A stretch of DNA of 64,000 nucleotides from Flavobacterium difficile (GTDB lineage Bacteria; Bacteroidota; Bacteroidia; Flavobacteriales; Flavobacteriaceae): the NCBI RefSeq assembly GCF_011392115.1, contig NZ_JAAJBT010000005.1, positions 186,001 through 250,000 on the forward strand. The letters are read 5' to 3'. The position numbers were made by a program, and so were the translations under genes. The notes beneath the pieces are model-generated. The model was not told the origin of the DNA. It saw only the letters and a list, made by a program, of their open reading frames with translations, and did no database searches. This document shows positions 1-64,000 of the stretch, piece by piece (position 1 is the stretch's first letter; each line of letters opens with the position of its first letter).

Positions 1-243
1 GATTGGACGTGTTCACCTAGAAACGCCCGTTATTTATCAGGTGGAAAAATCACATTACAAGGAAATTTCGATCCGTCAAGATTATTATCGCCAATTCCAA
101 CCATCAAAAAAATGGTACACGAAATGATTGACGAATTCGGAAAAGATAATTACATCGTAAACTTAGGTCACGGAATTTTACCAAATATTCCTGTAGATCA
201 CGCAAAAGCGTTTGTGGAAGCGGTGAAAGAATACGGTAAGTAA
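1..243 (+). CDS. hemE: Uroporphyrinogen decarboxylase, C-terminal 80 residues (5' truncated by window edge)
   Basis: HemE removes the four acetate carboxyl groups of uroporphyrinogen III to give coproporphyrinogen III in the cytoplasm. The reading frame is open from base 1 and ends at TAA 241-243. The visible part contains family features: [18 protein letters not shown] and the terminal [16 protein letters not shown] block, which fits the conserved GHGI/P motif of UroD. HemF, the next enzyme of the pathway, lies 517 bp downstream on the same strand, which supports the call. The start and catalytic N-terminus are outside the window. Confidence 0.93.
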
Positions 244-252
244 TACCTAAAG

Positions 253-759
253 ATGAGAATTCCTTTGATTTATAAAAGAGCTGGAAATTATTTAGTTGCA
301 TTTCTACTTTCTGCTTGTTGTTTTTTTGGATCTTATCTAGCGTTTTTAAAAGGTAGTACAGAATTACAACAAATTGATAGTTATTCCGGAAAAGTTGTTA
401 ATAAGGGAATTATAAGTCAAAAAAGTACGGTAGCAAGATTTGGATCTTATAAATCAAATGTCTTCTTTATTAAATTAAGTGGTTTAAATCAAATTTTAGC
501 GACTTATAATTTAGAAAATAATTACGATTTTTTTGAAAAAAATATTAAAATTGGTGATAGTATAAAAGTTTATTATCAAAACTCATTTGATACTATCAAA
601 CCGAATTTAGATTTATTTCAAATTGAAAAAAATGGAACTATACTTTTGAAAAAAGAAGATTTTCAAAAGAAAAAAGGAATTGCAGCATACATAGCTTTTT
701 TTGGAGGTTTTCTTTTAATTGGAGCAGCTATTTATCAGGACAAAAAGTATTGGAAATAA
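253..759 (+). CDS. Small membrane protein of unknown function inside the haem operon
   Basis: A 168-residue protein that I do not recognise. It has a hydrophobic segment near residues 14-34, a central soluble part (about 40-130) rich in Lys and Asn with beta-like character, and a second hydrophobic segment near 138-157, followed by a short basic tail. This suggests a two-pass protein with a domain outside the cytoplasm, reminiscent of DUF3592-type proteins, but no firm family assignment is possible. It begins 9 bases after hemE and its TAA directly abuts the hemF ATG, so it is probably co-transcribed and translationally coupled. A role in haem synthesis is only suggested by position. Confidence 0.7.
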   Translation: MRIPLIYKRAGNYLVAFLLSACCFFGSYLAFLKGSTELQQIDSYSGKVVNKGIISQKSTVARFGSYKSNVFFIKLSGLNQILATYNLENNYDFFEKNIKIGDSIKVYYQNSFDTIKPNLDLFQIEKNGTILLKKEDFQKKKGIAAYIAFFGGFLLIGAAIYQDKKYWK

Positions 760-1668
760 ATGAAAAATAAATTCTACACATACATACAAAATCTTCAAGA
801 TCAAATCGTCGCAGGATTAGAAGCTGTTGATGGTTTGGCTAAATTTCGTGAAGACATTTGGGAACGACCAGAAGGCGGCGGCGGAAGAACACGCGTAATT
901 GAAAACGGTAACGTATTTGAAAAAGGCGGCGTAAATATTTCAGCTGTTCATGGTAAATTACCAGATTCGATGCAGAAATTGTTCAATGTAGGTGAAGCCG
1001 ATTTCTTTGCTTGCGGATTGAGCTTAGTTATTCATCCCAAAAACCCAATGGTACCAACAGTTCACGCTAATTGGCGTTATTTTGAAATGTATGATGATAA
1101 CGGAAACGTAATTAACAGTTGGTTTGGTGGTGGACAAGATTTAACACCTTATTATTTGTTTGAAGAAGACGCAAAACACTTTCATCAAACTTGTAAAACC
1201 GCTTGTGATAAACATAATTCTGAGTTTTATCCCAAATATAAAAAACAATGTGACGCCTATTTTTGGAACGCGCACAGAAATGAAGCTCGAGGTTTAGGCG
1301 GTTTGTTTTTTGATTATTGCAAAGAAACGGAAGATATGAAAATGGAAGATTGGTTCAATTTTGTCACAGAAGTTGGAAACTCTTTCTTAGAAGCCTATGT
1401 TCCAATTGTAGAAAAAAGAAAAGATTTACCTTTCACTCCAGAACAACGCACATGGCAAGAAATTCGTCGTGGTCGTTATGTAGAATTCAATTTGGTTCAT
1501 GATAAAGGCACACTTTTCGGACTAAAAACCAACGGAAGAATTGAAAGTATTTTAATGAGTTTACCACCACATGTACAATGGGTGTATGATCATCATCCGG
1601 AAGTGGGAAGCGAAGAAGAAAAATTAATACAAGTTTTAGAAAATCCAATAGATTGGATAGCCCCCTAA
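760..1668 (+). CDS. hemF: Oxygen-dependent coproporphyrinogen III oxidase
   Basis: HemF converts coproporphyrinogen III to protoporphyrinogen IX by oxidative decarboxylation using O2. The 302-residue length is normal for the family. Conserved blocks are visible: HANWRYFE near residue 103, SWFGGGQDLTPYY near 127, FWNAHRNEARGLGG near 170 (with the conserved HRxExRGxGG) and GRYVEFNLVHDKGT near 238. The ATG follows the stop of the upstream membrane protein without a gap. The last codons (Ala-Pro-stop) lie inside a GC-rich intergenic repeat at 1660-1683, so the repeat supplies the natural stop codon. An aerobic enzyme implies growth with oxygen. Confidence 0.96.
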   Translation: MKNKFYTYIQNLQDQIVAGLEAVDGLAKFREDIWERPEGGGGRTRVIENGNVFEKGGVNISAVHGKLPDSMQKLFNVGEADFFACGLSLVIHPKNPMVPTVHANWRYFEMYDDNGNVINSWFGGGQDLTPYYLFEEDAKHFHQTCKTACDKHNSEFYPKYKKQCDAYFWNAHRNEARGLGGLFFDYCKETEDMKMEDWFNFVTEVGNSFLEAYVPIVEKRKDLPFTPEQRTWQEIRRGRYVEFNLVHDKGTLFGLKTNGRIESILMSLPPHVQWVYDHHPEVGSEEEKLIQVLENPIDWIAP

Positions 1669-1778
1669 CCCCCGAAGGGGAAAACTGGATGGTAAATGTT
1701 TCTAAATAAAATAAATTATAATAAAATATAAAACCCTATTGACCCCTAATAGGTATTCCCCTTTGGGGGCTAGGGGGC
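1660..1778. repeat. Inverted pair of a GC-rich repeat between hemF and hemB
   Basis: A 23-bp sequence at 1660-1682 (GCCCCCTAACCCCCGAAGGG and onward) recurs in inverted orientation at 1756-1778 with about 21 of 23 positions matching. The arms could form a long stem around a 73-base AT-rich loop, and each arm also holds its own CCCC/GGGG palindrome. The left arm contains the hemF stop codon and the right arm ends 5 bases before the hemB ATG. Repeats of this general look are common between genes in Flavobacterium (recalled, not searched). It may modulate read-through from hemF to hemB. Confidence 0.75.
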
Positions 1779-1783
1779 TTATT

Positions 1784-2782
1784 ATGTTTCCATTACAAAG
1801 AGGGCGTCGTTTAAGAGTAAACGAATCCATAAGAAGTTTAGTTCGCGAAACCACATTAAGTCCGAGTGATTTTATGTTTCCGATGTTTATTGCAGAAGGC
1901 GAAAACGTAAAAGTAGAAATTCCATCTATGGTTGGCATTTACCGTCGTTCTATTGATTTAACGGTGGAAGAAGTAAAAGAATTGTTCGCTTTAGGCATTC
2001 GAGCAGTAAATATTTATGTAAAAGTAGATGAATCCTTAAAAGACAATACCGGAAAAGAAGCTTGGAATCCGGATGGTTTGATGCAACGCGCTATTAAAGC
2101 CATAAAATCGGCTTGTCCAGAAATGATTGTGATGCCAGATGTAGCTTTAGATCCGTATTCGATTTATGGTCATGATGGAATTATTGAAAACGGTGATGTT
2201 GCTAACGATGCAACAAATGCGGCTTTAGTAAAAATGGCGGTTTCTCATGCGCAAGCTGGTGCCGATTTTGTAGCGCCAAGCGACATGATGGACGGTAGAG
2301 TTTTACGTTTGCGTGAAGGTTTAGATGCAGCAGGCTTTCATAATGTAGGAATTATGAGTTATTCAGCCAAATATGCATCGGCGTTTTATGGTCCGTTCCG
2401 TGATGCTTTAGATAGTGCTCCAAAAGAAGCTGAAATTGAAGTTCCAAAAGACAAAAAAACCTATCAAATGGATTATGCTAATCGTATCGAAGCCGTTAAA
2501 GAAGCCTTATGGGATGTAGAAGAAGGTGCGGATATGGTTATGGTTAAACCTGGAATTGCCTATTTAGATATTGTTCGAGAAGTAAAAGATGCTGTAAATG
2601 TTCCCGTAACGGTTTTCCATGTTTCAGGCGAATATGCTATGATAAAAGCCGCTTCAGAAAGAGGTTGGTTAGATCATGATAAAATTATGATGGAACAATT
2701 AATGTGTATCAAAAGAGCTGGTGCTAGCTTAATTTCGACTTATTTTGCTAAAGAAGCTGCAATTCTTTTAAATCAAAAATAA
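1784..2782 (+). CDS. hemB: Delta-aminolevulinic acid dehydratase (porphobilinogen synthase), Mg-type metal site
   Basis: HemB condenses two 5-aminolevulinate molecules to porphobilinogen. I chose the ATG at 1784 (332 residues, MFPLQRGRRLR), because the longer frame from a TTG at 1739 would translate the GC-rich repeat. The two Schiff-base lysines are visible in SYSAKYASAFYGPFRDA and MVMVKPGIAYLD. The segment DVALDPYSIYGHDG replaces the three-cysteine DVCLCxYTxHGHCG zinc site, as in magnesium-dependent enzymes of the Pseudomonas type. It lies downstream of hemF in the same direction and is 6 bases from the cytochrome gene. Confidence 0.96.
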   Translation: MFPLQRGRRLRVNESIRSLVRETTLSPSDFMFPMFIAEGENVKVEIPSMVGIYRRSIDLTVEEVKELFALGIRAVNIYVKVDESLKDNTGKEAWNPDGLMQRAIKAIKSACPEMIVMPDVALDPYSIYGHDGIIENGDVANDATNAALVKMAVSHAQAGADFVAPSDMMDGRVLRLREGLDAAGFHNVGIMSYSAKYASAFYGPFRDALDSAPKEAEIEVPKDKKTYQMDYANRIEAVKEALWDVEEGADMVMVKPGIAYLDIVREVKDAVNVPVTVFHVSGEYAMIKAASERGWLDHDKIMMEQLMCIKRAGASLISTYFAKEAAILLNQK

Positions 2783-2788
2783 GTTAAA

Positions 2789-3163
2789 ATGAAAAAATTG
2801 CTATTTGTCTTTACTTTAGTTTTCGTTTTTTCATGCAAAAAAGAACCAGAAGTTGTTACCAATGTGTTAGTGGAAGAATCTACTTATAGTACAAAAGATT
2901 TAGGAAAGGAACTATTTGAAGGAAAAGGCATGTGTAACACTTGTCATAAAGAAGACACTAAAATTATTGGGCCAAGTATCAAAGAAATTTCAAAAATTTA
3001 CAGAGATAAAAAAGCTAGTATTTCTGTTTTCTTACAAGGAGAAGCGGAACCAATAGTGGACCCAACACAGTATGAAATAATGAAAGCTAACCTTCAAATA
3101 ACCAAAACGATGACAGAAGAAGAGCTTAAAGCTTTAGAAGAATACATGTTAAGTTTTAAATAA
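2789..3163 (+). CDS. c-type cytochrome lipoprotein
   Basis: A 124-residue small mono-haem cytochrome c. The N-terminus is a lipoprotein signal peptide with a Cys at position 16 (VFVFSCKK), which suggests membrane anchoring in the periplasm. The haem-binding CxxCH is CNTCH near residue 51, and a Met in the C-terminal half (TKTM, near 110) is a plausible sixth iron ligand. The length and the GxxLFEGKGMCNTCHKED start fit class I cytochromes used as electron shuttles. It starts 6 bases after hemB, so haem production and a haem protein are probably in one transcript, ending at the hairpin just downstream. Confidence 0.88.
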   Translation: MKKLLFVFTLVFVFSCKKEPEVVTNVLVEESTYSTKDLGKELFEGKGMCNTCHKEDTKIIGPSIKEISKIYRDKKASISVFLQGEAEPIVDPTQYEIMKANLQITKTMTEEELKALEEYMLSFK

Positions 3164-3195
3164 AAAAGCTCAAAACAATGTTTTGAGCTTTTTTT
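3164..3195 (+). terminator. Rho-independent terminator of the haem/cytochrome operon
   Basis: Starting directly after the cytochrome stop codon, AAAAAGCTCAAAAC pairs with GTTTTGAGCTTTTT around a 3-base loop and runs into T residues. It separates the operon from the oppositely oriented tRNA-Leu. Confidence 0.85.
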
Positions 3196-3196
3196 G

Positions 3197-3278
3197 TGCG
3201 GGTGAAAGGACTCGAACCTTCACACCTTGCGGCACCAGATCCTAAGTCTGGCGTGTCTACCAATTTCACCACACCCGC
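3197..3278 (-). tRNA. tRNA-Leu(UAG)
   Basis: Read on the minus strand, the 82-nt sequence folds as a tRNA: acceptor GCGGGTG/CACCCGC, anticodon stem CCAGA/TCTGG around loop CTTAGGA with anticodon TAG, T-arm with GGTTCGAGTCC, and the long variable arm expected of a leucine tRNA. The 3' CCA is not encoded. Confidence 0.93.
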
Positions 3279-3500
3279 GGTAAATGTTTTGCAAATATAG
3301 GAACTAACTTCACTTATCCAAAAAAATTTACCCAATTTTTATTTTTTATTATTTTTTTTGAGTCCTCTATATCTCATATAAAACCAATGATTTTAATACA
3401 TAACAAAAAAAATATCCTAATTAAGAAAGGTTTTTTGTTAAAATTAGTTAATTAATTAAATATTTTTTTATTTTAGCAAAAAATAACATAACCCCAAATT

Positions 3501-6500
3501 ATGAAATCAAGACTACAAAGACTTGGTTTATTTTTTATTTTTACTACGGCATTTTCAATAGCCACAATTAGTTTTTTTTCTAATTCAAGGAAAATAAAAG
3601 AAATAAACCCTACCCGAAACTCATCAACAAGAGAAAAAAAAGTTGAAAGCAATCTTCTAACCATTCAAAAAGAACCATTCGACACTTCTAATTCAAATGA
3701 AGAAGAGCGCCACAATCTGCTCACAAAAGTCAAAACATTTTCAAATCAAAACAAACAAAAAATTGTTGATCTGAATCAAAACAGCGATGTAGAATCACTA
3801 CGTTTGAAACATCAGAAACATTTGAATGACAACCTATTTAAAAAAGAGTTTCTTTTATCTAAAACAGATAGAAAAGCTGTAGGATTACCACCTAACAAAT
3901 ATTTTGAGCAAGATTTTGCTTTAACTCTTAATCCTGAATTAGGAAGGCCTACAGGAGAAAATTTATCAGAAATTAGAAATCAATTAGATAAAGAAAGATC
4001 CGCTTTGATTGCGAACCGAACTCCTGGTGACGGACTAGACAATTTATGGGTTGAAAGAGGACCAAATAATGTTGGTGGACGAACAAAAGCTTTAATATTT
4101 GATCCAACCGATGCAACAAACAAAACTGTTATTGCAGCTGGTGTAAGTGGTGGCTTATGGAAAAATACTGATATTACAGTTTCTACTACATGGACTCGAA
4201 TGAATTTACCTGAAAACTTAAATGTTGTAAACATAACTGTTGACCCTTTAAACTCGAGTACTTGGTATGTAGGTACAGGTGAATCATATACTGGTGATGT
4301 AAGTGGAAATGGTATTTGGAAAACCACTAATGCTGGTAATTCATGGTTTCAAGTATTTGGAGGCGGAACCGTTAGTACAGTAACACGAGCTACTTTCAAT
4401 TTAGAAATAACAAATGCAACTAATACTACATTAATAAGAGATTACCAAGCTAATTTGGCTGGCTTTGGAAGCCCCTTTTCAACTCCTGTATCAGGACAAA
4501 TTGTATTAGCAAATGACGGTACCGCCCCAAATGATGATGCGTGTACACCATTAGTAGGCAACTATGCAGGAAAAATCGTTTTAATTAGAAGAGGAACATG
4601 CGGATTTGAATCTAAAGTTTCTCAAGCTCAAGCTGCTGGCGCTGTAGGAGCAATTGTTATGAATAATGCTAGCGGACCATTATTAACAATGGCCAACGGT
4701 GGTTTAGGCGTAACAATACCGTCTGTTTTCATTTCAAAAGAAGACGGCGATTTATTAGTGGCTAATTTAAGTAATTTAACAGGAAATATTAAACCGCCTC
4801 AACCAGGAGAATTTAATGGAAATGAAGCTATAAATGTTCAAATGATAAATGATATTGCTATCAAAAATAATGGTGGTGTTTCTGAGATCTACGCGGCAGT
4901 TGGCGATGGATCTAATGGAGGAACTTTTATCAATGCTTCAAACTATGGTTTATACAAGTCTGTTGACGGAGGAACTACATGGACAAGATTAAATCTTCCT
5001 ACAACAGCAAGTGGCAACAGAACTTGTCCAATGGATGTTGAAATTGCAGTTGGAGGAAAAATATGGGTTTCTTCAACAAACAGCTCTACATTTAACGATG
5101 GTGGAGGTAGAATTTTTGTATCAACAGATAATGGAGCTAACTTTGCATTAAAACATACCATAGTTGGAAATGGTGGAGGTATACGAGTAGAAATAGAAGC
5201 ATCTAATACTACCGCAGATAAAATTTATGTATTGTCTCAACTAGCGCAAGCTAATCCAGCCACTCCTGATAAAGAGGTTCAAATATTACTTACAACTAAT
5301 GGATTTACAACTACCCCAACAATTTTGCCATTACCACCAACGACACCTACAACAGAAACAAGATTAACTACTTATGGCTTCACTGGAGCTCAATCGTTTT
5401 ATAATTTGTTTATTGAGTCGGACCCTACTAATGATGCGAATGTATATGTTGGAGGAATTAATATTCATAAATCAACTAATAGTGGCTCCAACTGGACGCA
5501 AATTACAGCTTGGAGTGCAGGTAACAGAGTTCATTCAGATCAACACGCAATGGTTTTCCGACCTGGCGCTCCTAATACAGCTATTTTTGGTAATGATGGA
5601 GGCGTTTATTATTGTGCTAGTTTATCAGCTGCTACAACTACTAATGCTACAATAGTGGAGAGAAATGCTGGCTACAACGTTACACAATTTGTTGGGGTGG
5701 CAGTACTTCCGTCTGGAATTACCGGTAACTCAGGTGATTTCTTTGTGGCGGGTGCACAAGATAATGGAACATGTTCGTTTCCTGCAACCCCAAGTGCAAC
5801 AACAGGTGCTGGAGCAGGAACTACATCAAGTAATGAAATACAAGGTGGTGATGGTGGAATACCTTTATACTCTCAAGACACTGATGAATACATGATTACT
5901 AATTATGTATACAATGATCAAGTTAGATACAGACCAACCAACAATATCGGCGTTAGAAACTTAGACGATGGAACATTAAACAGAGGTTTGTTTTATCCTG
6001 CTTTCGGTCTAGATTCTGCTAATGATATTTTGTATTCGGATTTTACTGATACAGCTACACGTGTGTTTTATGTAAGAAGATATACAAATATTAAAAGTGG
6101 AACAACAGCAAGAGTAGATTTAACTAATGCATTATTAACTTCATTTCCTACAGCAATTGCACCAGGTAAAACAACACCTTCAACATTATATGTGGGAACT
6201 GCTAACGGTAAATTACTAAAAATATTAAACGCAAATACTCTTACAGCAGCAAACTCTACTTCTACTGTTCCAGCAACTTCTGGTTGGTCTGATATAACAG
6301 GAAGTGGTTTTGTAGGGTCAATTTCAGATGTGATTTTTGGTGCTACAGACAATCAAATTTTAGTTACTTTGAGTAATTATGGCGTGAGAAGCATTTGGTA
6401 TTCGCCAAACGCTGGAGTAAATTGGTACAGCCTTGAAGGTGATTTACCAGATATGCCTGTTCGTGCTATCGTACAAAATCCATTAGCAACGAATGAATTG

Positions 6501-8297
6501 ATGATTGGTACAGAATTAGGAGTTTGGTATACTAATGGATTTAATCCATCATTAACAGCAGATCAAAATTTAAAATGGTTCCATTCATTTAATGGAATGA
6601 GTAATGTTAAAGTTACCGATTTAGATCTTCAACCTAATTTATCAAACCCTGCATTGTTTAGTGTGTATGCCTCTACTTACGGAAGAGGCGTGTTCTCAAG
6701 TCAACTTTGGTCTTGTGGTGCAACTACAACTACATGGAATGGAACTACTTGGAGTGCTGGAATACCGAATACAAGAACAGCAGCAGTTTTTGCAGGTAAC
6801 TTTACCTCAACTTCAAGTTTAGATGCTTGTTCTGTAATTGTGAATACCGGTGTGAATGTAACTTTTGTAGAAGGTCATACATTAAGAGTGGGCGACAATA
6901 TCACAGTTAATGGCACAGGAACTTTAACATTTAATAATGATGCCGCTTTAATTCAACATGCAAAACATGCCGTTAACACAGGTAATATTACCGTTAAAAG
7001 AAATTCTACTCCAATGATTCTTAACGATTATACTGCTTGGTCATCACCAGTAGCAAATCAGAATTTATTATCATTTTCACCTAATACGGCTACTTCACGT
7101 TTTTACCAATATTTATTTACCGGTACAACAACTCCAACAGCGTATCAATCTGTTAATCCATCTACAAATTCATTTATTGCTGGAAAAGGATATATGATTC
7201 GTGTAGGTACAAACTGGTCGCCAACAACACCAACTATTTATAACGGACAGTTTACGGGAATTCCAAATAATGGAAGTTTTGTTTCGCCAGTTGGTAAAGG
7301 ATTCAACCTATTAGGAAATCCTTATGCATCTCCGATAGACGCACCTAGCTTTATAAGAAGTAATGGAAAAATCAACACGTTATATTATTGGTCTCATAAA
7401 GTAGCAGCTAGCGGAGGAACTTTTCCATCTAACAATTATGCCTCTTTTACTTTATTAGGTGGCGTGGCCTCTGCTAACGGAAGCGCAATACCAAATGATA
7501 AAATTCAAGTAGGACAAGGCTTCTTTGTTAATGCCATTGGTGCTTTTGATGTTAAATTTGAAAATGAATTACGTGTAGCTGCAGCAACTTCCACACAGTT
7601 TTTTAAATCATCAGAAACGAATACTTCCAAAACGGAAAACCACAGAATTTGGCTTAATCTAGACGGCAAAGACGTCAATTACAACCAAATATTATTAGGT
7701 TATTCTTCCATTGCTACAAATGGTATTGATGAGCAAATTGATGGTTTAATGTTAGACACTTCTAAAACATTCTTATATAATGTTCTAGGTGATAAAGAAT
7801 ATGTAATTCAAGGAAAAGGATTGCCATTTAATCAAGATGATAGAGTGAAGCTTGGTTTAAAAGTTGTCACAGCGGGTATTTTTTCAATAAATATTGAACA
7901 ACTTGATGGATTATTCGAATCTCAAAATGTATATCTGAAAGACAACTATTTAAATAGTACTCATGATTTGAAACAAACTGCCTATTCTTTTGTTTCAGAA
8001 ACAGGAACCTTTACTGACAGGTTTGAACTTATATACAAAAAAGAAATAAATTCTGAAATTGCAGAAGAGAGCAAAGTGGATTTAATCGTTAAAAATAATG
8101 AACTTACCATTTTATCGAATTCCTTTAAAATTAGTGCTATTGACGTTTTTGATGTAATGGGAAAATCCGTTTTTTCAAAATCAAACATTAACGAAAAAAC
8201 TTTAATTACCAATCAGATCCCTGGAAAAAATCAAGCTTATATATTAAAAATTCAACTTGAAAATGGCGAAGTTATTTTCAAGAAAATGATTATGTAA
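3501..8297 (+). CDS. Giant secreted beta-propeller protein with PA domain and T9SS type-C-like sorting domain
   Basis: A 1598-residue protein. Residues 1-30 form a signal peptide. From about 175 to 1065 there are Vps10/BNR-like propeller repeats, recognisable by recurring motifs such as IWKTTNAGNSW, LYKSVDGGTTWTRL and NPLATNELMIGTELGVWYT. A protease-associated (PA) domain is inserted near 310-425 (IVLIRRGTCGFESKVSQAQ, IPSVFISKEDG). The last ~530 residues, from CGATTTTWNG near 1072, are a module shared with the next two proteins: a repeat-rich linker, then IWLNLDGKDVNYNQILLGY and YVIQGKGLPF, ending in a C-terminal beta domain typical of T9SS cargo. I infer export by T9SS and a surface or extracellular location. 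Its function may be glycan or protein binding; no catalytic motif was found. It is a paralogue of the gene at 13125. Confidence 0.85.
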   Translation: MKSRLQRLGLFFIFTTAFSIATISFFSNSRKIKEINPTRNSSTREKKVESNLLTIQKEPFDTSNSNEEERHNLLTKVKTFSNQNKQKIVDLNQNSDVESLRLKHQKHLNDNLFKKEFLLSKTDRKAVGLPPNKYFEQDFALTLNPELGRPTGENLSEIRNQLDKERSALIANRTPGDGLDNLWVERGPNNVGGRTKALIFDPTDATNKTVIAAGVSGGLWKNTDITVSTTWTRMNLPENLNVVNITVDPLNSSTWYVGTGESYTGDVSGNGIWKTTNAGNSWFQVFGGGTVSTVTRATFNLEITNATNTTLIRDYQANLAGFGSPFSTPVSGQIVLANDGTAPNDDACTPLVGNYAGKIVLIRRGTCGFESKVSQAQAAGAVGAIVMNNASGPLLTMANGGLGVTIPSVFISKEDGDLLVANLSNLTGNIKPPQPGEFNGNEAINVQMINDIAIKNNGGVSEIYAAVGDGSNGGTFINASNYGLYKSVDGGTTWTRLNLPTTASGNRTCPMDVEIAVGGKIWVSSTNSSTFNDGGGRIFVSTDNGANFALKHTIVGNGGGIRVEIEASNTTADKIYVLSQLAQANPATPDKEVQILLTTNGFTTTPTILPLPPTTPTTETRLTTYGFTGAQSFYNLFIESDPTNDANVYVGGINIHKSTNSGSNWTQITAWSAGNRVHSDQHAMVFRPGAPNTAIFGNDGGVYYCASLSAATTTNATIVERNAGYNVTQFVGVAVLPSGITGNSGDFFVAGAQDNGTCSFPATPSATTGAGAGTTSSNEIQGGDGGIPLYSQDTDEYMITNYVYNDQVRYRPTNNIGVRNLDDGTLNRGLFYPAFGLDSANDILYSDFTDTATRVFYVRRYTNIKSGTTARVDLTNALLTSFPTAIAPGKTTPSTLYVGTANGKLLKILNANTLTAANSTSTVPATSGWSDITGSGFVGSISDVIFGATDNQILVTLSNYGVRSIWYSPNAGVNWYSLEGDLPDMPVRAIVQNPLATNELMIGTELGVWYTNGFNPSLTADQNLKWFHSFNGMSNVKVTDLDLQPNLSNPALFSVYASTYGRGVFSSQLWSCGATTTTWNGTTWSAGIPNTRTAAVFAGNFTSTSSLDACSVIVNTGVNVTFVEGHTLRVGDNITVNGTGTLTFNNDAALIQHAKHAVNTGNITVKRNSTPMILNDYTAWSSPVANQNLLSFSPNTATSRFYQYLFTGTTTPTAYQSVNPSTNSFIAGKGYMIRVGTNWSPTTPTIYNGQFTGIPNNGSFVSPVGKGFNLLGNPYASPIDAPSFIRSNGKINTLYYWSHKVAASGGTFPSNNYASFTLLGGVASANGSAIPNDKIQVGQGFFVNAIGAFDVKFENELRVAAATSTQFFKSSETNTSKTENHRIWLNLDGKDVNYNQILLGYSSIATNGIDEQIDGLMLDTSKTFLYNVLGDKEYVIQGKGLPFNQDDRVKLGLKVVTAGIFSINIEQLDGLFESQNVYLKDNYLNSTHDLKQTAYSFVSETGTFTDRFELIYKKEINSEIAEESKVDLIVKNNELTILSNSFKISAIDVFDVMGKSVFSKSNINEKTLITNQIPGKNQAYILKIQLENGEVIFKKMIM

Positions 8298-8315
8298 TAT
8301 TTTTTGTAATAATTT

Positions 8316-8339
8316 AAAGCCTGCAATTAAGCGGGCTTT
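8316..8339 (+). terminator. Hairpin terminator after the first giant secreted protein
   Basis: AAAGCCTGC and GCGGGCTTT form a stem with one G-U pair and a short AT loop, followed by a T-rich stretch. Confidence 0.7.
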
Positions 8340-8405
8340 ATATTTTTATAAAAATTTTGTAATTATTAAATATATTTATTAAATTGCCCAATAAAATTGA
8401 ATATT

Positions 8406-11400
8406 ATGAAAAAAACTTGCCCCTTTTTTAATAATAAGATTTTTTTACCTTTATTTTCTTTAATATCTTTTATCAGTTTTTCACAGACAGAAAAACAAGT
8501 CAAAGAGATTGTTAAGAATTATGATATGGTAAAAGCAAATCAATTATTTAACACAGTTAAACAACGAGAAGACCTACAAAAAAAAGAAGTATTAAATTTT
8601 GCAAAAGCAAACAATTTACCACTTTTTAAAAAAAACGAATCAGGAAGCTTTGACCAACTAATGTACATTACAAAAGAAGGTATTCCTATTTATTATTCCA
8701 TAGACAATGCTGCTGCTGCAACTTCAACTAGAGTTAATTTTTTAAGATCTGGAGGTGGACTCGGTCTGAATCTTACAGGAACTGGAATGGTTCCAAGAGT
8801 TTGGGATGGTGGCCCTATTCATGTGCATCAAGAGTTCACAGGAAGAGTTACATTAGTTGATGCTACAACCAGAAATACAAATAGTTTTCATGCTATTCAC
8901 GTTACTGGAACTGTTGTAGGAAGTGGTGTCAATGCATCTGCTCGTGGTATGGCACCTGGTGCAACATCACGAACATTTGATTGGGATTCCGATGAGTCTG
9001 AAGCTATTTCAGAAGCTATGAATGGTATGCTATTGTCTAATCACTCATATGGTATTCCTGTAGCAAGTGTTACAGCCACACCTTGGTTCATAGGTGCTTA
9101 CTCAGCTGATGCTTATAACTGGGATGTAATTGCACATACTTTTCCATATTATTTACCGATAATGTCTGCAGGTAATGACGGAAATAACACTAATCCAAAT
9201 CCAACTACAGCAAACTACGATAAATTAAATGGAAATAAAAACGCCAAAAACATATTAACTATAGCCAATTCTAACGATGCAACAGTAAACGCAACTACCG
9301 GAGCGATAACTGGTGGCGGTACAATTAATACGAGCTCTAGTCAAGGTCCTTCTGATGACAGACGTATTAAACCTGACGTCGCAGGAAATGGAACAGGCTT
9401 GTTTTCGGCGGGAAGTGGAACTGGAACCGGTGGAACTACCACACAATATTCGAATTTAACCGGAACATCCATGGCAGCTCCAAATGTAACTGGAACGCTT
9501 ACATTACTACAACAACATGCTAATAATGTTAATGGAAAATTTTTACTTGCAGCAACGCTAAAAGGACTAACCTGTCATACAGCAACTGATGTTGATGCGG
9601 TCGGACCTGATGCTAAATCTGGTTGGGGATACGTTAATGCAAAATTTGCAGCGGAAACCATCAGTAATAACGGACTAACTTCTTGGATATCTGAAGAAGA
9701 ATTAAATCAAGGACAAACAATTGTAAGACAATTTGTGGCTGCAGGCGGTACACCACTATTAGGTTCGATTACCTGGACAGATTTTCCTGACGAATCTAAA
9801 ATTAACACTGGCGTATTAAATGAAGCTGATCCAGATTTAACAAATGACTTGGACATTCGTATTACTCAAGGTACCAATACATTTTTCCCTTGGAGATTAA
9901 CAAATAATGCGGCCGCTTTAGCCACAAGAACTGGAGACAACCCGGTTGATAATGTAGAAAGAATTAATGTAGATAGTCCAACACCAGGTGCGGTATACAC
10001 TGTAACAATTTCACACAAGGGAACACTTCAGGGTGGCTCTCAAAAATTTGGATTTGTTATGACAGGCGTTTCTTCAAGTTTTACCTTTAAAACTTTAACA
10101 GATTCACAAACAAAATGTTCAAACACAGGTAATGCCGTTTATCCATTTTCATTAACTAAAACGGGCGGTGCTAACGTAAATATGAGCGCTTCAAACGTTC
10201 CTGCTGGAGCAGTACTTACTTTTAGTACTAACAATTTTGCAGCAAGCACAACATTTAATGTTACAATAAGTAATTTAACAGCAGTTGCAGCGGGTAACTA
10301 CACAATTGATATTATTGGAAATAATGGTACTGAAACGGAAATTAGAAAAATCTTTCTAACTGTTTATCATCCTGTTTTTAACACTCCTACGCTCTTAACT
10401 CCTACCAATGGAATTACTGGTTTAACAACTACAACAACTTTAACTTGGCAAAACGATATTAATGCTACGAGCTGGGATGTTGAAGTAGCTACAACACCAA
10501 CCTTTAGCACTTTAGCCTTTTCTGGAAATGTTACTACTCCTAGATTTGAAATAATCGGATTAACATCTCAAACAATATATTATTGGAGAGTACGTCCAAA
10601 AAATAGTTGTGCTACAGCAGCTTATGAAGTTATGAGAAGTTTTCAAACTGCTACCATAGATTGTTCACCTGCTTCTTTTATAGCTTCTGATTTTTCTAAT
10701 GCTACAATTGCTACAACCCCTTCGGTTGCCACGGTTCCTGTAACAGTAAGTGGAAATTATACAGTTGGAAAAATTACAGCTACAGTTAATATTTCACATA
10801 GTTATGTTCAAGATATGACTATCACATTAACTGGACCTGCCGCTATAGGTAGCCCAGTAGTTATTTTACAACAAGAGGCGTGTGGAGCACAACCAGATAT
10901 TAACTGCACTTATGATGATGCTGGAAGTACAACAACATGTAACAACACTTCACCAGCGATTTCCGGAACGATTAAAACTTTTGAGTCCTTAACTGCTTTT
11001 GATGGATTAGCTGCAAATGGAGTTTGGACATTAACTGTAAGTGATCCTTATAATGGAGATGGTGGAAGTATCAATGCATTTAGCTTAAAAATTTGTAATA
11101 AATCTGATATTAGTCCGATTCCTACATTAAGTACTTCTGTAATAAATGTTGTGGCCTCTTCAACTGCTAGTATAACAAATACAGAATTAAATGCTACTTC
11201 AACTGCACAAACTGATTTACAACAAACTTATACGGTATTAGAAGTACCTGCTTTAGGCAATTTGAAAAAGAATGCTACAAATTTAATAGTAGGTGCTACA
11301 TTTACTCAAAAAGATATAAATGATGGTATAATTACTTACACTAATAGCGAAACTATTGCTAATACAACCTCATTTAAAGTTGATGTAAAAAACACGAATA

Positions 11401-13031
11401 ATGGTTGGGTTCCAAGCAGAACAGTAACCATTAATATCATACCTTGTGGTAATGTTACTTCTGTATGGAATGGAACAAGTTGGTCTAATGGCGTGCCAAA
11501 CAAAACAACAGCAGTAACCTTTACAGGTAATTATGCTTCAATTTCTAATTTAGAAGCATGTTCTATTACTATAAATACAGGTGCAAACGTAATTGTAAAT
11601 AGCGGGCATACTTTCACTAGTAATGGTCCTGTAAGCGTAAATGGAACAGGAACGTTTACTATAAATAATAATGCCGCATTGAAACAAATTGATCCAGCAG
11701 CCATAAACTCAGGTAATATAATTGTCAAGAGAAATTCTGCATCAATGGTACGATTAGACTATACTGCATGGTCATCTCCTGTTAGTGGTCAGCAACTACA
11801 AGCGTTTTCACCAAATACATTATCTAACAGATTTTATCAATATTTGTTTACGGGAACCACGACGCCTACAGCTTACCAATCTGTTTCTGCTACTAGTAAT
11901 TTTATTCCTGGTAAAGGCTATATGATTCGTGCAGCAAATGATTGGGCTTTAACTCCTACTTCATTTAATGGACAATTCTTAGGGAATGCCAACAATGGAA
12001 ATATTCCTCAAAGTATTGGTACTGGATTTAATTTAATAGGAAATCCTTATGCTTCTCCAATTGATGCAAGGACTTTTTTAAGTAGCAATCCTAGCATCGG
12101 TACATTATACTTTTGGACACATACTGTAGCTGCAGTAAACGGTTCATACCCTCAAAACAACTATGCAAGTTTTACCAATTTAGGAGGTGTTGCATCTGCA
12201 GCAGGTGGAGCTGTTCCTAATGGAATTATACAAACTGGACAAGGATTTTTTGTAAATGCAAGTTCTTCGGGAACAGCTCTTTTCACAAATAATCAAAGGG
12301 TGAACGCAAATACTAGCAGCCAATTTTTTAGAGCTGTAGACCCTAATATTCTTTCAAATACTCTAGAACAACATCGAATTTGGTTAAATTTAAATGATGA
12401 TTCGAATGCCTATAATCAGATTTTAATTGGATATACCGCAGAAGCTTCTTCAGATTTAGATGCTGGAATAGATGGTGAAATGTTAGACAAATCTAAAACC
12501 ATATTGTATAATTTAATTCAAAACAAAGAATATGTCATACAAGGAAAAGGTTTGCCTTTTGAAACAAATGACGAAGTAGCTTTGGGACTAAAAACTACAA
12601 CTTCTGGTAACTTTTCTATTTCATTAGAAAATGTAGATGGATTGTTTACAAATCAAGATATATTTATAAAAGATAATCTTGTCAATACAATCCATAATAT
12701 TAAAAACGGTCCTTATTATTTTTCTTCTACAGAAGGTGTTTTTAATGATCGTTTCAAAGTTGTATATCAACCAATTTTACTATCCAATCCAAGCCAAACA
12801 CCAAAAAACAATCTGATGGTCTATACCAAAAACTCTAGTATTTACTTAAATGCTTCAGTTGATATGACTGCTGTTCAACTGGTAGATGTTTTGGGAAGAA
12901 TTTTATACGACAATACAAATATTGATACTAAACAATTAGATATCAATAACATTAATGCATCTAATCAAGCATTAATTTTAAAAGTTACATTTATTGATGG
13001 CACAATAACTGTAAAAAAAATAAGTAAATAA
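8406..13031 (+). CDS. Subtilisin-like (S8) serine protease with P-domain and T9SS type-C-like sorting domain
   Basis: The ATG at 8406 starts a good signal peptide (MKKTCPFF to about FISFSQ); an in-frame ATG at 8397 is less likely. The catalytic triad is visible: Asp in VWDGGPIH near residue 134, His in FHAIHVTGTV near 163, Ser in GTSMAAPNV near 355, with oxyanion Asn in SAGNDGNN near 258. After the protease come a jelly-roll region, a fibronectin-III-like domain (TPTNGITGL to YYWRVRP, about 665-755), a P/proprotein-convertase domain (about 755-895, ending DGGSINAFSLKIC), a CSPG/cadherin-like repeat (about 900-1005), and the ~530-residue shared C-terminal module. The protein should be secreted by T9SS. 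The paralogous propeller proteins on both sides suggest an extracellular degradation cluster. Confidence 0.92.
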   Translation: MKKTCPFFNNKIFLPLFSLISFISFSQTEKQVKEIVKNYDMVKANQLFNTVKQREDLQKKEVLNFAKANNLPLFKKNESGSFDQLMYITKEGIPIYYSIDNAAAATSTRVNFLRSGGGLGLNLTGTGMVPRVWDGGPIHVHQEFTGRVTLVDATTRNTNSFHAIHVTGTVVGSGVNASARGMAPGATSRTFDWDSDESEAISEAMNGMLLSNHSYGIPVASVTATPWFIGAYSADAYNWDVIAHTFPYYLPIMSAGNDGNNTNPNPTTANYDKLNGNKNAKNILTIANSNDATVNATTGAITGGGTINTSSSQGPSDDRRIKPDVAGNGTGLFSAGSGTGTGGTTTQYSNLTGTSMAAPNVTGTLTLLQQHANNVNGKFLLAATLKGLTCHTATDVDAVGPDAKSGWGYVNAKFAAETISNNGLTSWISEEELNQGQTIVRQFVAAGGTPLLGSITWTDFPDESKINTGVLNEADPDLTNDLDIRITQGTNTFFPWRLTNNAAALATRTGDNPVDNVERINVDSPTPGAVYTVTISHKGTLQGGSQKFGFVMTGVSSSFTFKTLTDSQTKCSNTGNAVYPFSLTKTGGANVNMSASNVPAGAVLTFSTNNFAASTTFNVTISNLTAVAAGNYTIDIIGNNGTETEIRKIFLTVYHPVFNTPTLLTPTNGITGLTTTTTLTWQNDINATSWDVEVATTPTFSTLAFSGNVTTPRFEIIGLTSQTIYYWRVRPKNSCATAAYEVMRSFQTATIDCSPASFIASDFSNATIATTPSVATVPVTVSGNYTVGKITATVNISHSYVQDMTITLTGPAAIGSPVVILQQEACGAQPDINCTYDDAGSTTTCNNTSPAISGTIKTFESLTAFDGLAANGVWTLTVSDPYNGDGGSINAFSLKICNKSDISPIPTLSTSVINVVASSTASITNTELNATSTAQTDLQQTYTVLEVPALGNLKKNATNLIVGATFTQKDINDGIITYTNSETIANTTSFKVDVKNTNNGWVPSRTVTINIIPCGNVTSVWNGTSWSNGVPNKTTAVTFTGNYASISNLEACSITINTGANVIVNSGHTFTSNGPVSVNGTGTFTINNNAALKQIDPAAINSGNIIVKRNSASMVRLDYTAWSSPVSGQQLQAFSPNTLSNRFYQYLFTGTTTPTAYQSVSATSNFIPGKGYMIRAANDWALTPTSFNGQFLGNANNGNIPQSIGTGFNLIGNPYASPIDARTFLSSNPSIGTLYFWTHTVAAVNGSYPQNNYASFTNLGGVASAAGGAVPNGIIQTGQGFFVNASSSGTALFTNNQRVNANTSSQFFRAVDPNILSNTLEQHRIWLNLNDDSNAYNQILIGYTAEASSDLDAGIDGEMLDKSKTILYNLIQNKEYVIQGKGLPFETNDEVALGLKTTTSGNFSISLENVDGLFTNQDIFIKDNLVNTIHNIKNGPYYFSSTEGVFNDRFKVVYQPILLSNPSQTPKNNLMVYTKNSSIYLNASVDMTAVQLVDVLGRILYDNTNIDTKQLDINNINASNQALILKVTFIDGTITVKKISK

Positions 13032-13040
13032 ATAAGTTTG

Positions 13041-13082
13041 GAATGCATTATAGTGAACTTAAAAATTCGCTATAATGTATTC
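13041..13082 (+). terminator. Terminator hairpin after the subtilisin gene
   Basis: A 17-base arm starting GAATGCATTATAG pairs imperfectly (mismatches only at G/T positions) with TTCGCTATAATGTATTC, followed by TTTTAT. Confidence 0.7.
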
Positions 13083-13124
13083 TTTTATATCAATCCCTAA
13101 CCAAATCCTATTAGACGTTTCACA

Positions 13125-16100
13125 ATGAAAAAAAAATTACTCAAAATTAGCAGTTTATTAGTGCTTTTAGTTTTATTTAGCTATGTAGCTAGTACAACTA
13201 ATATCTTCCAAACTAAACCACCTTTAAATTCTATTGAATCTTCTGTTGCAAATGGAAAGCAACAAACAAATCCCGAAACAACGATAACAAATGTAGCTAT
13301 TAAACCTAAAAATACTTCATTTGATCATTCGCATAAAACAATAGAAAAAACAGGGCTAGCAAGTAAGACAAACAAAAGTCAAAAACAAGTAGCTAAAATT
13401 AACTTAGATTCTGTAAGAAAATTAAGGGAAAAATATGAAAATTTCCTTGTGAATCACCCAAATCGTAAATCTATGGCTTTGGCTAAAACAGACAGAAAAG
13501 CTATCGGTTTACCTCCAAATAAATACAACGAGCAAAATTGGCTATACACTGCTGATCCGAATTTGGGAAGACCAACTCCAGAAGTAACATTAGCAATTCA
13601 AAAAGATCTTAATGAAAAATTAGAATCTGGTCGAGTTCCTGGTGATGGAATGGATAACCAATGGATAGAACGAGGACCTAACAATGTTGGTGGTAGAACT
13701 AGAGCTTTAATGTTTGCGCCAGGTAGTACAACAAAAGTATTTGCTGGAGCAACAAGCGGAGGTTTGTGGGTTAATAACGACATCACTAGTGCTGCTAGTG
13801 TTTGGTCGCAAGTAACAGGTGTACCAAGCAACATGTCTGTTACATGTATAACGGTTGACCCTCAAAATTCTAATATCATGTATATTGGTACAGGGGAAGT
13901 ATACACTTGGGGAGCTGTTAATGGAAATGGCGTGTACAAATCAATCGATGGAGGTGTAACTTGGAGAAGTATTTTTAGTACTTCAGATGCGGTTAATATT
14001 AACGATAGAATTACTTTTATTCAGGCTATTGTGGCTTGGAGAAACCCTACTACTAATTTAACAGAGGTTTATTTTGGGGCTGATGCTATGAACGTAAATT
14101 ATGCTGGAGGATTAAATCCTGGTGGAACTTCAGAAACTTTTGGAAGAAATACTATTGGTTTATGGAAAAGCACCGATGGAGTATCTTTTACAAGACAAAC
14201 AAATGCGTCTTTAGAATTTACCGCTGGTCGATATGTAGCTCCTGACAGTTTTACAATTGATTTTGCAGGAAATTTATTTATGGGAACTAAATATAGTTAT
14301 GTGAATGCTGGAGGTGGCGGAAGAATCTATAGATGCACGAACGGAACCAATTGGACCTTAGTAAGAACATTAGCTTCTGCAAATGGCCGAGTTCAACTAG
14401 TAGCCTCAAAAACAACTGCTGGTAGAATGGTAGCACTTTGTGAAAATCTAGCAACCGGATTACCAGTAATAAGAAGATCAACTGATGGTTTTGCCACGAT
14501 TGATACTAGTGTGCCTTTACCTGTAAGTTCAGGAACGCAACCTCCTGCAGCAAATGATTTCTGCAGAGGTCAAGCTTTTTATGATTTAATGATAGGAATG
14601 AATCCTACAAATGATGAAGAAGTATATGTTGGTGGAATTGAAATTTTTAGAAATACTCAAATGTTTAAAGCTACACCTGTTGCGGCAGACTGGGTACAAT
14701 ATACAGACTGGACACTTAATCCAACAGACACCGGAAGTACTACTACACAATTAGACGGTGTACATTCTGACCATCATGTTATTGCTTTTGCACCAGGTTT
14801 ATCATCTCGAGTGGTTATTGGAAACGATGGTGGAATTTATTATTCAAACGATTCAGGAAATTCGATTGGAGTTAGAAATAATGGTTACAATGTAACTCAG
14901 TTTTACAAAGGTGCAATCAACCAAACTGGAACTCAAAAACTTTTGGCTGGAGCACAAGATAACGGCTCACAATTAATTAGTCCAGCACCAGCAGGACCAG
15001 GTTCTTCATTTGATTTATTTGGCGGAGATGGATGTTGGGAATTTATTGATAAACAAAATCAATTTATGGTAATTTCCTATGTTTATAACACGTATGCCTT
15101 TGTTAATTACGCTGCAGATGTCGCTACTCAGTATATAGCAAACGATTTTGGTGGTTCCGATGGTGATTTTGTAAACCAATGTGGATTGGATAGTAATTCT
15201 AACATTCTTTTTGCTAATGGAACAGCCGGAACAACCTATAGAATATACAGATATGCCATTAATCCTGCCACCGAAACTACAACAACCTCAACTTTAACAA
15301 ACGCACTGATTAATAACATTCCAACTTATTTTGAAGCTTCACCCTATACGGCTAATAATTTATTAGTAGGATTAGCAAATGGAAGATTAATTAAAGTAAT
15401 TCGTTCTAATGGCCCAACAACCGGACCTGTTGGTAGTCAACCTGCCTATTCATCTATTGGTGATGCCAGTTGGGTTGGTACAATTTCAGATATACGTTTT
15501 GGTGCATCAGATAATGAAATTTTTGTAACTTTCCATAATCACGGAGTAACAAGTGTTTGGTATACCACTAATGGAAATGCAACTACACCTACATGGGTTA
15601 GCAAAGAAGGAGATTTACCAAATTTATCAGTAAAATGTATTTTACAAAACCCTAATGCTACTAACGAAGTAATTGTAGGAACAGATTTAGGAGTTTGGTA
15701 TACTGTTAATTTTAATGCAGCCTCTCCAAATTGGAGACGTTCTAATAATGGGATGAAAGATGTACCTGTTTTATCTTTTGATTATAGAAGTGCAGACAGA
15801 GTAATTTTAGCAGCAACCTATGGAAGAGGTATGTGGTCTGGAGAGTTTTGGCAATGTGGTGCTACTACAAAAACGTGGAACGGTTCAGCTTGGTTACCTG
15901 CTGGAACACCAACCAAAAGAGACGCTGTAATTTTCGCAGGCAATTACACTTCTACAGCTAGTTTAGATGCATGTTCTGTAACCGTAAATACCGGAGCAGC
16001 CGTAACATTTGTATCTGGTCATACTTTACGAGTTGGAGAAAACATAACAGTAAACGGAACAGGTTCTTTAACTATAAATAGTGGTGCAGCTTTAGTACAG

Positions 16101-17447
16101 TATACAAAACACGCTGTTAATACAGGGAATATTATCGTAAGAAGAGCTTCAACAAACATGATAAGAAATGATTATACAGCTTGGTCTTCTCCAGTTGCCA
16201 ATCAGAATTTATTAGCCTTCTCACCAAATACAGTAACATCACGTTTTTATCAGTATTTATTTACTGGAACAACTACTCCAACGGCTTATCAATCGGTTGT
16301 ACCTTCAACAAACTCATTTGCTACCGCTAAAGGGTATATGATACGTGTAGACAATAGTTGGACTTCAACACCAGCAGTTTTCAATGGTCAATTTACTGGA
16401 GTCCCAAATAACGGTTCAATTACATATCCAGTAGGTCAAGGCTTTAACTTATTAGGTAATCCGTACGCTTCCCCAATTAGTGCCTATCGCTTTTTGATTC
16501 AAAACCCAAAAGTAAATGCAATTTATTACTGGACTCATACAGCAGCTGCAGTTGGTGGTGTTTACCCACAAAACAACTATGCTTCTTATACTACTCTTGG
16601 CGGAACAGCCTCTGCTGCAGGTGGTGCTATTCCTAACGACAAAATCAATGTAGGTCAAGGTTTTTTCATTCAGGCAGCGACTGCATACACCGTTTCATTT
16701 GAAAATGAATTAAGAGAAGATGCCATAACAACTAATCAGTTTTTCAAATCTTCTGATGCTATTACTGAGAATTTAGAAACAGAAAAACATAGAATTTGGT
16801 TAAATTTAAGTGATGGAACAAAAAGTTTTAATCAGATATTAATAGGTTACACTGAAGGTGCTACTGATGGTTTTGATGCTAAAATTGACGGAAAAATACC
16901 AGATACTTCAAAAACTATGATTTACAATTTAATTGATAATAACGAATATGTAATTCAAGGAAAAGGCTTACCTTTTACTGATGAAGATGTAGTAAAATTA
17001 GGTTTAAAAGTAACAGAAGCTAGTAATTTCGAAATTACTATTCAACAAGTAGATGGTTTGTTTAACAATCAAGACGTATTTGTGAAAGACAATTATACAG
17101 GTGCAATTCACAACTTAAAAGAAAGTTCCTATTACTTTATTTCTGGGGTTGGAGTATTTAACAACCGATTCGAATTAATATATAGAAAACCTAATAAAGA
17201 GGTGGAAGTAATCGCTTCAAATACGATTGATGTATTTGTAAAAAATAACGAATTAACGGTTCAAACATATCAATCTGAAATTACAAATATTGAAATATAT
17301 GATATTTTAGGTAAGGTAATTTTCTCTAAAAATGCTATTGATAGTAAACAATTTAACACCAACATAATGGCTGCTAAAAACCAAACATTACTGGTGAAAA
17401 TACAATTAAAAAATGGAGAAATACTAAATAAAAAAATACTATTATAA
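13125..17447 (+). CDS. Secreted beta-propeller protein with T9SS type-C-like sorting domain, paralogue of 3501-8297
   Basis: A 1440-residue protein with a signal peptide (about 1-25), a spacer, and a conserved pro-like segment shared with its paralogue (KTDRKAIGLPPNKYNEQN, ERGPNNVGGRTRALMF). Vps10/BNR-like propeller repeats occupy about 170-900 (VYKSIDGGVTWRSI, LWKSTDGVSF, EVIVGTDLGVWYT). It lacks the PA domain of the first copy. The shared C-terminal module begins at CGATTKTWNG near 911 and ends in a terminal beta domain. I infer T9SS export. The two copies flanking a protease look like an old tandem duplication. No enzyme active site was found, so binding or scaffold functions are possible. 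Confidence 0.85.
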   Translation: MKKKLLKISSLLVLLVLFSYVASTTNIFQTKPPLNSIESSVANGKQQTNPETTITNVAIKPKNTSFDHSHKTIEKTGLASKTNKSQKQVAKINLDSVRKLREKYENFLVNHPNRKSMALAKTDRKAIGLPPNKYNEQNWLYTADPNLGRPTPEVTLAIQKDLNEKLESGRVPGDGMDNQWIERGPNNVGGRTRALMFAPGSTTKVFAGATSGGLWVNNDITSAASVWSQVTGVPSNMSVTCITVDPQNSNIMYIGTGEVYTWGAVNGNGVYKSIDGGVTWRSIFSTSDAVNINDRITFIQAIVAWRNPTTNLTEVYFGADAMNVNYAGGLNPGGTSETFGRNTIGLWKSTDGVSFTRQTNASLEFTAGRYVAPDSFTIDFAGNLFMGTKYSYVNAGGGGRIYRCTNGTNWTLVRTLASANGRVQLVASKTTAGRMVALCENLATGLPVIRRSTDGFATIDTSVPLPVSSGTQPPAANDFCRGQAFYDLMIGMNPTNDEEVYVGGIEIFRNTQMFKATPVAADWVQYTDWTLNPTDTGSTTTQLDGVHSDHHVIAFAPGLSSRVVIGNDGGIYYSNDSGNSIGVRNNGYNVTQFYKGAINQTGTQKLLAGAQDNGSQLISPAPAGPGSSFDLFGGDGCWEFIDKQNQFMVISYVYNTYAFVNYAADVATQYIANDFGGSDGDFVNQCGLDSNSNILFANGTAGTTYRIYRYAINPATETTTTSTLTNALINNIPTYFEASPYTANNLLVGLANGRLIKVIRSNGPTTGPVGSQPAYSSIGDASWVGTISDIRFGASDNEIFVTFHNHGVTSVWYTTNGNATTPTWVSKEGDLPNLSVKCILQNPNATNEVIVGTDLGVWYTVNFNAASPNWRRSNNGMKDVPVLSFDYRSADRVILAATYGRGMWSGEFWQCGATTKTWNGSAWLPAGTPTKRDAVIFAGNYTSTASLDACSVTVNTGAAVTFVSGHTLRVGENITVNGTGSLTINSGAALVQYTKHAVNTGNIIVRRASTNMIRNDYTAWSSPVANQNLLAFSPNTVTSRFYQYLFTGTTTPTAYQSVVPSTNSFATAKGYMIRVDNSWTSTPAVFNGQFTGVPNNGSITYPVGQGFNLLGNPYASPISAYRFLIQNPKVNAIYYWTHTAAAVGGVYPQNNYASYTTLGGTASAAGGAIPNDKINVGQGFFIQAATAYTVSFENELREDAITTNQFFKSSDAITENLETEKHRIWLNLSDGTKSFNQILIGYTEGATDGFDAKIDGKIPDTSKTMIYNLIDNNEYVIQGKGLPFTDEDVVKLGLKVTEASNFEITIQQVDGLFNNQDVFVKDNYTGAIHNLKESSYYFISGVGVFNNRFELIYRKPNKEVEVIASNTIDVFVKNNELTVQTYQSEITNIEIYDILGKVIFSKNAIDSKQFNTNIMAAKNQTLLVKIQLKNGEILNKKILL

Positions 17448-17464
17448 TAAGTAATTTTAAAAAT

Positions 17465-17501
17465 AAAATAAGCCTGTAACTTGACGTTACAGGCTTATTT
17501 T
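17465..17501 (+). terminator. Strong bidirectional terminator
   Basis: A perfect 16-bp stem (AAAATAAGCCTGTAAC and its complement) with loop TTGAC, flanked by A-rich and T-rich ends. It sits between the convergent propeller and ferredoxin genes and can serve both. Confidence 0.88.
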
Positions 17502-17523
17502 TTATAATAAAGTTAAGTTTCAG

Positions 17524-17856
17524 TTATTGTTCAGGAGCGATTTCTAATTCCAAACCTTCTAAATCTTCAGATATATGAATTTGACAACCTAAACGACTGT
17601 TATCTTTTACGTGATAGGCATCCGCTAACATGGCTTCTTCATCATCGTTTCTTTCGGTTTGTAAAACATCGTTTAATAGATAACATTGACAAGAAGCACA
17701 CATGGCCATTCCGCCACAAACTCCAATAGTTCCTTCTTCAGCTAATTCATACGAACGGATTAATTCCATCACATTCATATTCATATCTGTTGGCGCCTGA
17801 ACTTCGTGTTTTACTCCGTTTCTGTCGGTAATAAAAATGGTTACGTCTTGTGGCAT
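17524..17856 (-). CDS. 2Fe-2S ferredoxin, adrenodoxin type
   Basis: A small electron carrier of 110 residues. The cluster cysteines follow the pattern C-x5-C-x2-C (CGGMAMCASC), with the fourth Cys later in LGCQIHI. The ATG at 17856 (MPQDVTIF) is preferred; an upstream TTG at 17868 lies inside an intergenic repeat. It is followed upstream by the gene for a TrxR-like ferredoxin-NADP reductase, its obvious electron donor, and then by two Fe-S cluster assembly genes, all on the minus strand. Confidence 0.93.
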   Translation of the reverse strand: MPQDVTIFITDRNGVKHEVQAPTDMNMNVMELIRSYELAEEGTIGVCGGMAMCASCQCYLLNDVLQTERNDDEEAMLADAYHVKDNSRLGCQIHISEDLEGLELEIAPEQ

Positions 17857-17861
17857 TTTTA

Positions 17862-17919
17862 GTTTCAAGTTAGAGGTTTCAAGTTAGAGGTTCGCTTAAT
17901 GAAACCTCAAACTTGAAAC
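17862..17919. repeat. Intergenic inverted repeat between ferredoxin and its reductase
   Basis: GTTTCAAGTTAGAGGTTT at 17862-17879 has an inverted partner at 17901-17919, and TTTCAAGTTAGAGGTT is repeated directly at 17877-17892. It fills most of the 73-bp gap between the two genes. Confidence 0.7.
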
Positions 17920-17929
17920 AAAATTATAT

Positions 17930-18988
17930 TTAATCTATAGCTTTTACAACTGCTTTTTCAGCTTCTTTTCTGGTTCCATCAAAACCATCTACTCCTGAAA
18001 CCGTGGTATATTTCAACACATAACGTTTTCCAGGATTGATTCTGTTATATACACTTTGGCACATTAAAGTAGCTTCGTGAAAACCACATAAAATTAATTT
18101 TAATTTTCCTGGATAGGTATTCACATCGCCAATCGCGTATATTCCATCAATATTCGTTTGATAATCTAAAGCGTTGTTGACTTTGATTGCGTTTTTTTCA
18201 ATTTCTAATCCCCAATTAGCAATAGCGCCTAATTTTGGAGTTAGTCCGAAAAGTGGAATGAAATAATCTGTTGGGATATTCATGCGCGCACCATTCATTT
18301 CAATATCTAACGATTCGATTCTTTCGTTTCCTTTGAAACCAACAACTTCTGCAGGAGTTATTAATTTTATTTTTCCTGCAGACTTTAATTCTTGTACTTT
18401 TTCTACAGAATCTAAAGCGCCACGAAATTCGTTTCTTCTGTGGATTAGAGTTACTGATGCGGCTACATTTGAAAGGAAAATACTCCAATCTAAAGCAGAA
18501 TCACCACCACCAGCAATTACGATATTTTTATTGCGATATTTTTCTGGATCTTTAACAAAATAATCGACACCTCTGTCTTCGTTTTCGTAAAACTCTATAT
18601 CTTTTAAAATAGGTTTTCTTGGTTCGAAAGTTCCTAAACCTCCGGCAATTGCAATAGCTTTTGCTTTGTGTTTTGTGCCTTTATTTGTAGTCACAATAAA
18701 AGAACCATCTTCTAGTTTTTCAATAGTTTCCGCAGTTTCCGCCAAAGTAAAACCAGGTTGAAACTGTTTAATTTGTTCCATTAAATTGGTCACTAAATCA
18801 CCAGCCAAAACCTCAGGATAACCTGGAATATCAAAAATAGGTTTTTTTGGATACAATTCTGCCAACTGTCCTCCAGGTTGAGGCAGTGCATCAATAATAT
18901 GACATTTCAATTGTAATAATCCCGCTTCAAAAACAGCAAAAAGCCCAGTTGGACCTGCTCCAATTATTAGTATATCTGTTTCAATCAT
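17930..18988 (-). CDS. Thioredoxin-reductase-like ferredoxin/flavodoxin-NADP+ reductase
   Basis: A 352-residue FAD/NAD(P)-binding oxidoreductase. The N-terminal FAD site is IIGAGPTGLFA (residues 7-17) and the second nucleotide-binding motif is IVIAGGGDSALDW near 157. YAIGDVNTYPGKLKL near 290 is the C-terminal FAD-contacting GD motif. The CxxC redox pair of true thioredoxin reductases is absent, as expected for the YumC-type FNR. The adjacent downstream ferredoxin gene supports the partner assignment. It probably supplies reducing power for Fe-S proteins in the cytoplasm. Confidence 0.9.
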   Translation of the reverse strand: MIETDILIIGAGPTGLFAVFEAGLLQLKCHIIDALPQPGGQLAELYPKKPIFDIPGYPEVLAGDLVTNLMEQIKQFQPGFTLAETAETIEKLEDGSFIVTTNKGTKHKAKAIAIAGGLGTFEPRKPILKDIEFYENEDRGVDYFVKDPEKYRNKNIVIAGGGDSALDWSIFLSNVAASVTLIHRRNEFRGALDSVEKVQELKSAGKIKLITPAEVVGFKGNERIESLDIEMNGARMNIPTDYFIPLFGLTPKLGAIANWGLEIEKNAIKVNNALDYQTNIDGIYAIGDVNTYPGKLKLILCGFHEATLMCQSVYNRINPGKRYVLKYTTVSGVDGFDGTRKEAEKAVVKAID

Positions 18989-19100
18989 TCGTTAAGTTTT
19001 TGCCACTAACACGCCAAGGCGCGAAGTTTTTTTTAAATTTTATCCTACAAAGAAATTAATTTGTATGATATTTTATTATGACATTTATAAAGTAGAAAAA

Positions 19101-19340
19101 TTAAGCAATGTTTTCTACAGTTTCGATTTGAGGAACGTACTTTTTGATTGTAGTTTCTACGCCAGCTTTCATCGTACTAATACTTAAACTACAACTTGTA
19201 CAAGCTCCTTGTAAACGGACTTTTACGTGTTTTCCATCTAACACTTCCACCAATTCAATATCACCACCATCTGAGTTTAAAAAAGGACGAATTTCGCTTA
19301 ATGCTTTCTCGATGTTTTCGTTTATTTCAATTTCTGTCAT
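19101..19340 (-). CDS. NifU-like C-terminal-domain protein (Fe-S cluster scaffold/carrier)
   Basis: A 79-residue protein that is essentially one NifU C-terminal domain. The CxxC cluster site is visible in GACTSCSLS, and LNSDGGDIELVEV is typical of the family. I chose the ATG at 19340; the longer frame would add a hydrophobic stretch encoded by AT-rich repeat sequence. It lies downstream of mrp and upstream of the FNR-ferredoxin genes, giving a compact Fe-S and electron-transfer cluster. Confidence 0.92.
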   Translation of the reverse strand: MTEIEINENIEKALSEIRPFLNSDGGDIELVEVLDGKHVKVRLQGACTSCSLSISTMKAGVETTIKKYVPQIETVENIA

Positions 19341-19391
19341 TTTTTCAATTTTCAATTGGACAATTATCAATATGCCAATTATTAATATTTT

Positions 19392-19425
19392 AATTTTCAA
19401 TGTGTCAATTGGCACATTGAAAATT
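19392..19425 (-). terminator. Perfect hairpin between mrp and the NifU-like gene
   Basis: AATTTTCAATGTG pairs perfectly with CACATTGAAAATT around loop TCAATTGG. On the minus strand it follows the mrp stop codon. It has no clear T-run, so it may be an attenuator or an mRNA-processing signal rather than a full terminator. Confidence 0.55.
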
Positions 19426-19436
19426 GGCTAATTGAC

Positions 19437-20573
19437 TTATTTTTTAACCGCAGAACAACCTGCCATTGTTGTAATTTTTATGGCTTCAGTTGCTGGTAAC
19501 GTTTCATTTCTTTTTACGGTTTCAGCCACCACATTTCTTGCTAATTCTTCGAAAACCGTTTCTAAGATTGTACCAGTTTGCATAGCTGCTGGTCTTCCAT
19601 AATCTCCAGCTTCTCTGATACTTTGAACTAAAGGAACTTCACCTAAAAATGGCACTTCTAAATCTTCTGCTAAGTTTTTAGCACCTTCTTTTCCGAAAAT
19701 ATAGTATTTATTATCAGGAAGTTCTTCTGGAGTAAAATACGCCATATTCTCAATAATTCCCAATACTGGAACTTGAATCGCATCCGACATAAACATAGAA
19801 ACTCCTTTTTTGGCATCTGCCAAAGCCACTGCTTGAGGTGTACTTACCACCACCGCACCAGTGATAGGTAATGATTGCATAATTGATAAATGAATATCAC
19901 CTGTTCCTGGAGGTAAGTCTAATAGCATAAAATCTAATTCACCCCAATTGGCGTCAAAGATCATTTGATTTAAGGCTTTTGCTGCCATTGGTCCACGCCA
20001 AATAACAGCTTGATCTGGTTTCGTAAAAAATCCAATAGATAAAATCTCAACTCCATAACTTTGAACCGGTTGCATTTTCGATTTTCCATCAATTTCAACA
20101 GAGATAGGTTTTGCAGATTCTACATCAAACATAATTGGCATAGATGGTCCGTAAATATCGGCATCTAAAACACCCACTTTGAAACCCATTTTTGATAAAG
20201 CAACAGCTAAATTTGCGGTAATAGTAGATTTCCCTACTCCACCTTTTCCAGAAGAAACGGCAATAATGTTACTTATTCCAGGAATTTGCTTTCCTTTGAT
20301 GGTATTAGCTTCTTCTTTAGTTGGCGCTTCTACTTTGATATTGACTTTAACCTTCGCCTCAGCATTTATTTTTTCTGCAATTACCTTTTTAATATCTGCT
20401 TCAGCACGATTTTTTATATGTAAAGCTGGTGTAGTTAAAACCACATCTACAACTACTTCATCACCAAAAGTAACCACGTTTTGTACCGCGCCACTTTCTA
20501 CCATATTTTTGCCTTCACCTGCAATTGAAATGCTTTCTAAAGCGGTAAGAATTTCTTTTCTATCTAATTTCAT
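19437..20573 (-). CDS. mrp: Mrp/NBP35-family Fe-S cluster carrier ATPase
   Basis: A 378-residue P-loop ATPase (ApbC/Mrp type). An N-terminal DUF59/MIP18-like domain (about 1-85) is followed by the deviant Walker A SSGKGGVGKSTITANLA near 104 and DADIYGPSMP. The C-terminal part includes NMAYFTPEE; in many homologues the nearby CxxC binds the cluster, and here the equivalent is less clear. The ATG at 20573 is preferred over an upstream one at 20612. A TATCTTTG promoter element lies at 20723-20730. The neighbouring NifU-like protein is a plausible partner in Fe-S transfer. Confidence 0.92.
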   Translation of the reverse strand: MKLDRKEILTALESISIAGEGKNMVESGAVQNVVTFGDEVVVDVVLTTPALHIKNRAEADIKKVIAEKINAEAKVKVNIKVEAPTKEEANTIKGKQIPGISNIIAVSSGKGGVGKSTITANLAVALSKMGFKVGVLDADIYGPSMPIMFDVESAKPISVEIDGKSKMQPVQSYGVEILSIGFFTKPDQAVIWRGPMAAKALNQMIFDANWGELDFMLLDLPPGTGDIHLSIMQSLPITGAVVVSTPQAVALADAKKGVSMFMSDAIQVPVLGIIENMAYFTPEELPDNKYYIFGKEGAKNLAEDLEVPFLGEVPLVQSIREAGDYGRPAAMQTGTILETVFEELARNVVAETVKRNETLPATEAIKITTMAGCSAVKK

Positions 20574-20722
20574 TTCATTAAGAGTTATTAATTTTGGTAT
20601 TCGATGCAACACTAATGAACATTTTCTATTTAATTTAAATGTCTTGTTAGCGTTTCATTTTTTAGTTTAAAAGGTATTAGATTAAAAGTTGTTTTGCTTT
20701 TATTTAAACTGAATATGAATTG

Positions 20723-20730
20723 CAAAGATA
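20723..20730 (-). promoter_or_regulatory. Bacteroidetes -7 element for the mrp operon
   Basis: TATCTTTG on the minus strand matches TAnnTTTG, about 150 bases before the mrp ATG. A short tandem repeat of ACAAATG (20740-20762) lies just upstream of it. Confidence 0.55.
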
Positions 20731-20812
20731 GTTTGAAAAACACAAATGACAAATGACAAATGATAAAAGTTTGTTAATGCTGGTATAAGGTTTGTTTATT
20801 GATAAATTAGTA

Positions 20813-21139
20813 TTAAAAATCCGGTTCCCAAAAGTGTTTTTTGAAATCTACAATTTGATTGTCAACAACTTGTATGCCTTCACTTTCAAGTAATTGTTGC
20901 ATTAAGTTGGTACCATCGAAATGGTGTTTACCGGTTAGTAGTCCTAAACGGTTTACTACTCTGTGTGCAGGAATATCATCATGTCCGTGAGAAGCATTCA
21001 TCGCCCAGCCAACCATCCTTGCCGAACGACCAGCACCTAAAGCTTTAGCGATTGCGCCATAAGAGGTAACTTTGCCGAATGGAATTTGTCGGGCAACTTC
21101 GTACACACGTTCAAAAAAATTGTCTTCTTTTATTTTCAT
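20813..21139 (-). CDS. Alkyltransferase-like protein (ATL, MGMT family without active cysteine)
   Basis: A 108-residue protein made of the MGMT DNA-binding/catalytic fold only. The helix-turn-helix segment IPFGKVTSYGAIAKALG is clear, and the usual PCHRV motif reads PAHRVVNRLG, so the alkyl-accepting cysteine is alanine. Proteins of this kind bind O6-alkylguanine and recruit nucleotide excision repair instead of reversing damage. A second protein of the family with the cysteine intact (ogt) is encoded at 32250-32723. Confidence 0.9.
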   Translation of the reverse strand: MKIKEDNFFERVYEVARQIPFGKVTSYGAIAKALGAGRSARMVGWAMNASHGHDDIPAHRVVNRLGLLTGKHHFDGTNLMQQLLESEGIQVVDNQIVDFKKHFWEPDF

Positions 21140-21244
21140 ATGCAGATAAGTATTGTTTTTTATTTGTCATATGGTATCGCTTTAATTTTTTAGACTTATT
21201 ACTCTAAACTAGATTTTTAACGATTTTAATAGATTTTTTTAATG

Positions 21245-21299
21245 ACCGCAGATTCGCAGATTTTTAAATTGATTTTTTTTCAATCTGTGAATCTGTGGT
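21245..21299. repeat. Imperfect inverted repeat downstream of the LysE-type gene
   Basis: ACCGCAGATTCGCAGATT at 21245-21262 pairs with AATCTGTGAATCTGTGGT at 21282-21299 (two mismatches). It lies 8 bases beyond the LysE stop and may act as its terminator. Its sequence looks like a dispersed intergenic repeat. Confidence 0.65.
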
Positions 21300-21307
21300 T
21301 TTTAAAT

Positions 21308-21943
21308 TTATTTATTCAAGTTATAAATCGTAAAAACAGCAATTAATCCTGTAATTATAGCAATAATAAAATTAATGTTTTTAATGAAAAAAGTTACTTT
21401 ATGCTTAATTTTCCTAAACAAATAAGCATAACCCATAAACACAATAAAAGTACCTAAAGTAGTACCTAGTACAAAGGCAAATCCTACTAAATTGGTGAAA
21501 AAATCTTCAATAAAAGCTGATAAATATAAACTTACAAACGCATAATACGGAATTGGAAACACATTCAATCCTGAGATAAATATCCCGTGTAAAAAAGGTT
21601 TTAGTTTGCTTTTGGAAGATTTCTTTTTAATCTCTTCTTTCGAATCAATAAAATTCTGAATGCCTTTGCCTAAAAAAAAGATGGTTAATAGAATGAAAAC
21701 GACACTTCCTACTAATTTTAAGTTTTGCATCACTTGTGGATGATTTTCTAAAAAAGTAGCAAAATAAAACCCTAAAATACTTTGTAAAAAAACCACTAAA
21801 ATGGCTCCATTTATAAATCTTCTGGCTCTTTTTAGAGATTTTTTTACACTATAATTCGCAACAGTCATGTTCACGATTCCTGGTGGTAATACACCAACAA
21901 AAGAAAACAAAACTGCAAAAGCAAAAGCAAAAAGTACAGACAC
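21308..21943 (-). CDS. LysE/RhtB-family exporter
   Basis: A 211-residue integral membrane protein with about six hydrophobic segments. The start LFSFVGVLPPGIVNM contains the PPG motif typical of the N-terminal LysE helix, and a central hydrophilic Lys/Ser-rich loop (about 103-115) divides two halves. The substrate is probably an amino acid or similar small metabolite, but cannot be told from sequence. It starts with GTG, and the G of the trmB TAG stop is also the first base of this start codon, so translation is likely coupled to trmB. Confidence 0.85.
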   Translation of the reverse strand: MSVLFAFAFAVLFSFVGVLPPGIVNMTVANYSVKKSLKRARRFINGAILVVFLQSILGFYFATFLENHPQVMQNLKLVGSVVFILLTIFFLGKGIQNFIDSKEEIKKKSSKSKLKPFLHGIFISGLNVFPIPYYAFVSLYLSAFIEDFFTNLVGFAFVLGTTLGTFIVFMGYAYLFRKIKHKVTFFIKNINFIIAIITGLIAVFTIYNLNK

Positions 21944-22617
21944 TATTTAATTTTAAACTGGATGTAAGTTATGGATTTATTTATTGCTAAATACTGACTT
22001 TCATAAAAAGTTTGAATACTAGTTACTTCTTCTGGAGCACCAGCGTTATTGTAAACATTATGATTAGAATATAAAACTTCATGACCTTCACCATGTAAAA
22101 GCCCTAAAGTATAACCGTGCATAAATTCGCTATCCGTTTTTAAATGCATCAAACCGTTAGGCTTCAATATTTTTTTATAATTCTGAAGAAATTCAGAGTT
22201 GGTCATACGGTGTTTGGTACGCTTGTATTTAATTTGCGGATCTGGAAAAGTAATCCAAATTTCATCCACTTCATTTTCTGCGAAGCAATGTTTAATTAGT
22301 TCAATTTGTGTACGAAGAAACCCCACATTTGTTAAACCGTTTTCTATAGCAGTTTTCGCACCACGCCAAAAACGAGCACCTTTAATATCTACTCCGATAA
22401 AGTTTTTATTTGGATATTTTTCGGCCAAACCCACTGAATATTCTCCTTTGCCACAACCTAATTCTAATACAATCGGATTGTTATTTTTAAAGAAATCGGT
22501 ATTCCATTTTCCTTTTAAAGCTACACTATCACTAACCACTTCTTCTCTAGTTGGCTGAAACACATTTGAAAACGTTAGGTTTTCATTAAATCTTTTTAAT
22601 TTATTTTTACTTCCCAC
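21943..22617 (-). CDS. trmB: tRNA (guanine-N7-)-methyltransferase
   Basis: TrmB methylates G46 in the variable loop of tRNAs using S-adenosylmethionine. The 224-residue protein has the SAM-binding motif VLELGCGKGEYSVGLA near 52 and the family motifs FPDPQIKYKRTKHR and MHLKTDSE. The start codon is GTG (22617), with no better ATG nearby. A TACTTTTG promoter element sits 20 bases upstream. The gene overlaps the LysE-type gene by one base. Confidence 0.95.
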   Translation of the reverse strand: MGSKNKLKRFNENLTFSNVFQPTREEVVSDSVALKGKWNTDFFKNNNPIVLELGCGKGEYSVGLAEKYPNKNFIGVDIKGARFWRGAKTAIENGLTNVGFLRTQIELIKHCFAENEVDEIWITFPDPQIKYKRTKHRMTNSEFLQNYKKILKPNGLMHLKTDSEFMHGYTLGLLHGEGHEVLYSNHNVYNNAGAPEEVTSIQTFYESQYLAINKSITYIQFKIK

Positions 22618-22636
22618 AACAATTAATTTTATTATG

Positions 22637-22667
22637 CAAAAGTATAAAATTAAAGTTTCTATCTTTG
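22637..22667. promoter_or_regulatory. Divergent promoter pair for trmB (minus) and the glycosyltransferase (plus)
   Basis: TACTTTTG on the minus strand (22637-22644) and TATCTTTG on the plus strand (22660-22667) both match TAnnTTTG. The plus-strand element is 58 bases before the ATG at 22726. Confidence 0.6.
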
Positions 22668-22725
22668 TAAAAAAACTAATTCAAATATTTTCTTTTTCCC
22701 AAATTGAAAATATATCAACTCTCTT

Positions 22726-23787
22726 ATGAATACCACTACAAATATACTTGTAGCTCCATTAAATTGGGGCTTAGGTCATGCATCACGTTGTATACCAATA
22801 ATTTACGCGCTAAAAGAAAATAATTTTACCCCAATAATTGCTAGTGATGGAGCTTCATTACACTTATTAAAAAAAGAATTTCCTAACGATATTTTTGAAA
22901 CTTTACCCAATTATAATATCGCATATTCTGAAAAAGGTAAGGATTTTAAATTTAAAATATTCAAACAACTGCCCAAATTATTTTTTGCAATTCGAAAAGA
23001 GAAGAAATTATTAGAGTTACTTATTAAAAAACATCAAATTTCAGGGATAATTTCAGATAACAGACCAGGTATTTTTTCAAGCAGTATTCCTTCTGTTTAT
23101 CTTACACACCAAGTGAATGTTTTGTCTGGAAACACCAGTTGGATTTCGAGTAAATTTCATCAATATTTCATTAAAAAATACAAAGAATGTTGGGTTCCAG
23201 ATGTTCCTGAAAATTTAAATTTAAGTGGTGTTTTGAGTCATGGCAAATCAAACTTAAAAAACATCAAATTCATTGGTCCGATTACACGATTTAAAAAAAG
23301 AAATCTATCAAAAAAATATGATTTATTGGTGGTATTATCTGGACCAGAACCTCAACGTACTTTATTAGAAGAAAAACTTCGAATAGAATTATCTGAATAT
23401 AAAGGTTCTATACTTTTTGTAAAAGGATTAGTGGAAACGACACAAAAAAAAGCGATACAAAATAATTTTACATTTTACAATTATATGGAAGCGGATGAAT
23501 TGGAAACTGTAATTCAAGAAAGTGAATATGTAATTTGTCGCTCTGGATATTCTTCTATTATGGATTTGGCTTTTTTAGGAACAAAAACCTTTTTAATTCC
23601 AACTCCAGGTCAATTTGAACAAGAATATTTAGCCAAAAAACTTAAGAAAGAAGGCAGCATACCAAGTTGTTCTCAGCATAAATTTACACTAGATAAAATA
23701 CAAAAAATTGATATTTACACTGGATTTAGAAGGTACAATTACGAGAAAAATTGGGCAGAATTATTTACTTGTTTTAAGCGTAAATGA
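22726..23787 (+). CDS. GT-B fold glycosyltransferase (MurG/UGT-like)
   Basis: A 353-residue protein with a GT-B layout. The N-terminal LVAPLNWGLGHASRCIPI contains the GxGH nucleotide-sugar transferase signature near residues 16-20. The C-terminal half has RSGYSSIMDLAFLGTKTFLIPTPGQ-like family-28 features (RSGYSSIMD near 267, PTPGQFEQEY near 287). Acceptor and sugar are unknown. Its last 27 bases overlap the 3' end of the convergent histidine kinase gene. Confidence 0.85.
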   Translation: MNTTTNILVAPLNWGLGHASRCIPIIYALKENNFTPIIASDGASLHLLKKEFPNDIFETLPNYNIAYSEKGKDFKFKIFKQLPKLFFAIRKEKKLLELLIKKHQISGIISDNRPGIFSSSIPSVYLTHQVNVLSGNTSWISSKFHQYFIKKYKECWVPDVPENLNLSGVLSHGKSNLKNIKFIGPITRFKKRNLSKKYDLLVVLSGPEPQRTLLEEKLRIELSEYKGSILFVKGLVETTQKKAIQNNFTFYNYMEADELETVIQESEYVICRSGYSSIMDLAFLGTKTFLIPTPGQFEQEYLAKKLKKEGSIPSCSQHKFTLDKIQKIDIYTGFRRYNYEKNWAELFTCFKRK

Positions 23788-24807
23788 AAATTCTGAACCT
23801 AATTGAGGTGTACTTTGTACGAATATTTTTTCGTTGTGTGCTTCGATAATATGTTTTACAATTGCTAAACCTAAACCTGAACCGCCTTCTTCACGAGAGC
23901 CACTTTTATTTATTCTGAAAAAGCGTTCGAAAATTCGAGACAAATGTTGTGGTTCAATGCCATAGCCATTATCTTGGATGCGAATTAAAACTTTGTTTTT
24001 ATTTATTTTTTCAATCGAAATTTCTGTAGTTCCGTTTTCTTTTCCGTATTTGATAGAATTCATAACTAAATTCGTTAAAACTTGTTGAATTTTGTCTTTA
24101 TCGGCATAAACGGGAATTGGTCCAATGTACTTTTCATCGAACATTAAGATAATATTTTTAGCATCTGCTTTCATTTCAAGTAAATCGAACACATTCTGAA
24201 TTTCAGTCAGTATGTCAAATTTTGTGACATCTAAATTCAAATCGCCGACTTCAAATTTAGAAATCATATCTAAATCTTGCACAATACTAATTAATCGTTC
24301 TACACCTTTAGAAGCGCGCTCGATATATTTAACCCGTAAGGTTTTGTCTTTTATTGCTCCACCATCGATAAGTGTATCTAGATAGCCTTGAACAGTAAAA
24401 AGAGGTGTTTTAAGCTCATGAGAAATATTACCTAAAAACTCTCTTCTATATTCTTCTCGAATGTTTAATGATTCGATTTCAATCTTTTTCTCTTTGGCAA
24501 AATTTCTTATGTCGTTAGTTAAAGAGGAAATATCTGTAGTTACGGTTTTGTTTTTTAAGGAAGTCGCGTCTAAAATAGAAACCTCATCATACAATTTTTT
24601 TATGCGCTTGTATATGAAAACCTCTACTCGATATTGAATTAAAAAAAAACTAAAAATAAAAAGTGTTACAGGAAAAGCAAAAAGAATAAATAAGGCAATG
24701 GTTTGAACAAAATAGCTATATAGCAACAAGCTGATTACAACAAATAGTGAGATATAAACAGATGATTTAAACGCAAATTTATATGACTTATTAAAGTTAA
24801 TCGCCAT
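23761..24807 (-). CDS. Sensor histidine kinase, PhoR-like
   Basis: A 348-residue kinase. Two hydrophobic segments (about 11-30 and 33-52) anchor it with almost no periplasmic domain between them. The HisKA phospho-acceptor is in GNISHELKTPLFTVQGY (His near 129). HATPase motifs follow: VMNSIKYG (N box), IQDNGYGIEP (G1) and GGSGLGLAIVKHI (G2). It overlaps the response regulator gene by 11 bases, so the two form an operon. PhoR likeness is judged from the short N-terminus and paired regulator, and is not proven. Confidence 0.88.
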   Translation of the reverse strand: MAINFNKSYKFAFKSSVYISLFVVISLLLYSYFVQTIALFILFAFPVTLFIFSFFLIQYRVEVFIYKRIKKLYDEVSILDATSLKNKTVTTDISSLTNDIRNFAKEKKIEIESLNIREEYRREFLGNISHELKTPLFTVQGYLDTLIDGGAIKDKTLRVKYIERASKGVERLISIVQDLDMISKFEVGDLNLDVTKFDILTEIQNVFDLLEMKADAKNIILMFDEKYIGPIPVYADKDKIQQVLTNLVMNSIKYGKENGTTEISIEKINKNKVLIRIQDNGYGIEPQHLSRIFERFFRINKSGSREEGGSGLGLAIVKHIIEAHNEKIFVQSTPQLGSEFSFTLKTSK

Positions 24808-25492
24808 TTAATTCAATTTTATAGCCCACACCTTTAATGGTTTTAAAAATATCTTCATCTATTTTTTCGCGAAGTTTTCGGATATGTACATCTATTGTAC
24901 GACCGCCAACAATTACTTCATTTCCCCAAACTTTATCTAAAATTTCGGTTCTTGTAAATACTTTTCCTGGTTTAGAAGCTAATAAATACAACAATTCAAA
25001 TTCTTTTCTTGGTAAAACGATTGTTACTCCGTCTTTAATAATTTTATATTCTTCTCTATTAATTTGTAAATTACCGACAGACAAGGTTTCAGAATTTTCA
25101 ATTTCTTCCTCTTTTAATCTGCGTAACAAACCTTTTACTTTACTCACTAATAATTTTGGTTTGATAGGTTTCGCAATGTAATCGTCTGCTCCAACGTCAA
25201 AACCAGCCACTTGAGAATAATCCTCACTTCTAGCGGTTAAAAAAGTAATTATAGTATCTTTTAATTCGGGTATTTCTCTAATTCTTTCGCACGCTTCCAT
25301 ACCGTCCATTTCTGGCATCATAACGTCCATAATAATTAAATGCGGTTTAGTTTTCTGAGCTTGTTTTACGGCATCTTTTCCGTTTTCGGCTTTAAAAACC
25401 TGATATCCTGCTTGCTCAAGATTGTAACCAACAATTTCTAAAATGTCCGGTTCATCATCAACCAATAATATCTTTATGTCTCTTTTTTTCAT
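24797..25492 (-). CDS. OmpR/PhoB-family response regulator
   Basis: A 231-residue regulator. The receiver domain has the acidic pocket (LVDDEPD), the phospho-acceptor Asp in LIIMDVMMPEMDG near residue 55, and the switch Lys in YIAKPIKP near 106. The C-terminal winged-helix domain (about 130-228) ends with VWGNEVIVGGRTIDVHIRKL and TIKGVGYKI. It is the first gene of a two-gene operon with the kinase. Divergent from it is a TonB-dependent receptor gene, a likely target. Confidence 0.92.
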   Translation of the reverse strand: MKKRDIKILLVDDEPDILEIVGYNLEQAGYQVFKAENGKDAVKQAQKTKPHLIIMDVMMPEMDGMEACERIREIPELKDTIITFLTARSEDYSQVAGFDVGADDYIAKPIKPKLLVSKVKGLLRRLKEEEIENSETLSVGNLQINREEYKIIKDGVTIVLPRKEFELLYLLASKPGKVFTRTEILDKVWGNEVIVGGRTIDVHIRKLREKIDEDIFKTIKGVGYKIELNGD

Positions 25493-25643
25493 ACTGAATA
25501 TAAAAGTAATTAATTTTTGTAAAATTATAGATAAAAACTAATAATAAAACTAGTTTACAATTATTTAATGCCTTAACACTAAATTAACAATATAGATACT
25601 AACAAATAACTTCTAAGTAACATTTACGTAATTAAGGTGGCGC

Positions 25644-25651
25644 TACTTTTG
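25644..25651 (+). promoter_or_regulatory. Bacteroidetes -7 element before the TonB-dependent receptor
   Basis: TACTTTTG matches TAnnTTTG, 22 bases before the ATG at 25674. The 180-bp region shared with the divergent regulator gene is the probable control region. Confidence 0.6.
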
Positions 25652-25673
25652 CATCAAAATAAACACAACCACA

Positions 25674-28451
25674 ATGAAATTAAAATTTCTTTTTATTGGA
25701 TTATTATTTTCAATAATCTCAGTTGCTCAAAATTCTGCCAAAATTAGTGGAATTATTACAGATAAAGATAGCAAACAACCTGTTAGTTTTGTTTCAGTAT
25801 CTTTAAAAGGGTTAATGACTAACGCAGAGTCCGATTTAAATGGCGCTTATGAATTGACTACAAAACCTGGAACGTATACAGTTGTTTATGCTTTTATTGG
25901 ATACAAAACGTTAGAAAAGCAAGTTACAGTTGCAGAAAATGAAACACTGAATTTAAATATAGAACTACAAGAAAATTCTAACAGTATAGAAGGAATTGTT
26001 ATTACGGGTTCTACTAAAAAAACTACAGAAACGGCATTAATTAAAGAACAACAAAAAGCCGTTGAAATGAAACAAAGTATCGGTTCTCAAGAAATGGAGA
26101 GAAAAGGTATTAGTAATGTTGAAGAAGGTTTAACGAAAGTAACTGGAATTACAAAAGCGGAATCGAGAGGTTTATTCGTAAGAGGTTTAGAGAACAGATA
26201 TAATAATTTATTAATTAACGACTTGCAGGCACCTTCTAACAGTCCGTTTAAAAAAATTATTCCATTAGACTTATTCCCAACAGATATTGTAGGCGTTTTA
26301 GGAGTATACAAAACATTCAATGTAAACATGCCTGGTGATTTTGCAGGAGCTACAATTAATGTAGAAACCGCTGAACCGCAAAGTTCACAAACGAAGTTAA
26401 GTATTGGTTTTAGTTATGTAACCAATAATAACGGTTCAGACTTTTTACTTTCTGAGTCGGCTAATAATAATGAAGGATTTTTCGGAATTCAAAAGAAATT
26501 CAGAACGATTCCAAGTGAGTATGGAAATGTAGGTAACGTTTCTCTTACCTCAACAGAGTATTTAAATGGTTATAAAAATAGTACTTGGAATGTTGATAAA
26601 GTTAGTGCACCAATTAACAATAGCATTAGCTTCACGCATTCAGATAAATTTAAATTTAAAAATAGCCGTTCTTTCTCTTATTTATTATCCTTAAATTGGG
26701 ACAACAGATACCAATTTAGAGAAGGAGTTGATAGAAACTTTATTGAAGGTGGAACAGAATACAGAAATAACTTTATAAAAAGTTCTTACAGCTATTCAAC
26801 TAGTACCTCGGCTTTAGTTGGATTAAAATACAAATCAGATAGATTTCAAATCGCAACAAATTCAATGTTTTTGAGAACTACAGAAAATTTAATTGAAGAT
26901 CAATTTGGTGTTTCTGAAAATCAAAAAAGCATAACAAATAGATTAATCCGATTGAATCAGTTTGAACAATCCGATTATTTCAACAATCAATTAGCAACAA
27001 GCTATAAATTAACTTCAGACAACAAACACAGTATTAAAGGTGGAATTTCTTATGTAAAAACTATTTACGAATTACCTGATAGAAAATTTTTAGTTGGTTT
27101 ATTAAATGACAATGTGTTTTCGAATTCATATGGTGGAAACACTTTAAATCGTCAGCACTTTAGAATTAAAGGAAATTATTTCATGAGTGGTTTTGCAGAA
27201 TACAACTTTAACTTTGGTAAAGAAGTAGATGGAAAAACAAATAAATTGTCGTTAGGATTTAATTCTTTTAGAAACAACTTAAGTGCTACTTACAGATTAT
27301 TTGCAACTGGTTCTGTTAATGGTGGGTTACAAACAAACACGAATATTAACGATATCAACGCTCAAATTTTAGCTGATGTTGAAAATGGTTTGATTAGAGA
27401 AAGAGAAGAATCAAACGTATCGTACAAACAAAAATTAGATCAATTTGTAAACGCTGGTTATGCCAACCTTTTATTTAATATCAATGAAAAATTTGAAATT
27501 AATGGAGGACTTAGATTAGAAGCATCAAACAGAATCTTAAAATATAGAGAATTAAACAATCCTTTAACTACAGAGTTTAGCGATCCTTATATTAAAGATG
27601 AAGTGACAAAAAATTATTTTTTACCAGCTATTAACACAAAATACAAATTAAATAGTAAATCGAACTTAAGATTTGCGGCTTCTCAAACTATTACAAGACC
27701 TGTTTTAATGGAATTATTACCTGTTCAGCTAGTAAATCCTGACGGAACAGTAACTTTAGGAAATAAAGATTTATTAGACACTCAAAACTTCAATGCTGAT
27801 TTAAAATATGAGTTTTTCTCAGACAAAAAAGACATGTTTGCAGTTGGTGTTTATGCAAAAAACATTAAAGATCCCATCGAAAGAATCTTTGTAGCCAGTT
27901 CTTCTCTATTAACAACTTATGATAATTCTAAAGTAGCTAATTTATTTGGAGCAGAGTTTGAGTTTATTTTTAATATGGAAAATGTATCTCAAAATTTAGA
28001 AAACTTATCGGTAGGTTTCAACACTTCGATCATGAAAACAGAAGTTGAAATTTCTGAAAAAAATGAATTAGAAAACAATCCTACAAGAGAGTTACAAGGT
28101 GCGTCTAACTGGGTAATTAACGCCGATGCAAAATACGAATTTAAATTAGGGAAAGATATTAAAAACACTCTTTCATTAGTTTATGGCGTTAAAGGTAAAA
28201 ACATCTATTCTGTTGGAACAGCTGGGTTAGATCATATTTATGAATTACCATTCCACAAATTAGATTTTGTATACTCAAGTAAATTAACGAAAAAATTAAG
28301 TGCAAAATTTTCTGCAGACAATATATTAAATCCTTATCAAAGATTTGAGTTGGGTCCGAATAACAAAAACGGTATTGAAGAAGCTTCATTGGTAACCCAA
28401 GAATATAAAAAAGGCGTGGGTCTGAGTTTAAGTTTAAGCTATGCGTTTTAA
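25674..28451 (+). CDS. TonB-dependent outer-membrane receptor
   Basis: A 925-residue receptor with a signal peptide (residues 1-18, cleavage after VAQ), a CarboxypepD_reg-like domain (about 22-100, ISGIITDKDSKQPVSFVSV), a plug domain (about 120-240, GLFVRGLENRYNN and VETAEP) and a beta-barrel ending in an aromatic residue (LSYAF), as required for outer-membrane insertion. The substrate is unknown. The downstream surface lipoprotein has its own promoter match but may be functionally linked. The location next to a PhoR/PhoB-like pair suggests uptake of a phosphorus source, which is an inference only. Confidence 0.9.
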   Translation: MKLKFLFIGLLFSIISVAQNSAKISGIITDKDSKQPVSFVSVSLKGLMTNAESDLNGAYELTTKPGTYTVVYAFIGYKTLEKQVTVAENETLNLNIELQENSNSIEGIVITGSTKKTTETALIKEQQKAVEMKQSIGSQEMERKGISNVEEGLTKVTGITKAESRGLFVRGLENRYNNLLINDLQAPSNSPFKKIIPLDLFPTDIVGVLGVYKTFNVNMPGDFAGATINVETAEPQSSQTKLSIGFSYVTNNNGSDFLLSESANNNEGFFGIQKKFRTIPSEYGNVGNVSLTSTEYLNGYKNSTWNVDKVSAPINNSISFTHSDKFKFKNSRSFSYLLSLNWDNRYQFREGVDRNFIEGGTEYRNNFIKSSYSYSTSTSALVGLKYKSDRFQIATNSMFLRTTENLIEDQFGVSENQKSITNRLIRLNQFEQSDYFNNQLATSYKLTSDNKHSIKGGISYVKTIYELPDRKFLVGLLNDNVFSNSYGGNTLNRQHFRIKGNYFMSGFAEYNFNFGKEVDGKTNKLSLGFNSFRNNLSATYRLFATGSVNGGLQTNTNINDINAQILADVENGLIREREESNVSYKQKLDQFVNAGYANLLFNINEKFEINGGLRLEASNRILKYRELNNPLTTEFSDPYIKDEVTKNYFLPAINTKYKLNSKSNLRFAASQTITRPVLMELLPVQLVNPDGTVTLGNKDLLDTQNFNADLKYEFFSDKKDMFAVGVYAKNIKDPIERIFVASSSLLTTYDNSKVANLFGAEFEFIFNMENVSQNLENLSVGFNTSIMKTEVEISEKNELENNPTRELQGASNWVINADAKYEFKLGKDIKNTLSLVYGVKGKNIYSVGTAGLDHIYELPFHKLDFVYSSKLTKKLSAKFSADNILNPYQRFELGPNNKNGIEEASLVTQEYKKGVGLSLSLSYAF

Positions 28452-28454
28452 TCA

Positions 28455-28480
28455 AATAATCCTGCTTCGGCAGGATTATT
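28455..28480 (+). terminator. Terminator after the TonB-dependent receptor
   Basis: AATAATCCTG pairs perfectly with CAGGATTATT around loop CTTCGG, just after the stop codon. Confidence 0.82.
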
Positions 28481-28560
28481 TATTTACAAAGAATTTACAT
28501 TCATAAAAAACCTTAAAATTTTATTAATATTTGGTTAACTCAATAGTTATTCCACCTCTA

Positions 28561-28568
28561 TAGATTTG
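28561..28568 (+). promoter_or_regulatory. -7 element for the beta-helix lipoprotein gene
   Basis: TAGATTTG matches TAnnTTTG, 28 bases before the ATG at 28597. With the upstream terminator, it indicates separate transcription. Confidence 0.55.
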
Positions 28569-28596
28569 CATAACAAAAATTTAAAAAACACACACA

Positions 28597-29769
28597 ATGA
28601 AAAAATTAATTTTAAGCTTATCCGTATTAAGTTTGTTATTCGTAAGTTGTTCTGAAGATAATGATGAAACAGTAGCAACTCCAAAAGCACCAGTTGTAGG
28701 AGAAATTACAGGTGATATTACAACAAATAGAAATCTTGCATTTGGAAACTATACTTTAAAAGGTATCGTAAAAATTAAATCTGGAGCTACGGTTACAATA
28801 GAGGCAGGTTCTAAATTCACTGCAACATTATCAGATGGAACAATTGATGCTTTAGTTGTTGAAAATGGTGGAAAATTAATCATTAACGGAACTGCTGCAG
28901 AACCAGTAGTATTTACCGAAAGTTCTGAAACTCCAGGATCATGGGGTGGAATCATCATGTATGGAGATGCTCCAATTGTTGCAGTAGGTGGTGTAACAAC
29001 AGCTACTTCTGAAGACGGTTTAGCAAATCCTTATGGAGGAACTAACGAAACACACAATGGTGGATCATTAAAATATGTTCGTGTAGAATATGCCGGAAAG
29101 AAAATTACTGATGGTACTTCTGAAATGAATGGTTTCTCATTCTATTCAGTTGGTTCAGGAACAGTTTTAGAAAACTTAGTAGCTTACAAAGGTGCTGATG
29201 ATGGTTTCGAATTTTACGGTGGAACAGTAAACTTAATTAACGCTATTTCTTACGGAAACTTTGACGATTCTTTCGACTGGCAAGATGGTTGGAAAGGACA
29301 ATTAAGTACTAATTGGTATGCGTATCAAACAGGAACAGGTAATTTCGGAATGGAAATTGAATCTAAAAACAACAACAATAATTTCTGGCCAAAAGTAACA
29401 AATATTACTTTAAAAAGAGCTGCAGGTACTTTAACTGAAAACAATTCAGCTGAATATGATGCAATACAATTTAAAAACCAAGGTAACGGTGATTATTCAA
29501 ACATTTTAATTGAAGGTTACACAACTAACGCAAATGCAGTAGCTGTAAGAATTCAAGATGTGAATACGAACAACAACCAAGTTAACGCTAGTAAAATTAA
29601 ACTTACTAATGTTAAAATTAACGGAACAACTCCTCAATTTGGTGGAACTTCTACGGTAACTACCGTTGCTTTTCCAGCAGGTCAGTATACTACTTCAACA
29701 ACTTCTACTGGAGCAAATTTAACTAACGGAGCTTGGTCAACTGTAGGTGGTAGTTCATTATTACAATAA
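28597..29769 (+). CDS. Surface lipoprotein with predicted right-handed beta-helix
   Basis: A 390-residue lipoprotein. The signal peptide ends in LLFVSC (Cys 19), followed by SEDNDE, an acidic stretch of the kind that directs Bacteroidetes lipoproteins to the cell surface. The body carries repetitive short beta-strand units (VKIKSGATVTIEAGSKF, VVENGGKLIINGT, SWGGIIMYGDAP, YGGTVNLINAISYGN) typical of parallel beta-helix proteins. It lies directly after the TonB-dependent receptor. I infer a binding partner for that receptor; no enzymatic residues are recognised. Confidence 0.8.
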   Translation: MKKLILSLSVLSLLFVSCSEDNDETVATPKAPVVGEITGDITTNRNLAFGNYTLKGIVKIKSGATVTIEAGSKFTATLSDGTIDALVVENGGKLIINGTAAEPVVFTESSETPGSWGGIIMYGDAPIVAVGGVTTATSEDGLANPYGGTNETHNGGSLKYVRVEYAGKKITDGTSEMNGFSFYSVGSGTVLENLVAYKGADDGFEFYGGTVNLINAISYGNFDDSFDWQDGWKGQLSTNWYAYQTGTGNFGMEIESKNNNNNFWPKVTNITLKRAAGTLTENNSAEYDAIQFKNQGNGDYSNILIEGYTTNANAVAVRIQDVNTNNNQVNASKIKLTNVKINGTTPQFGGTSTVTTVAFPAGQYTTSTTSTGANLTNGAWSTVGGSSLLQ

Positions 29770-29790
29770 GAAAAAACTTAAATTTATAGA

Positions 29791-29820
29791 AAAAGCGGTC
29801 TTGTACAGATCGCTTTTTTT
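29791..29820 (+). terminator. Terminator after the beta-helix lipoprotein gene
   Basis: AAAAGCGGTCT and AGATCGCTTTT form a stem with one G-U pair around a short loop, followed by a run of seven T. Confidence 0.8.
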
Positions 29821-29921
29821 ATGTTAAATTTTTCAATGTTACGAAATTGTTAAGTTTATGTTTGGTAATTGTAAAAATAATTTGTAGTTTTACTTTATTA
29901 TTAATCGTAACACCCGTCACA

Positions 29922-30272
29922 ATGAAAAATTTAGCTCTAATCTTCGGTTTATTTATATTTACAGCTTTTGGTTTTGCACAAGAAACACAACCAGTTGGCG
30001 AACAAATTTCAGAAAACACAATAAAAGTAACCTATTTCCATTCAAACGGAAAAATAATGCACCAAGGAAACTATGTAGATGGAAAAACTGATGGTTTATG
30101 GAAATCATACGATGAAGCAGGGAACTTAATTGCAGAAGGTTCATTCGAACAAGGCAAAAAAGTAGGACTTTGGAATTTTTACAGTACAAAAGCACTTAAC
30201 GCAGTAGTTTATAATGAAAATGCAGTAGCTGATGTTAAAAGATTTAGTACAAATGCTTTAGCAGAAAAATAA
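29922..30272 (+). CDS. Secreted MORN-repeat (YwqK-like) protein
   Basis: A 116-residue protein with a signal peptide (MKNLALIFGLFIFTAFGFAQ). Two MORN-variant repeats are clear: YFHSNGKIMHQGNYVDGK and YDEAGNLIAEGSFEQGK, each followed by a W (GLWKS, GLWNF). I chose the ATG at 29922, which opens the signal peptide; the longer frame begins at a poorly placed upstream ATG. Such proteins are often labelled YwqK-family antitoxins, but here the exported form and the lack of a toxin partner argue against a toxin-antitoxin role. Confidence 0.82.
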   Translation: MKNLALIFGLFIFTAFGFAQETQPVGEQISENTIKVTYFHSNGKIMHQGNYVDGKTDGLWKSYDEAGNLIAEGSFEQGKKVGLWNFYSTKALNAVVYNENAVADVKRFSTNALAEK

Positions 30273-30292
30273 ATAAAACAATTGTTTTCATT

Positions 30293-30320
30293 AAAAAACC
30301 ACGTTTTCACGTGGTTTTTT
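30293..30320. terminator. Bidirectional terminator
   Basis: AAAAAACCACG and CGTGGTTTTTT form a stem between the convergent MORN-repeat gene and exonuclease gene. Confidence 0.85.
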
Positions 30321-30325
30321 TGTTG

Positions 30326-31039
30326 TTATACTTTTAAAATTTCATCATCGGTTAAGAGTTTCTGTAGCTTTAATTTTAAAATAATCTGTGCTACTGCAAT
30401 AACATCTTTTTCACAATAAATGGCAATTCTGTCGATGTCTTTGTCTTTATAAAAAACTTTAGCTACCTCACTCCCATCAATATCGTCTTTTGGAGAAGGT
30501 ACGCCTAGTACTTTTGTAAGTAACTTTAAAGAAGTAAAATGTTTATAATCGCCAAATTTCCATAATTCTAAAGTATCTAAATGTGGGACTTCCCAAGGTT
30601 TTTTCCCCATTAAATTTAGTTTTGAAGGAATTTTAATTCCATGAATTAACATTCTTCTGGCAATAAATGGAAAATCGAATTCTTTTACATTATGGCCACA
30701 CATTAAATGATGCGGCAAACTAAAATGATTTGTCACTAAGTTAGAGAAATCAATCAACAAACGTTCTTCATCACCTTGAAATGTGGTCACTCTAAATTGT
30801 CTTTCTCCTTGTTTCTGAGTAAAATATCCCACAGATATGCAAATAATTTTTCCAAATTCGGCCCAAATCCCAGCTCTTTCATAAAAAGCTTCTGGTGGAA
30901 CTTCATCCTTTCTTTGGTATTGTGTTTTGTGAGCAAATAACTCTTGAAAATCTTGATCTAAATCACTAAAATTTTCAACTTCTGGAACGGTTTCAATATC
31001 TAAAAACAAGATATTTTCTAAATTAATGGCGTGTAACAT
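30326..31039 (-). CDS. DEDDy-type 3'-5' exonuclease domain protein (PolB-like proofreading fold)
   Basis: A 237-residue protein with the RNase H-fold exonuclease motifs in order: LFLDIETVPE (Exo I, DxE, residue 12-16), GHNVKEFDFPFIARRM (Exo II) and YCEKDVIAVAQI (Exo III with Tyr-x3-Asp). This is the layout of predicted PolB-like 3'-5' exonucleases found as stand-alone proteins in Bacteroidetes. The likely role is DNA or RNA end trimming. It lies 19 bases downstream of the serine hydrolase gene. Confidence 0.86.
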   Translation of the reverse strand: MLHAINLENILFLDIETVPEVENFSDLDQDFQELFAHKTQYQRKDEVPPEAFYERAGIWAEFGKIICISVGYFTQKQGERQFRVTTFQGDEERLLIDFSNLVTNHFSLPHHLMCGHNVKEFDFPFIARRMLIHGIKIPSKLNLMGKKPWEVPHLDTLELWKFGDYKHFTSLKLLTKVLGVPSPKDDIDGSEVAKVFYKDKDIDRIAIYCEKDVIAVAQIILKLKLQKLLTDDEILKV

Positions 31040-31058
31040 AAAATGGTATTTTTAATTA

Positions 31059-32216
31059 TTATTTATTCTTATTCATCATTTTGTAGGCTTCTTCAATATA
31101 AACATATAAATCATTACTATGAGGGTCTGTGTTGGTTTGTAGGCCTTTAATGTGACCTAAACGTACAATGATAACATCATCTTCTGGAATAACAATTACA
31201 AACTGACCTAAATGACCGCGCATGTAAAAGATTTTTTTGCCTTTTATAGTATGCAACCACCAACCATAACCATATTCCGGACTATCAGCAAATCTTGGCT
31301 GTAACGATTTAGCTACAAAAGCACTATCTAAAATTTGTTTGCCATTCCATTTTCCGTTTTGTTTGTATAACTTTCCAAAACGCGCAAAATCTCTAGCGTT
31401 ACTAGCGATGCAACAATAAGCTTTTTCAATTCCTGTATCGGCTTCATCTAACTGCCAAAGCGCTTCGTTTTCTGCACCCATAGGTTTCCAAAAACTATCT
31501 GAAACATAATTTGATAAATATTTTCCTGTTGCTTTTTCAATACACATGGCTAACAATTGAGTAGTACCACTTAAATATTCGAACTGCTGACCCGGTTTCT
31601 TTTTGATTTCTAAATTTAGAATTATATCTTTCAAATTGTCATCAAAATAAGCTCTTGTAACTATAGATAATGGACTGTAATATTTTTCGTCCCAACTTAA
31701 ACCAGATGACATCGTAGACAAATCGCCTACAGTAACTTCATTGGCGTATTTTCCTTTTAGTTCAGGAAAAAAATCTATCACTTTCTGATCTAAACTTTTA
31801 ATTTTTCCATCCATAATCGCTTTTCCTAAAGCTGCTGAAACGACACTTTTAGCTACAGAAAACGAGTTTGATTTGGAGTTTTTATTAAAACCATCAAAAT
31901 AACTTTCATGCCAAATACTATCGTTTTTGATAATTAAATAAGCAATAGTTTGTAAGTCTTTATGCGTTTTATTTAAAATTTCCGTAGCTGGAACAGTGTT
32001 ATACGCTTTTGAAATGGGCCAAGGCTGAGCGATCCCTTTTTTTATGGCACGATTTGGGAATTCTCTATAATCTTCTAAAAAAGCCGTTGTATAGCCTTTT
32101 AAATAGATGGTTCTGACAGCGCGAAGTAAATAATCAACATCAAAAATATACATCAAAATAATGATGCTACTAAAGCTAATTAAAAACCATTTGAAGAATT
32201 TTTTAAGAAATTTCAT
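31059..32216 (-). CDS. Serine hydrolase, beta-lactamase class C family
   Basis: A 385-residue protein with an N-terminal hydrophobic anchor (about 9-25). The class C nucleophile motif SxxK is SVAK in SFSVAKSVVSAALG near residue 122. The Tyr of the second motif is in FEYLSGTTQ, and the third motif region is HLGQFVIVIP (HxG in place of KTG). ARFGKLYKQNGKWNGKQIL is typical of the family. The likely role is as an esterase or peptidase in the periplasm or at the membrane, rather than an antibiotic-degrading enzyme. Confidence 0.86.
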   Translation of the reverse strand: MKFLKKFFKWFLISFSSIIILMYIFDVDYLLRAVRTIYLKGYTTAFLEDYREFPNRAIKKGIAQPWPISKAYNTVPATEILNKTHKDLQTIAYLIIKNDSIWHESYFDGFNKNSKSNSFSVAKSVVSAALGKAIMDGKIKSLDQKVIDFFPELKGKYANEVTVGDLSTMSSGLSWDEKYYSPLSIVTRAYFDDNLKDIILNLEIKKKPGQQFEYLSGTTQLLAMCIEKATGKYLSNYVSDSFWKPMGAENEALWQLDEADTGIEKAYCCIASNARDFARFGKLYKQNGKWNGKQILDSAFVAKSLQPRFADSPEYGYGWWLHTIKGKKIFYMRGHLGQFVIVIPEDDVIIVRLGHIKGLQTNTDPHSNDLYVYIEEAYKMMNKNK

Positions 32217-32249
32217 GAATAAAAGAATTTAATAGCAAGATAAGAAATT

Positions 32250-32723
32250 TTAAAACAAACTTTGTTGTTTCACAGGATTTTCATGATCAAGCAACCATTT
32301 TTTTCGCCACAAACCACCTGCATAACCCGTTAAAGAACCATCAGAACCTATTACTCGGTGACAAGGAACAACTATCCAAAGTGGGTTTTTACCATTGGCA
32401 TTTGCCACAGCACGAATAGCTTTTGGATCGCCTAATGTTTTGGTTATTTCCTGATAAGAAATCGTTTTCCCGAAAGGAATTTTTAGCAACTCCTGCCAAA
32501 CTTTCTGCTGAAATTCCGTACCTGATGGATTCATTTTAAACTGAAAATCGGTACGATGGCCATCGAAATACTCTTTTAATTGCTGTACAACTTCCGTAAA
32601 CATACTAGGAATTGTATCAGACTTTACAACTTCCTCAGAAGTAATCGAAATTTTAGAAATTCCTTTTTCATCTCCTTCAATCAACACGAATCCTAGCGGA
32701 CTATTTATTACAACTTTTTCCAT
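32250..32723 (-). CDS. ogt: Methylated-DNA-protein cysteine S-methyltransferase
   Basis: A 157-residue DNA-repair protein that removes alkyl groups from O6-alkylguanine by suicide transfer to its own cysteine. The active-site motif is complete: PCHRVIGSDGSLTGYAGG, with Cys near 120. The helix-turn-helix IPFGKTISYQEITKTLG precedes it. It complements the cysteine-less ATL at 20813-21139. It is downstream of the DUF1573 gene but separated by a strong terminator. Confidence 0.95.
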   Translation of the reverse strand: MEKVVINSPLGFVLIEGDEKGISKISITSEEVVKSDTIPSMFTEVVQQLKEYFDGHRTDFQFKMNPSGTEFQQKVWQELLKIPFGKTISYQEITKTLGDPKAIRAVANANGKNPLWIVVPCHRVIGSDGSLTGYAGGLWRKKWLLDHENPVKQQSLF

Positions 32724-32728
32724 AAAAA

Positions 32729-32757
32729 AATCCCGATAAGATAAACTTATCGGGATT
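32729..32757 (-). terminator. Terminator between the DUF1573 gene and ogt
   Basis: AATCCCGATAAG pairs perfectly with CTTATCGGGATT around loop ATAAA. On the minus strand it is followed by a run of T (the A-run at 32723-32730). Confidence 0.85.
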
Positions 32758-32779
32758 AAATATAGAAAAAAAATTGTTA

Positions 32780-33295
32780 TTATTTCGATGGTGCTACAAC
32801 AGCAGGAGCATCATTTGTTTTAACTGTTCCTTTAATTGTAATGATTTTTGGAGCAGCATTTTCTTCACTTGTCATAACTGTTACTGTTTTATGGAAAGCC
32901 CCACCAGAAGCAGCATTATAAGTAGCTGTAACTGTTCCTTTTTCTCCTGGTTTTACAGCCGTTTTTGTATAGTTAGTAGCTGTACAACCACAAGATGCCT
33001 TAACATTTGTTAAAGTAATATCTTTGTTAGTTGTGTTAGTAAAAGTAAATTCATATGAAACTGGTTTCCCTTGTTCGATAGTACCAAATTCATGAGTTTC
33101 TTTATCCCATTTTAATAAAGAAGGAGTTTGTGGTGCAGCTGGAGTAGCTGGTGCGGCTGGAGCTGCTACTGGAGCTGGCGCCTGCATAGGAGTTACAGTC
33201 ACAGCTTTGTTAACACCAGAACGTTTCGCTTTTGTTTGTGCAAATGACACTGAAGAAACTAATAAAGCAAATGCAAATAATTTTACTGTTTTCAT
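32780..33295 (-). CDS. Secreted DUF1573-domain protein
   Basis: A 171-residue exported protein: signal peptide (residues 1-19, VSFAQ), a Pro/Ala-rich low-complexity linker (about 36-60) and one DUF1573 immunoglobulin-like domain (about 62-160). The domain carries the conserved HEFGTIEQGKPVSYEFTFTN start and KASCGCTA, a CGC motif near 101. The family is common in Bacteroidetes and its function is not settled. A TACATTTG element at 33335-33342 is its probable promoter. Confidence 0.92.
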   Translation of the reverse strand: MKTVKLFAFALLVSSVSFAQTKAKRSGVNKAVTVTPMQAPAPVAAPAAPATPAAPQTPSLLKWDKETHEFGTIEQGKPVSYEFTFTNTTNKDITLTNVKASCGCTATNYTKTAVKPGEKGTVTATYNAASGGAFHKTVTVMTSEENAAPKIITIKGTVKTNDAPAVVAPSK

Positions 33296-33334
33296 AAGTA
33301 TTGATTTTTTAAAATTTTAAATTTTTTGATATAG

Positions 33335-33342
33335 CAAATGTA
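33335..33342 (-). promoter_or_regulatory. -7 element for the DUF1573 gene
   Basis: TACATTTG on the minus strand matches TAnnTTTG, 40 bases before the ATG. Confidence 0.55.
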
Positions 33343-33454
33343 TTTATTTTTTTGTTTACTACTGTTAATCAGTTATATTTATTGTGTTAATGACTTGTTA
33401 ATGATTCCTTTTGCATAAAAAATTGTAGTAATATCGTTGAAAATTATACAAAAA

Positions 33455-34726
33455 ATGAAACTTTCTAAATTTAATATAGTCATCATAATTGGCTTCCTCG
33501 CTATTGTTGGGGTGATTATTATGCAATTATTTATAATAAACAACGCACACAAATTAGCCAAAAAAGATACGGAAGACAAAATATTTTTTGCTTTACAAGA
33601 CGTTTTAGAAAAATTGTATAAAGACAATCAAACTGGATTATTAGTGGCTAATCAGGTAGAAAAAGTATCTGGAAATTACTTTACAGTAAATGTTAACTAT
33701 GAATTTGAAAACACCATTTTAGAACACTATTTAATTTCTGAATTTCAAAAAAATAATTTAGATGTAGATTTCGAATATGCCATTTACAATTGTACCTCAG
33801 ATCAGATGGCGTTTAGCAATCACATTAACAGTAATGGTAAAAAAGAACCCATAAAATGTCCAACATGTTTTACCAAAAACCCAGAATACACCTATTATTT
33901 TGCCATTAGATTTCCAGATATTGAACAAAATTATTTTAAAAATCTAAATCAATATTGGATTTTTACCACGGTTTTATTTTTGGTTTTAATCATTTATGTA
34001 TACTCGGTAGTTTTAATGCTAAAACAAAAAAAATATACCGAACTACAGAAAGATTTTATTAATAATATGTCGCATGAATTTAAAACGCCCTTAGCTTCTA
34101 TTTTAATTGCTTCGAATTATGTGAAACAGCAAAGCGAAATTAAAGAAAACACAAAACTGATGAAATACAATCAAATTATTGTAAATCAGACTAATAAACT
34201 CAACGAACATATTGAAAAAATCTTGTATGTAGCCAAAACGGAAAGCAAACAAATGTTAATTGACAAAACGAAATTCGAAATCAAACCTGTTTTAGATTTA
34301 GTAAAAGATAATATTCTTTTAAAATATGATAAAAAAATAGACATCGAAATTAACGTTGCAAAACCATTTCAAATTACTGCAGACGAATTTCACATGTATA
34401 ACATTCTGTTTAATTTAGTTGACAATGCAGTAAAATATTCTGAATCTTCACCGAAAATTGAAATTAATGTAACTCAAAGTCACCAACAACTTTCCATACA
34501 AATTAAAGATAATGGTTGCGGAATTCCGGCAAAAGATTTACCTTTCGTTTTCGATAAATTTTACAGAGTTTCAAGAAAAGACATCACCAATATTGAAGGT
34601 TTTGGAATAGGTTTGTCGTATGTGAAAAAGATTTGCGATTTGCACCATTGGAAAATTGCTATTGCCAATAACATAGAAAAAGGAGTAACAGTTACCATCT
34701 TAATTAATTCAAAAGAATATGTCTAA
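33455..34726 (+). CDS. Sensor histidine kinase, RprX-like
   Basis: A 423-residue membrane kinase. Transmembrane segments lie at about 7-27 and 171-192, enclosing a ~145-residue sensor domain with a CPTC pair (near 146) that could form a disulphide or bind metal. The HisKA box is NNMSHEFKTPLASI (His near 212), followed by the ATPase motifs NLVDNAVKYS, DNGCGIPA and GFGIGLSYVKKI. The ATG at 33455 is preferred to a TTG 18 bases upstream. It overlaps the regulator gene by 8 bases. Confidence 0.88.
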   Translation: MKLSKFNIVIIIGFLAIVGVIIMQLFIINNAHKLAKKDTEDKIFFALQDVLEKLYKDNQTGLLVANQVEKVSGNYFTVNVNYEFENTILEHYLISEFQKNNLDVDFEYAIYNCTSDQMAFSNHINSNGKKEPIKCPTCFTKNPEYTYYFAIRFPDIEQNYFKNLNQYWIFTTVLFLVLIIYVYSVVLMLKQKKYTELQKDFINNMSHEFKTPLASILIASNYVKQQSEIKENTKLMKYNQIIVNQTNKLNEHIEKILYVAKTESKQMLIDKTKFEIKPVLDLVKDNILLKYDKKIDIEINVAKPFQITADEFHMYNILFNLVDNAVKYSESSPKIEINVTQSHQQLSIQIKDNGCGIPAKDLPFVFDKFYRVSRKDITNIEGFGIGLSYVKKICDLHHWKIAIANNIEKGVTVTILINSKEYV

Positions 34727-35402
34727 GAAGAAAGTTTTATATATTGAAGACGAAGAAACCTTAGCGTTTTTAACTTCTGATAATTTAGAGCAACATTTTG
34801 ATGTAGTACATTGCACAAATGGTAAAATAGGTTTAGAAACATTCTGCAAAAATCCATTTGATATTGTAGTAACGGATATTATGATGCCAGAAATGGACGG
34901 ATTCGAATTAGCCACCGAAATTAGAAAACGCAACCAAGAAATTCCAATTATTTTTTTGTCGGCAAAAACGATGAAAGAAGACCGCATTAAAGGTTTGAAA
35001 TTAGGTGCTGATGATTATTTAGTGAAACCCTACTCTATTGAAGAATTGATTTTAAAAATTGAAGTCTTTTTACACCGTAGTCAGAAAAACACTGAAAAAA
35101 CTGTCAAACAGTATGAATTTGCTGGATTTGTTTTCGAGCCCGAAAATTATTTAATTAAAAATGAAAGCACAAAAACCACACTTACTGAACGAGAAGCACA
35201 ATTATTAAAACTCTTTTTAGACAATCCGAATACGGTTTTAAAACGCGAAAAAATACTTATGGAACTTTGGGGTTCAGACGATTATTTTTTAGGGAGAAGT
35301 TTAGATGTTTTTATTTCTCGATTGCGTAAAATTTTCAAAGAAACACCGAATTTAACTATTGAAAATATTCCGCGAGTTGGGTTTAAATGGGTAAGTGAAT
35401 AG
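34719..35402 (+). CDS. OmpR-family response regulator, RprY-like
   Basis: A 227-residue regulator paired with the kinase just upstream. The receiver domain carries YIEDEETLA, the phospho-acceptor Asp in IVVTDIMMPEMDG near 51 and the Lys in YLVKPYSI near 103. The C-terminal winged helix has LTEREAQLLKLFLDNP and LDVFISRLRK. The Bacteroidetes RprX/RprY pair has the same gene order; the signal sensed is not evident. Confidence 0.9.
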   Translation: MSKKKVLYIEDEETLAFLTSDNLEQHFDVVHCTNGKIGLETFCKNPFDIVVTDIMMPEMDGFELATEIRKRNQEIPIIFLSAKTMKEDRIKGLKLGADDYLVKPYSIEELILKIEVFLHRSQKNTEKTVKQYEFAGFVFEPENYLIKNESTKTTLTEREAQLLKLFLDNPNTVLKREKILMELWGSDDYFLGRSLDVFISRLRKIFKETPNLTIENIPRVGFKWVSE

Positions 35403-35408
35403 GAAAAT

Positions 35409-36176
35409 TTAATGAAGTAACAATTTCTTCGAAGAAACACCCGAAATGTTATAAGCATTCACCACATAAACGCCTTTTGAAAACGCATTCATATCAAATG
35501 AAACTTCATTCTGTGAACAAGTCAATTCTGCCATTTTTTTACCATTGATGTTGTATACTTCTACTTTTTGAAGAGCTTGCGGACTAACAATTGTCACCCA
35601 ATTAGATTCAGAAACAACTGTTGAAAAAGTAGTTGTGGACTCAAACGTTGAAACATCTAGTAAAATTGAAGTGTTAGAAAAGGCTAATGTAAAGCGATTT
35701 TCATGCAATCCTGAATTTAAAAAAATCTCAAAAATTCCGTTTTTTATATCGTGATATGAATTGGTAACATTATCATGAACGTAAAAATTCTGACTACTTG
35801 AAAACCCTTCAAAAGAATTTACTTTAATTTTTATTATGCCCGTTTGATTGGTTAAAATTCCCAACGGAAAAGTTAAAGCGGAATCATAATAACCCACACC
35901 TTGAATGATTAATTTATGAGTATTGGTTTTAAAATAAAACTGATTTGGAGTATTATTCGGACATTCCGCATCGTAACCAGGATCAAATCCGTTAGTGGCC
36001 ATATCGTTCATAAACCCAAGTAAAATCTGACTTTCGTACAAATTTGGAGTTTGATAATCTAAACGAACTGTTTTAATAGATTCATCTAAAATAGCAGCGT
36101 TAATAGTTTCCGAATAAGAAAAATTAAAACAAAAAAAGGAAAACAATAAAAAACTAAAAAAATTAATCTTATTCAT
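35409..36176 (-). CDS. Stand-alone T9SS type-C-like sorting-domain protein without passenger
   Basis: A 255-residue exported protein: signal peptide (about 1-22), then a domain that resembles the C-terminal part of the three giant proteins. Shared points are YESQILLGFMNDMATNGFDPG (like NQILIGY..AT.G.D), LIIQGVGYYD (like YVIQGKGLPF), FYVHDNVTNSYHDIKNGIFE (like VFVKDN..IHNLK) and LHENRFTLAF, followed by a terminal beta domain VEVYNINGKKMAEL to SSKKLLLH. There is no N-terminal catalytic or binding domain. It is convergent with the response regulator, with 6 bases between the stops. Confidence 0.78.
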   Translation of the reverse strand: MNKINFFSFLLFSFFCFNFSYSETINAAILDESIKTVRLDYQTPNLYESQILLGFMNDMATNGFDPGYDAECPNNTPNQFYFKTNTHKLIIQGVGYYDSALTFPLGILTNQTGIIKIKVNSFEGFSSSQNFYVHDNVTNSYHDIKNGIFEIFLNSGLHENRFTLAFSNTSILLDVSTFESTTTFSTVVSESNWVTIVSPQALQKVEVYNINGKKMAELTCSQNEVSFDMNAFSKGVYVVNAYNISGVSSKKLLLH

Positions 36177-36559
36177 AAATAATATTTTAACAACACCATC
36201 AATACAACAACACTAGCTTGTAACTGCCTGATTGCCTGTTAACAAATATATATTTAAAATAAACGTTTTGTAATGTAGAAGTAATTTTTACGAAAAATAA
36301 AGAAATTGATAGCTTTTGCTAAAAATTCAATATAAAACCGAGATAAAAATCATAGTTTTATAACATAACAACATATAAAATGTTAAAAAAATAAAAAATC
36401 AAAATTAATTTTACCGACAAAACACATGTTTTAAACGACAAAAAGCGCTAATATCTCATAATTGAACATTTTAGCTAATAATTTACATCATAAATTTTAG
36501 AGATAACTTTAAGTTTATCAAACCTAAGTTGAAAAATGAAAAGTTTTATAATCTTAAAA
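36177..36559. other. 383-bp AT-rich intergenic region
   Basis: It contains a TATATTTG element on the minus strand (36243-36250), a plausible promoter for the sorting-domain protein. I see no open reading frame with a good start, no RNA gene and no strong repeat in the remainder. Confidence 0.5.
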
Positions 36560-37114
36560 TCATTTTACGTTTGTAGAATCCGAAACCTTTAATTCATACG
36601 GTTTTTCTTTCGCTTTCGATTTCAATTCTTCATACCATTTTTCTAAACTTGGATACATGAATTTAGAAACTTCTTGTATGGGATTATAAAAAACGGAAGT
36701 GTTCAACGTTTCTTTTTTCACCAACATATGATTGATGTTGATTTTCTGAAACAAACTAATTACCACACTTAACATTAAAACGGTTTTCAACACACTAAAA
36801 ACCGCGCCACCCAACTTGTTCAACCAACCTAAAGAAGCAAAACTCGTCAAACTCGTAAAAAACTTCGCTAATAAATGAATACCAATTACTACTAATAAAA
36901 ACGTAATTGCAAAAGCAATAATTTCAATATATTTTGGATTTACTTTTACGATATCTTCTAACGTTAATCGGACAATATTAGAAAATTTAATCGCTACAAA
37001 AATTCCAATAATCAAAGAACCAAAAGAAGCAATTTCTACAAAAAGACCATTTTTTAAGCCATTATATAAAGCATAACCTAACAAAGCGGTGAAAACAATA
37101 TCGATAAAACTCAT
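36560..37114 (-). CDS. CvpA-family membrane protein
   Basis: A 184-residue inner-membrane protein with four hydrophobic segments (about 4-20, 27-46, 64-86, 102-122). IDIVFTALLGYALYNGLKNG at the start and the glycine-containing SLGWLNKLGGAVFSVLK block are typical of CvpA (colicin V production family). The C-terminal tail is hydrophilic. A TAGTTTTG element at 37134-37141 lies 20 bases upstream. Confidence 0.88.
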   Translation of the reverse strand: MSFIDIVFTALLGYALYNGLKNGLFVEIASFGSLIIGIFVAIKFSNIVRLTLEDIVKVNPKYIEIIAFAITFLLVVIGIHLLAKFFTSLTSFASLGWLNKLGGAVFSVLKTVLMLSVVISLFQKININHMLVKKETLNTSVFYNPIQEVSKFMYPSLEKWYEELKSKAKEKPYELKVSDSTNVK

Positions 37115-37133
37115 AATTCTAATTTTCTAAAAA

Positions 37134-37170
37134 CAAAACTACAAAATGCAAACCTCAAATACTATCTTTG
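37134..37170. promoter_or_regulatory. Divergent promoters between cvpA and the 37188 gene
   Basis: TAGTTTTG on the minus strand (37134-37141) serves cvpA and TATCTTTG on the plus strand (37163-37170) serves the small conserved gene. The plus element fixes the downstream ATG at 37188 as the start. Confidence 0.6.
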
Positions 37171-37187
37171 CCAAAAACAAAACAGAA

Positions 37188-37544
37188 ATGTCTAGAGATA
37201 TACAATTAAAAGAACGCTGGGAAAATGTAGTCACTTTTCTATCTGATAAATTTGCCGATGGTGAAGTTTTAGATTTGGACGCTATTATTTATTTAATTGG
37301 TGTACAAGAATTAGGTAAAATAAATACCGAATTTAAAAAAGATGAAAAAGTAAACTTAATGCACATTGCCATTTGTAAACTTTTAGAACCTTACGGATAT
37401 TACGAATTTGAATTTTTCGACAAAGACGGTTGGCCACATTATAAAGTAGTAAAAGAATTACCAGCACTAAAAGCAGGCGAACAATCGGTTTTAATGAAAG
37501 AAGCCATTGTGAATTATTTTTTAGAAAAAGAGATAATAAATTAG
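37188..37544 (+). CDS. Conserved small cytoplasmic protein of unknown function
   Basis: A 118-residue protein without signal peptide or membrane segment. I chose the ATG at 37188 because a TATCTTTG promoter element ends 17 bases before it, so the longer frame from 37146 would not be transcribed. It is rich in acidic residues and aromatic positions (LLEPYGYYEFEFFDKDGWPHY). I believe it is a conserved Bacteroidetes protein, but I cannot assign a family. Confidence 0.8.
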   Translation: MSRDIQLKERWENVVTFLSDKFADGEVLDLDAIIYLIGVQELGKINTEFKKDEKVNLMHIAICKLLEPYGYYEFEFFDKDGWPHYKVVKELPALKAGEQSVLMKEAIVNYFLEKEIIN

Positions 37545-37804
37545 TGGTCAGTGGCAGTTTTTAGTGTTCAGTCTAAAGTAAATACCAAAATTTTTCGCCA
37601 CGAATTATCGAATTTTTAATAATTTGATACATTCGAATTCATCTTCAGATGAACAAATTACACAAATCAACAAGAAAAAAATTTGTGCATTCGTGACAAA
37701 TGAAAATTAAGTTTCATGTGACTTTTAGAATTGCGTTAACTTATTTAAAAAGTTTTTCTCAATACTATTCACTAATTACTTTTCACTAATCACTAAAAAA
37801 TACA

Positions 37805-37812
37805 TAAATTTG
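37805..37812 (+). promoter_or_regulatory. -7 element for pheS
   Basis: TAAATTTG matches TAnnTTTG, 20 bases before the pheS ATG. The 288-bp gap before it (37545-37832) otherwise shows no gene. Confidence 0.6.
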
Positions 37813-37832
37813 CAGACTATTACCCAATTACG

Positions 37833-38852
37833 ATGATAAACAAGATTAAAGAACATATTGAAGAAGCCAAAGCTTTTACTACTGAAGACAAAACGACTTT
37901 AGAAGAATTTCGTATAAAATATTTAGGAAGTAAAGGTTTGTTGAAAGATTTCTTTGCCGAATTCAAAAACGTACCAAACGAACAAAAGAAAGAATTTGGT
38001 CAGGTGGTAAACGAATTGAAAAATACAGCGGAAGAAAAAGTAAAAAGCATTCAGGAACTTTTAGAATCAAAAACAGAGTCTATAAACTTGTTTGGTGATT
38101 TGTCTCGTCCTGGTAATCCAATAAATATTGGTTCTCGTCATCCGATTTCTTTAGTGAAAAATCAAATTCTAGATGTGTTTTCTACGATTGGTTTCAATGT
38201 GTCTGAAGGTCCAGAAATTGAAGACGATTGGCATAACTTTACGGCTCTAAACTTACCAGAATATCACCCAGCGCGTGACATGCAGGATACGTTTTTCATT
38301 CAAACGAATCCAGATGTTTTATTACGTACGCATACTTCTTCTGTACAAGTAAGATATATGGAAAACAACAAACCGCCTATTAGAACAATTTCTCCAGGTA
38401 GAGTTTTCCGTAATGAAGCAATTTCGTCTCGTTCACACTGTATTTTTCACCAAGTAGAAGGTTTATATATTGATAAAAACGTATCGTTTGCCGATTTAAA
38501 ACAAACGTTATTATATTTCACAAAAGAAATGTTCGGAAAATCTAAAATCAGATTGCGTCCGTCATATTTCCCATTTACAGAACCAAGTGCAGAAGTAGAC
38601 ATTTATTGGGGATTAAAAACCGAAACCGATTACCGAATTACAAAAGGAACTGGTTGGTTAGAAATTATGGGTTGTGGAATGGTAGATCCGAATGTGTTGA
38701 AAAACTGCGGAATTGATCCAAATGAATATACAGGTTACGCTTTTGGTATGGGAATCGAAAGAATTGCGATGTTATTGTACCAAATTGGCGACATTAGAAT
38801 GTTTTATGAAAACGATGTTAGATTTTTAGAACAATTTAAATCTAGTTTATAA
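37833..38852 (+). CDS. pheS: Phenylalanine-tRNA ligase alpha subunit
   Basis: PheS is the catalytic subunit of the alpha2-beta2 class II synthetase that charges tRNA-Phe. The 339-residue length is normal. An N-terminal coiled coil (about 1-85) binds tRNA. Class II motifs are visible: HPARDMQDTFF, LLRTHTSSVQVR, motif 2 GRVFRNEAISSRSHCIFHQ and motif 3 GFGMGIERIAMLLY-like sequence (GMGIERIAMLLYQIGDIR). It is followed by a terminator, then by the attachment site of the integrated element, so it marks the left core boundary. Confidence 0.97.
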   Translation: MINKIKEHIEEAKAFTTEDKTTLEEFRIKYLGSKGLLKDFFAEFKNVPNEQKKEFGQVVNELKNTAEEKVKSIQELLESKTESINLFGDLSRPGNPINIGSRHPISLVKNQILDVFSTIGFNVSEGPEIEDDWHNFTALNLPEYHPARDMQDTFFIQTNPDVLLRTHTSSVQVRYMENNKPPIRTISPGRVFRNEAISSRSHCIFHQVEGLYIDKNVSFADLKQTLLYFTKEMFGKSKIRLRPSYFPFTEPSAEVDIYWGLKTETDYRITKGTGWLEIMGCGMVDPNVLKNCGIDPNEYTGYAFGMGIERIAMLLYQIGDIRMFYENDVRFLEQFKSSL

Positions 38853-38853
38853 T

Positions 38854-38883
38854 AAAAAAGCTCAGCAAATGCTGAGCTTTTTT
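38854..38883 (+). terminator. pheS terminator
   Basis: AAAAAAGCTCAGC pairs with GCTGAGCTTTTTT around loop AAAT, just after the stop codon. Confidence 0.9.
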
Positions 38884-38888
38884 GTTTT

Positions 38889-38905
38889 GTACACCGAGTG
38901 GGAAT
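38889..38905. other. attL, displaced 17-bp copy of the tRNA-Leu 3' end
   Basis: GTACACCGAGTGGGAAT is identical to 55931-55947. Only the T-arm 3' half and acceptor strand are present, so this copy is not a tRNA gene. Confidence 0.88.
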
Positions 38906-39066
38906 ACCAAGCACCCAAAATGGGGTTTTAACAATTTAAAAGAGCATATTCTAATCCTCATAATTTCCAATACTTCTTTCAAAATTTCGTATTATTTATC
39001 ACACTTCATTTTTGTATTGATTTGAATCATTTTTGAATTCACAATACACTTACAATACAATTTTAT

Positions 39067-39074
39067 TAGATTTG
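39067..39074 (+). promoter_or_regulatory. -7 element for the integrase gene
   Basis: TAGATTTG matches TAnnTTTG, 23 bases before the ATG at 39098. Just upstream are two direct ACAATAC copies (39041-39058) and an inverted one (near 39012-39019), possible integrase arm-type sites. Confidence 0.55.
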
Positions 39075-39097
39075 TAAACCTTAAAATATTAACCATA

Positions 39098-40345
39098 ATG
39101 GCAAGTATTAATTTTTTATACCGCTCAACTAAAGATAAAGCCAGCTTGGTAATAAGATTACTATACAGGCATCTTGGAAAGGACTATACTATAGGTACTA
39201 GTTCAAAAATAAAAGTAACCAAAACTTATTGGGATAAATATCACAACTCAACAAAATTAAAAGATACAGAATTAATTGCTGAACAAAACAGGGTAAAAGA
39301 TTTAATAAATAAACTGAATTTGTTTATACTTGAAAAATTTGATACTACAAACATTAAATTTATTGACAAAGCTTGGTTAGAATTACAAATTAATCAGTTT
39401 TATAATCCAGATGAATATCAAGATAATGGAGATAAAAACCCAGTAGATTTAACTGAATACTTTGATTATTACATTGAACTTTTTATTAATAATAGAAACT
39501 CCAAGAAAAAATTAAACACAACAAAAAACAAGATTATTAAATATGAAGAACTAATTAAAAACAAAATATCTGTTAAAGATATTGATTTAATGTTTTTTAA
39601 TAGATTTTATAGTTATCTCCAAAAATTAAACTATAATCAAAATACAATTATTGTTGATTTTACAAGCATTAAAACCATTTGTAAATTTGCAAAAAAGACT
39701 ATAAAAGTTAATGATGAAATTTTTGATTGGTCATTAAAAAAAGATAAAACATCAATTAATTACTTAACATTTGAAGAATTAGATATCATATCAAATTTAA
39801 ATGACTTACCAGATTATCTTGACAATGCCAGAGATTGGCTTATAATAAGCTGTTTCACAGGTCAAAGAGTTTCAGATTTTATGCGGTTTAATAAATCAAT
39901 GATAAGAGAACAAGTTGATACTAATGGCAAGAAAAAGAAACTTATAGAGTTCACTCAAAAGAAGACTAATCTAAACTTGCCACTAGCTTTGCATCCTAAA
40001 GTGTTGGAAATTTTAGAAAAAAGGGGTGGTGATTTTCCTAGACAAATCTCAGATGTTAAATACAATAAATACATTAAGCTAGTTGGGCAAAAAGCAGAAT
40101 TAAATGAGTTAGTTGAAGGTTCAAAACTTGATTCAGATTTACATCGAAAAGTAAAAAAGAAGTACAAAAAATACGAGTTGTTAACTTCTCATATTGGCAG
40201 AAGGTCTTTTGCTACAAATTTCTATGGTGAAATCCCAACATCACTTATAATGAGTGCTACAGGACATAGTACAGAGAAATCATTTTTAAATTATATAGGA
40301 AAAAATCACACAGATAGAGCAATGTCTTTAGCAAATTATTTTTAA
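39098..40345 (+). CDS. int: Tyrosine recombinase/integrase
   Basis: A 415-residue phage-type integrase with the Bacteroidetes layout: N-terminal arm-binding domain (about 1-75), SAM-like core-binding domain (about 115-215) and catalytic domain (about 235-410). The catalytic residues are visible: Arg in CFTGQRVSDF near 258, Lys in TQKKTNLNL, His-x-x-Arg in SHIGRRSFATN, His in ATGHSTEKSF, and the nucleophile Tyr in FLNYIG near 399. It reads inward from attL and should catalyse integration into tRNA-Leu(CAA). The next gene begins one base after its stop. Confidence 0.95.
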   Translation: MASINFLYRSTKDKASLVIRLLYRHLGKDYTIGTSSKIKVTKTYWDKYHNSTKLKDTELIAEQNRVKDLINKLNLFILEKFDTTNIKFIDKAWLELQINQFYNPDEYQDNGDKNPVDLTEYFDYYIELFINNRNSKKKLNTTKNKIIKYEELIKNKISVKDIDLMFFNRFYSYLQKLNYNQNTIIVDFTSIKTICKFAKKTIKVNDEIFDWSLKKDKTSINYLTFEELDIISNLNDLPDYLDNARDWLIISCFTGQRVSDFMRFNKSMIREQVDTNGKKKKLIEFTQKKTNLNLPLALHPKVLEILEKRGGDFPRQISDVKYNKYIKLVGQKAELNELVEGSKLDSDLHRKVKKKYKKYELLTSHIGRRSFATNFYGEIPTSLIMSATGHSTEKSFLNYIGKNHTDRAMSLANYF

Positions 40346-40346
40346 T

Positions 40347-41057
40347 ATGGAAAATTTTATAGAGCTTAAAAAACAATTAACTAGTTTAGAAGATGACTTA
40401 ATTAAACTTGAATTAAGTACTGTTATTACTGGTGATAAAAAAGAAATTGAATCTATAATTAAAGAAAACATTTTTCTTAAATCTGCACAAGTTTTTAGAG
40501 CAAGTAAAGAAGAATCAGCATTTTGGGATTATTGTAGCTTTAGTGTGTTCAATGATAAGTATCAAGAAATGGTTAATGTGTTTTTGATGGATGACAATAA
40601 GAATCAAAGTAATGAAGAATTATTTATTGAACTTGAATTATCAAAATATAAAAGATTACTTGAAAACTTCGAGAAAAAGAATTATTCAAATGAAATAAAA
40701 CCAGCATTAGAAAAGAAAATAGCATTTTTGAATGATAAACTTAATCCAAATACTTTTATTCCTCCTGTTGATTATAGTGATACTAAAGCTAATGAAAAAA
40801 TTGTTTTTTTATATGAATTAGGTGTTCTCGAATTTCTTAAAAATAACCCACCATTTAACACCACAACAAATAGTCTTGCTTCTGTACTCTCAGCAATAAC
40901 TGGAGAAAATATTACTACAATACAACCCTATATTAATCCTATTTTTAACAAAGAAATTGAACAAGACAAAAACCCATTAAAAAGCATCAAATTAACTAGT
41001 AAAGTCAAAAAGAAACTTTCAGACATTGGCTATATTAATAAAAAAAACAACTTCTAG
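40347..41057 (+). CDS. Unknown protein co-transcribed with the integrase
   Basis: A 236-residue soluble protein without signal peptide or membrane segments, rich in Lys, Glu and Asn. The N-terminal part looks helical (FIELKKQLTSLEDDLIKLE), possibly coiled coil. I do not recognise a family. The start codon is one base after the integrase TAA, so it is probably translated from the same mRNA and may take part in or regulate recombination. Confidence 0.7.
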   Translation: MENFIELKKQLTSLEDDLIKLELSTVITGDKKEIESIIKENIFLKSAQVFRASKEESAFWDYCSFSVFNDKYQEMVNVFLMDDNKNQSNEELFIELELSKYKRLLENFEKKNYSNEIKPALEKKIAFLNDKLNPNTFIPPVDYSDTKANEKIVFLYELGVLEFLKNNPPFNTTTNSLASVLSAITGENITTIQPYINPIFNKEIEQDKNPLKSIKLTSKVKKKLSDIGYINKKNNF

Positions 41058-41118
41058 GTAAAAACCTAATTTTTACCTAACCCAGCTTGCATCAATTATT
41101 AATTTAATCATTTTAATT

Positions 41119-41403
41119 ATGATGCAAAACAGTTTATTAGTACACAACATAGATGTACTACAATTTCAAGAACTCTTAAAAGAGACTTTAAAAACACAGT
41201 TAGAAGAGTTAAAGACTTCGTTAAAAGAAGAAAATCAAGATGAACTTCTTACAAGAGAAGAGACTTATCAATTCCTAAAAATAGATTCAAGTACCCTATG
41301 GGAATGGACTAGAAAAGGTAAGCTTATAGTTTATGGTATTGGAAACAGAAAATACTATAAAAAAAGAGAGGTGTTAGATTGTTTAACAAAACTAAATAGT
41401 TAG
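41119..41403 (+). CDS. Excisionase-like helix-turn-helix protein
   Basis: A 94-residue protein with an N-terminal helical stretch (FQELLKETLKTQLEELKTSL) and a C-terminal HTH_17/MerR-like DNA-binding domain: LLTREETYQFLKIDSSTLWE followed by the wing WTRKGKLIVYGIGNRKYYKK. This is the common form of excisionase-like genes in Bacteroidetes mobile elements. It lies shortly after the integrase and its partner, and 3 bases before the Rep-like gene. A role in excision or control of the element is inferred. Confidence 0.82.
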   Translation: MMQNSLLVHNIDVLQFQELLKETLKTQLEELKTSLKEENQDELLTREETYQFLKIDSSTLWEWTRKGKLIVYGIGNRKYYKKREVLDCLTKLNS

Positions 41404-41406
41404 ACA

Positions 41407-42165
41407 ATGAATGATTTTATTGAAGACTTTGAAGACGAAGATGATGACAAGGGTTTAAGTTTTGCTGAAAGCACCTATAATCTTTATCAAGGAGACAGCT
41501 GGGACTATGATGACAAATATATCATGAACCAAGAACCAAGAGAAGAGATTGATTTATATAATCAATCTCTAACATATGAAGAAAACTTTGAAGATGGCAA
41601 GAAAGTAAAATTCATTCTGGTGCCTTTATTTAAAGACGAAAAGGATAATGATACTAACTTTACTCCTCTTCTTAATGCTGGTTCAAAAATCATTATGAAC
41701 AGAAAAGAATTAGCTGGTACTTATAGTGAACAATTTCACTATATCATTGTTGATTATAATTCTATTTTTGGGTTAAGATTATTGTCTTTTCAAAGGTATA
41801 ACAACTTCTTTTCTTGTGATGAAAGAGTTTTGTTTGAAACATTTATTATAAAGTTTCATAGTTTTAAATTTAAAGAATTTTATATGTCAATTCCAACCAT
41901 CTACAAAGAACTTGGGATAAAAGAGACCAGAGCAAATACAATAATTAAAAGATTTATTGAATTAGGAATAATAACTAAAAAGGTCAAACCTCAAGTTGTT
42001 AATGACATTCCATCTCAAGTAAGTTATTATTGTGTTATTGCTGAAAAAGTAATTGAATTATTACCAATTATTTTTGATAACTTTTGTTCCTATGATGTTG
42101 AAAAAGATATTGAAAAATATCTTGAGCCTGCATTAAAAAAACAAACCAATAAAGAGCCTGAATAA
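41407..42165 (+). CDS. Winged-helix protein, possible replication initiator of the element
   Basis: A 252-residue protein with a strongly acidic N-terminus (DFIEDFEDEDDDKG). The C-terminal half holds a winged-helix candidate: FYMSIPTIYKELGIKETRAN then TIIKRFIELGIITKK, the pattern seen in plasmid and phage replication or regulatory proteins. No catalytic Rep motif is visible. The call rests on its place before an AT-rich region with a long-range inverted repeat (42205-42305). It could instead be a transcription factor. Confidence 0.65.
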   Translation: MNDFIEDFEDEDDDKGLSFAESTYNLYQGDSWDYDDKYIMNQEPREEIDLYNQSLTYEENFEDGKKVKFILVPLFKDEKDNDTNFTPLLNAGSKIIMNRKELAGTYSEQFHYIIVDYNSIFGLRLLSFQRYNNFFSCDERVLFETFIIKFHSFKFKEFYMSIPTIYKELGIKETRANTIIKRFIELGIITKKVKPQVVNDIPSQVSYYCVIAEKVIELLPIIFDNFCSYDVEKDIEKYLEPALKKQTNKEPE

Positions 42166-42174
42166 AGGCTCTTT
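42151..42174 (+). terminator. Terminator after the Rep-like gene
   Basis: AAAGAGCCT pairs with AGGCTCTTT around loop GAATAA and continues into T residues. Confidence 0.82.
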
Positions 42175-42204
42175 TTTAACATCCCCACACCTTGAAATCC
42201 CGCA

Positions 42205-42305
42205 ATAAAAGATAACTTATAATATATTAAGTATTTAAAAGTAATATTTAAAGCAAATAATTTATAAATAAAAAAAACATTAGTATTAAAGCAGTTATCT
42301 TTTAT
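42205..42305. repeat. 13-bp perfect inverted repeat around a very AT-rich stretch
   Basis: ATAAAAGATAACT at 42205-42217 is matched by its exact complement AGTTATCTTTTAT at 42293-42305. The 75 bases between them are almost all A/T. It lies directly after the Rep-like gene, in a gene-free stretch of 299 bp (42175-42473). A replication origin or regulatory looping site is possible. Confidence 0.6.
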
Positions 42306-42357
42306 AGGGTGTTTTCGGGGTATGGTATAAAAACAGAATTGAAAACTTAACACATAC

Positions 42358-42417
42358 ACTATATAGTTGATTATTTAGCTATTTTTATCAAAAAAACAAA
42401 CTATATAGTTGATTATT
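42358..42417. promoter_or_regulatory. Two palindromic operator repeats upstream of the toxin-antitoxin operon
   Basis: ACTATATAGTTGATTATT occurs at 42358-42375 and again, identical over 18 bases, at 42400-42417. The core ACTATATAGT is a perfect palindrome. The copies are spaced 42 bp (about four helical turns). The second ends 12 bases before a TACCTTTG -7 element (42430-42437), overlapping the expected -33 region, so binding there would block transcription. Confidence 0.72.
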
Positions 42418-42429
42418 AAAAATAATATT

Positions 42430-42437
42430 TACCTTTG
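42430..42437 (+). promoter_or_regulatory. -7 element of the toxin-antitoxin operon
   Basis: TACCTTTG matches TAnnTTTG, 36 bases before the toxin ATG at 42474, and lies directly after the operator repeats. Confidence 0.6.
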
Positions 42438-42473
42438 CAAAGAATTTAATTGTCAAACTTATTAAAATACAGA

Positions 42474-42809
42474 ATGGAATCTGAAGTAAAAAAGTTTCTT
42501 ACTGAATTTAAAATTAATATGAATATGTTTGGCATTCTTTATGCTAATAGAGATAAGAACACGCAAACTTTGGCTGATTTAGAGATTACACCAAAGTTTA
42601 GAGATAATATTCTTTTAAACCTTAATATAGAAGATTATTGTGAAGGACCTATAGACAATGACCAATATGGAAACAATCCAATGTGGGTTTTTGGAACTAA
42701 TGTAAAGAAAAATGAAATATATGTAAAGATTACATTGTTACCTAGTAAAGCATTTTGCATTTCATTTCATATCGCAGAGCACCCTTTAACATATCCTTTA
42801 AAAAAGTAA
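42474..42809 (+). CDS. MqsR-like RNase toxin
   Basis: A 111-residue protein from the ATG at 42474 (a TTG 24 bases upstream is less likely). Its layout resembles MqsR: an N-terminal helix, ILLNLNIEDYCEGP matching the NVIIGLSESDFYKS region, then MWVFGTNVKKNEIYVKITLL, like the VYLKIT strand. MqsR toxins cut mRNA, commonly at GC[A/U]. The following gene encodes an MqsA-like antitoxin 5 bases away, which supports the call. The likeness is by eye and moderate. Confidence 0.65.
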   Translation: MESEVKKFLTEFKINMNMFGILYANRDKNTQTLADLEITPKFRDNILLNLNIEDYCEGPIDNDQYGNNPMWVFGTNVKKNEIYVKITLLPSKAFCISFHIAEHPLTYPLKK

Positions 42810-42814
42810 ACAAA

Positions 42815-43825
42815 ATGAAAAGTCCAATTACAAATAAGGAAATGAACCTTATAAAAGAAAAAAAAATATTGGTTTTTAGAAAGGAAGAGTTTGAATACAC
42901 ACATCATAGTTATTTATGTGAAGATACAGGTGAGACTTTCACAGATACTAACCTTGACACATTAAATATAACACAAGTTTACAACCAATATTTAGACAAG
43001 TATAACCTTCCATTTCCTGAAGAAATTAATATTATTAGAAAAAAATATGATTTACCAGCAAATAAAATGGGACTTGTTTTAGGATTTGGTGTTAATACAT
43101 ATAGAAATTATGAAAACGGAGAAGTCCCAAGTTTAGCTAATGCGAAATTAATTCAATTAGCAAAATCTCCTGCATCATTTAAAACTCTTGTTCAAGAGAG
43201 TGAAGGTGTCTTTCTAGAAAAAGAAAAAGATGATTTATTAAGATATATTGATAGTTTAATTATAATTGAACAAAAGAATCATTTTATTATTGATTTTAAC
43301 ACTTTTGTTTTAGGAGAAAGTAATCCAGATATTTATACAGGATATAAGACTCCTAGTTTTCAAAAACTGACTGAAATGATTGTCTTTTTTACTGAAAGGC
43401 TATCTCCAATGAAAACAGTTATGAATAAACTTTTATTTTATTCTGACTTTCTTTTCTTTAAAAACAATTCATTTTCAATAAGTGGAACAAGATATGTTGC
43501 AATTGATTATGGTCCAGTACCTAATAATTTCAACACAATATTTGAAACAGTTCAAAGAAACAATGACATTGAATTAAAAGGTATAGATTTTGGAGATGGA
43601 TATTATGGAGAACAATTTAGTAATATCACAAACAGAGTTTTCAACCCAGAGTTATTTAATCAAGAAGAGATTAATACATTAGAAACAGTTTTAGCTAGAT
43701 TTAAGGATTCAAGCAGAAAAGAAATAGTTGATTTAAGTCACGAAGAAGATGCGTGGATTGTAAATTTTAATGCTGGAAAAAAAATGATTGAATACAGTTA
43801 TAGTTTTGGATTAAAACACATTTAA
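42815..43825 (+). CDS. Antitoxin with MqsA-like HTH and C-terminal Panacea (SocA/DUF4065-like) domain
   Basis: A 336-residue protein. Residues about 25-75 recall the MqsA N-terminal region (YLCEDTGETFTDT), although the zinc cysteines are not all present. An XRE-type HTH follows, IIRKKYDLPANKMGLVLGFG then NTYRNYENGEVPSLANAK, close to the MqsA pattern. The C-terminal part (about 190-325) matches the Panacea/SocA antitoxin fold: MNKLLFYSDFLFFKNNSFSI, YVAIDYGPVPNNFNTIFE and a late Trp. It starts 5 bases after the toxin stop. It probably neutralises the toxin and binds the paired palindromes upstream. Confidence 0.8.
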   Translation: MKSPITNKEMNLIKEKKILVFRKEEFEYTHHSYLCEDTGETFTDTNLDTLNITQVYNQYLDKYNLPFPEEINIIRKKYDLPANKMGLVLGFGVNTYRNYENGEVPSLANAKLIQLAKSPASFKTLVQESEGVFLEKEKDDLLRYIDSLIIIEQKNHFIIDFNTFVLGESNPDIYTGYKTPSFQKLTEMIVFFTERLSPMKTVMNKLLFYSDFLFFKNNSFSISGTRYVAIDYGPVPNNFNTIFETVQRNNDIELKGIDFGDGYYGEQFSNITNRVFNPELFNQEEINTLETVLARFKDSSRKEIVDLSHEEDAWIVNFNAGKKMIEYSYSFGLKHI

Positions 43826-43847
43826 GAAAATTAAAAAACATAAAATT

Positions 43848-43873
43848 AAAAGGGAGCAATTGCTCCCTTTTTT
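43848..43873 (+). terminator. Terminator after the toxin-antitoxin operon
   Basis: AAAAGGGAGCA and TGCTCCCTTTT form a perfect stem with a 2-base loop, followed by T residues. Confidence 0.88.
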
Positions 43874-43893
43874 TATTGATAAAAATTAAAAAA

Positions 43894-44739
43894 ATGCAAC
43901 TAAAAAAATCAGAAAGAAGTAAAACCAAGATAAAAATGGCTTTACAAGGACCTAGTGGTAGTGGAAAAACTACAAGTGCAATTTTAATAGCACAAGGATT
44001 AACAAATGGAAACCTAAGTAAGGTTGCCATTATTGATACAGAGAATGGTAGTTCAAACTTATATTCTCATTTAGGCAAATACAATGTTCTTTCATTGGAC
44101 AATCCACATTCACCTGAAAGATATATTGAAGCTATTGAGGTCTGTGAAAAAGCTGGAATGGAAGTAATAATTTTAGATAGCATATCACATTGCTGGTATT
44201 ACTTGCTTGATTATCATTCTTCCCTTGCTGGTAATACATTTACTAACTGGAATAAGGTAACTCCAAGACAAAAAGGATTTATTGATAAAATTCTTCAAAG
44301 TAATGTGCATATTATTTGCACAATGCGTGTAAAGCAAGATTATGTTTTAAATGAAAAGAATGGTAAAATAGTTCCTGAAAAGGTTGGTTTAAAAGCAATT
44401 CAAAGGGATGAAATTAGTTATGATTTTACTATTCTATTTGAATTAGATAATAAACATTATGCTTCTGCATCAAAAGACAGAACTAGTCTATTTGAAGGGA
44501 AACCTCAATTTGTAATAACTGCTCAGACTGGCAAGAAAATACTTAATTGGAGTAATAGCACTATGACAAAAGGAGAGCTTCAAATAAAGGTCTCTGAATG
44601 CAATAACATGAAAGAACTTACTACACTTTACAATGAGAACATTGATTTATCTAAGACAATTGAACAAGATTTTGTAAACAAACAAAAACTAATTAATGAA
44701 CTAACATCTAACTTAACACAAAATAGAAATGGAGCTTGA
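43894..44739 (+). CDS. RecA-fold ATPase, Sak4-like (AAA_24) phage/plasmid recombination protein
   Basis: A 281-residue P-loop ATPase. Walker A is GPSGSGKTTSAILIA near 22, and the Walker B-like EVIILDSISHCWY lies near 100. The single RecA-core size and the context fit Sak4-type proteins, which help single-strand annealing in phages and are often encoded near an SSB. I chose the ATG at 43894; a TTG 18 bases upstream is weaker. The last bases overlap the DUF3871 gene, so the two are translated together. A role in replication or recombination of the element is inferred. Confidence 0.78.
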   Translation: MQLKKSERSKTKIKMALQGPSGSGKTTSAILIAQGLTNGNLSKVAIIDTENGSSNLYSHLGKYNVLSLDNPHSPERYIEAIEVCEKAGMEVIILDSISHCWYYLLDYHSSLAGNTFTNWNKVTPRQKGFIDKILQSNVHIICTMRVKQDYVLNEKNGKIVPEKVGLKAIQRDEISYDFTILFELDNKHYASASKDRTSLFEGKPQFVITAQTGKKILNWSNSTMTKGELQIKVSECNNMKELTTLYNENIDLSKTIEQDFVNKQKLINELTSNLTQNRNGA

Positions 44740-45829
44740 AATAATTAAACCCAGCTATGATTTACCAGCAGAAAATGATAATCTTTCCTTTGCTGGTATG
44801 AAACAACCTTTTTTAGAGTTACCTAATGTTTTAAATAATAATTTGAATATTACAAGTAATCTTAACCTTACTTCTTCAAATCAAGTACAGAATTTGCCAA
44901 CTTTAAAAAACACTACGCCATTTATTACTGCAAATAGTGAAGATATAACTCTATCTATACTAAAAGAAAAATGTGTAATACCTGTTTTTACTAAAGATAA
45001 TGAAATTACAATTTCCCATTCAGATTTTATTGAAACCTCTATTTCTGCTATCAAAAAAATGTTTCCTAATGAAACTTTTGATGAGCCTGAAATTAGAGTA
45101 AGTCATCAAATCAAAGGCAGAGTTCCTGAAGCAATTCATAAAAATGTGAAAGACTTGCAAGAGAATGAAAAAACTCAATATTTTGAAAGAATGGGGTTCA
45201 TTGTAAGAATACCTAGTATAACTGAAGACATAAATGGTAATAAATTAGCATTAACTATTGGAGGTGTAAGGTCATACAACTTGGAAAACCTCTACAATAA
45301 AAAAACCTATGAAAAATTTAAATTCTTTATCGGATTTCAAAACATGGTTTGTTGCAATCTTTGTATCAATACAGATGGATTTCAAAGTGAAATTAGAGCA
45401 ATGAGTTTTTTAGATTTAGAAGAAAAAATAATGCAAGTAATCCAAAGCTACCAAGCTAATGAGCATTTAAATTCAATGAAAAATCTATTAGAATATTCAT
45501 TAACTGAAAGAGACTTTGCTCAAATTATTGGTAAAAGCAGATTGTATAATTATCTTCCAAGAAAAGAAAAATCCTTATTACCTGAATTACTACTTAATGA
45601 TGGTCATTTATCTACAATTGCAAAAGACTACTATCAAGATGAAAGTTTTTGCAGAAATTCAGATGGAAATATTAATATGTGGGAGTTTTACAACTTACTT
45701 ACAGGAAGTAATAAATCATCCTATTTAGACACATTCCTTGACAGAGGAGTAAATGCCTTTGGCTTCGCCACAGGTGTATCAAAAGCGCTGAGTGATAGTT
45801 CTACCAGCTATTCTTGGTTTTTGAGTTAA
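44729..45829 (+). CDS. DUF3871-family mobile-element protein
   Basis: A 366-residue protein. The N-terminal part is low-complexity and Asn-rich (about 1-70). The conserved core contains EIRVSHQIKGRVPEAIHK, LALTIGGVRSYNLENLY and NMVCCNLCINTDGF. The C-terminus RGVNAFGFATGVSKALSDSS with the ending SYSWFLS is what I recall for DUF3871, found in Bacteroidetes plasmids and integrative elements and remotely like DUF932. The function is unknown. It overlaps the ATPase gene by 11 bases, which suggests shared work in DNA processing or plasmid-like replication. Confidence 0.7.
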   Translation: MELEIIKPSYDLPAENDNLSFAGMKQPFLELPNVLNNNLNITSNLNLTSSNQVQNLPTLKNTTPFITANSEDITLSILKEKCVIPVFTKDNEITISHSDFIETSISAIKKMFPNETFDEPEIRVSHQIKGRVPEAIHKNVKDLQENEKTQYFERMGFIVRIPSITEDINGNKLALTIGGVRSYNLENLYNKKTYEKFKFFIGFQNMVCCNLCINTDGFQSEIRAMSFLDLEEKIMQVIQSYQANEHLNSMKNLLEYSLTERDFAQIIGKSRLYNYLPRKEKSLLPELLLNDGHLSTIAKDYYQDESFCRNSDGNINMWEFYNLLTGSNKSSYLDTFLDRGVNAFGFATGVSKALSDSSTSYSWFLS

Positions 45830-45833
45830 AAAG

Positions 45834-45863
45834 AACCCGACTCTATTTATTTAGGGTTGGGTT
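45834..45863. terminator. Terminator between the convergent DUF3871 and SEFIR genes
   Basis: AACCCGAC pairs with GTTGGGTT (one G-U pair) around an AT-rich loop, with A/T-rich flanks on both sides. Confidence 0.65.
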
Positions 45864-47309
45864 TTATCTGTTTATACCAATGTCTTCTATTTTAACCAAT
45901 TCATGTAAAAATGGAATTGAATCATGACCTCTACCATATCTAATTCTATCTTTATCTTTTTTACCTTCTTTGTATTCACCAAGTAATTTTTTTAAATCTT
46001 CTTTTGAGTTAACATCAAATATTGATTTTACTTTTTCAAAATGACGCTCAGAGCTTAATCTTTCAAAAAAATCAAAATTACTATAGTTTTCTTTATATAA
46101 ATAAGTTGTTGGAAACCAAGAATCTCTATAATCATTACCCGCAAATAAATCACCAATATAATGACATAGCAAATCAGCAAAAACCATATCGCCCTTTTTA
46201 ACTTTATCCGAAAGATTTGTAATTATAAAATGACCAAAACCTGTAATTCTATTAAATTTAGTTTCAAAATACCTTTCAAGATTAGTGTGATATGTGTATA
46301 ATTCCGTGTACCTTTTAGGCTCTGTTTTAGTGTAAACATCAATATAATAGTATTTAGAATGTAATAGTTCTTCTACCAACTTATAATTCTTGTTTTTTAG
46401 AGAAATTGATATTGTATATAAAAAAAGTTCTTGAAAGATTATTTTATAGATATCATAATTAATAGAATTCCAACTTCCAGTATCTACTCTTGGTCTGCTA
46501 TACAAAGATTTTTTTTCGAAAAAATTTATTAAGTTGTCTACATCTATTTCGTATTCCGTTTTAGTAATGATAAAAAGGAAATCTATAAAATCTTCTCTCA
46601 AAATTTTATAAGATTTCAAACCATCTATTAATTCTTCAACGAAATCATTTAGAATATGTGTTGTGCTTTTTAATTCAAAATCCCACAATGACTCTAAAAA
46701 AGTGTCTAAAAACTGAATAGAGTAACTATTTATTTTTTCAGGATTTTTTTTTAACTGATTGTCTAAAGTTCTAACAATAGAATTTGTTGCTGTATTATTC
46801 GTAACAGATTCAGTTATATATAGAGGTACTTTTGTCCCTAACTTAGGCTTAGGTATTGATGGAGCTTCTAAAATATTCCTTAATAACTCTTCATAACTTT
46901 CTTCAAAGTATTCTTCATTACTAAAGTCTATATATTTTCTTGACGATAAGTAGATTGGTAAATAAGGGTTGTTATCGGAATCCCTTTCAATAACAATAGG
47001 AATAAATTTTTCTTGTTTTTGATTATTGTATACTTCTGAAGTAATAATTTGAGTTTCTGTACCTACTCCTCCATCTCTATTATCAGATTTGTTTTTATAG
47101 TTTTTGTCACAAATAATTAGAACTCTATAGATATCATCAGCTTGAACCATACTCTCCATAAAATGATGAACATCATTTCCTTCTTTCAAACTCCATTTGT
47201 CTAAAATCACATCAACAGTATCATCCATCAATCTTTTACCTAAATTAACTACCCAATCCTGATGTTCTTTTAACCCCCAACTATATGATATAAATATTTT
47301 TTTTGACAT
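45864..47309 (-). CDS. SEFIR/TIR-domain protein, probable defence effector
   Basis: A 481-residue protein. Residues 1-150 form a SEFIR (TIR-like) domain: KIFISYSWGLKEHQDWVVNL, VDVILDKWSLKEGNDV, HHFMESMVQADDIYRVLIIC and a conserved glycine-rich DGGVGTETQII segment. TIR-like domains in bacterial immunity often degrade NAD+ or make a signal; which applies here is unknown. The remaining ~330 residues are helical, with no recognised domain, and may sense or bind partners. It is the last gene of a three-gene minus-strand operon, 13 bases after the TOPRIM gene. The domain and context point to abortive infection. Confidence 0.82.
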   Translation of the reverse strand: MSKKIFISYSWGLKEHQDWVVNLGKRLMDDTVDVILDKWSLKEGNDVHHFMESMVQADDIYRVLIICDKNYKNKSDNRDGGVGTETQIITSEVYNNQKQEKFIPIVIERDSDNNPYLPIYLSSRKYIDFSNEEYFEESYEELLRNILEAPSIPKPKLGTKVPLYITESVTNNTATNSIVRTLDNQLKKNPEKINSYSIQFLDTFLESLWDFELKSTTHILNDFVEELIDGLKSYKILREDFIDFLFIITKTEYEIDVDNLINFFEKKSLYSRPRVDTGSWNSINYDIYKIIFQELFLYTISISLKNKNYKLVEELLHSKYYYIDVYTKTEPKRYTELYTYHTNLERYFETKFNRITGFGHFIITNLSDKVKKGDMVFADLLCHYIGDLFAGNDYRDSWFPTTYLYKENYSNFDFFERLSSERHFEKVKSIFDVNSKEDLKKLLGEYKEGKKDKDRIRYGRGHDSIPFLHELVKIEDIGINR

Positions 47310-47322
47310 TATTACTTGTTTT

Positions 47323-47976
47323 TTAATTATATAAAAAAGTATCCAAAAAAGATTTTAATTTTTTTAAGTCCCCGATACTTTCATGATTTAAGTCCCAATA
47401 ATCAGCATTTTTATAATTTCTAAACCTTGCTCTTGACTCTAAATTAACTGTATGTAAATAATACCCAACTTTATCTTTTAATTCAGCAAACCTAATATTT
47501 GGAACAGCTAGACTTGACAAACAAGCCTGATGTGATTCAATGCAATTATAAACAACTTCTTTATCCGATGGGATTAATTTTCTAAGTAAGTCTTCTACTA
47601 TCCCATCATCATTATTATTTGGCCATAAAAAATAATCAAAATCAACATTTTTATCTCTCTTAATCCCTTCTAGTTTTTGTTTACAAGAGTCAAATCCTTT
47701 ATTTCCATTTCCTAACTCAGTATAGTCTGCATCAAAAATAACAACATTAACACCATTTAAGGCTTTATTATCTTCAAGTTGAGATATGTAAATTTCATTA
47801 GAAAGTTTGCTACAACCGCCAACATCTATAATTTCAATTCCGTTTGAAAATTTAATATCTAATTTAGAATTTTTTTTATCGACTCTAGTTGACTCAAAAC
47901 CATAAAAAAGTTCAATACAATCTGCAATAAAGACTTGGTCAGTAATTCCTTCACAAAATATTTTAATTTTACTCAT
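47323..47976 (-). CDS. Small stand-alone TOPRIM-like protein (DUF3226/DUF4435-like)
   Basis: A 217-residue protein with a TOPRIM-like pattern: the strand and acidic residue IKIFCEGITDQVFI (Glu 9) and a DxD-type motif VVIFDADYTELG near 83, followed by the acidic segment NNNDDGIVEDLL near 125. These fit the metal-binding Glu and Asp-x-Asp of the TOPRIM fold. In OLD nucleases and Gabija GajA the TOPRIM is fused to the ATPase, and in PARIS it is separate (AriB). Here the ATPase is at the C-terminus of the neighbouring 1517-residue protein, 2 bases away, so it may act in trans as the nuclease. The family is assigned by eye. Confidence 0.72.
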   Translation of the reverse strand: MSKIKIFCEGITDQVFIADCIELFYGFESTRVDKKNSKLDIKFSNGIEIIDVGGCSKLSNEIYISQLEDNKALNGVNVVIFDADYTELGNGNKGFDSCKQKLEGIKRDKNVDFDYFLWPNNNDDGIVEDLLRKLIPSDKEVVYNCIESHQACLSSLAVPNIRFAELKDKVGYYLHTVNLESRARFRNYKNADYWDLNHESIGDLKKLKSFLDTFLYN

Positions 47977-47978
47977 AA

Positions 47979-50900
47979 TTATTCACCTCCTCTAAGTTCA
48001 ACTCCATCTTCAAATGCTAAATTAAAGCTCTCAAATTCAAAAGAACGAACTTTTAATTTGTTGACAAATTTCATTTGTACAACTCTTGATAATTTCTGAT
48101 ATTCTGCTCCAAAATCATCTTCATTTAACACATCAGTAAAGAATTGTATACATTCATCATTATGAGTGGTAGCAATAATTTGAGTATTATCTTTTTTAGC
48201 TATATTTAGTAATATTCTCCAAAATTCTTTAAATCTTGAAAAATGAATACCTGCATCAATTTCATCAATAAGTAACCTTTTACCCTTATGTAGTGTTAAT
48301 AATAATAAAATTCTGAAAAGCTTATTAGCACCTTCTCCATATTGATGTAGTGGTCTATCTACCACATAATCTCTATCTCTAATATCAATTGAACCATCAA
48401 GTCTAACATATACACTTTCAACATTAGGGATGAAAAGTTTTAAATTTGCTAAAAAGATACTTTCTAAACTTCTGTTACTTCTAATCTCTTTGTCATAGAC
48501 AGATGCAAGTTCTTGACCAAATCCTTTACCATAAGCAATAAATGGCATCTTAACTCCATTATCATATGGAAGATTATTTAAAAATAAAAAGTCTGATTTA
48601 TCATAACTAATTATATTTTGACCTTCATTCCCATTTAAATTTTCATCAAACTTAATTTGATAATCTGAAAAAAATCTATTGTTATATACTCTAAATCCAA
48701 TATTTTCTTTTTCCTCACTACATCTTTCATAATCATTTAAAAAACTTTTATTTAAATTAAAATACCAAGATACTCCTTCAGAATTTTCAGACTTATCAGG
48801 ATGAATATTTATCCTGTCAATATAAGAAAAAGCTAACCTTTCAAGATAATCTTTTTTATCTTCTGTAAATAATAACGCCTCAAGAAGTGATGTTTTGCCA
48901 ATATTGTTATCTCCAACAATAAGATTAACTAATCCTAAATTTTTAATTTCTAATTTTTGAAATTTTCTAAAATTACTAATTTCTATATCTGAAAGATGTT
49001 CTGACTTAATCTTTTTAAGTTGGTCTGGAAATTTCTTAATATTTTCAATTTCAGTAATAGTAAAAGGAATATATTTTGATTTTTTAAGTTTGGAAAAAAC
49101 TTGATAATCTTTATTTATTGTTTCAATATCAATTCCAGCTTCAAAATTATTTTTTGCCCATCTTTCTATAATAAAATTATACATTGAATTATCAATATTA
49201 TTATATACTATTAATTTAGAATAGAAATCTGCCAACTCAACTTGTCTTCCTTTTTCTGAAAAGGATTTTTCAACCTTTCTAGATATTTCTAATAACATTA
49301 CATCATTGTTGTTGACAACAATAAAAGCCATATAAGCATAAAGATTTACATATATGTTTTTGAAAACCTTTTCCTCAAGATTGTTTTCAATATAAACTGA
49401 AACAATTTCATTTGCAATTTCCTCTTTATCACAATCTGTATCTTTAACAATTCTTCCTTGATAGATAATGATTTCCTCAACAATCCCTTTCTTTTTGGCT
49501 AATTCAAGCTTAGATTTTAAGTAATTTTCTTTCTCAATATTAGCTCTTTCAAACGCATCAATTGCTAATTGATATTTCTTCAGTGTGAAGTATTTGTTTC
49601 CTACTTGTTCTAATATGTTTTCATCACCTTTATGGCAATTTTCAGTTAAGATTTCTGCAATCTTCCCAATTCTCTCACTGTCAAATTCATCAACTAGTAA
49701 ATCAGCGATTAATTTTAGAGCTTGCTTTCTCCAAATAGTCTTGTTAAGAAGCTTACTTAATTCAACTAAATTATCATATAGAATATTTAAACTTGATTCT
49801 GAAAGTGATTTTTCAATAAATAACTTGGCAATAGTTAATATTAATTGTTGCTTTGGGTTTTTGATTTCTACATTGAGACTTACTAAATCTATCCAAAGCT
49901 GACCAGTCCAAAGCGAAGATATTGCCATTTCAACACCCTCAGCACCAACTTCTTTCTTTAGATAGTATTCAGATGCTTTCTTCCAGTTATCTTTAATTTC
50001 TTCAATTTTTGCAAGACATATGTAATACTCTTTTTTATTTCCAAGTTTTATAAAGTGACTTGAAGCAACTTGAAGAAGAGGTATGTTTTTTTCCAAGACG
50101 CCTTGGTCTTTTTGTCTATTTGCATCGTTCTCTAAAATATTAGATGAACTTTGAATTATTTCCCCTGAATCAAAAATTATTATTTCTTCAAAATTAGTTG
50201 GCTTTGGCTTTATTTGATTTGCCCAATCAGACTTAAGGTATTTGTAAATTAGAGGCTTCCAAAAACCTTCTTTTGAGGTTGAACTATCAATTATAACAAG
50301 TTCAGCTTGTGCTCTTGTCACTGCTACGTAAAGCTTATTATACAAATATCTACTCTCGTAAACACCCGAATTTTTATTAATAATATAATCACCAAATCCA
50401 TAAATTACCACTTCACTAAAATCAAGTCCTTTGGCATCTACAGCAGAAATAATATTCTCAAAATTCTTTAAAATTGGATTTGTTTCTTTATAACTCTCAA
50501 TTTCATCATAATTTACAGGAACAATAATTGTCTTGAATTCAATTTTTCTTTGAAGGGATTCATCATTTGCAAAATCATCAAAATCTACAAAAACATTTAA
50601 ATGCTCATTCTCAAACACTACTGGTCTTTTAGAAGTTTGGGGTTGTTTAATATTTGCTGAAAATTCTTGTTTTCTGTAATTCTGAATAGCATTAGCAACA
50701 TTAACGATAGCTTGAGAAGACCTATAATTGTAAGTAGGAGTAAATTCTAATGTGCTAGCATCTAATTTATATCCAGTTTTACTATTTGTTAATTCATTAT
50801 AAATCATTGCTGTTAATGCTTCTGACCTAAATCCAGTTGGATTAACTGTTTGTAAAGCATCACCCGCAAAAACAATCGGAAATTGTTCAACGTTACTAAG

Positions 50901-52532
50901 ATTGAATTTTGCATATGAAGATAGTTTCATTATGAAATCTAACTCAACCCTGCTAAAATCTTGAGCTTCATCACAGAAAATCACATCATAACTTTTAGTA
51001 ATAGATATGTTATTATTTATGAATTTTATTAGTTTTATTTTATCCCAATAGTTTTCTTCATTAAGAAGTTTATTATAAAATGGAAAAATAATTTCTTTTT
51101 CAATTCCCTTTAAATCTTCTAATGAAATTAACTCTTTTCCTTCTTTTGGCATTTCATCAAGATAGTTATCACTAGTGATTTGACAATCTAAACTATTTCC
51201 AAAAACATAAGTTGATAATGTAAACCAAACTAACTCAGCAGAAAATTTATTTTTTATATGAGTTGCAATTTTTGATTGTTCATAAAGCAACTTAAATTTT
51301 GAAAAGTTTAAATACTTATCTGAACTAAACAATTCATTATCATCTGGCAATAAACTTAATAAGAAATTTTTAAAAGGGTGAAAATGTTTATCAACGTTAA
51401 CTATAGCAATATCTTCACTAGACAGATCAAATTCAGGATTATGGAGTAATAAATCGTAAACAGAAGCTTTAGTATGTTCTAAAAGCTTTTCGTTTTCTGT
51501 TAAAAAGATTACATCTCCTGTAATTTCTCCAGCATATTTATAGTAATATACATTTGCAAAAAGATAATATAACATTGTGGACTTTCCACTTCCTGCCTGA
51601 CCATTTATGTACTTTGGAAATTTAAAATTCTTTAAAAATTCAGTTTGTTCTGGTAAAAGAGAAAGGTTTCCTAATTCATTATTTTTTTCAATTTTAGTCC
51701 AAAGGTCTGGGTTGTTTAATGTCCAACCTGGATATGCTTTTAATGAAACACTACTAACATCATGTAATGAACTAAACTTTTTATCCTTATCAAATCTAAA
51801 TTTCATTACATTATTCCAATGAGCAGTTTGTGTTTTTATATTTCCACCATTATGTAAAATATAAATTGAGTTATTATCAATCAACACCTTAGTATACAAA
51901 ATCCCTATATCATTTAAAATGACACTAAATGTCTCAAAACCATCACCTTTATTTACAGATTTAATAAGTAACTTATTTTCAGACAAAACTTCTTTTAATG
52001 TTAGTAAATAAAGTTTTGTTTCATCACTTTTCATACCTTCATCTGAAGAATTATTCATTGCGAATTTAACCCATTCTTCAGTTTCATATATATCATAATC
52101 AACTCTTAACTTATATTCATTCTGCCAATTTAAAAGTGTTTGCGGAGGTTGATTTGTGTTGTGTTCTACAACTATGTTGTTGATTATAAAATTCGTTTTA
52201 AATTTTTCAATTTCATCTTCTTGCAATTCATTATATAAGGTCCATTTTCCATCTCTTATCTCAACATAATCTTGCAATCCATTTTTAAATCCCCTTACAA
52301 AGTAGACATTCAAAATTTCATTATTAATTTCAATGTTTTTCTCTTCCAATATAATTTCAGCATATGGAGTCTTAATTTTGAAAACAAAGATACCTTTTGT
52401 AAATGGAGCTATTTTTCCAATTCCTTTTAAATTTTCTCTATTTGAATATTCTTTAAAATATTTTTTTACAATAGAGTCAATTTCTGGCTCAGTATTGTTA
52501 ATATAATTTTGGCAGTAATGAAAGTGTAGCAT
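47979..52532 (-). CDS. UvrD-like helicase fused to OLD/AAA15-like ATPase
   Basis: A 1517-residue protein. An N-terminal region (about 1-290) has no recognised domain. A UvrD-type SF1 helicase follows, with Walker A INGQAGSGKSTMLYYL near 310, DEAQ box IFCDEAQDFSRVE near 520, FAGDALQTVNPTG, YNYRSSQAIVNVAN and motif VI YVAVTRAQAELV near 737. The middle (about 790-1180) looks like TPR-type helices. The C-terminal ATPase (about 1185-1500) has Walker A VGDNNIGKTSLLEA near 1210, signature-like YGEGANKLFRILLL, Walker B RLLIDEIDAGIH near 1422 and the His motif IIATTHNDE. No TOPRIM is fused after the ATPase; the next gene supplies one. The components recall Gabija. Confidence 0.88.
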   Translation of the reverse strand: MLHFHYCQNYINNTEPEIDSIVKKYFKEYSNRENLKGIGKIAPFTKGIFVFKIKTPYAEIILEEKNIEINNEILNVYFVRGFKNGLQDYVEIRDGKWTLYNELQEDEIEKFKTNFIINNIVVEHNTNQPPQTLLNWQNEYKLRVDYDIYETEEWVKFAMNNSSDEGMKSDETKLYLLTLKEVLSENKLLIKSVNKGDGFETFSVILNDIGILYTKVLIDNNSIYILHNGGNIKTQTAHWNNVMKFRFDKDKKFSSLHDVSSVSLKAYPGWTLNNPDLWTKIEKNNELGNLSLLPEQTEFLKNFKFPKYINGQAGSGKSTMLYYLFANVYYYKYAGEITGDVIFLTENEKLLEHTKASVYDLLLHNPEFDLSSEDIAIVNVDKHFHPFKNFLLSLLPDDNELFSSDKYLNFSKFKLLYEQSKIATHIKNKFSAELVWFTLSTYVFGNSLDCQITSDNYLDEMPKEGKELISLEDLKGIEKEIIFPFYNKLLNEENYWDKIKLIKFINNNISITKSYDVIFCDEAQDFSRVELDFIMKLSSYAKFNLSNVEQFPIVFAGDALQTVNPTGFRSEALTAMIYNELTNSKTGYKLDASTLEFTPTYNYRSSQAIVNVANAIQNYRKQEFSANIKQPQTSKRPVVFENEHLNVFVDFDDFANDESLQRKIEFKTIIVPVNYDEIESYKETNPILKNFENIISAVDAKGLDFSEVVIYGFGDYIINKNSGVYESRYLYNKLYVAVTRAQAELVIIDSSTSKEGFWKPLIYKYLKSDWANQIKPKPTNFEEIIIFDSGEIIQSSSNILENDANRQKDQGVLEKNIPLLQVASSHFIKLGNKKEYYICLAKIEEIKDNWKKASEYYLKKEVGAEGVEMAISSLWTGQLWIDLVSLNVEIKNPKQQLILTIAKLFIEKSLSESSLNILYDNLVELSKLLNKTIWRKQALKLIADLLVDEFDSERIGKIAEILTENCHKGDENILEQVGNKYFTLKKYQLAIDAFERANIEKENYLKSKLELAKKKGIVEEIIIYQGRIVKDTDCDKEEIANEIVSVYIENNLEEKVFKNIYVNLYAYMAFIVVNNNDVMLLEISRKVEKSFSEKGRQVELADFYSKLIVYNNIDNSMYNFIIERWAKNNFEAGIDIETINKDYQVFSKLKKSKYIPFTITEIENIKKFPDQLKKIKSEHLSDIEISNFRKFQKLEIKNLGLVNLIVGDNNIGKTSLLEALLFTEDKKDYLERLAFSYIDRINIHPDKSENSEGVSWYFNLNKSFLNDYERCSEEKENIGFRVYNNRFFSDYQIKFDENLNGNEGQNIISYDKSDFLFLNNLPYDNGVKMPFIAYGKGFGQELASVYDKEIRSNRSLESIFLANLKLFIPNVESVYVRLDGSIDIRDRDYVVDRPLHQYGEGANKLFRILLLLTLHKGKRLLIDEIDAGIHFSRFKEFWRILLNIAKKDNTQIIATTHNDECIQFFTDVLNEDDFGAEYQKLSRVVQMKFVNKLKVRSFEFESFNLAFEDGVELRGGE

Positions 52533-52631
52533 AATTAAATCTTATAATAATTTTTAAATATATAAAATCCTTTTTAGTTATTATTTTTTTTCAAAAAAAA
52601 TTTAAAGAGGTGAATTTACAAAGCACCTCCT

Positions 52632-52659
52632 CAAATATAGATACCCCCTTTATAATCAA
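52632..52659 (-). promoter_or_regulatory. Promoter of the helicase-TOPRIM-SEFIR operon
   Basis: On the minus strand, TATATTTG at 52632-52639 matches TAnnTTTG, with a TTG (52657-52659) 17 bases upstream in the -33 position. The ATG at 52532 is about 100 bases downstream. Two ATACCCCC motifs (52641 and 52664, spaced 23 bp) surround the element and could be regulator sites. Confidence 0.6.
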
Positions 52660-52697
52660 TTCAATACCCCCACCCATTTATAGGAAAACTAAAATTA

Positions 52698-52748
52698 TAC
52701 CAGCAGAAAATAATATCATATTGATTTATAGATATTCTACTGCTGGTA
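52698..52748. promoter_or_regulatory. Long hairpin in the leader of the 52798 gene
   Basis: TACCAGCAG (52698-52706) pairs with CTGCTGGTA (52740-52748), and inside it AATATC and GATATT continue the stem after a small internal loop. It lies 50 bases upstream of the ATG at 52798, with CTTTTTA following, so it could terminate or attenuate transcription on the plus strand. Confidence 0.55.
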
Positions 52749-52797
52749 CTTTTTAATGGTTCTAAAAATATGTATTCAACTCAAAAATTATTAAAAA

Positions 52798-53217
52798 ATG
52801 GTAAGAATTGTTAACTATCAAAAGAGAACAACAGAGGAAGGAAAAGATTTCTTTGTGTTAGAGATTCAATCAGGAATTTCAATGGTAAAATCAAAAGAAA
52901 CAGGTAAGTTTTATGCAACAGCAAATAAGGCTTCAATTTCATCTACTTTTGATGAATTAACCTGTCAGGCATTAATTGGCACAGAGTTGCCAGGCAAAGT
53001 AGAAAAGGTTGATTGTGAGCCCTATAATTATACAATTAAAGATACAGGTGAAGTCATTACTCTAGCCCATAGATTTGAGTATGTTGATGAAGCTGAAAAT
53101 CAAGAAAAGGCTATTACACAAAAAGTAGAAAGAAGTAGCACTACAGTTGATGAATTTGTTAGTAGTATGAATGAAGAAAATTCATTCTCAACAAAAGAAG
53201 AGTTAGAACATGCTTAA
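52798..53217 (+). CDS. Small unknown protein, possible single-stranded DNA-binding function
   Basis: A 139-residue acidic protein, predicted mainly beta in its first 100 residues (VRIVNYQKRTTEEGKDFFVL, GELPGKV-like ELPGKVEKV) and with a disordered acidic tail (about 100-139). This is compatible with an OB-fold, but I do not recognise a family. A Sak4-like ATPase and a RadC-like protein in the same element make a ssDNA-binding role plausible. It is preceded by a long hairpin and followed by a strong terminator, so it is a separate transcript. Confidence 0.6.
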   Translation: MVRIVNYQKRTTEEGKDFFVLEIQSGISMVKSKETGKFYATANKASISSTFDELTCQALIGTELPGKVEKVDCEPYNYTIKDTGEVITLAHRFEYVDEAENQEKAITQKVERSSTTVDEFVSSMNEENSFSTKEELEHA

Positions 53218-53236
53218 CAGCTTGTAGTATTAATTT

Positions 53237-53272
53237 GTGTCTGAGATTTATTTAAATATTTATCTCAGACAC
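53237..53272 (+). terminator. Terminator after the 52798 gene
   Basis: GTGTCTGAGAT pairs perfectly with ATCTCAGACAC around an AT-rich loop, followed by seven T. Confidence 0.88.
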
Positions 53273-53291
53273 TTTTTTTATTTTTTTAGAT

Positions 53292-53732
53292 ATGGAAAAC
53301 TTATTAGCAGAAATACAGGTTAGCTATAATACAAACAGTAGTATAAAACCAAAAATTGAATCAAGTCATAATGCCTACGAAATATTACTTGCTTCTTGGT
53401 TTGCTGGTACTATAGAATTACAGGAAGAATTTAAAGTTTTACTTTTGAATAGAGCAAACCAAGTTTTAGGAATATATAACCTTTCAAAAGGAGGTACTGC
53501 TGGGACTGTTGTTGATATTAAAATATTATTTGCTGTAGCTTTAAAATGTAATGCCACTTCAATAATTGTGGCTCATAATCACCCAAGTGGAAGATTGAAG
53601 CCAAGTCTTCAAGACATAGAAATTACGAAAAAAATTAAAAGTGCTTCTGAACTATTAGACATTAAACTATTAGACCATCTAATTATTTCAAAAAATGGTT
53701 ATTATAGTTTCACTAATGAATCAACTTGCTAA
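53292..53732 (+). CDS. RadC-like JAB/MPN-domain protein
   Basis: A 146-residue protein consisting of the RadC C-terminal JAB domain without the N-terminal HhH region. The metal-binding JAMM motif is visible: the Glu in the N-terminal part, then HNHPSGRLKPSLQD near 95-110, with His-x-His and the Asp. The ending HLIISKNGYYSFTNE is typical of the family. Such short RadC proteins are frequent in Bacteroidetes mobile elements. The role in DNA repair is historical and doubtful, but a DNA-transaction function is likely. Confidence 0.88.
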   Translation: MENLLAEIQVSYNTNSSIKPKIESSHNAYEILLASWFAGTIELQEEFKVLLLNRANQVLGIYNLSKGGTAGTVVDIKILFAVALKCNATSIIVAHNHPSGRLKPSLQDIEITKKIKSASELLDIKLLDHLIISKNGYYSFTNESTC

Positions 53733-53858
53733 ATTTATGCATGTGTGAACTACACTAAAACAACGCTCTAAACAAGTAAATTAAAAATTGTAAAATAATG
53801 CAGATTAATATTAATAGCGTTTTCTTAATTTTATCTTTTATGACAACTTAGATTAAAT

Positions 53859-54434
53859 ATGATACAGAAAAATCTGAATGAATATCCTCTTGAATATCAA
53901 TCACTAGTATTAAAAGAAATTTTGTTTTTAGAATTTCCTTTTGAACTTCAGGATATGATTGATTATGAAAGCAATATTGATTTCAAGATTTTGTCTAAAA
54001 ATCATCAGATACATTGGTCAATAGAAATATTAGAACACTTTAGAGATAAATGGGATTGGACAGCAATTCAGACCAATCCCTTTGTCTATTCCTATTGTAA
54101 TATAGGTTATTTTTTTAAAGAACTTGTAAATGCAAAACCAATAAAATGTAGATGTGAGTTAAAACTAGAGTATTGTAATAAAGACCAATTGTGTTCTCCT
54201 AATTATAATTATATCTTATTAAGACCAACAAACATAAACCCTATACATGAAAAATTTACTAATTGGGTTAAGTTTTTAATTGAAGAGAAATTTTTCAATA
54301 AGACTTCAATTGGCATTTTCTTTTTGTATGACGCAGTCATTGATGATTTAAACAATTATGATGAGCTTCAATTACCAGCAGAAAAAAATGATTGTATTAA
54401 CAATGACTTAGATGAAGAAGAAGTGCCTTTTTAA
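53859..54434 (+). CDS. Unknown protein with an SSB-like acidic C-terminal tail
   Basis: A 191-residue protein. Residues about 40-75 contain NIDFKILSKNHQIHWSIEIL then EHFRDKWDWTAIQTNP, a repeat-like WS/DKWDW motif. A CRCELKLEYC cluster near 94-105, with a further Cys later, could bind zinc. The C-terminus ends in NNDLDEEEVPF, which looks like the SSB C-terminal peptide (acidic residues then Pro-Phe) that recruits repair and replication proteins. The body of the protein is not a known OB-fold, so it may mimic or block SSB contacts. The final residues overlap the start region of the convergent XRE gene by 4 bases. Confidence 0.65.
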   Translation: MIQKNLNEYPLEYQSLVLKEILFLEFPFELQDMIDYESNIDFKILSKNHQIHWSIEILEHFRDKWDWTAIQTNPFVYSYCNIGYFFKELVNAKPIKCRCELKLEYCNKDQLCSPNYNYILLRPTNINPIHEKFTNWVKFLIEEKFFNKTSIGIFFLYDAVIDDLNNYDELQLPAEKNDCINNDLDEEEVPF

Positions 54435-54646
54435 AAGCGAAATAATTCTATAGGTTCTATCCCAAGATTTTTAGAAACTACTTCAATAGTTGCTAAAGTT
54501 GCATTAGCTCTACCAGCCTCTAATCTTGACATATTACTAGGTTCAATACCGCATAGGTCAGCAAGTTCCTGCTGTGAAATATTCTTCTCAACACGAATTT
54601 CTTTTATTTTTTTACCTACCCTTTTTTGCAACAAATTTTCCAACAC
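54431..54646 (-). CDS. XRE-family HTH repressor
   Basis: A 71-residue protein made almost only of a Cro/C1-type HTH domain: IKEIRVEKNISQQELADLCG then IEPSNMSRLEAGRANATL. It is a likely regulator of the divergent membrane protein gene and of itself, because a 14-bp perfect palindrome lies 5 bases before its ATG and a degenerate copy lies 49 bp beyond it. Confidence 0.88.
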   Translation of the reverse strand: MLENLLQKRVGKKIKEIRVEKNISQQELADLCGIEPSNMSRLEAGRANATLATIEVVSKNLGIEPIELFRF

Positions 54647-54650
54647 TTAT

Positions 54651-54713
54651 TATCTTATAAGATATATTCAAAATTTGTTCTATTTTTGTTAAATCCACAT
54701 ATCGTAAAAGATA
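54651..54713. promoter_or_regulatory. Operator pair and promoter controlled by the XRE repressor
   Basis: TATCTTATAAGATA at 54651-54664 is a perfect palindrome. TATCGTAAAAGATA at 54700-54713 matches it at 12 of 14 positions. Between them, TATTTTTG at 54681-54688 is a -7 element for the plus-strand gene at 54737. The second operator lies about 11 bases after it, near the expected start of transcription, which fits repression. Confidence 0.68.
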
Positions 54714-54736
54714 AGAATTGATTTAAAAATAACTGT

Positions 54737-55048
54737 ATGAATAAAATTCAGATATTATTCGCAAGTGTATTTACAATGATTATAAGCCTGATTGTTTCTT
54801 GCTTTGTTTATACAGAAGAGATTAGGGAAATTATATCTAATAAGTACTACTTAATTATATCATTTTTGGCATTAATCATTATCATAAATATTTATTACTC
54901 TGAATTTAGTGATAGAGATTTAGAACAAAAAAAAGATTTAAAATACTTTGGAAGTATTTCAATTGCACTTTTTACTATAGCAGGAATTGTGTTTACTATG
55001 CACATACTCTTATTTGTAGTTGAATGGATTGAACACTTACTAGAATAA
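54737..55048 (+). CDS. Small membrane protein of unknown function
   Basis: A 103-residue protein with three hydrophobic segments (about 6-24, 38-54, 73-98) and a short charged loop (SDRDLEQKKD) between the second and third. No family is recognised. It is under the promoter and operators described at 54651-54713, so it is probably repressed by the XRE protein. It lies 17 bases before the TPR protein gene. Confidence 0.68.
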   Translation: MNKIQILFASVFTMIISLIVSCFVYTEEIREIISNKYYLIISFLALIIIINIYYSEFSDRDLEQKKDLKYFGSISIALFTIAGIVFTMHILLFVVEWIEHLLE

Positions 55049-55065
55049 ATGAAAAAACAATAAAT

Positions 55066-55770
55066 ATGAAAAAAATAGTTTTAAAAATTACTTTGTTATT
55101 ATTTACAATAACAATTCAAAGTCAAGAAGTTGAGAAACTCTCTAAAGTAGAGTTTTACCTAAAAGGAGTTGAAAATATGGCAAAGAATGATTATTCAAAG
55201 GCAATTACATATTTTACAAATGCTCTTAACTGCAATTATACTAAACCAACAGAAAATAAATTGGATGAATATGAAATCTATAATTATAGAGGTCAAGCCC
55301 ATTTTTACATGAAAGATTTTCAAAATGCAATGAAAGATTACAATTCTGCTATACAAAATTCAAATCCTGAAGAAATAAAAGTTGAAGTTTACAATAATAG
55401 AGGGTTCCTAAAAATGCAATTATCAGATTTTAGAGGTGCAATTTTAGATTATGATTTTGTTATTGAAAGATATCATACTGTAAGCAAAAAATATGGAATA
55501 CAAATTGCTTCAACAGTATATAAAGAACTTGTAAGAACAGCATATTCAGATAAATCATTTTGTAACTATAAACTGAAAAATATAGATGAAGCATTATATA
55601 ATTCTGAACAAGCATTAATTATAGACATAAATGATGGACAAGCTTATTGTATAAGAGGTGCATGTAAATATAGTCAAGGTAAAAAAGAAGAAGCTTGTTT
55701 AGATTTTAGTAAATCAGGTGAATTAGGTTATCAATATGCATATAACTACATCAAAAAATATTGCAATTAA
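55066..55770 (+). CDS. Secreted TPR-repeat protein
   Basis: A 234-residue protein with a signal peptide (MKKIVLKITLLLFTITIQSQ) and about four to five TPR units, for example YSKAITYFTNALNC, YNYRGQAHFYMKDFQNAMKD and YNNRGFLKMQLSDFRGAILD. The last unit carries Cys-rich positions (AYCIRGACKYSQGKKEEACL). It follows the small membrane protein and is the last gene before the right end of the element. The partner or function is not evident. Confidence 0.82.
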   Translation: MKKIVLKITLLLFTITIQSQEVEKLSKVEFYLKGVENMAKNDYSKAITYFTNALNCNYTKPTENKLDEYEIYNYRGQAHFYMKDFQNAMKDYNSAIQNSNPEEIKVEVYNNRGFLKMQLSDFRGAILDYDFVIERYHTVSKKYGIQIASTVYKELVRTAYSDKSFCNYKLKNIDEALYNSEQALIIDINDGQAYCIRGACKYSQGKKEEACLDFSKSGELGYQYAYNYIKKYCN

Positions 55771-55886
55771 TATCTAAATTTAAGAAGTTTCAACTTTATT
55801 TGAATGTTATTAAATTTTGCTCTTTGAAAGATTTTTGAATAAATTGGCTCAAACAATACAATAACCATACAAATACAAAAATAAAA

Positions 55887-55927
55887 AAACCCTAACACTT
55901 TGATTTTTAATACAAAAGTTAGGGTTT
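55887..55927 (-). terminator. Hairpin between the element's last gene and tRNA-Leu
   Basis: AAACCCTAAC pairs with GTTAGGGTTT around an AT-rich loop. It lies just downstream of the tRNA 3' end on the minus strand and ends in A/T residues. It may end tRNA transcription and shield the element. Confidence 0.75.
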
Positions 55928-55930
55928 AAA

Positions 55931-55947
55931 GTACACCGAGTGGGAAT
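55931..55947. other. attR, in the tRNA-Leu(CAA) 3' end
   Basis: GTACACCGAGTGGGAAT is identical to attL at 38889-38905. It covers the acceptor 3' strand and part of the T-arm, so insertion left the tRNA intact. Confidence 0.88.
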
Positions 55948-56011
55948 CGAACCCACACTCCGAAGAACACGAGTTTGAGTCGTGCGCGTCTACCAATTCC
56001 GCCATCAGTGC
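55932..56011 (-). tRNA. tRNA-Leu(CAA), insertion target of the element
   Basis: Read on the minus strand, the 80-nt sequence has acceptor GCACTGA/TCGGTGT (with G-U pairs), anticodon stem CACGA/TCGTG with loop CTCAAAC and anticodon CAA, a long variable arm (TTCTTCGGAGT) and T-arm GTGGGTTCGATTCCCAC. The 3' end coincides with attR. Confidence 0.93.
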
Positions 56012-56098
56012 AACTAATTGGAGTGCAAATATAAGTAAAGTTTCTAATTTCAACCGAAAAATACTTAAAAATTTACTTTCAGAGTTCAATTTTATTTC

Positions 56099-56106
56099 TA
56101 CCTTTG
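56099..56106 (+). promoter_or_regulatory. -7 element for prs
   Basis: TACCTTTG matches TAnnTTTG, 51 bases before the prs ATG. Confidence 0.6.
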
Positions 56107-56157
56107 CACCCGATTACGCATGCACGCAACTAACTAACTACAAAACAACAAATTAAA

Positions 56158-57099
56158 ATGTCATACAACGAGCCTGAAGCAAAAATATTTGCCTGTTCGC
56201 AAAGTGTGTATCTAGCGGAAGAAATTGCCAGTAAATATGGTGTGCCGCTAGGTAAAGTAACCTTCTCAAAATACAGTGATGGCGAATTTCAACCATCATT
56301 TGAAGAATCTATCAGAGGTCTTCGTGTATTTTTAGTATGTTCCACTTTTCCGAGTGCAGACAACTTAATGGAATTGTTATTAATGATTGATGCGGCTAAA
56401 AGAGCATCAGCCAGACACATCACAGCGGTCATCCCTTATTTTGGATGGGCAAGACAAGACAGAAAAGACAAACCAAGAGTTCCGATTGGAGCTAAATTGG
56501 TAGCTAAATTATTAGAAACAGCAGGAGCCACCCGAATTATGACCATGGATTTACATGCCGATCAAATTCAGGGATTCTTTGAAAAACCAGTAGATCACTT
56601 GTTTGCTTCAACCATCTTTTTACCTTACGTAAGAAGTTTAGGTTTAGAAAACTTAACGATTGCTTCACCAGACATGGGTGGTTCAAAAAGAGCGTATGCT
56701 TATTCTAAATTTTTAGAATCGGATGTAGTAATTTGCTACAAACAAAGAAAAATGGCCAATGTAATCGATACAATGGAATTGATTGGAGAGGTAAAAGGAC
56801 GTCATGTAATTTTAGTAGATGACATGATTGATACCGGAGGTACATTAGCAAAAGCCGCTGATGTAATGATTGAAAAAGGCGCTTTGAGTGTTAGAGCAAT
56901 TTGTACACACCCTATTTTATCTGGTGAAGCGTACGAAAAAATTGAAAACTCCAAATTAGAAGAGTTAATTGTAACAGATTCTATTCCGTTAAAGAAAGAA
57001 TCTAAGAAAATAAAAGTGGTGAGTTGTGCGCCATTATTTGCAGAAGTAATGCACATGGTTCAAAACAACACTTCCATTAGTGGGAAGTTTTTAATGTAA
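56158..57099 (+). CDS. prs: Ribose-phosphate pyrophosphokinase
   Basis: Prs makes PRPP from ribose 5-phosphate and ATP for nucleotide, His and Trp synthesis. The 313-residue length is normal. Key sites are visible: YFGWARQDRK and RMTMDLHADQIQGFF-like (TMDLHADQIQGFF) near 135, the flexible-loop region SPDMGGSKRA near 171, and the PRPP-binding LVDDMIDTGGTLAKAA near 218. It starts directly after tRNA-Leu and marks the right core flank. L25 follows 75 bases downstream. Confidence 0.97.
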   Translation: MSYNEPEAKIFACSQSVYLAEEIASKYGVPLGKVTFSKYSDGEFQPSFEESIRGLRVFLVCSTFPSADNLMELLLMIDAAKRASARHITAVIPYFGWARQDRKDKPRVPIGAKLVAKLLETAGATRIMTMDLHADQIQGFFEKPVDHLFASTIFLPYVRSLGLENLTIASPDMGGSKRAYAYSKFLESDVVICYKQRKMANVIDTMELIGEVKGRHVILVDDMIDTGGTLAKAADVMIEKGALSVRAICTHPILSGEAYEKIENSKLEELIVTDSIPLKKESKKIKVVSCAPLFAEVMHMVQNNTSISGKFLM

Positions 57100-57174
57100 A
57101 GTTAGTCGGTTTGAAGATGTTCATTCCTTTAAACTACTAACCAATTTATTTTTATTAATTTTAATTTATTTCAA

Positions 57175-57780
57175 ATGAAATCAATTACGATCAAAGGATC
57201 ACAAAGAGAAAGCGTGGGCAAAGTAGCTACTAAAGCCTTACGTAATGCTGGAATGGTTCCTTGCGTTATTTACGGAGGGGAAAATCCAGTACATTTTAGT
57301 GCTGAAGAAAGAGCATTTAAAGGTTTAGTTTACACTCCAGAAGCGCACACTGTAGTAATTGAATTAGAAGGTGGAAAGAAATTTGATGGTATCTTACAAG
57401 ATATTCAATTTCACCCAGTTTCTGACAAAATTTTACACGTAGATTTCTATAATCTAGATGCTGCAAAAGAAATTACAATGGAAGTACCTGTTAAAGTTAC
57501 TGGAACATCTCCAGGAGTTTTATTAGGAGGGGTTTTACGTTTAAACCAACGTAAATTAAAAGTGAGAGCTTTACCTGCAAACTTACCAGATTTCGTTGAA
57601 GCAAACATTTCTGAATTAGCAATGGGTAACAAATTATATGTTACTAAATTAGGTACTCCTGATTACAAAATTTTACACCCAGACAACACAGTTGTTTGTC
57701 AAGTGAGAATTTCTCGTGCGGCTATGAAAGCTGCTCAAGAGGCTGCAAAAGCAGAAAAAGGAGCAAAAAAGAAAAAATAA
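57175..57780 (+). CDS. rplY: 50S ribosomal protein L25 / general stress protein Ctc
   Basis: A 201-residue protein that binds 5S rRNA. The N-terminal L25 domain (about 1-90: [30 protein letters not shown]) is followed by the Ctc/TL5-type C-terminal beta domain (about 95-180) and a lysine-rich tail (EKGAKKKK). The prs-rplY order is common in bacteria. A terminator follows the stop codon. Confidence 0.95.
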
Positions 57781-57800
57781 TTCAATTTTTCTCAATACAG

Positions 57801-57827
57801 AAAATCCCGAGCATTACTCGGGATTTT
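57801..57827 (+). terminator. rplY terminator
   Basis: AAAATCCCGAG pairs perfectly with CTCGGGATTTT around loop CATTA, then more T. Confidence 0.88.
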
Positions 57828-58014
57828 TTTTGATATATATTTGAAAAAACAACACAAACAAGCTTTCAGTTTCCTATTTATTTAATCACACTACAATTTA
57901 AATTATAGAGTTAGTATCAAGTGGAAATGTACTTAACTTTAACCATTCTCACATCTGCACAAAATAAATACAGCTTTGTTTTAAAGTCCTAAAATTAATT
58001 AACAGGTAAAAATA

Positions 58015-58362
58015 TTATTTGTCAATTAAACTTAGCTTAAACACAATTTTTTTATCTTCTATTTCTTTGATAACAAGTGTAGGTTTCACACCAGTTGCTT
58101 TAATATCATTTCCTCTCATCGCAAATGCCTCTTGTTTTGAATCTGCCATAAAAATTTCTGTATTAACCGGTAAAGAGTAGGTTTTAAGTTCGTCTGGATT
58201 TAAATTGCTTACTCTTGTTTGAATTTTCCCATCTGGAGTATATATAATGAGAGAGAGATGATATATGTCTTTATAATCATTAGAAAAGCTAACGCTTATA
58301 TTTTCCTGACCATAGCTAAATGATACGATTACAAACGTTAGAAATGTTAGCATTTTTTTCAT
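58015..58362 (-). CDS. Small secreted protein of unknown function
   Basis: A 115-residue protein with a signal peptide (MKKMLTFLTFVIVSFSYGQ). The mature part is about 96 residues and predicted beta-rich (ISVSFSNDYKDIYHLSLIIY, VKPTLVIKEI). I do not recognise a family. It stands alone between the rplY terminator and the tandem-repeat region, with 180 bp of gene-free sequence on its downstream side. Confidence 0.72.
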   Translation of the reverse strand: MKKMLTFLTFVIVSFSYGQENISVSFSNDYKDIYHLSLIIYTPDGKIQTRVSNLNPDELKTYSLPVNTEIFMADSKQEAFAMRGNDIKATGVKPTLVIKEIEDKKIVFKLSLIDK

Positions 58363-58538
58363 AACCGATACTTTTATTTATTATTCAATTAAAAAATTAG
58401 TTAAAAAAAACCAACAAAAAACATAACTTACTCTAAAATAATCACTTAAAGTAAAATAGAATTCTTTGTTCCTCAAAAAATGATTTCTATGATTGTCCAA
58501 AACACTTAAATCTTTCATATCAGATTTAGACAACAATT

Positions 58539-58853
58539 CGAGAAAATCGGAACAGGCTTTGGGCTCGAATAATTCTAACGATAGAAAAAACTACTTTAAA
58601 CGAAAAAGAGTCCAACATTGCTGTTGCACTTTTTTGCTCCCTCTTTCCGAGAAAATCGGAACAGGCTTTGGGCTCGAATAATTCTAACGGTAGAAAAAAC
58701 TACTTTAAACGAAAAAAAGTCCAACATTGCTGTTGCACTTTTTTACTCCCTCTTTCCGAGAAAATCGGAACAGGCTTTGGGCTCGAATAATTCTAACGGT
58801 AGAAAAAACTACTTTAAACGAAAAAAAGTCCAACATTGCTGTTGAACTTTTTG
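58539..58853. repeat. 109-bp tandem repeat, about three copies, containing tRNA-Asn fragments
   Basis: Units begin with CGAGAAAATCGG at 58539, 58648 and 58757, spaced exactly 109 bp, with only a few base differences. Each holds TTGGGCTCGAA and GCTCCCTCT, the T-arm and acceptor-strand pieces of the tRNA-Asn genes next door. The third copy runs into the first tRNA-Asn. Small open frames across the array are by-products of the repeat. The array probably arose by unequal exchange or repeated integration at the tRNA. Confidence 0.85.
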
Positions 58854-58927
58854 CTCCCTCTCTTGGGCTCGAACCAAGGACCCTCTGATTAACAGTCAGA
58901 TGCTCTAACCAACTGAGCTAAGAAGGA
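58854..58927 (-). tRNA. tRNA-Asn(GUU), copy 1
   Basis: Minus strand, 74 nt: acceptor TCCTTCT/AGAGGGA, D-arm AGCTCAGTTGGTTAGAGC, anticodon loop CTGTTAA with anticodon GTT, T-arm CTTGGTTCGAGCCCAAG, discriminator G. CCA is not encoded. Confidence 0.94.
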
Positions 58928-58967
58928 ATAACCGTATAGGTTACCTATGTTTTTGCTAAAAGATTTG

Positions 58968-59041
58968 CTCCCTCTCTTGGGCTCGAACCAAGGACCCTCT
59001 GATTAACAGTCAGATGCTCTAACCAACTGAGCTAAGAAGGA
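58968..59041 (-). tRNA. tRNA-Asn(GUU), copy 2
   Basis: Identical in sequence to copy 1 over the 74-nt tRNA. The copies are 40 bases apart, suggesting duplication. Confidence 0.94.
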
Positions 59042-59118
59042 AGTTGCTTGTTTCTTTTAGCGAGTGCAAATATAATTGAATTTTTATTTTAGCAAAAATA
59101 TTTTAGCACTTTTTTATT

Positions 59119-60711
59119 TTAATTTATCAATTTATCTAAAATCAATTGGTAAATGTCTTTTCCAAAGGTTAAAGCCATCAATGAAAGCAGGAAAATCATA
59201 CCACCAGTTTGTACATAACCTGCTGCTTTATCAGATAATTTCTTACCTGTGATCATCTCTACAATCGTAAATAAAGCATGACCTCCATCTAAACCTGGAA
59301 TAGGCAATAAGTTCATAAATGCTAAACCAATTGAAAACAAGGCTGTAAAATTCCAAATAAATTCCCAATCCCAAGCATCTGGTAGTTGGCGGGCAATACC
59401 AATTGGACTTTTAACTTGTGTATAAGCACCTGTTTTTGGTCTAAGTATCAATTTAAAAGAATTGATGTTGTATTTAAACATATCCCAAGTTAAAGCACAA
59501 GCTTCTGGAATAGCTTTTCCTAGAGACATTTTATTTCTAACTACAAATGCACTTTCTGTATTGTCTTTTAATCCAACTCCAATTCTACCTTTTTTGTTTA
59601 CTTTAGAGTTGATTACGCTAATTTTAGAATCTCTATCGATTTTAATTTTTACTAAACCATTAGGTTTTACAAGTGATAGTTCTTTTTTGAAATCTTTATA
59701 ATCATTTATTTTCTTGTTATTAATTTCAAGAATTTTATCATTAAAGTCTAATCCAGATTTTTTTGCTTCAGAATCTTCTGTCATCTCACCAACAACGGCA
59801 TTATTCAAGTTAAAATTCTCAGAAAACAATATGCTTTTTAATGACAAACCTTTGGTTCCGGTAGAATCAATTTTAGTTTTAACTACAAACTCTTTATTAT
59901 CTCTTTTAACTAAAAAACTTACTGAATCTGCATTTTTATTTCTAAGCACTTCGAATAACTCATCTACATAAGTGAATTTTTTGTCGTTTGCACCAATAAT
60001 CTCATCAAAACGAAGTATCCCATTACTGTTTTTTCCAATTGAATCTACGAAAAAGTTAGTAACTGGATACCTAGCTCCAACAAAACCTTTTCCTTCTTTT
60101 TTGATGATTTCACCTTTTTCTTCATCCGTTAATTGGATTTCCATTTTCTTCCCAGCTCTTTCTATTTCGACTTTATCGCCAAATAAAACAGACATAGAAA
60201 CAAACTTAAAATCTTTATATTCTTTACCGTCAATTGAAATAATTTTATCTCCATTTTTAAAACCAACTTTGTGTCCAACTTCACCAAATGCTAATCCATT
60301 TTGTTGAATTTTATCAGTAGAAATTGTTTTTTGACCCGTAGTAGAAAATGTTAACGAATAAATAAAAATAGCTAATAAAATATTTACAATAATACCACCC
60401 AACATCACAATTAAACGTTGCCAAGCTGGTTTTGAACGAAACTCCCATGGTTGTGGTTCTTGTTTCATTTGATCAGCATCCATACTTTCATCAATCATAC
60501 CAGAAATTTTAACATAACCACCTAAAGGCAACCAACCAATTCCCCATTCTGTTTCTCCAATTTTCTTTTTAATTAAAGAAAAACCAACATCCATAAACAA
60601 GTAAAATTTTTCTACTCGCATTTTGAACATTTTAGCTGTTAGGTAGTGACCAAACTCATGAAGAATTACTAAAACTGATAATATAAAAAGTATTTGTGCA
60701 ACTTGAATCAT
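59119..60711 (-). CDS. rseP: RIP site-2 metalloprotease
   Basis: RseP cleaves transmembrane segments, for example of anti-sigma factors. The zinc motif HEFGH is at residues 18-22, and the second zinc-ligand motif NLLPIPGLDGGHALF is near residue 455. At 530 residues it is longer than the usual ~450. The extra length comes from the periplasmic part, where three PDZ-like segments can be drawn (about 115-190, 215-285, 300-365) instead of two. The protein has N- and C-terminal hydrophobic segments. Its promoter element lies inside the terminator of the upstream aminopeptidase gene. Confidence 0.93.
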   Translation of the reverse strand: MIQVAQILFILSVLVILHEFGHYLTAKMFKMRVEKFYLFMDVGFSLIKKKIGETEWGIGWLPLGGYVKISGMIDESMDADQMKQEPQPWEFRSKPAWQRLIVMLGGIIVNILLAIFIYSLTFSTTGQKTISTDKIQQNGLAFGEVGHKVGFKNGDKIISIDGKEYKDFKFVSMSVLFGDKVEIERAGKKMEIQLTDEEKGEIIKKEGKGFVGARYPVTNFFVDSIGKNSNGILRFDEIIGANDKKFTYVDELFEVLRNKNADSVSFLVKRDNKEFVVKTKIDSTGTKGLSLKSILFSENFNLNNAVVGEMTEDSEAKKSGLDFNDKILEINNKKINDYKDFKKELSLVKPNGLVKIKIDRDSKISVINSKVNKKGRIGVGLKDNTESAFVVRNKMSLGKAIPEACALTWDMFKYNINSFKLILRPKTGAYTQVKSPIGIARQLPDAWDWEFIWNFTALFSIGLAFMNLLPIPGLDGGHALFTIVEMITGKKLSDKAAGYVQTGGMIFLLSLMALTFGKDIYQLILDKLIN

Positions 60712-60737
60712 TGTATTTCCGATTTGTATTTAAAAAG

Positions 60738-60764
60738 CAAAAGTAAGGTTTTCACCTTACTTTT
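60738..60764 (-). terminator. Terminator of the M1 gene that overlaps the rseP promoter
   Basis: AAAAGTAAGGT pairs perfectly with ACCTTACTTTT around loop TTTC (60739-60764). On the minus strand the last bases of the stem give TACTTTTG (60738-60745), a TAnnTTTG match 27 bases before the rseP ATG. Confidence 0.7.
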
Positions 60765-60785
60765 TACTATTATTTTTTGGTTAGC

Positions 60786-62714
60786 TTATTTTTTTGTGAA
60801 ATTTTTATGAAACACACCTTCTGATGTTTCTATTTTTAAAAAATGAATCCCGCTTGCTAATTGTGATGTAGCAATCACATTAGTATTTTGAGTAGCGATT
60901 AACTGACCTAAATTGTTATAAATTTCAACTTTATACAACGTAAAATCATCTGGAAGTTGAATCGTTAATTCGTTTTCAGCAGGAACAGGATAAACTGACA
61001 CTGCTTTATTACTATCGAAAGAAGCATTACCTAAAGTAGCTGTGTTGTTTCTAGAAACAATATGTTTATTAGGATCAAAAAGCACACCCGTAACTACAAA
61101 AGGAACAGATACGATAAACTCTTCACCGTCAAAAGTATGATTAACAACTACATCGTGTGTCTGTCCGCTACTTCCTAACAATCTAATTTGTACAGGCATT
61201 TCAAAAAAAGATACACTTGGATGAGATTGGGTTTGGTTTAAAATAATTCTTGCTTGTCCGGCTCCCCAATTTTGTGCTTCAACGGCATAAGTTGGATACC
61301 CTTGATTGAACAACCAATCGTTAAAAAATTCTGTTAAACTATTCCCATAAGCAGCTTCCACATGCGATTTAAAATTTGCTGTAACCGCATAACCATAAGC
61401 TAGTGCAGGATCAGCCAAATAACTTTTTAAGGCTTGAAAAAATGCAACATCTCCCATTTTCCAACGTAACATATGTGAAATCATTGAACCCTTATTGTAT
61501 GATAATCTTGAGCTAAAAATTCTATTTACATTTAAGGCTTCAGCATCTGTTAAATATGTTGCTCCTGAAGTTGAAGAGGTAATGCTATTAATTTTACCAT
61601 CTTTCCAAGCAATAAAACTACTTACTCCGTCTAAATTTTCTCTAACTAAACCAGACATATATTCTGTTAAACCTTCATTTAACCAAATATCTTTCCAAGT
61701 TCCACAAGTTATTTTATCACCAAACCACTGGTGCGCTAATTCGTGAGCAATTAAATCTCTTCCAAAACTTCCCATTGACGATACGGTTGTGTGTTCCATC
61801 CCACCTCCAAAACCAAACTGAACATGTCCGTATTTTTCATTTCTAAACGGATAAGGCTCTAATAAAGTTTCAAATAAATTCATAATTGTAGGCGTTACAC
61901 CTAATGCTGTCTGAACTGTTGGAGTATTACTTTCTGGATATAAATAATTCACAACAGGAAAAAAGGGACTTTGCAAAGTACCTAATCCTGCTTGCTGTTC
62001 GTAAATCTGATAATTTGTAACATTTAAAACAATCAAATATGCTGGAATTGGGTATAAATGTCTAAAATGTGTAGTTGCATTCGCACCACTTACTACTCTA
62101 CTCATTTGCAATCCGTTAGATACACTGTTATAGGTTGAGGGTGCGGTAATGTATATGTCAAAACTATTAATTTTATCGTTTAAATCTTGTTTACATGGCC
62201 ACCAATCTCTAGCTCCAAAGGGTTCTGAAAGTGTGTAGATAACAGGAGTTCCAGAATGAGTACCTCTTGTAAAAGCACCTTCAGCCTGCGGTGGTGCACC
62301 AGCATAATTAATAGTTACAGTTGCACTTGTTCCTGAAGTTACTGTAGATGGAAAATTAATATTTAACTCGTAATTACTTTGCGAAAAAGTTAAATTTACA
62401 CTATTCATTGTAACAGAACTAACTACTAATTGTGTCGCCATATCAAAAGTGATCGTGTTCATATTCGATAAAGCAGTAAAAGTAGTTTTAACAGAACCAC
62501 TTATATAGGGAGTCGTTGTATTTGGGTTGACAGTAAAACGTAATTCGTGATAGGTTATGTCGTAATTTTGTGTGTTTGGGTTAACTTCAACATTAAGACT
62601 TGAAGAAGATGCTTTCATTTCGGATTCTACCATTCTATTAAATTCAGAATCATCAGATTGAGAAAAACAGAAAGAGGTTAATAGCAATAGTAGGATTTGG
62701 GTAGTTTTTTTCAT
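60786..62714 (-). CDS. Secreted M1-family aminopeptidase with T9SS type A sorting signal
   Basis: A 642-residue gluzincin metallopeptidase. I chose the ATG at 62714, which starts the signal peptide (MKKTTQILLLLLTSFCFSQ). The GGGMEHTT motif near 305 is the M1 exopeptidase motif (GxMEN variant). The zinc site is HELAHQWFG near 325 and NEGLTEYMSG near 347. The C-terminal ~75 residues (VSVYPVPAENELTIQL to VFHKNFTKK) form a T9SS type A sorting domain, so the enzyme should be exported and act on peptides outside the cell. It may complement the subtilisin at 8406. Confidence 0.94.
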   Translation of the reverse strand: MKKTTQILLLLLTSFCFSQSDDSEFNRMVESEMKASSSSLNVEVNPNTQNYDITYHELRFTVNPNTTTPYISGSVKTTFTALSNMNTITFDMATQLVVSSVTMNSVNLTFSQSNYELNINFPSTVTSGTSATVTINYAGAPPQAEGAFTRGTHSGTPVIYTLSEPFGARDWWPCKQDLNDKINSFDIYITAPSTYNSVSNGLQMSRVVSGANATTHFRHLYPIPAYLIVLNVTNYQIYEQQAGLGTLQSPFFPVVNYLYPESNTPTVQTALGVTPTIMNLFETLLEPYPFRNEKYGHVQFGFGGGMEHTTVSSMGSFGRDLIAHELAHQWFGDKITCGTWKDIWLNEGLTEYMSGLVRENLDGVSSFIAWKDGKINSITSSTSGATYLTDAEALNVNRIFSSRLSYNKGSMISHMLRWKMGDVAFFQALKSYLADPALAYGYAVTANFKSHVEAAYGNSLTEFFNDWLFNQGYPTYAVEAQNWGAGQARIILNQTQSHPSVSFFEMPVQIRLLGSSGQTHDVVVNHTFDGEEFIVSVPFVVTGVLFDPNKHIVSRNNTATLGNASFDSNKAVSVYPVPAENELTIQLPDDFTLYKVEIYNNLGQLIATQNTNVIATSQLASGIHFLKIETSEGVFHKNFTKK

Positions 62715-62835
62715 TATTTTTAAATTAAAACACGAAAATAAGTAAAAATATTTAATTTTCAACAAATTTGATAGACAATACGTTGTAAATTAACAATTGT
62801 GCCTTTTGCATTCTTAAAAGTTTACAACAATTCCT

Positions 62836-62843
62836 TACATTTG
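62836..62843 (+). promoter_or_regulatory. -7 element for serS
   Basis: TACATTTG matches TAnnTTTG, 20 bases before the serS ATG. It lies opposite the aminopeptidase gene. Confidence 0.6.
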
Positions 62844-62863
62844 CTTTCCAAAAATAAACAATC

Positions 62864-64000
62864 ATGTTACAAGTACATTTTATTAGAGAAAACAAAGAGG
62901 AAGTTATCACGCGATTAGCGAAAAAAAACTTCGATGCTACAGCCATTGTAGAACTAGTTGTGGAATTAGACGAAAAACGTAGAAGTACACAAGCAGAATT
63001 AGACAATTTGTTAGCCGAATCTAATAAACTATCCAAAGATATTGGTGAAATGATGAAAAATGGCGAAAAAGCCAAAGCTGAAATCTTAAAGGAAAAAACT
63101 ACTCAAATTAGAGAAAACTCTAAATCTTTGAGTGAAAATTTACATGAAATTGCGAACCAATTACAAGAAGAATTATACAAATTACCGAATTTACCTGCTG
63201 AAATTGTTCCATTCGGAAAAACACCAGAAGAGAATTTGAATATTTTTGAAGAAGGTGAAATTCCTAAATTACACGAAGGTGCTTTACCTCACTGGGAATT
63301 AGCTAAAAAATACGACATCATTGATTTTGAATTAGGAGTAAAAATCACTGGCGCTGGTTTCCCAGTTTACAAAGGAAAAGGGGCAAAATTACAACGTGCT
63401 TTAATTTCATATTTTTTAGATAAAAATACAGATGCCGGTTACAAAGAATTCCAAGTACCACATTTAGTTAATGAAGCTTCGGCATACGGAACAGGACAAT
63501 TGCCAGATAAAGACGGACAAATGTACCATGACGCTACAGATAATTTATATTTAATTCCGACTGCAGAAGTGCCGGTAACCAATATTTTTAGAGACGATTT
63601 AATTGCAGAAAACGACTTGCCAATTTTATGTACAGGTTACACACCATGTTTCCGAAGAGAAGCTGGTTCATATGGTGCTCACGTACGTGGATTAAATCGT
63701 TTACACCAATTTGATAAAGTAGAAATCGTTCGTGTTGAAAAACCAGAAAACTCTTATGCTGCACTAGACGAGATGGTAGAACATGTAAAAGAACTTTTAA
63801 AAGAATTAAAATTACCTTACAGAATTTTACGATTATGTGGTGGCGATATGAGTTTCGCTTCAGCTTTGACCTATGATTTCGAAGTGTTTTCAACCGCGCA
63901 AGACCGTTGGTTAGAAATTTCATCTGTGTCTAATTTCGAAACGTTCCAAGCGAACCGATTAAAACTAAGATATAAAGATGCAAATGGTAAAAACCAATTA
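62864..64000 (+). CDS. serS: Serine-tRNA ligase, N-terminal 379 residues (3' truncated by window edge)
   Basis: SerS charges tRNA-Ser (and tRNA-Sec where present). The frame is open to the last base. The N-terminal coiled-coil arm (about 25-105, LDEKRRSTQAELDNLLAESN) binds the tRNA long arm. Class II motifs are visible: IPTAEVPVTNIFRDD near 230, motif 2 TPCFRREAGSYG near 263 and YRILRLCGGDMSFASA near 325. Motif 3 is outside the window. The TAnnTTTG element at 62836 and the ATG at 62864 set the start. Confidence 0.96.
   Translation, partial: MLQVHFIRENKEEVITRLAKKNFDATAIVELVVELDEKRRSTQAELDNLLAESNKLSKDIGEMMKNGEKAKAEILKEKTTQIRENSKSLSENLHEIANQLQEELYKLPNLPAEIVPFGKTPEENLNIFEEGEIPKLHEGALPHWELAKKYDIIDFELGVKITGAGFPVYKGKGAKLQRALISYFLDKNTDAGYKEFQVPHLVNEASAYGTGQLPDKDGQMYHDATDNLYLIPTAEVPVTNIFRDDLIAENDLPILCTGYTPCFRREAGSYGAHVRGLNRLHQFDKVEIVRVEKPENSYAALDEMVEHVKELLKELKLPYRILRLCGGDMSFASALTYDFEVFSTAQDRWLEISSVSNFETFQANRLKLRYKDANGKNQL

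Follow-up and report, generated by a model that had tools for sequence, protein, structure and literature searches.

The window, a 64,000-nucleotide stretch of the Flavobacterium difficile genome, contains a gene (53859..54434, plus strand) for a 191-aa protein which has no known family and carries a C-terminal tip of the SSB type. The gene lies in an integrative island, and the tip is retained in the intact relatives of the protein while the linker before it drifts. The SSB tip, which reads DDDIPF in E. coli, is the chief address label in the ssDNA metabolism of bacteria. We suggest tentatively, giving this slightly less than an even chance, that the tail protein (as we call it below) is an accessory adaptor of the island, whose tip would dock host ssDNA-processing enzymes and bring them to the island ssDNA. 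The original prediction, which proposed a recruiter of host repair proteins or a competitor of host SSB, appears partly supported at the level of sequence.

The ORF starts with ATG, and its product ends in NNDLDEEEVPF followed by TAA, so the predicted SSB-like tail DLDEEEVPF (54405..54431, plus strand) is indeed present. The dN/dS value of 0.14, obtained against the 90%-identical copy of F. terrigena, means that the ORF behaves as a real gene, and the only match of the protein in its own genome is itself. No family was found for it in Pfam, PHROGs or NCBIfam at E ≤ 1 or in PADLOC at E ≤ 0.01, and the profile of the five intact homologues had no match among PDB sequences at E ≤ 1. The rest of the protein had been predicted not to resemble an OB fold; this agrees with the lack of any SSB or OB family match in Pfam, PHROGs or NCBIfam (E ≤ 1), although the AF2 model built from two sequences, with a mean pLDDT of 38, adds nothing on the fold itself.

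Two elements were recognised in the core of the protein. Residues 26-76 (53934..54086, plus strand; delimited by tblastn ranges and a profile search) represent one copy of the WDW repeat: they match individual units of a repeat which long proteins carry in multiple copies, and the best single unit reaches an E value of 4.5e-10 with a profile of six sequences, among them the broken copy L025. Residues 97-112 (54147..54194, plus strand) carry the pattern C-x-C-x6-C-x5-C, in which all four Cys are invariant among the five intact sequences and which has a similar counterpart in L025; judging from these residues, it is a possible zinc site. WDW-repeat proteins occur elsewhere as well (L005, L029, L020, L139; one on an Acinetobacter plasmid). 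One of them, L005, also holds a part resembling a helicase (PF02689, E 2.6e-6, slightly below the family cut-off), and in genome G788 a WDW-repeat ORF is located shortly upstream of a gene for a protein of the OB-like kind described below.

The tail-protein family is small. A tblastn search of 398 Flavobacterium genomes (E ≤ 0.01) matched 27 of them, of which 7 have a homologue of the tail-protein type, the remaining matches being short, weak or of the WDW-repeat type; among 397 family genomes, 11 were matched at the same threshold, one by the gene itself and 10 by sequences that are short, weakly similar or of the repeat type. No viral homologues were detected in IMG/VR with either the single sequence or the alignment of the five intact copies, and no phage homologues in 50,697 phage records at E ≤ 0.1. 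The plasmid search returned one record at E 0.09, which covers residues 25-73 alone and is a WDW-repeat match.

The intact copies, namely the window protein and four relatives at 90, 48, 48 and 39% identity, end in EEEVPF, EDEVPF, REDVPF, REDVPF and KDEIPF; thus, the check that had been proposed for the tail, whether homologues keep the final Pro-Phe, gave a positive result in 5/5 cases, with the last four residues always fitting [DE][VI]PF. Homologues that lack the tail are solely the two broken copies (L025, interrupted by a stop, and L026, with a frame change) and a weak partial match in G745, which covers residues 39-189 through five stops and whose 144-residue open frame ends in EIPVE. 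In the alignment of the five intact sequences, P190 and F191 are the sole invariant columns beyond N165, and position 188 is D or E in every row. When the three independent lineages are compared, invariant columns make up 2 of 24 in residues 164-187 versus 2 of 4 in residues 188-191. The tip is therefore retained while the linker before it diverges.

The gene had also been predicted to be encoded by a mobile element, and its surroundings bear this out. The island is about 17 kb long and occupies a tRNA-Leu site: it extends between two 17-bp direct repeats, the left one (38889..38905) being the proposed island end and the right one (55931..55947) lying within the 3' end of tRNA-Leu(caa). It contains a tyrosine recombinase (39098..40345, plus strand; PF13102, E 2.5e-07), which is followed by a Sak4-like AAA_24 ATPase (43876..44739, plus strand; PF13479, E 6.2e-18; phrog_124, Sak4-like, E 2.6e-11) and a DUF3871 protein (44729..45829, plus strand; PF12987, E 7.1e-132). 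The defence-like cargo beside DUF3871 (45864..52532, minus strand) encodes bSEFIR and DUF3226 proteins as well as a protein of 1517 aa that has UvrD-like and AAA-like parts. Next come an OB-like protein of 139 aa, which has no PF tip and is a candidate ssDNA-binding protein on the basis of its AF2 model (52798..53217, plus strand), RadC with its JAB domain (53292..53732, plus strand; PF04002, E 2.2e-38) and the tail gene, which converges on a Cro/C1-type HTH gene (54431..54646, minus strand; PF01381, E 1.4e-11). Accordingly, the tail gene closes the row [OB-like]-[RadC]-[tail gene] and is separated by about 9 kb from the gene of the Sak4-like annealase.

In seven related loci, chosen for the presence of the tail-protein family (five loci) or of other tipped proteins in the same position (two loci), the Sak4-like, DUF3871, OB-like and RadC genes follow the window order in 7/7 cases, the distance from DUF3871 to the OB-like gene being 6.7-9.9 kb; in one of these loci, L235, the DUF3871 gene is matched at its two ends alone. 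Each of the seven upstream stretches contains one tRNA gene, and the tyrosine recombinase of the window had no match there at E ≤ 1e-4. The window island (38889-55947) may be described as a member of a class with a fixed frame, Sak4-DUF3871 and OB-RadC, around variable cargo.

The OB-like protein is more widespread, being present in 60 of the 398 genus genomes. Its AF2 model, built from eight sequences, has five strands and a helix that lies between the third strand and the fourth, a topology compatible with an OB fold, and its block means are 81-93 over residues 1-100. The PDB structures listed as its matches are mostly SSB, PrgE and PriB together with some ribosomal and other proteins, and all these matches are weak: none reaches E ≤ 0.001, TM is about 0.3 or less, and the best VIA Z is 4.4 (PrgE). 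The protein ends in FSTKEELEHA. Many of its homologues (L084-L122) have a C-terminal FSxNG motif, in place of which the window copy reads FSTKEE, and a 114-aa Sak4-adjacent form has a different ending.

The position after RadC, which we call the slot, was surveyed by scanning 66 loci, one of which has no OB-like match. In the 41 OB-RadC loci, among which the window itself is not counted, the next ORF is on the minus strand in 18 and is co-directional and at least 60 aa long in 23; in a looser listing, a minus-strand ORF comes first also in L091, L102, L107 and L108, so that the slot is possibly empty in 22/41. Since at least 18 of the 41 loci leave the slot unoccupied, the tail protein should be regarded as accessory and dispensable for the island, and not as a part of its core machinery. 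The tail-protein family fills 5 of the 23 occupied slots (four intact copies and one broken). Among the other 18 slot proteins, three end in PF (L086, L094 and L114), whereas in the background this applies to 4 of 525 ORFs (Fisher p 0.001). The comparison is post hoc and includes related rows on both sides, and the four background ORFs are all alike. L102, which ends in PF but is 1 kb away, was counted as a non-hit, and L114 is, by eye, the sole PF-ender among its six look-alikes.

To what extent is such an ending specific in Flavobacterium? In the window genome, the pattern [DE][DE]xPF-stop has four DNA matches, of which two terminate an ORF of at least 30 aa: the tail protein and a DUF3127 protein. 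In ten Flavobacterium genomes, 54 DNA matches yielded 26 ORFs of at least 60 aa (48 matches were read, and the other six were left out because the matched letters rule out such an end; the 42-aa ORF L197 was dropped as too short). By Pfam, these ORFs include 11 SSB, 11 DUF3127, one DnaB, two without a match (L158 and L185) and the tail protein. As 22 of the 26 are SSB or DUF3127, the ending represents a specific signal in this genus. A DUF3127 protein (PF11325), presumably an OB-type ssDNA-binding protein, with the ending DDLPF occurs in 10/10 genomes, and of 12 genomes tested for their main SSB, 10 have one that terminates in PF; hence, pockets reading the tip should exist in these bacteria. 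The single DnaB helicase (L183, G401:C28) ends in DDDDDDMPF, so that a replicative helicase, too, has a tip like that of SSB.

The main SSBs of the window genome (L004, G000:C9:37882-38196) and of F. terrigena (L222, G560:C13:31585-31899) end in DFDSLE, without PF. Where this is the case, the DUF3127 protein with its DDLPF may have assumed the role of the hub. We did not adopt the idea that the tip of the tail protein substitutes for the missing tail of the host SSB, because SSB ends in PF in the tail-protein carriers G564, G567 and G651 and because DUF3127 retains its tip in the window genome.

The SSB-type tip, as far as it can be recognised from sequence, is also present in at least one non-SSB family that is unrelated to the tail protein. 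The slot protein L094 was searched in 378 genus genomes, giving 31 match rows in 26 genomes, all of which were read. They belong to an unannotated Flavobacterium family, mostly of 130-170 aa (L250-L279; the L094 family below); among nine members that were aligned, most are about 27-32% identical to L094. Where the domain is C-terminal in an intact ORF, 11 of 12 proteins end in PF, the twelfth (L273) ending in FDDLRI. Three of the four broken or partial copies also end in PF (L266, L274 and L275, but not L271), as does one (L278) of the 13 ORFs with sequence beyond the domain; two further rows are cut by contig ends. We used this 31-row count rather than the alignment of nine rows, since all nine were picked from the PF-ending members and their invariant P and F prove nothing alone. 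The genes are located in varied places, and some of the ends are weakly acidic (GLNLPF, KSNMPF, HECPF). The nine aligned members have no convincing curated family, with stray matches of one or two members at best E values of 0.0058-0.078. Common descent of this family with the tail-protein family is unsupported (hhalign probability 0.4). A by-eye reading of a Cas9 gene beside L253 was rejected, since the 373 residues available had no Pfam match.

We suppose that in the adaptor the variable and probably disordered linker (approximately residues 164-187) displays the tip, which consists of acidic residues, V or I, Pro, Phe and the free carboxylate. The tip may dock into the SSB-tip pocket of host PriA, RecO, RecG or RecQ, while the N-terminal WDW unit and the Cys4 site would bind something else, either the island DNA or an island protein. 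Host enzymes would thus be brought, along with the adjacent OB-like protein and RadC, to the ssDNA arising from excision, replication or repair of the island, presumably to its benefit. For the docking on host ssDNA enzymes we rely on two described systems. Loading of Sak4 in phage HK620 requires the terminal six residues of SSB (NDYPPF; PMC5928155). In Klebsiella PriA, the tip pocket is formed by Trp82, Tyr86, Lys370, Arg697 and Gln701, a pocket which has not been conserved in the S. aureus enzyme (PMC5531588). In PriA of the host, the residues aligned with these five are W, Y, K, N and I, so that three of five are kept; the two that replace Arg and Gln fall in a weakly aligned stretch. The adaptor reading is favoured by the retained tip, the near confinement of such endings to SSB and DUF3127, the adjacent OB-like gene and RadC, the PF ends of other slot proteins and the L094 family; against it stand the empty slots, the two broken copies, the two differing pocket positions, the small size of the family, and the ends without PF of L243 (a relative of L086) and of the other look-alikes of L114.

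A free tip could also occupy the SSB-tip pockets, by which host repair or defence enzymes would be kept off the island ssDNA, or host recombination would be blunted during establishment. We hold this competition with SSB to be unlikely, though far from negligible. It is compatible with the mobile nature of the island and with the variable, often empty slot (at least 18 of 41 loci), as well as with the tip being placed on a protein without a recognised domain; in addition, the cargo adjoining the tail gene is defence-like, which suggests that these islands take part in such conflicts. However, a competitor of the abundant SSB would need high expression, and the conserved core with its repeat unit and four Cys suggests a second binding job and not a bare decoy. 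It is possible, too, that the target lies inside the island. The tip might then recruit the Sak4-like annealase, as if the HK620 SSB were split, with its OB-like domain and its tail residing on two proteins. The presence of the Sak4-like gene in the island and in 7/7 fetched relatives, the OB-like partner without a PF tip and the need for the last six SSB residues in HK620 Sak4 loading (PMC5928155) are in line with this arrangement, but many loci have the OB-like gene and RadC without the tail protein, G619 and G695 hold the Sak4-like gene without the tail-protein family, and many OB-like homologues carry their own C-terminal FSxNG instead, which makes it decidedly improbable in our opinion.

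Finally, the ending may be a C-terminal motif with another purpose, such as a turnover signal or a site for an unrelated partner, or its likeness to SSB may have arisen by drift. The L094 family gives some reason for this suggestion, with its partly weakly acidic ends, the intact L273 lacking the tip and the varied places of its genes. Still, we consider it quite unlikely, because the acidic xPF endings in ten genomes belong so predominantly to SSB and DUF3127 (22/26), and retention in 5/5 and 11/12 cases is not easily explained by drift.

The adaptor reading can be placed among several known systems. The tail protein resembles bacterial SSB (PF00436) in the terminal tip, acidic and then hydrophobic-Pro-Phe, and in the variable linker before it, but differs by the WDW unit and the Cys4 site, the SSB domain not being recognisable by sequence. 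With HK620 (PMC5928155), the island shares the combination, within a single element, of a Sak4-type gene, a candidate ssDNA-binding protein and a tip of the SSB type; in the phage the tip is on SSB itself, whereas in the window island it is on a separate non-SSB protein. The Flavobacterium DUF3127 protein has the same kind of tip (DDLPF) in the same genomes, while the tail protein has no DUF3127 domain. The L094 family is like the tail protein in its non-SSB core with Cys and its mostly xPF ends, and one member occupies the same island slot. Among the open-access literature matches listed, we found no report of a non-SSB protein of a mobile element with an SSB tip.

At least two unrelated cores, the tail-protein family and the L094 family, thus keep the tip, and the unrelated tipped proteins sit in mobile islands and in varied other loci. 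One can suggest, although with clear reservations, that the Flavobacterium SSB tip is an exchangeable docking module, acquired independently by several unrelated non-SSB proteins for plugging into the host ssDNA-processing hub. If mobile elements do tag unrelated proteins in this way, a search for the tip outside SSB would find recruiters or blockers of repair enzymes, and the tip would also offer a ready assay by peptide competition.

The slot protein L086 has fewer relatives, with matches in 6 of the 388 genomes searched. Its broken paralogue in its own genome ends in KVPF, a relative at 34% identity (L243) ends without PF, and the longer proteins that match it end otherwise; some longer proteins contain L094-like and L086-like parts together.
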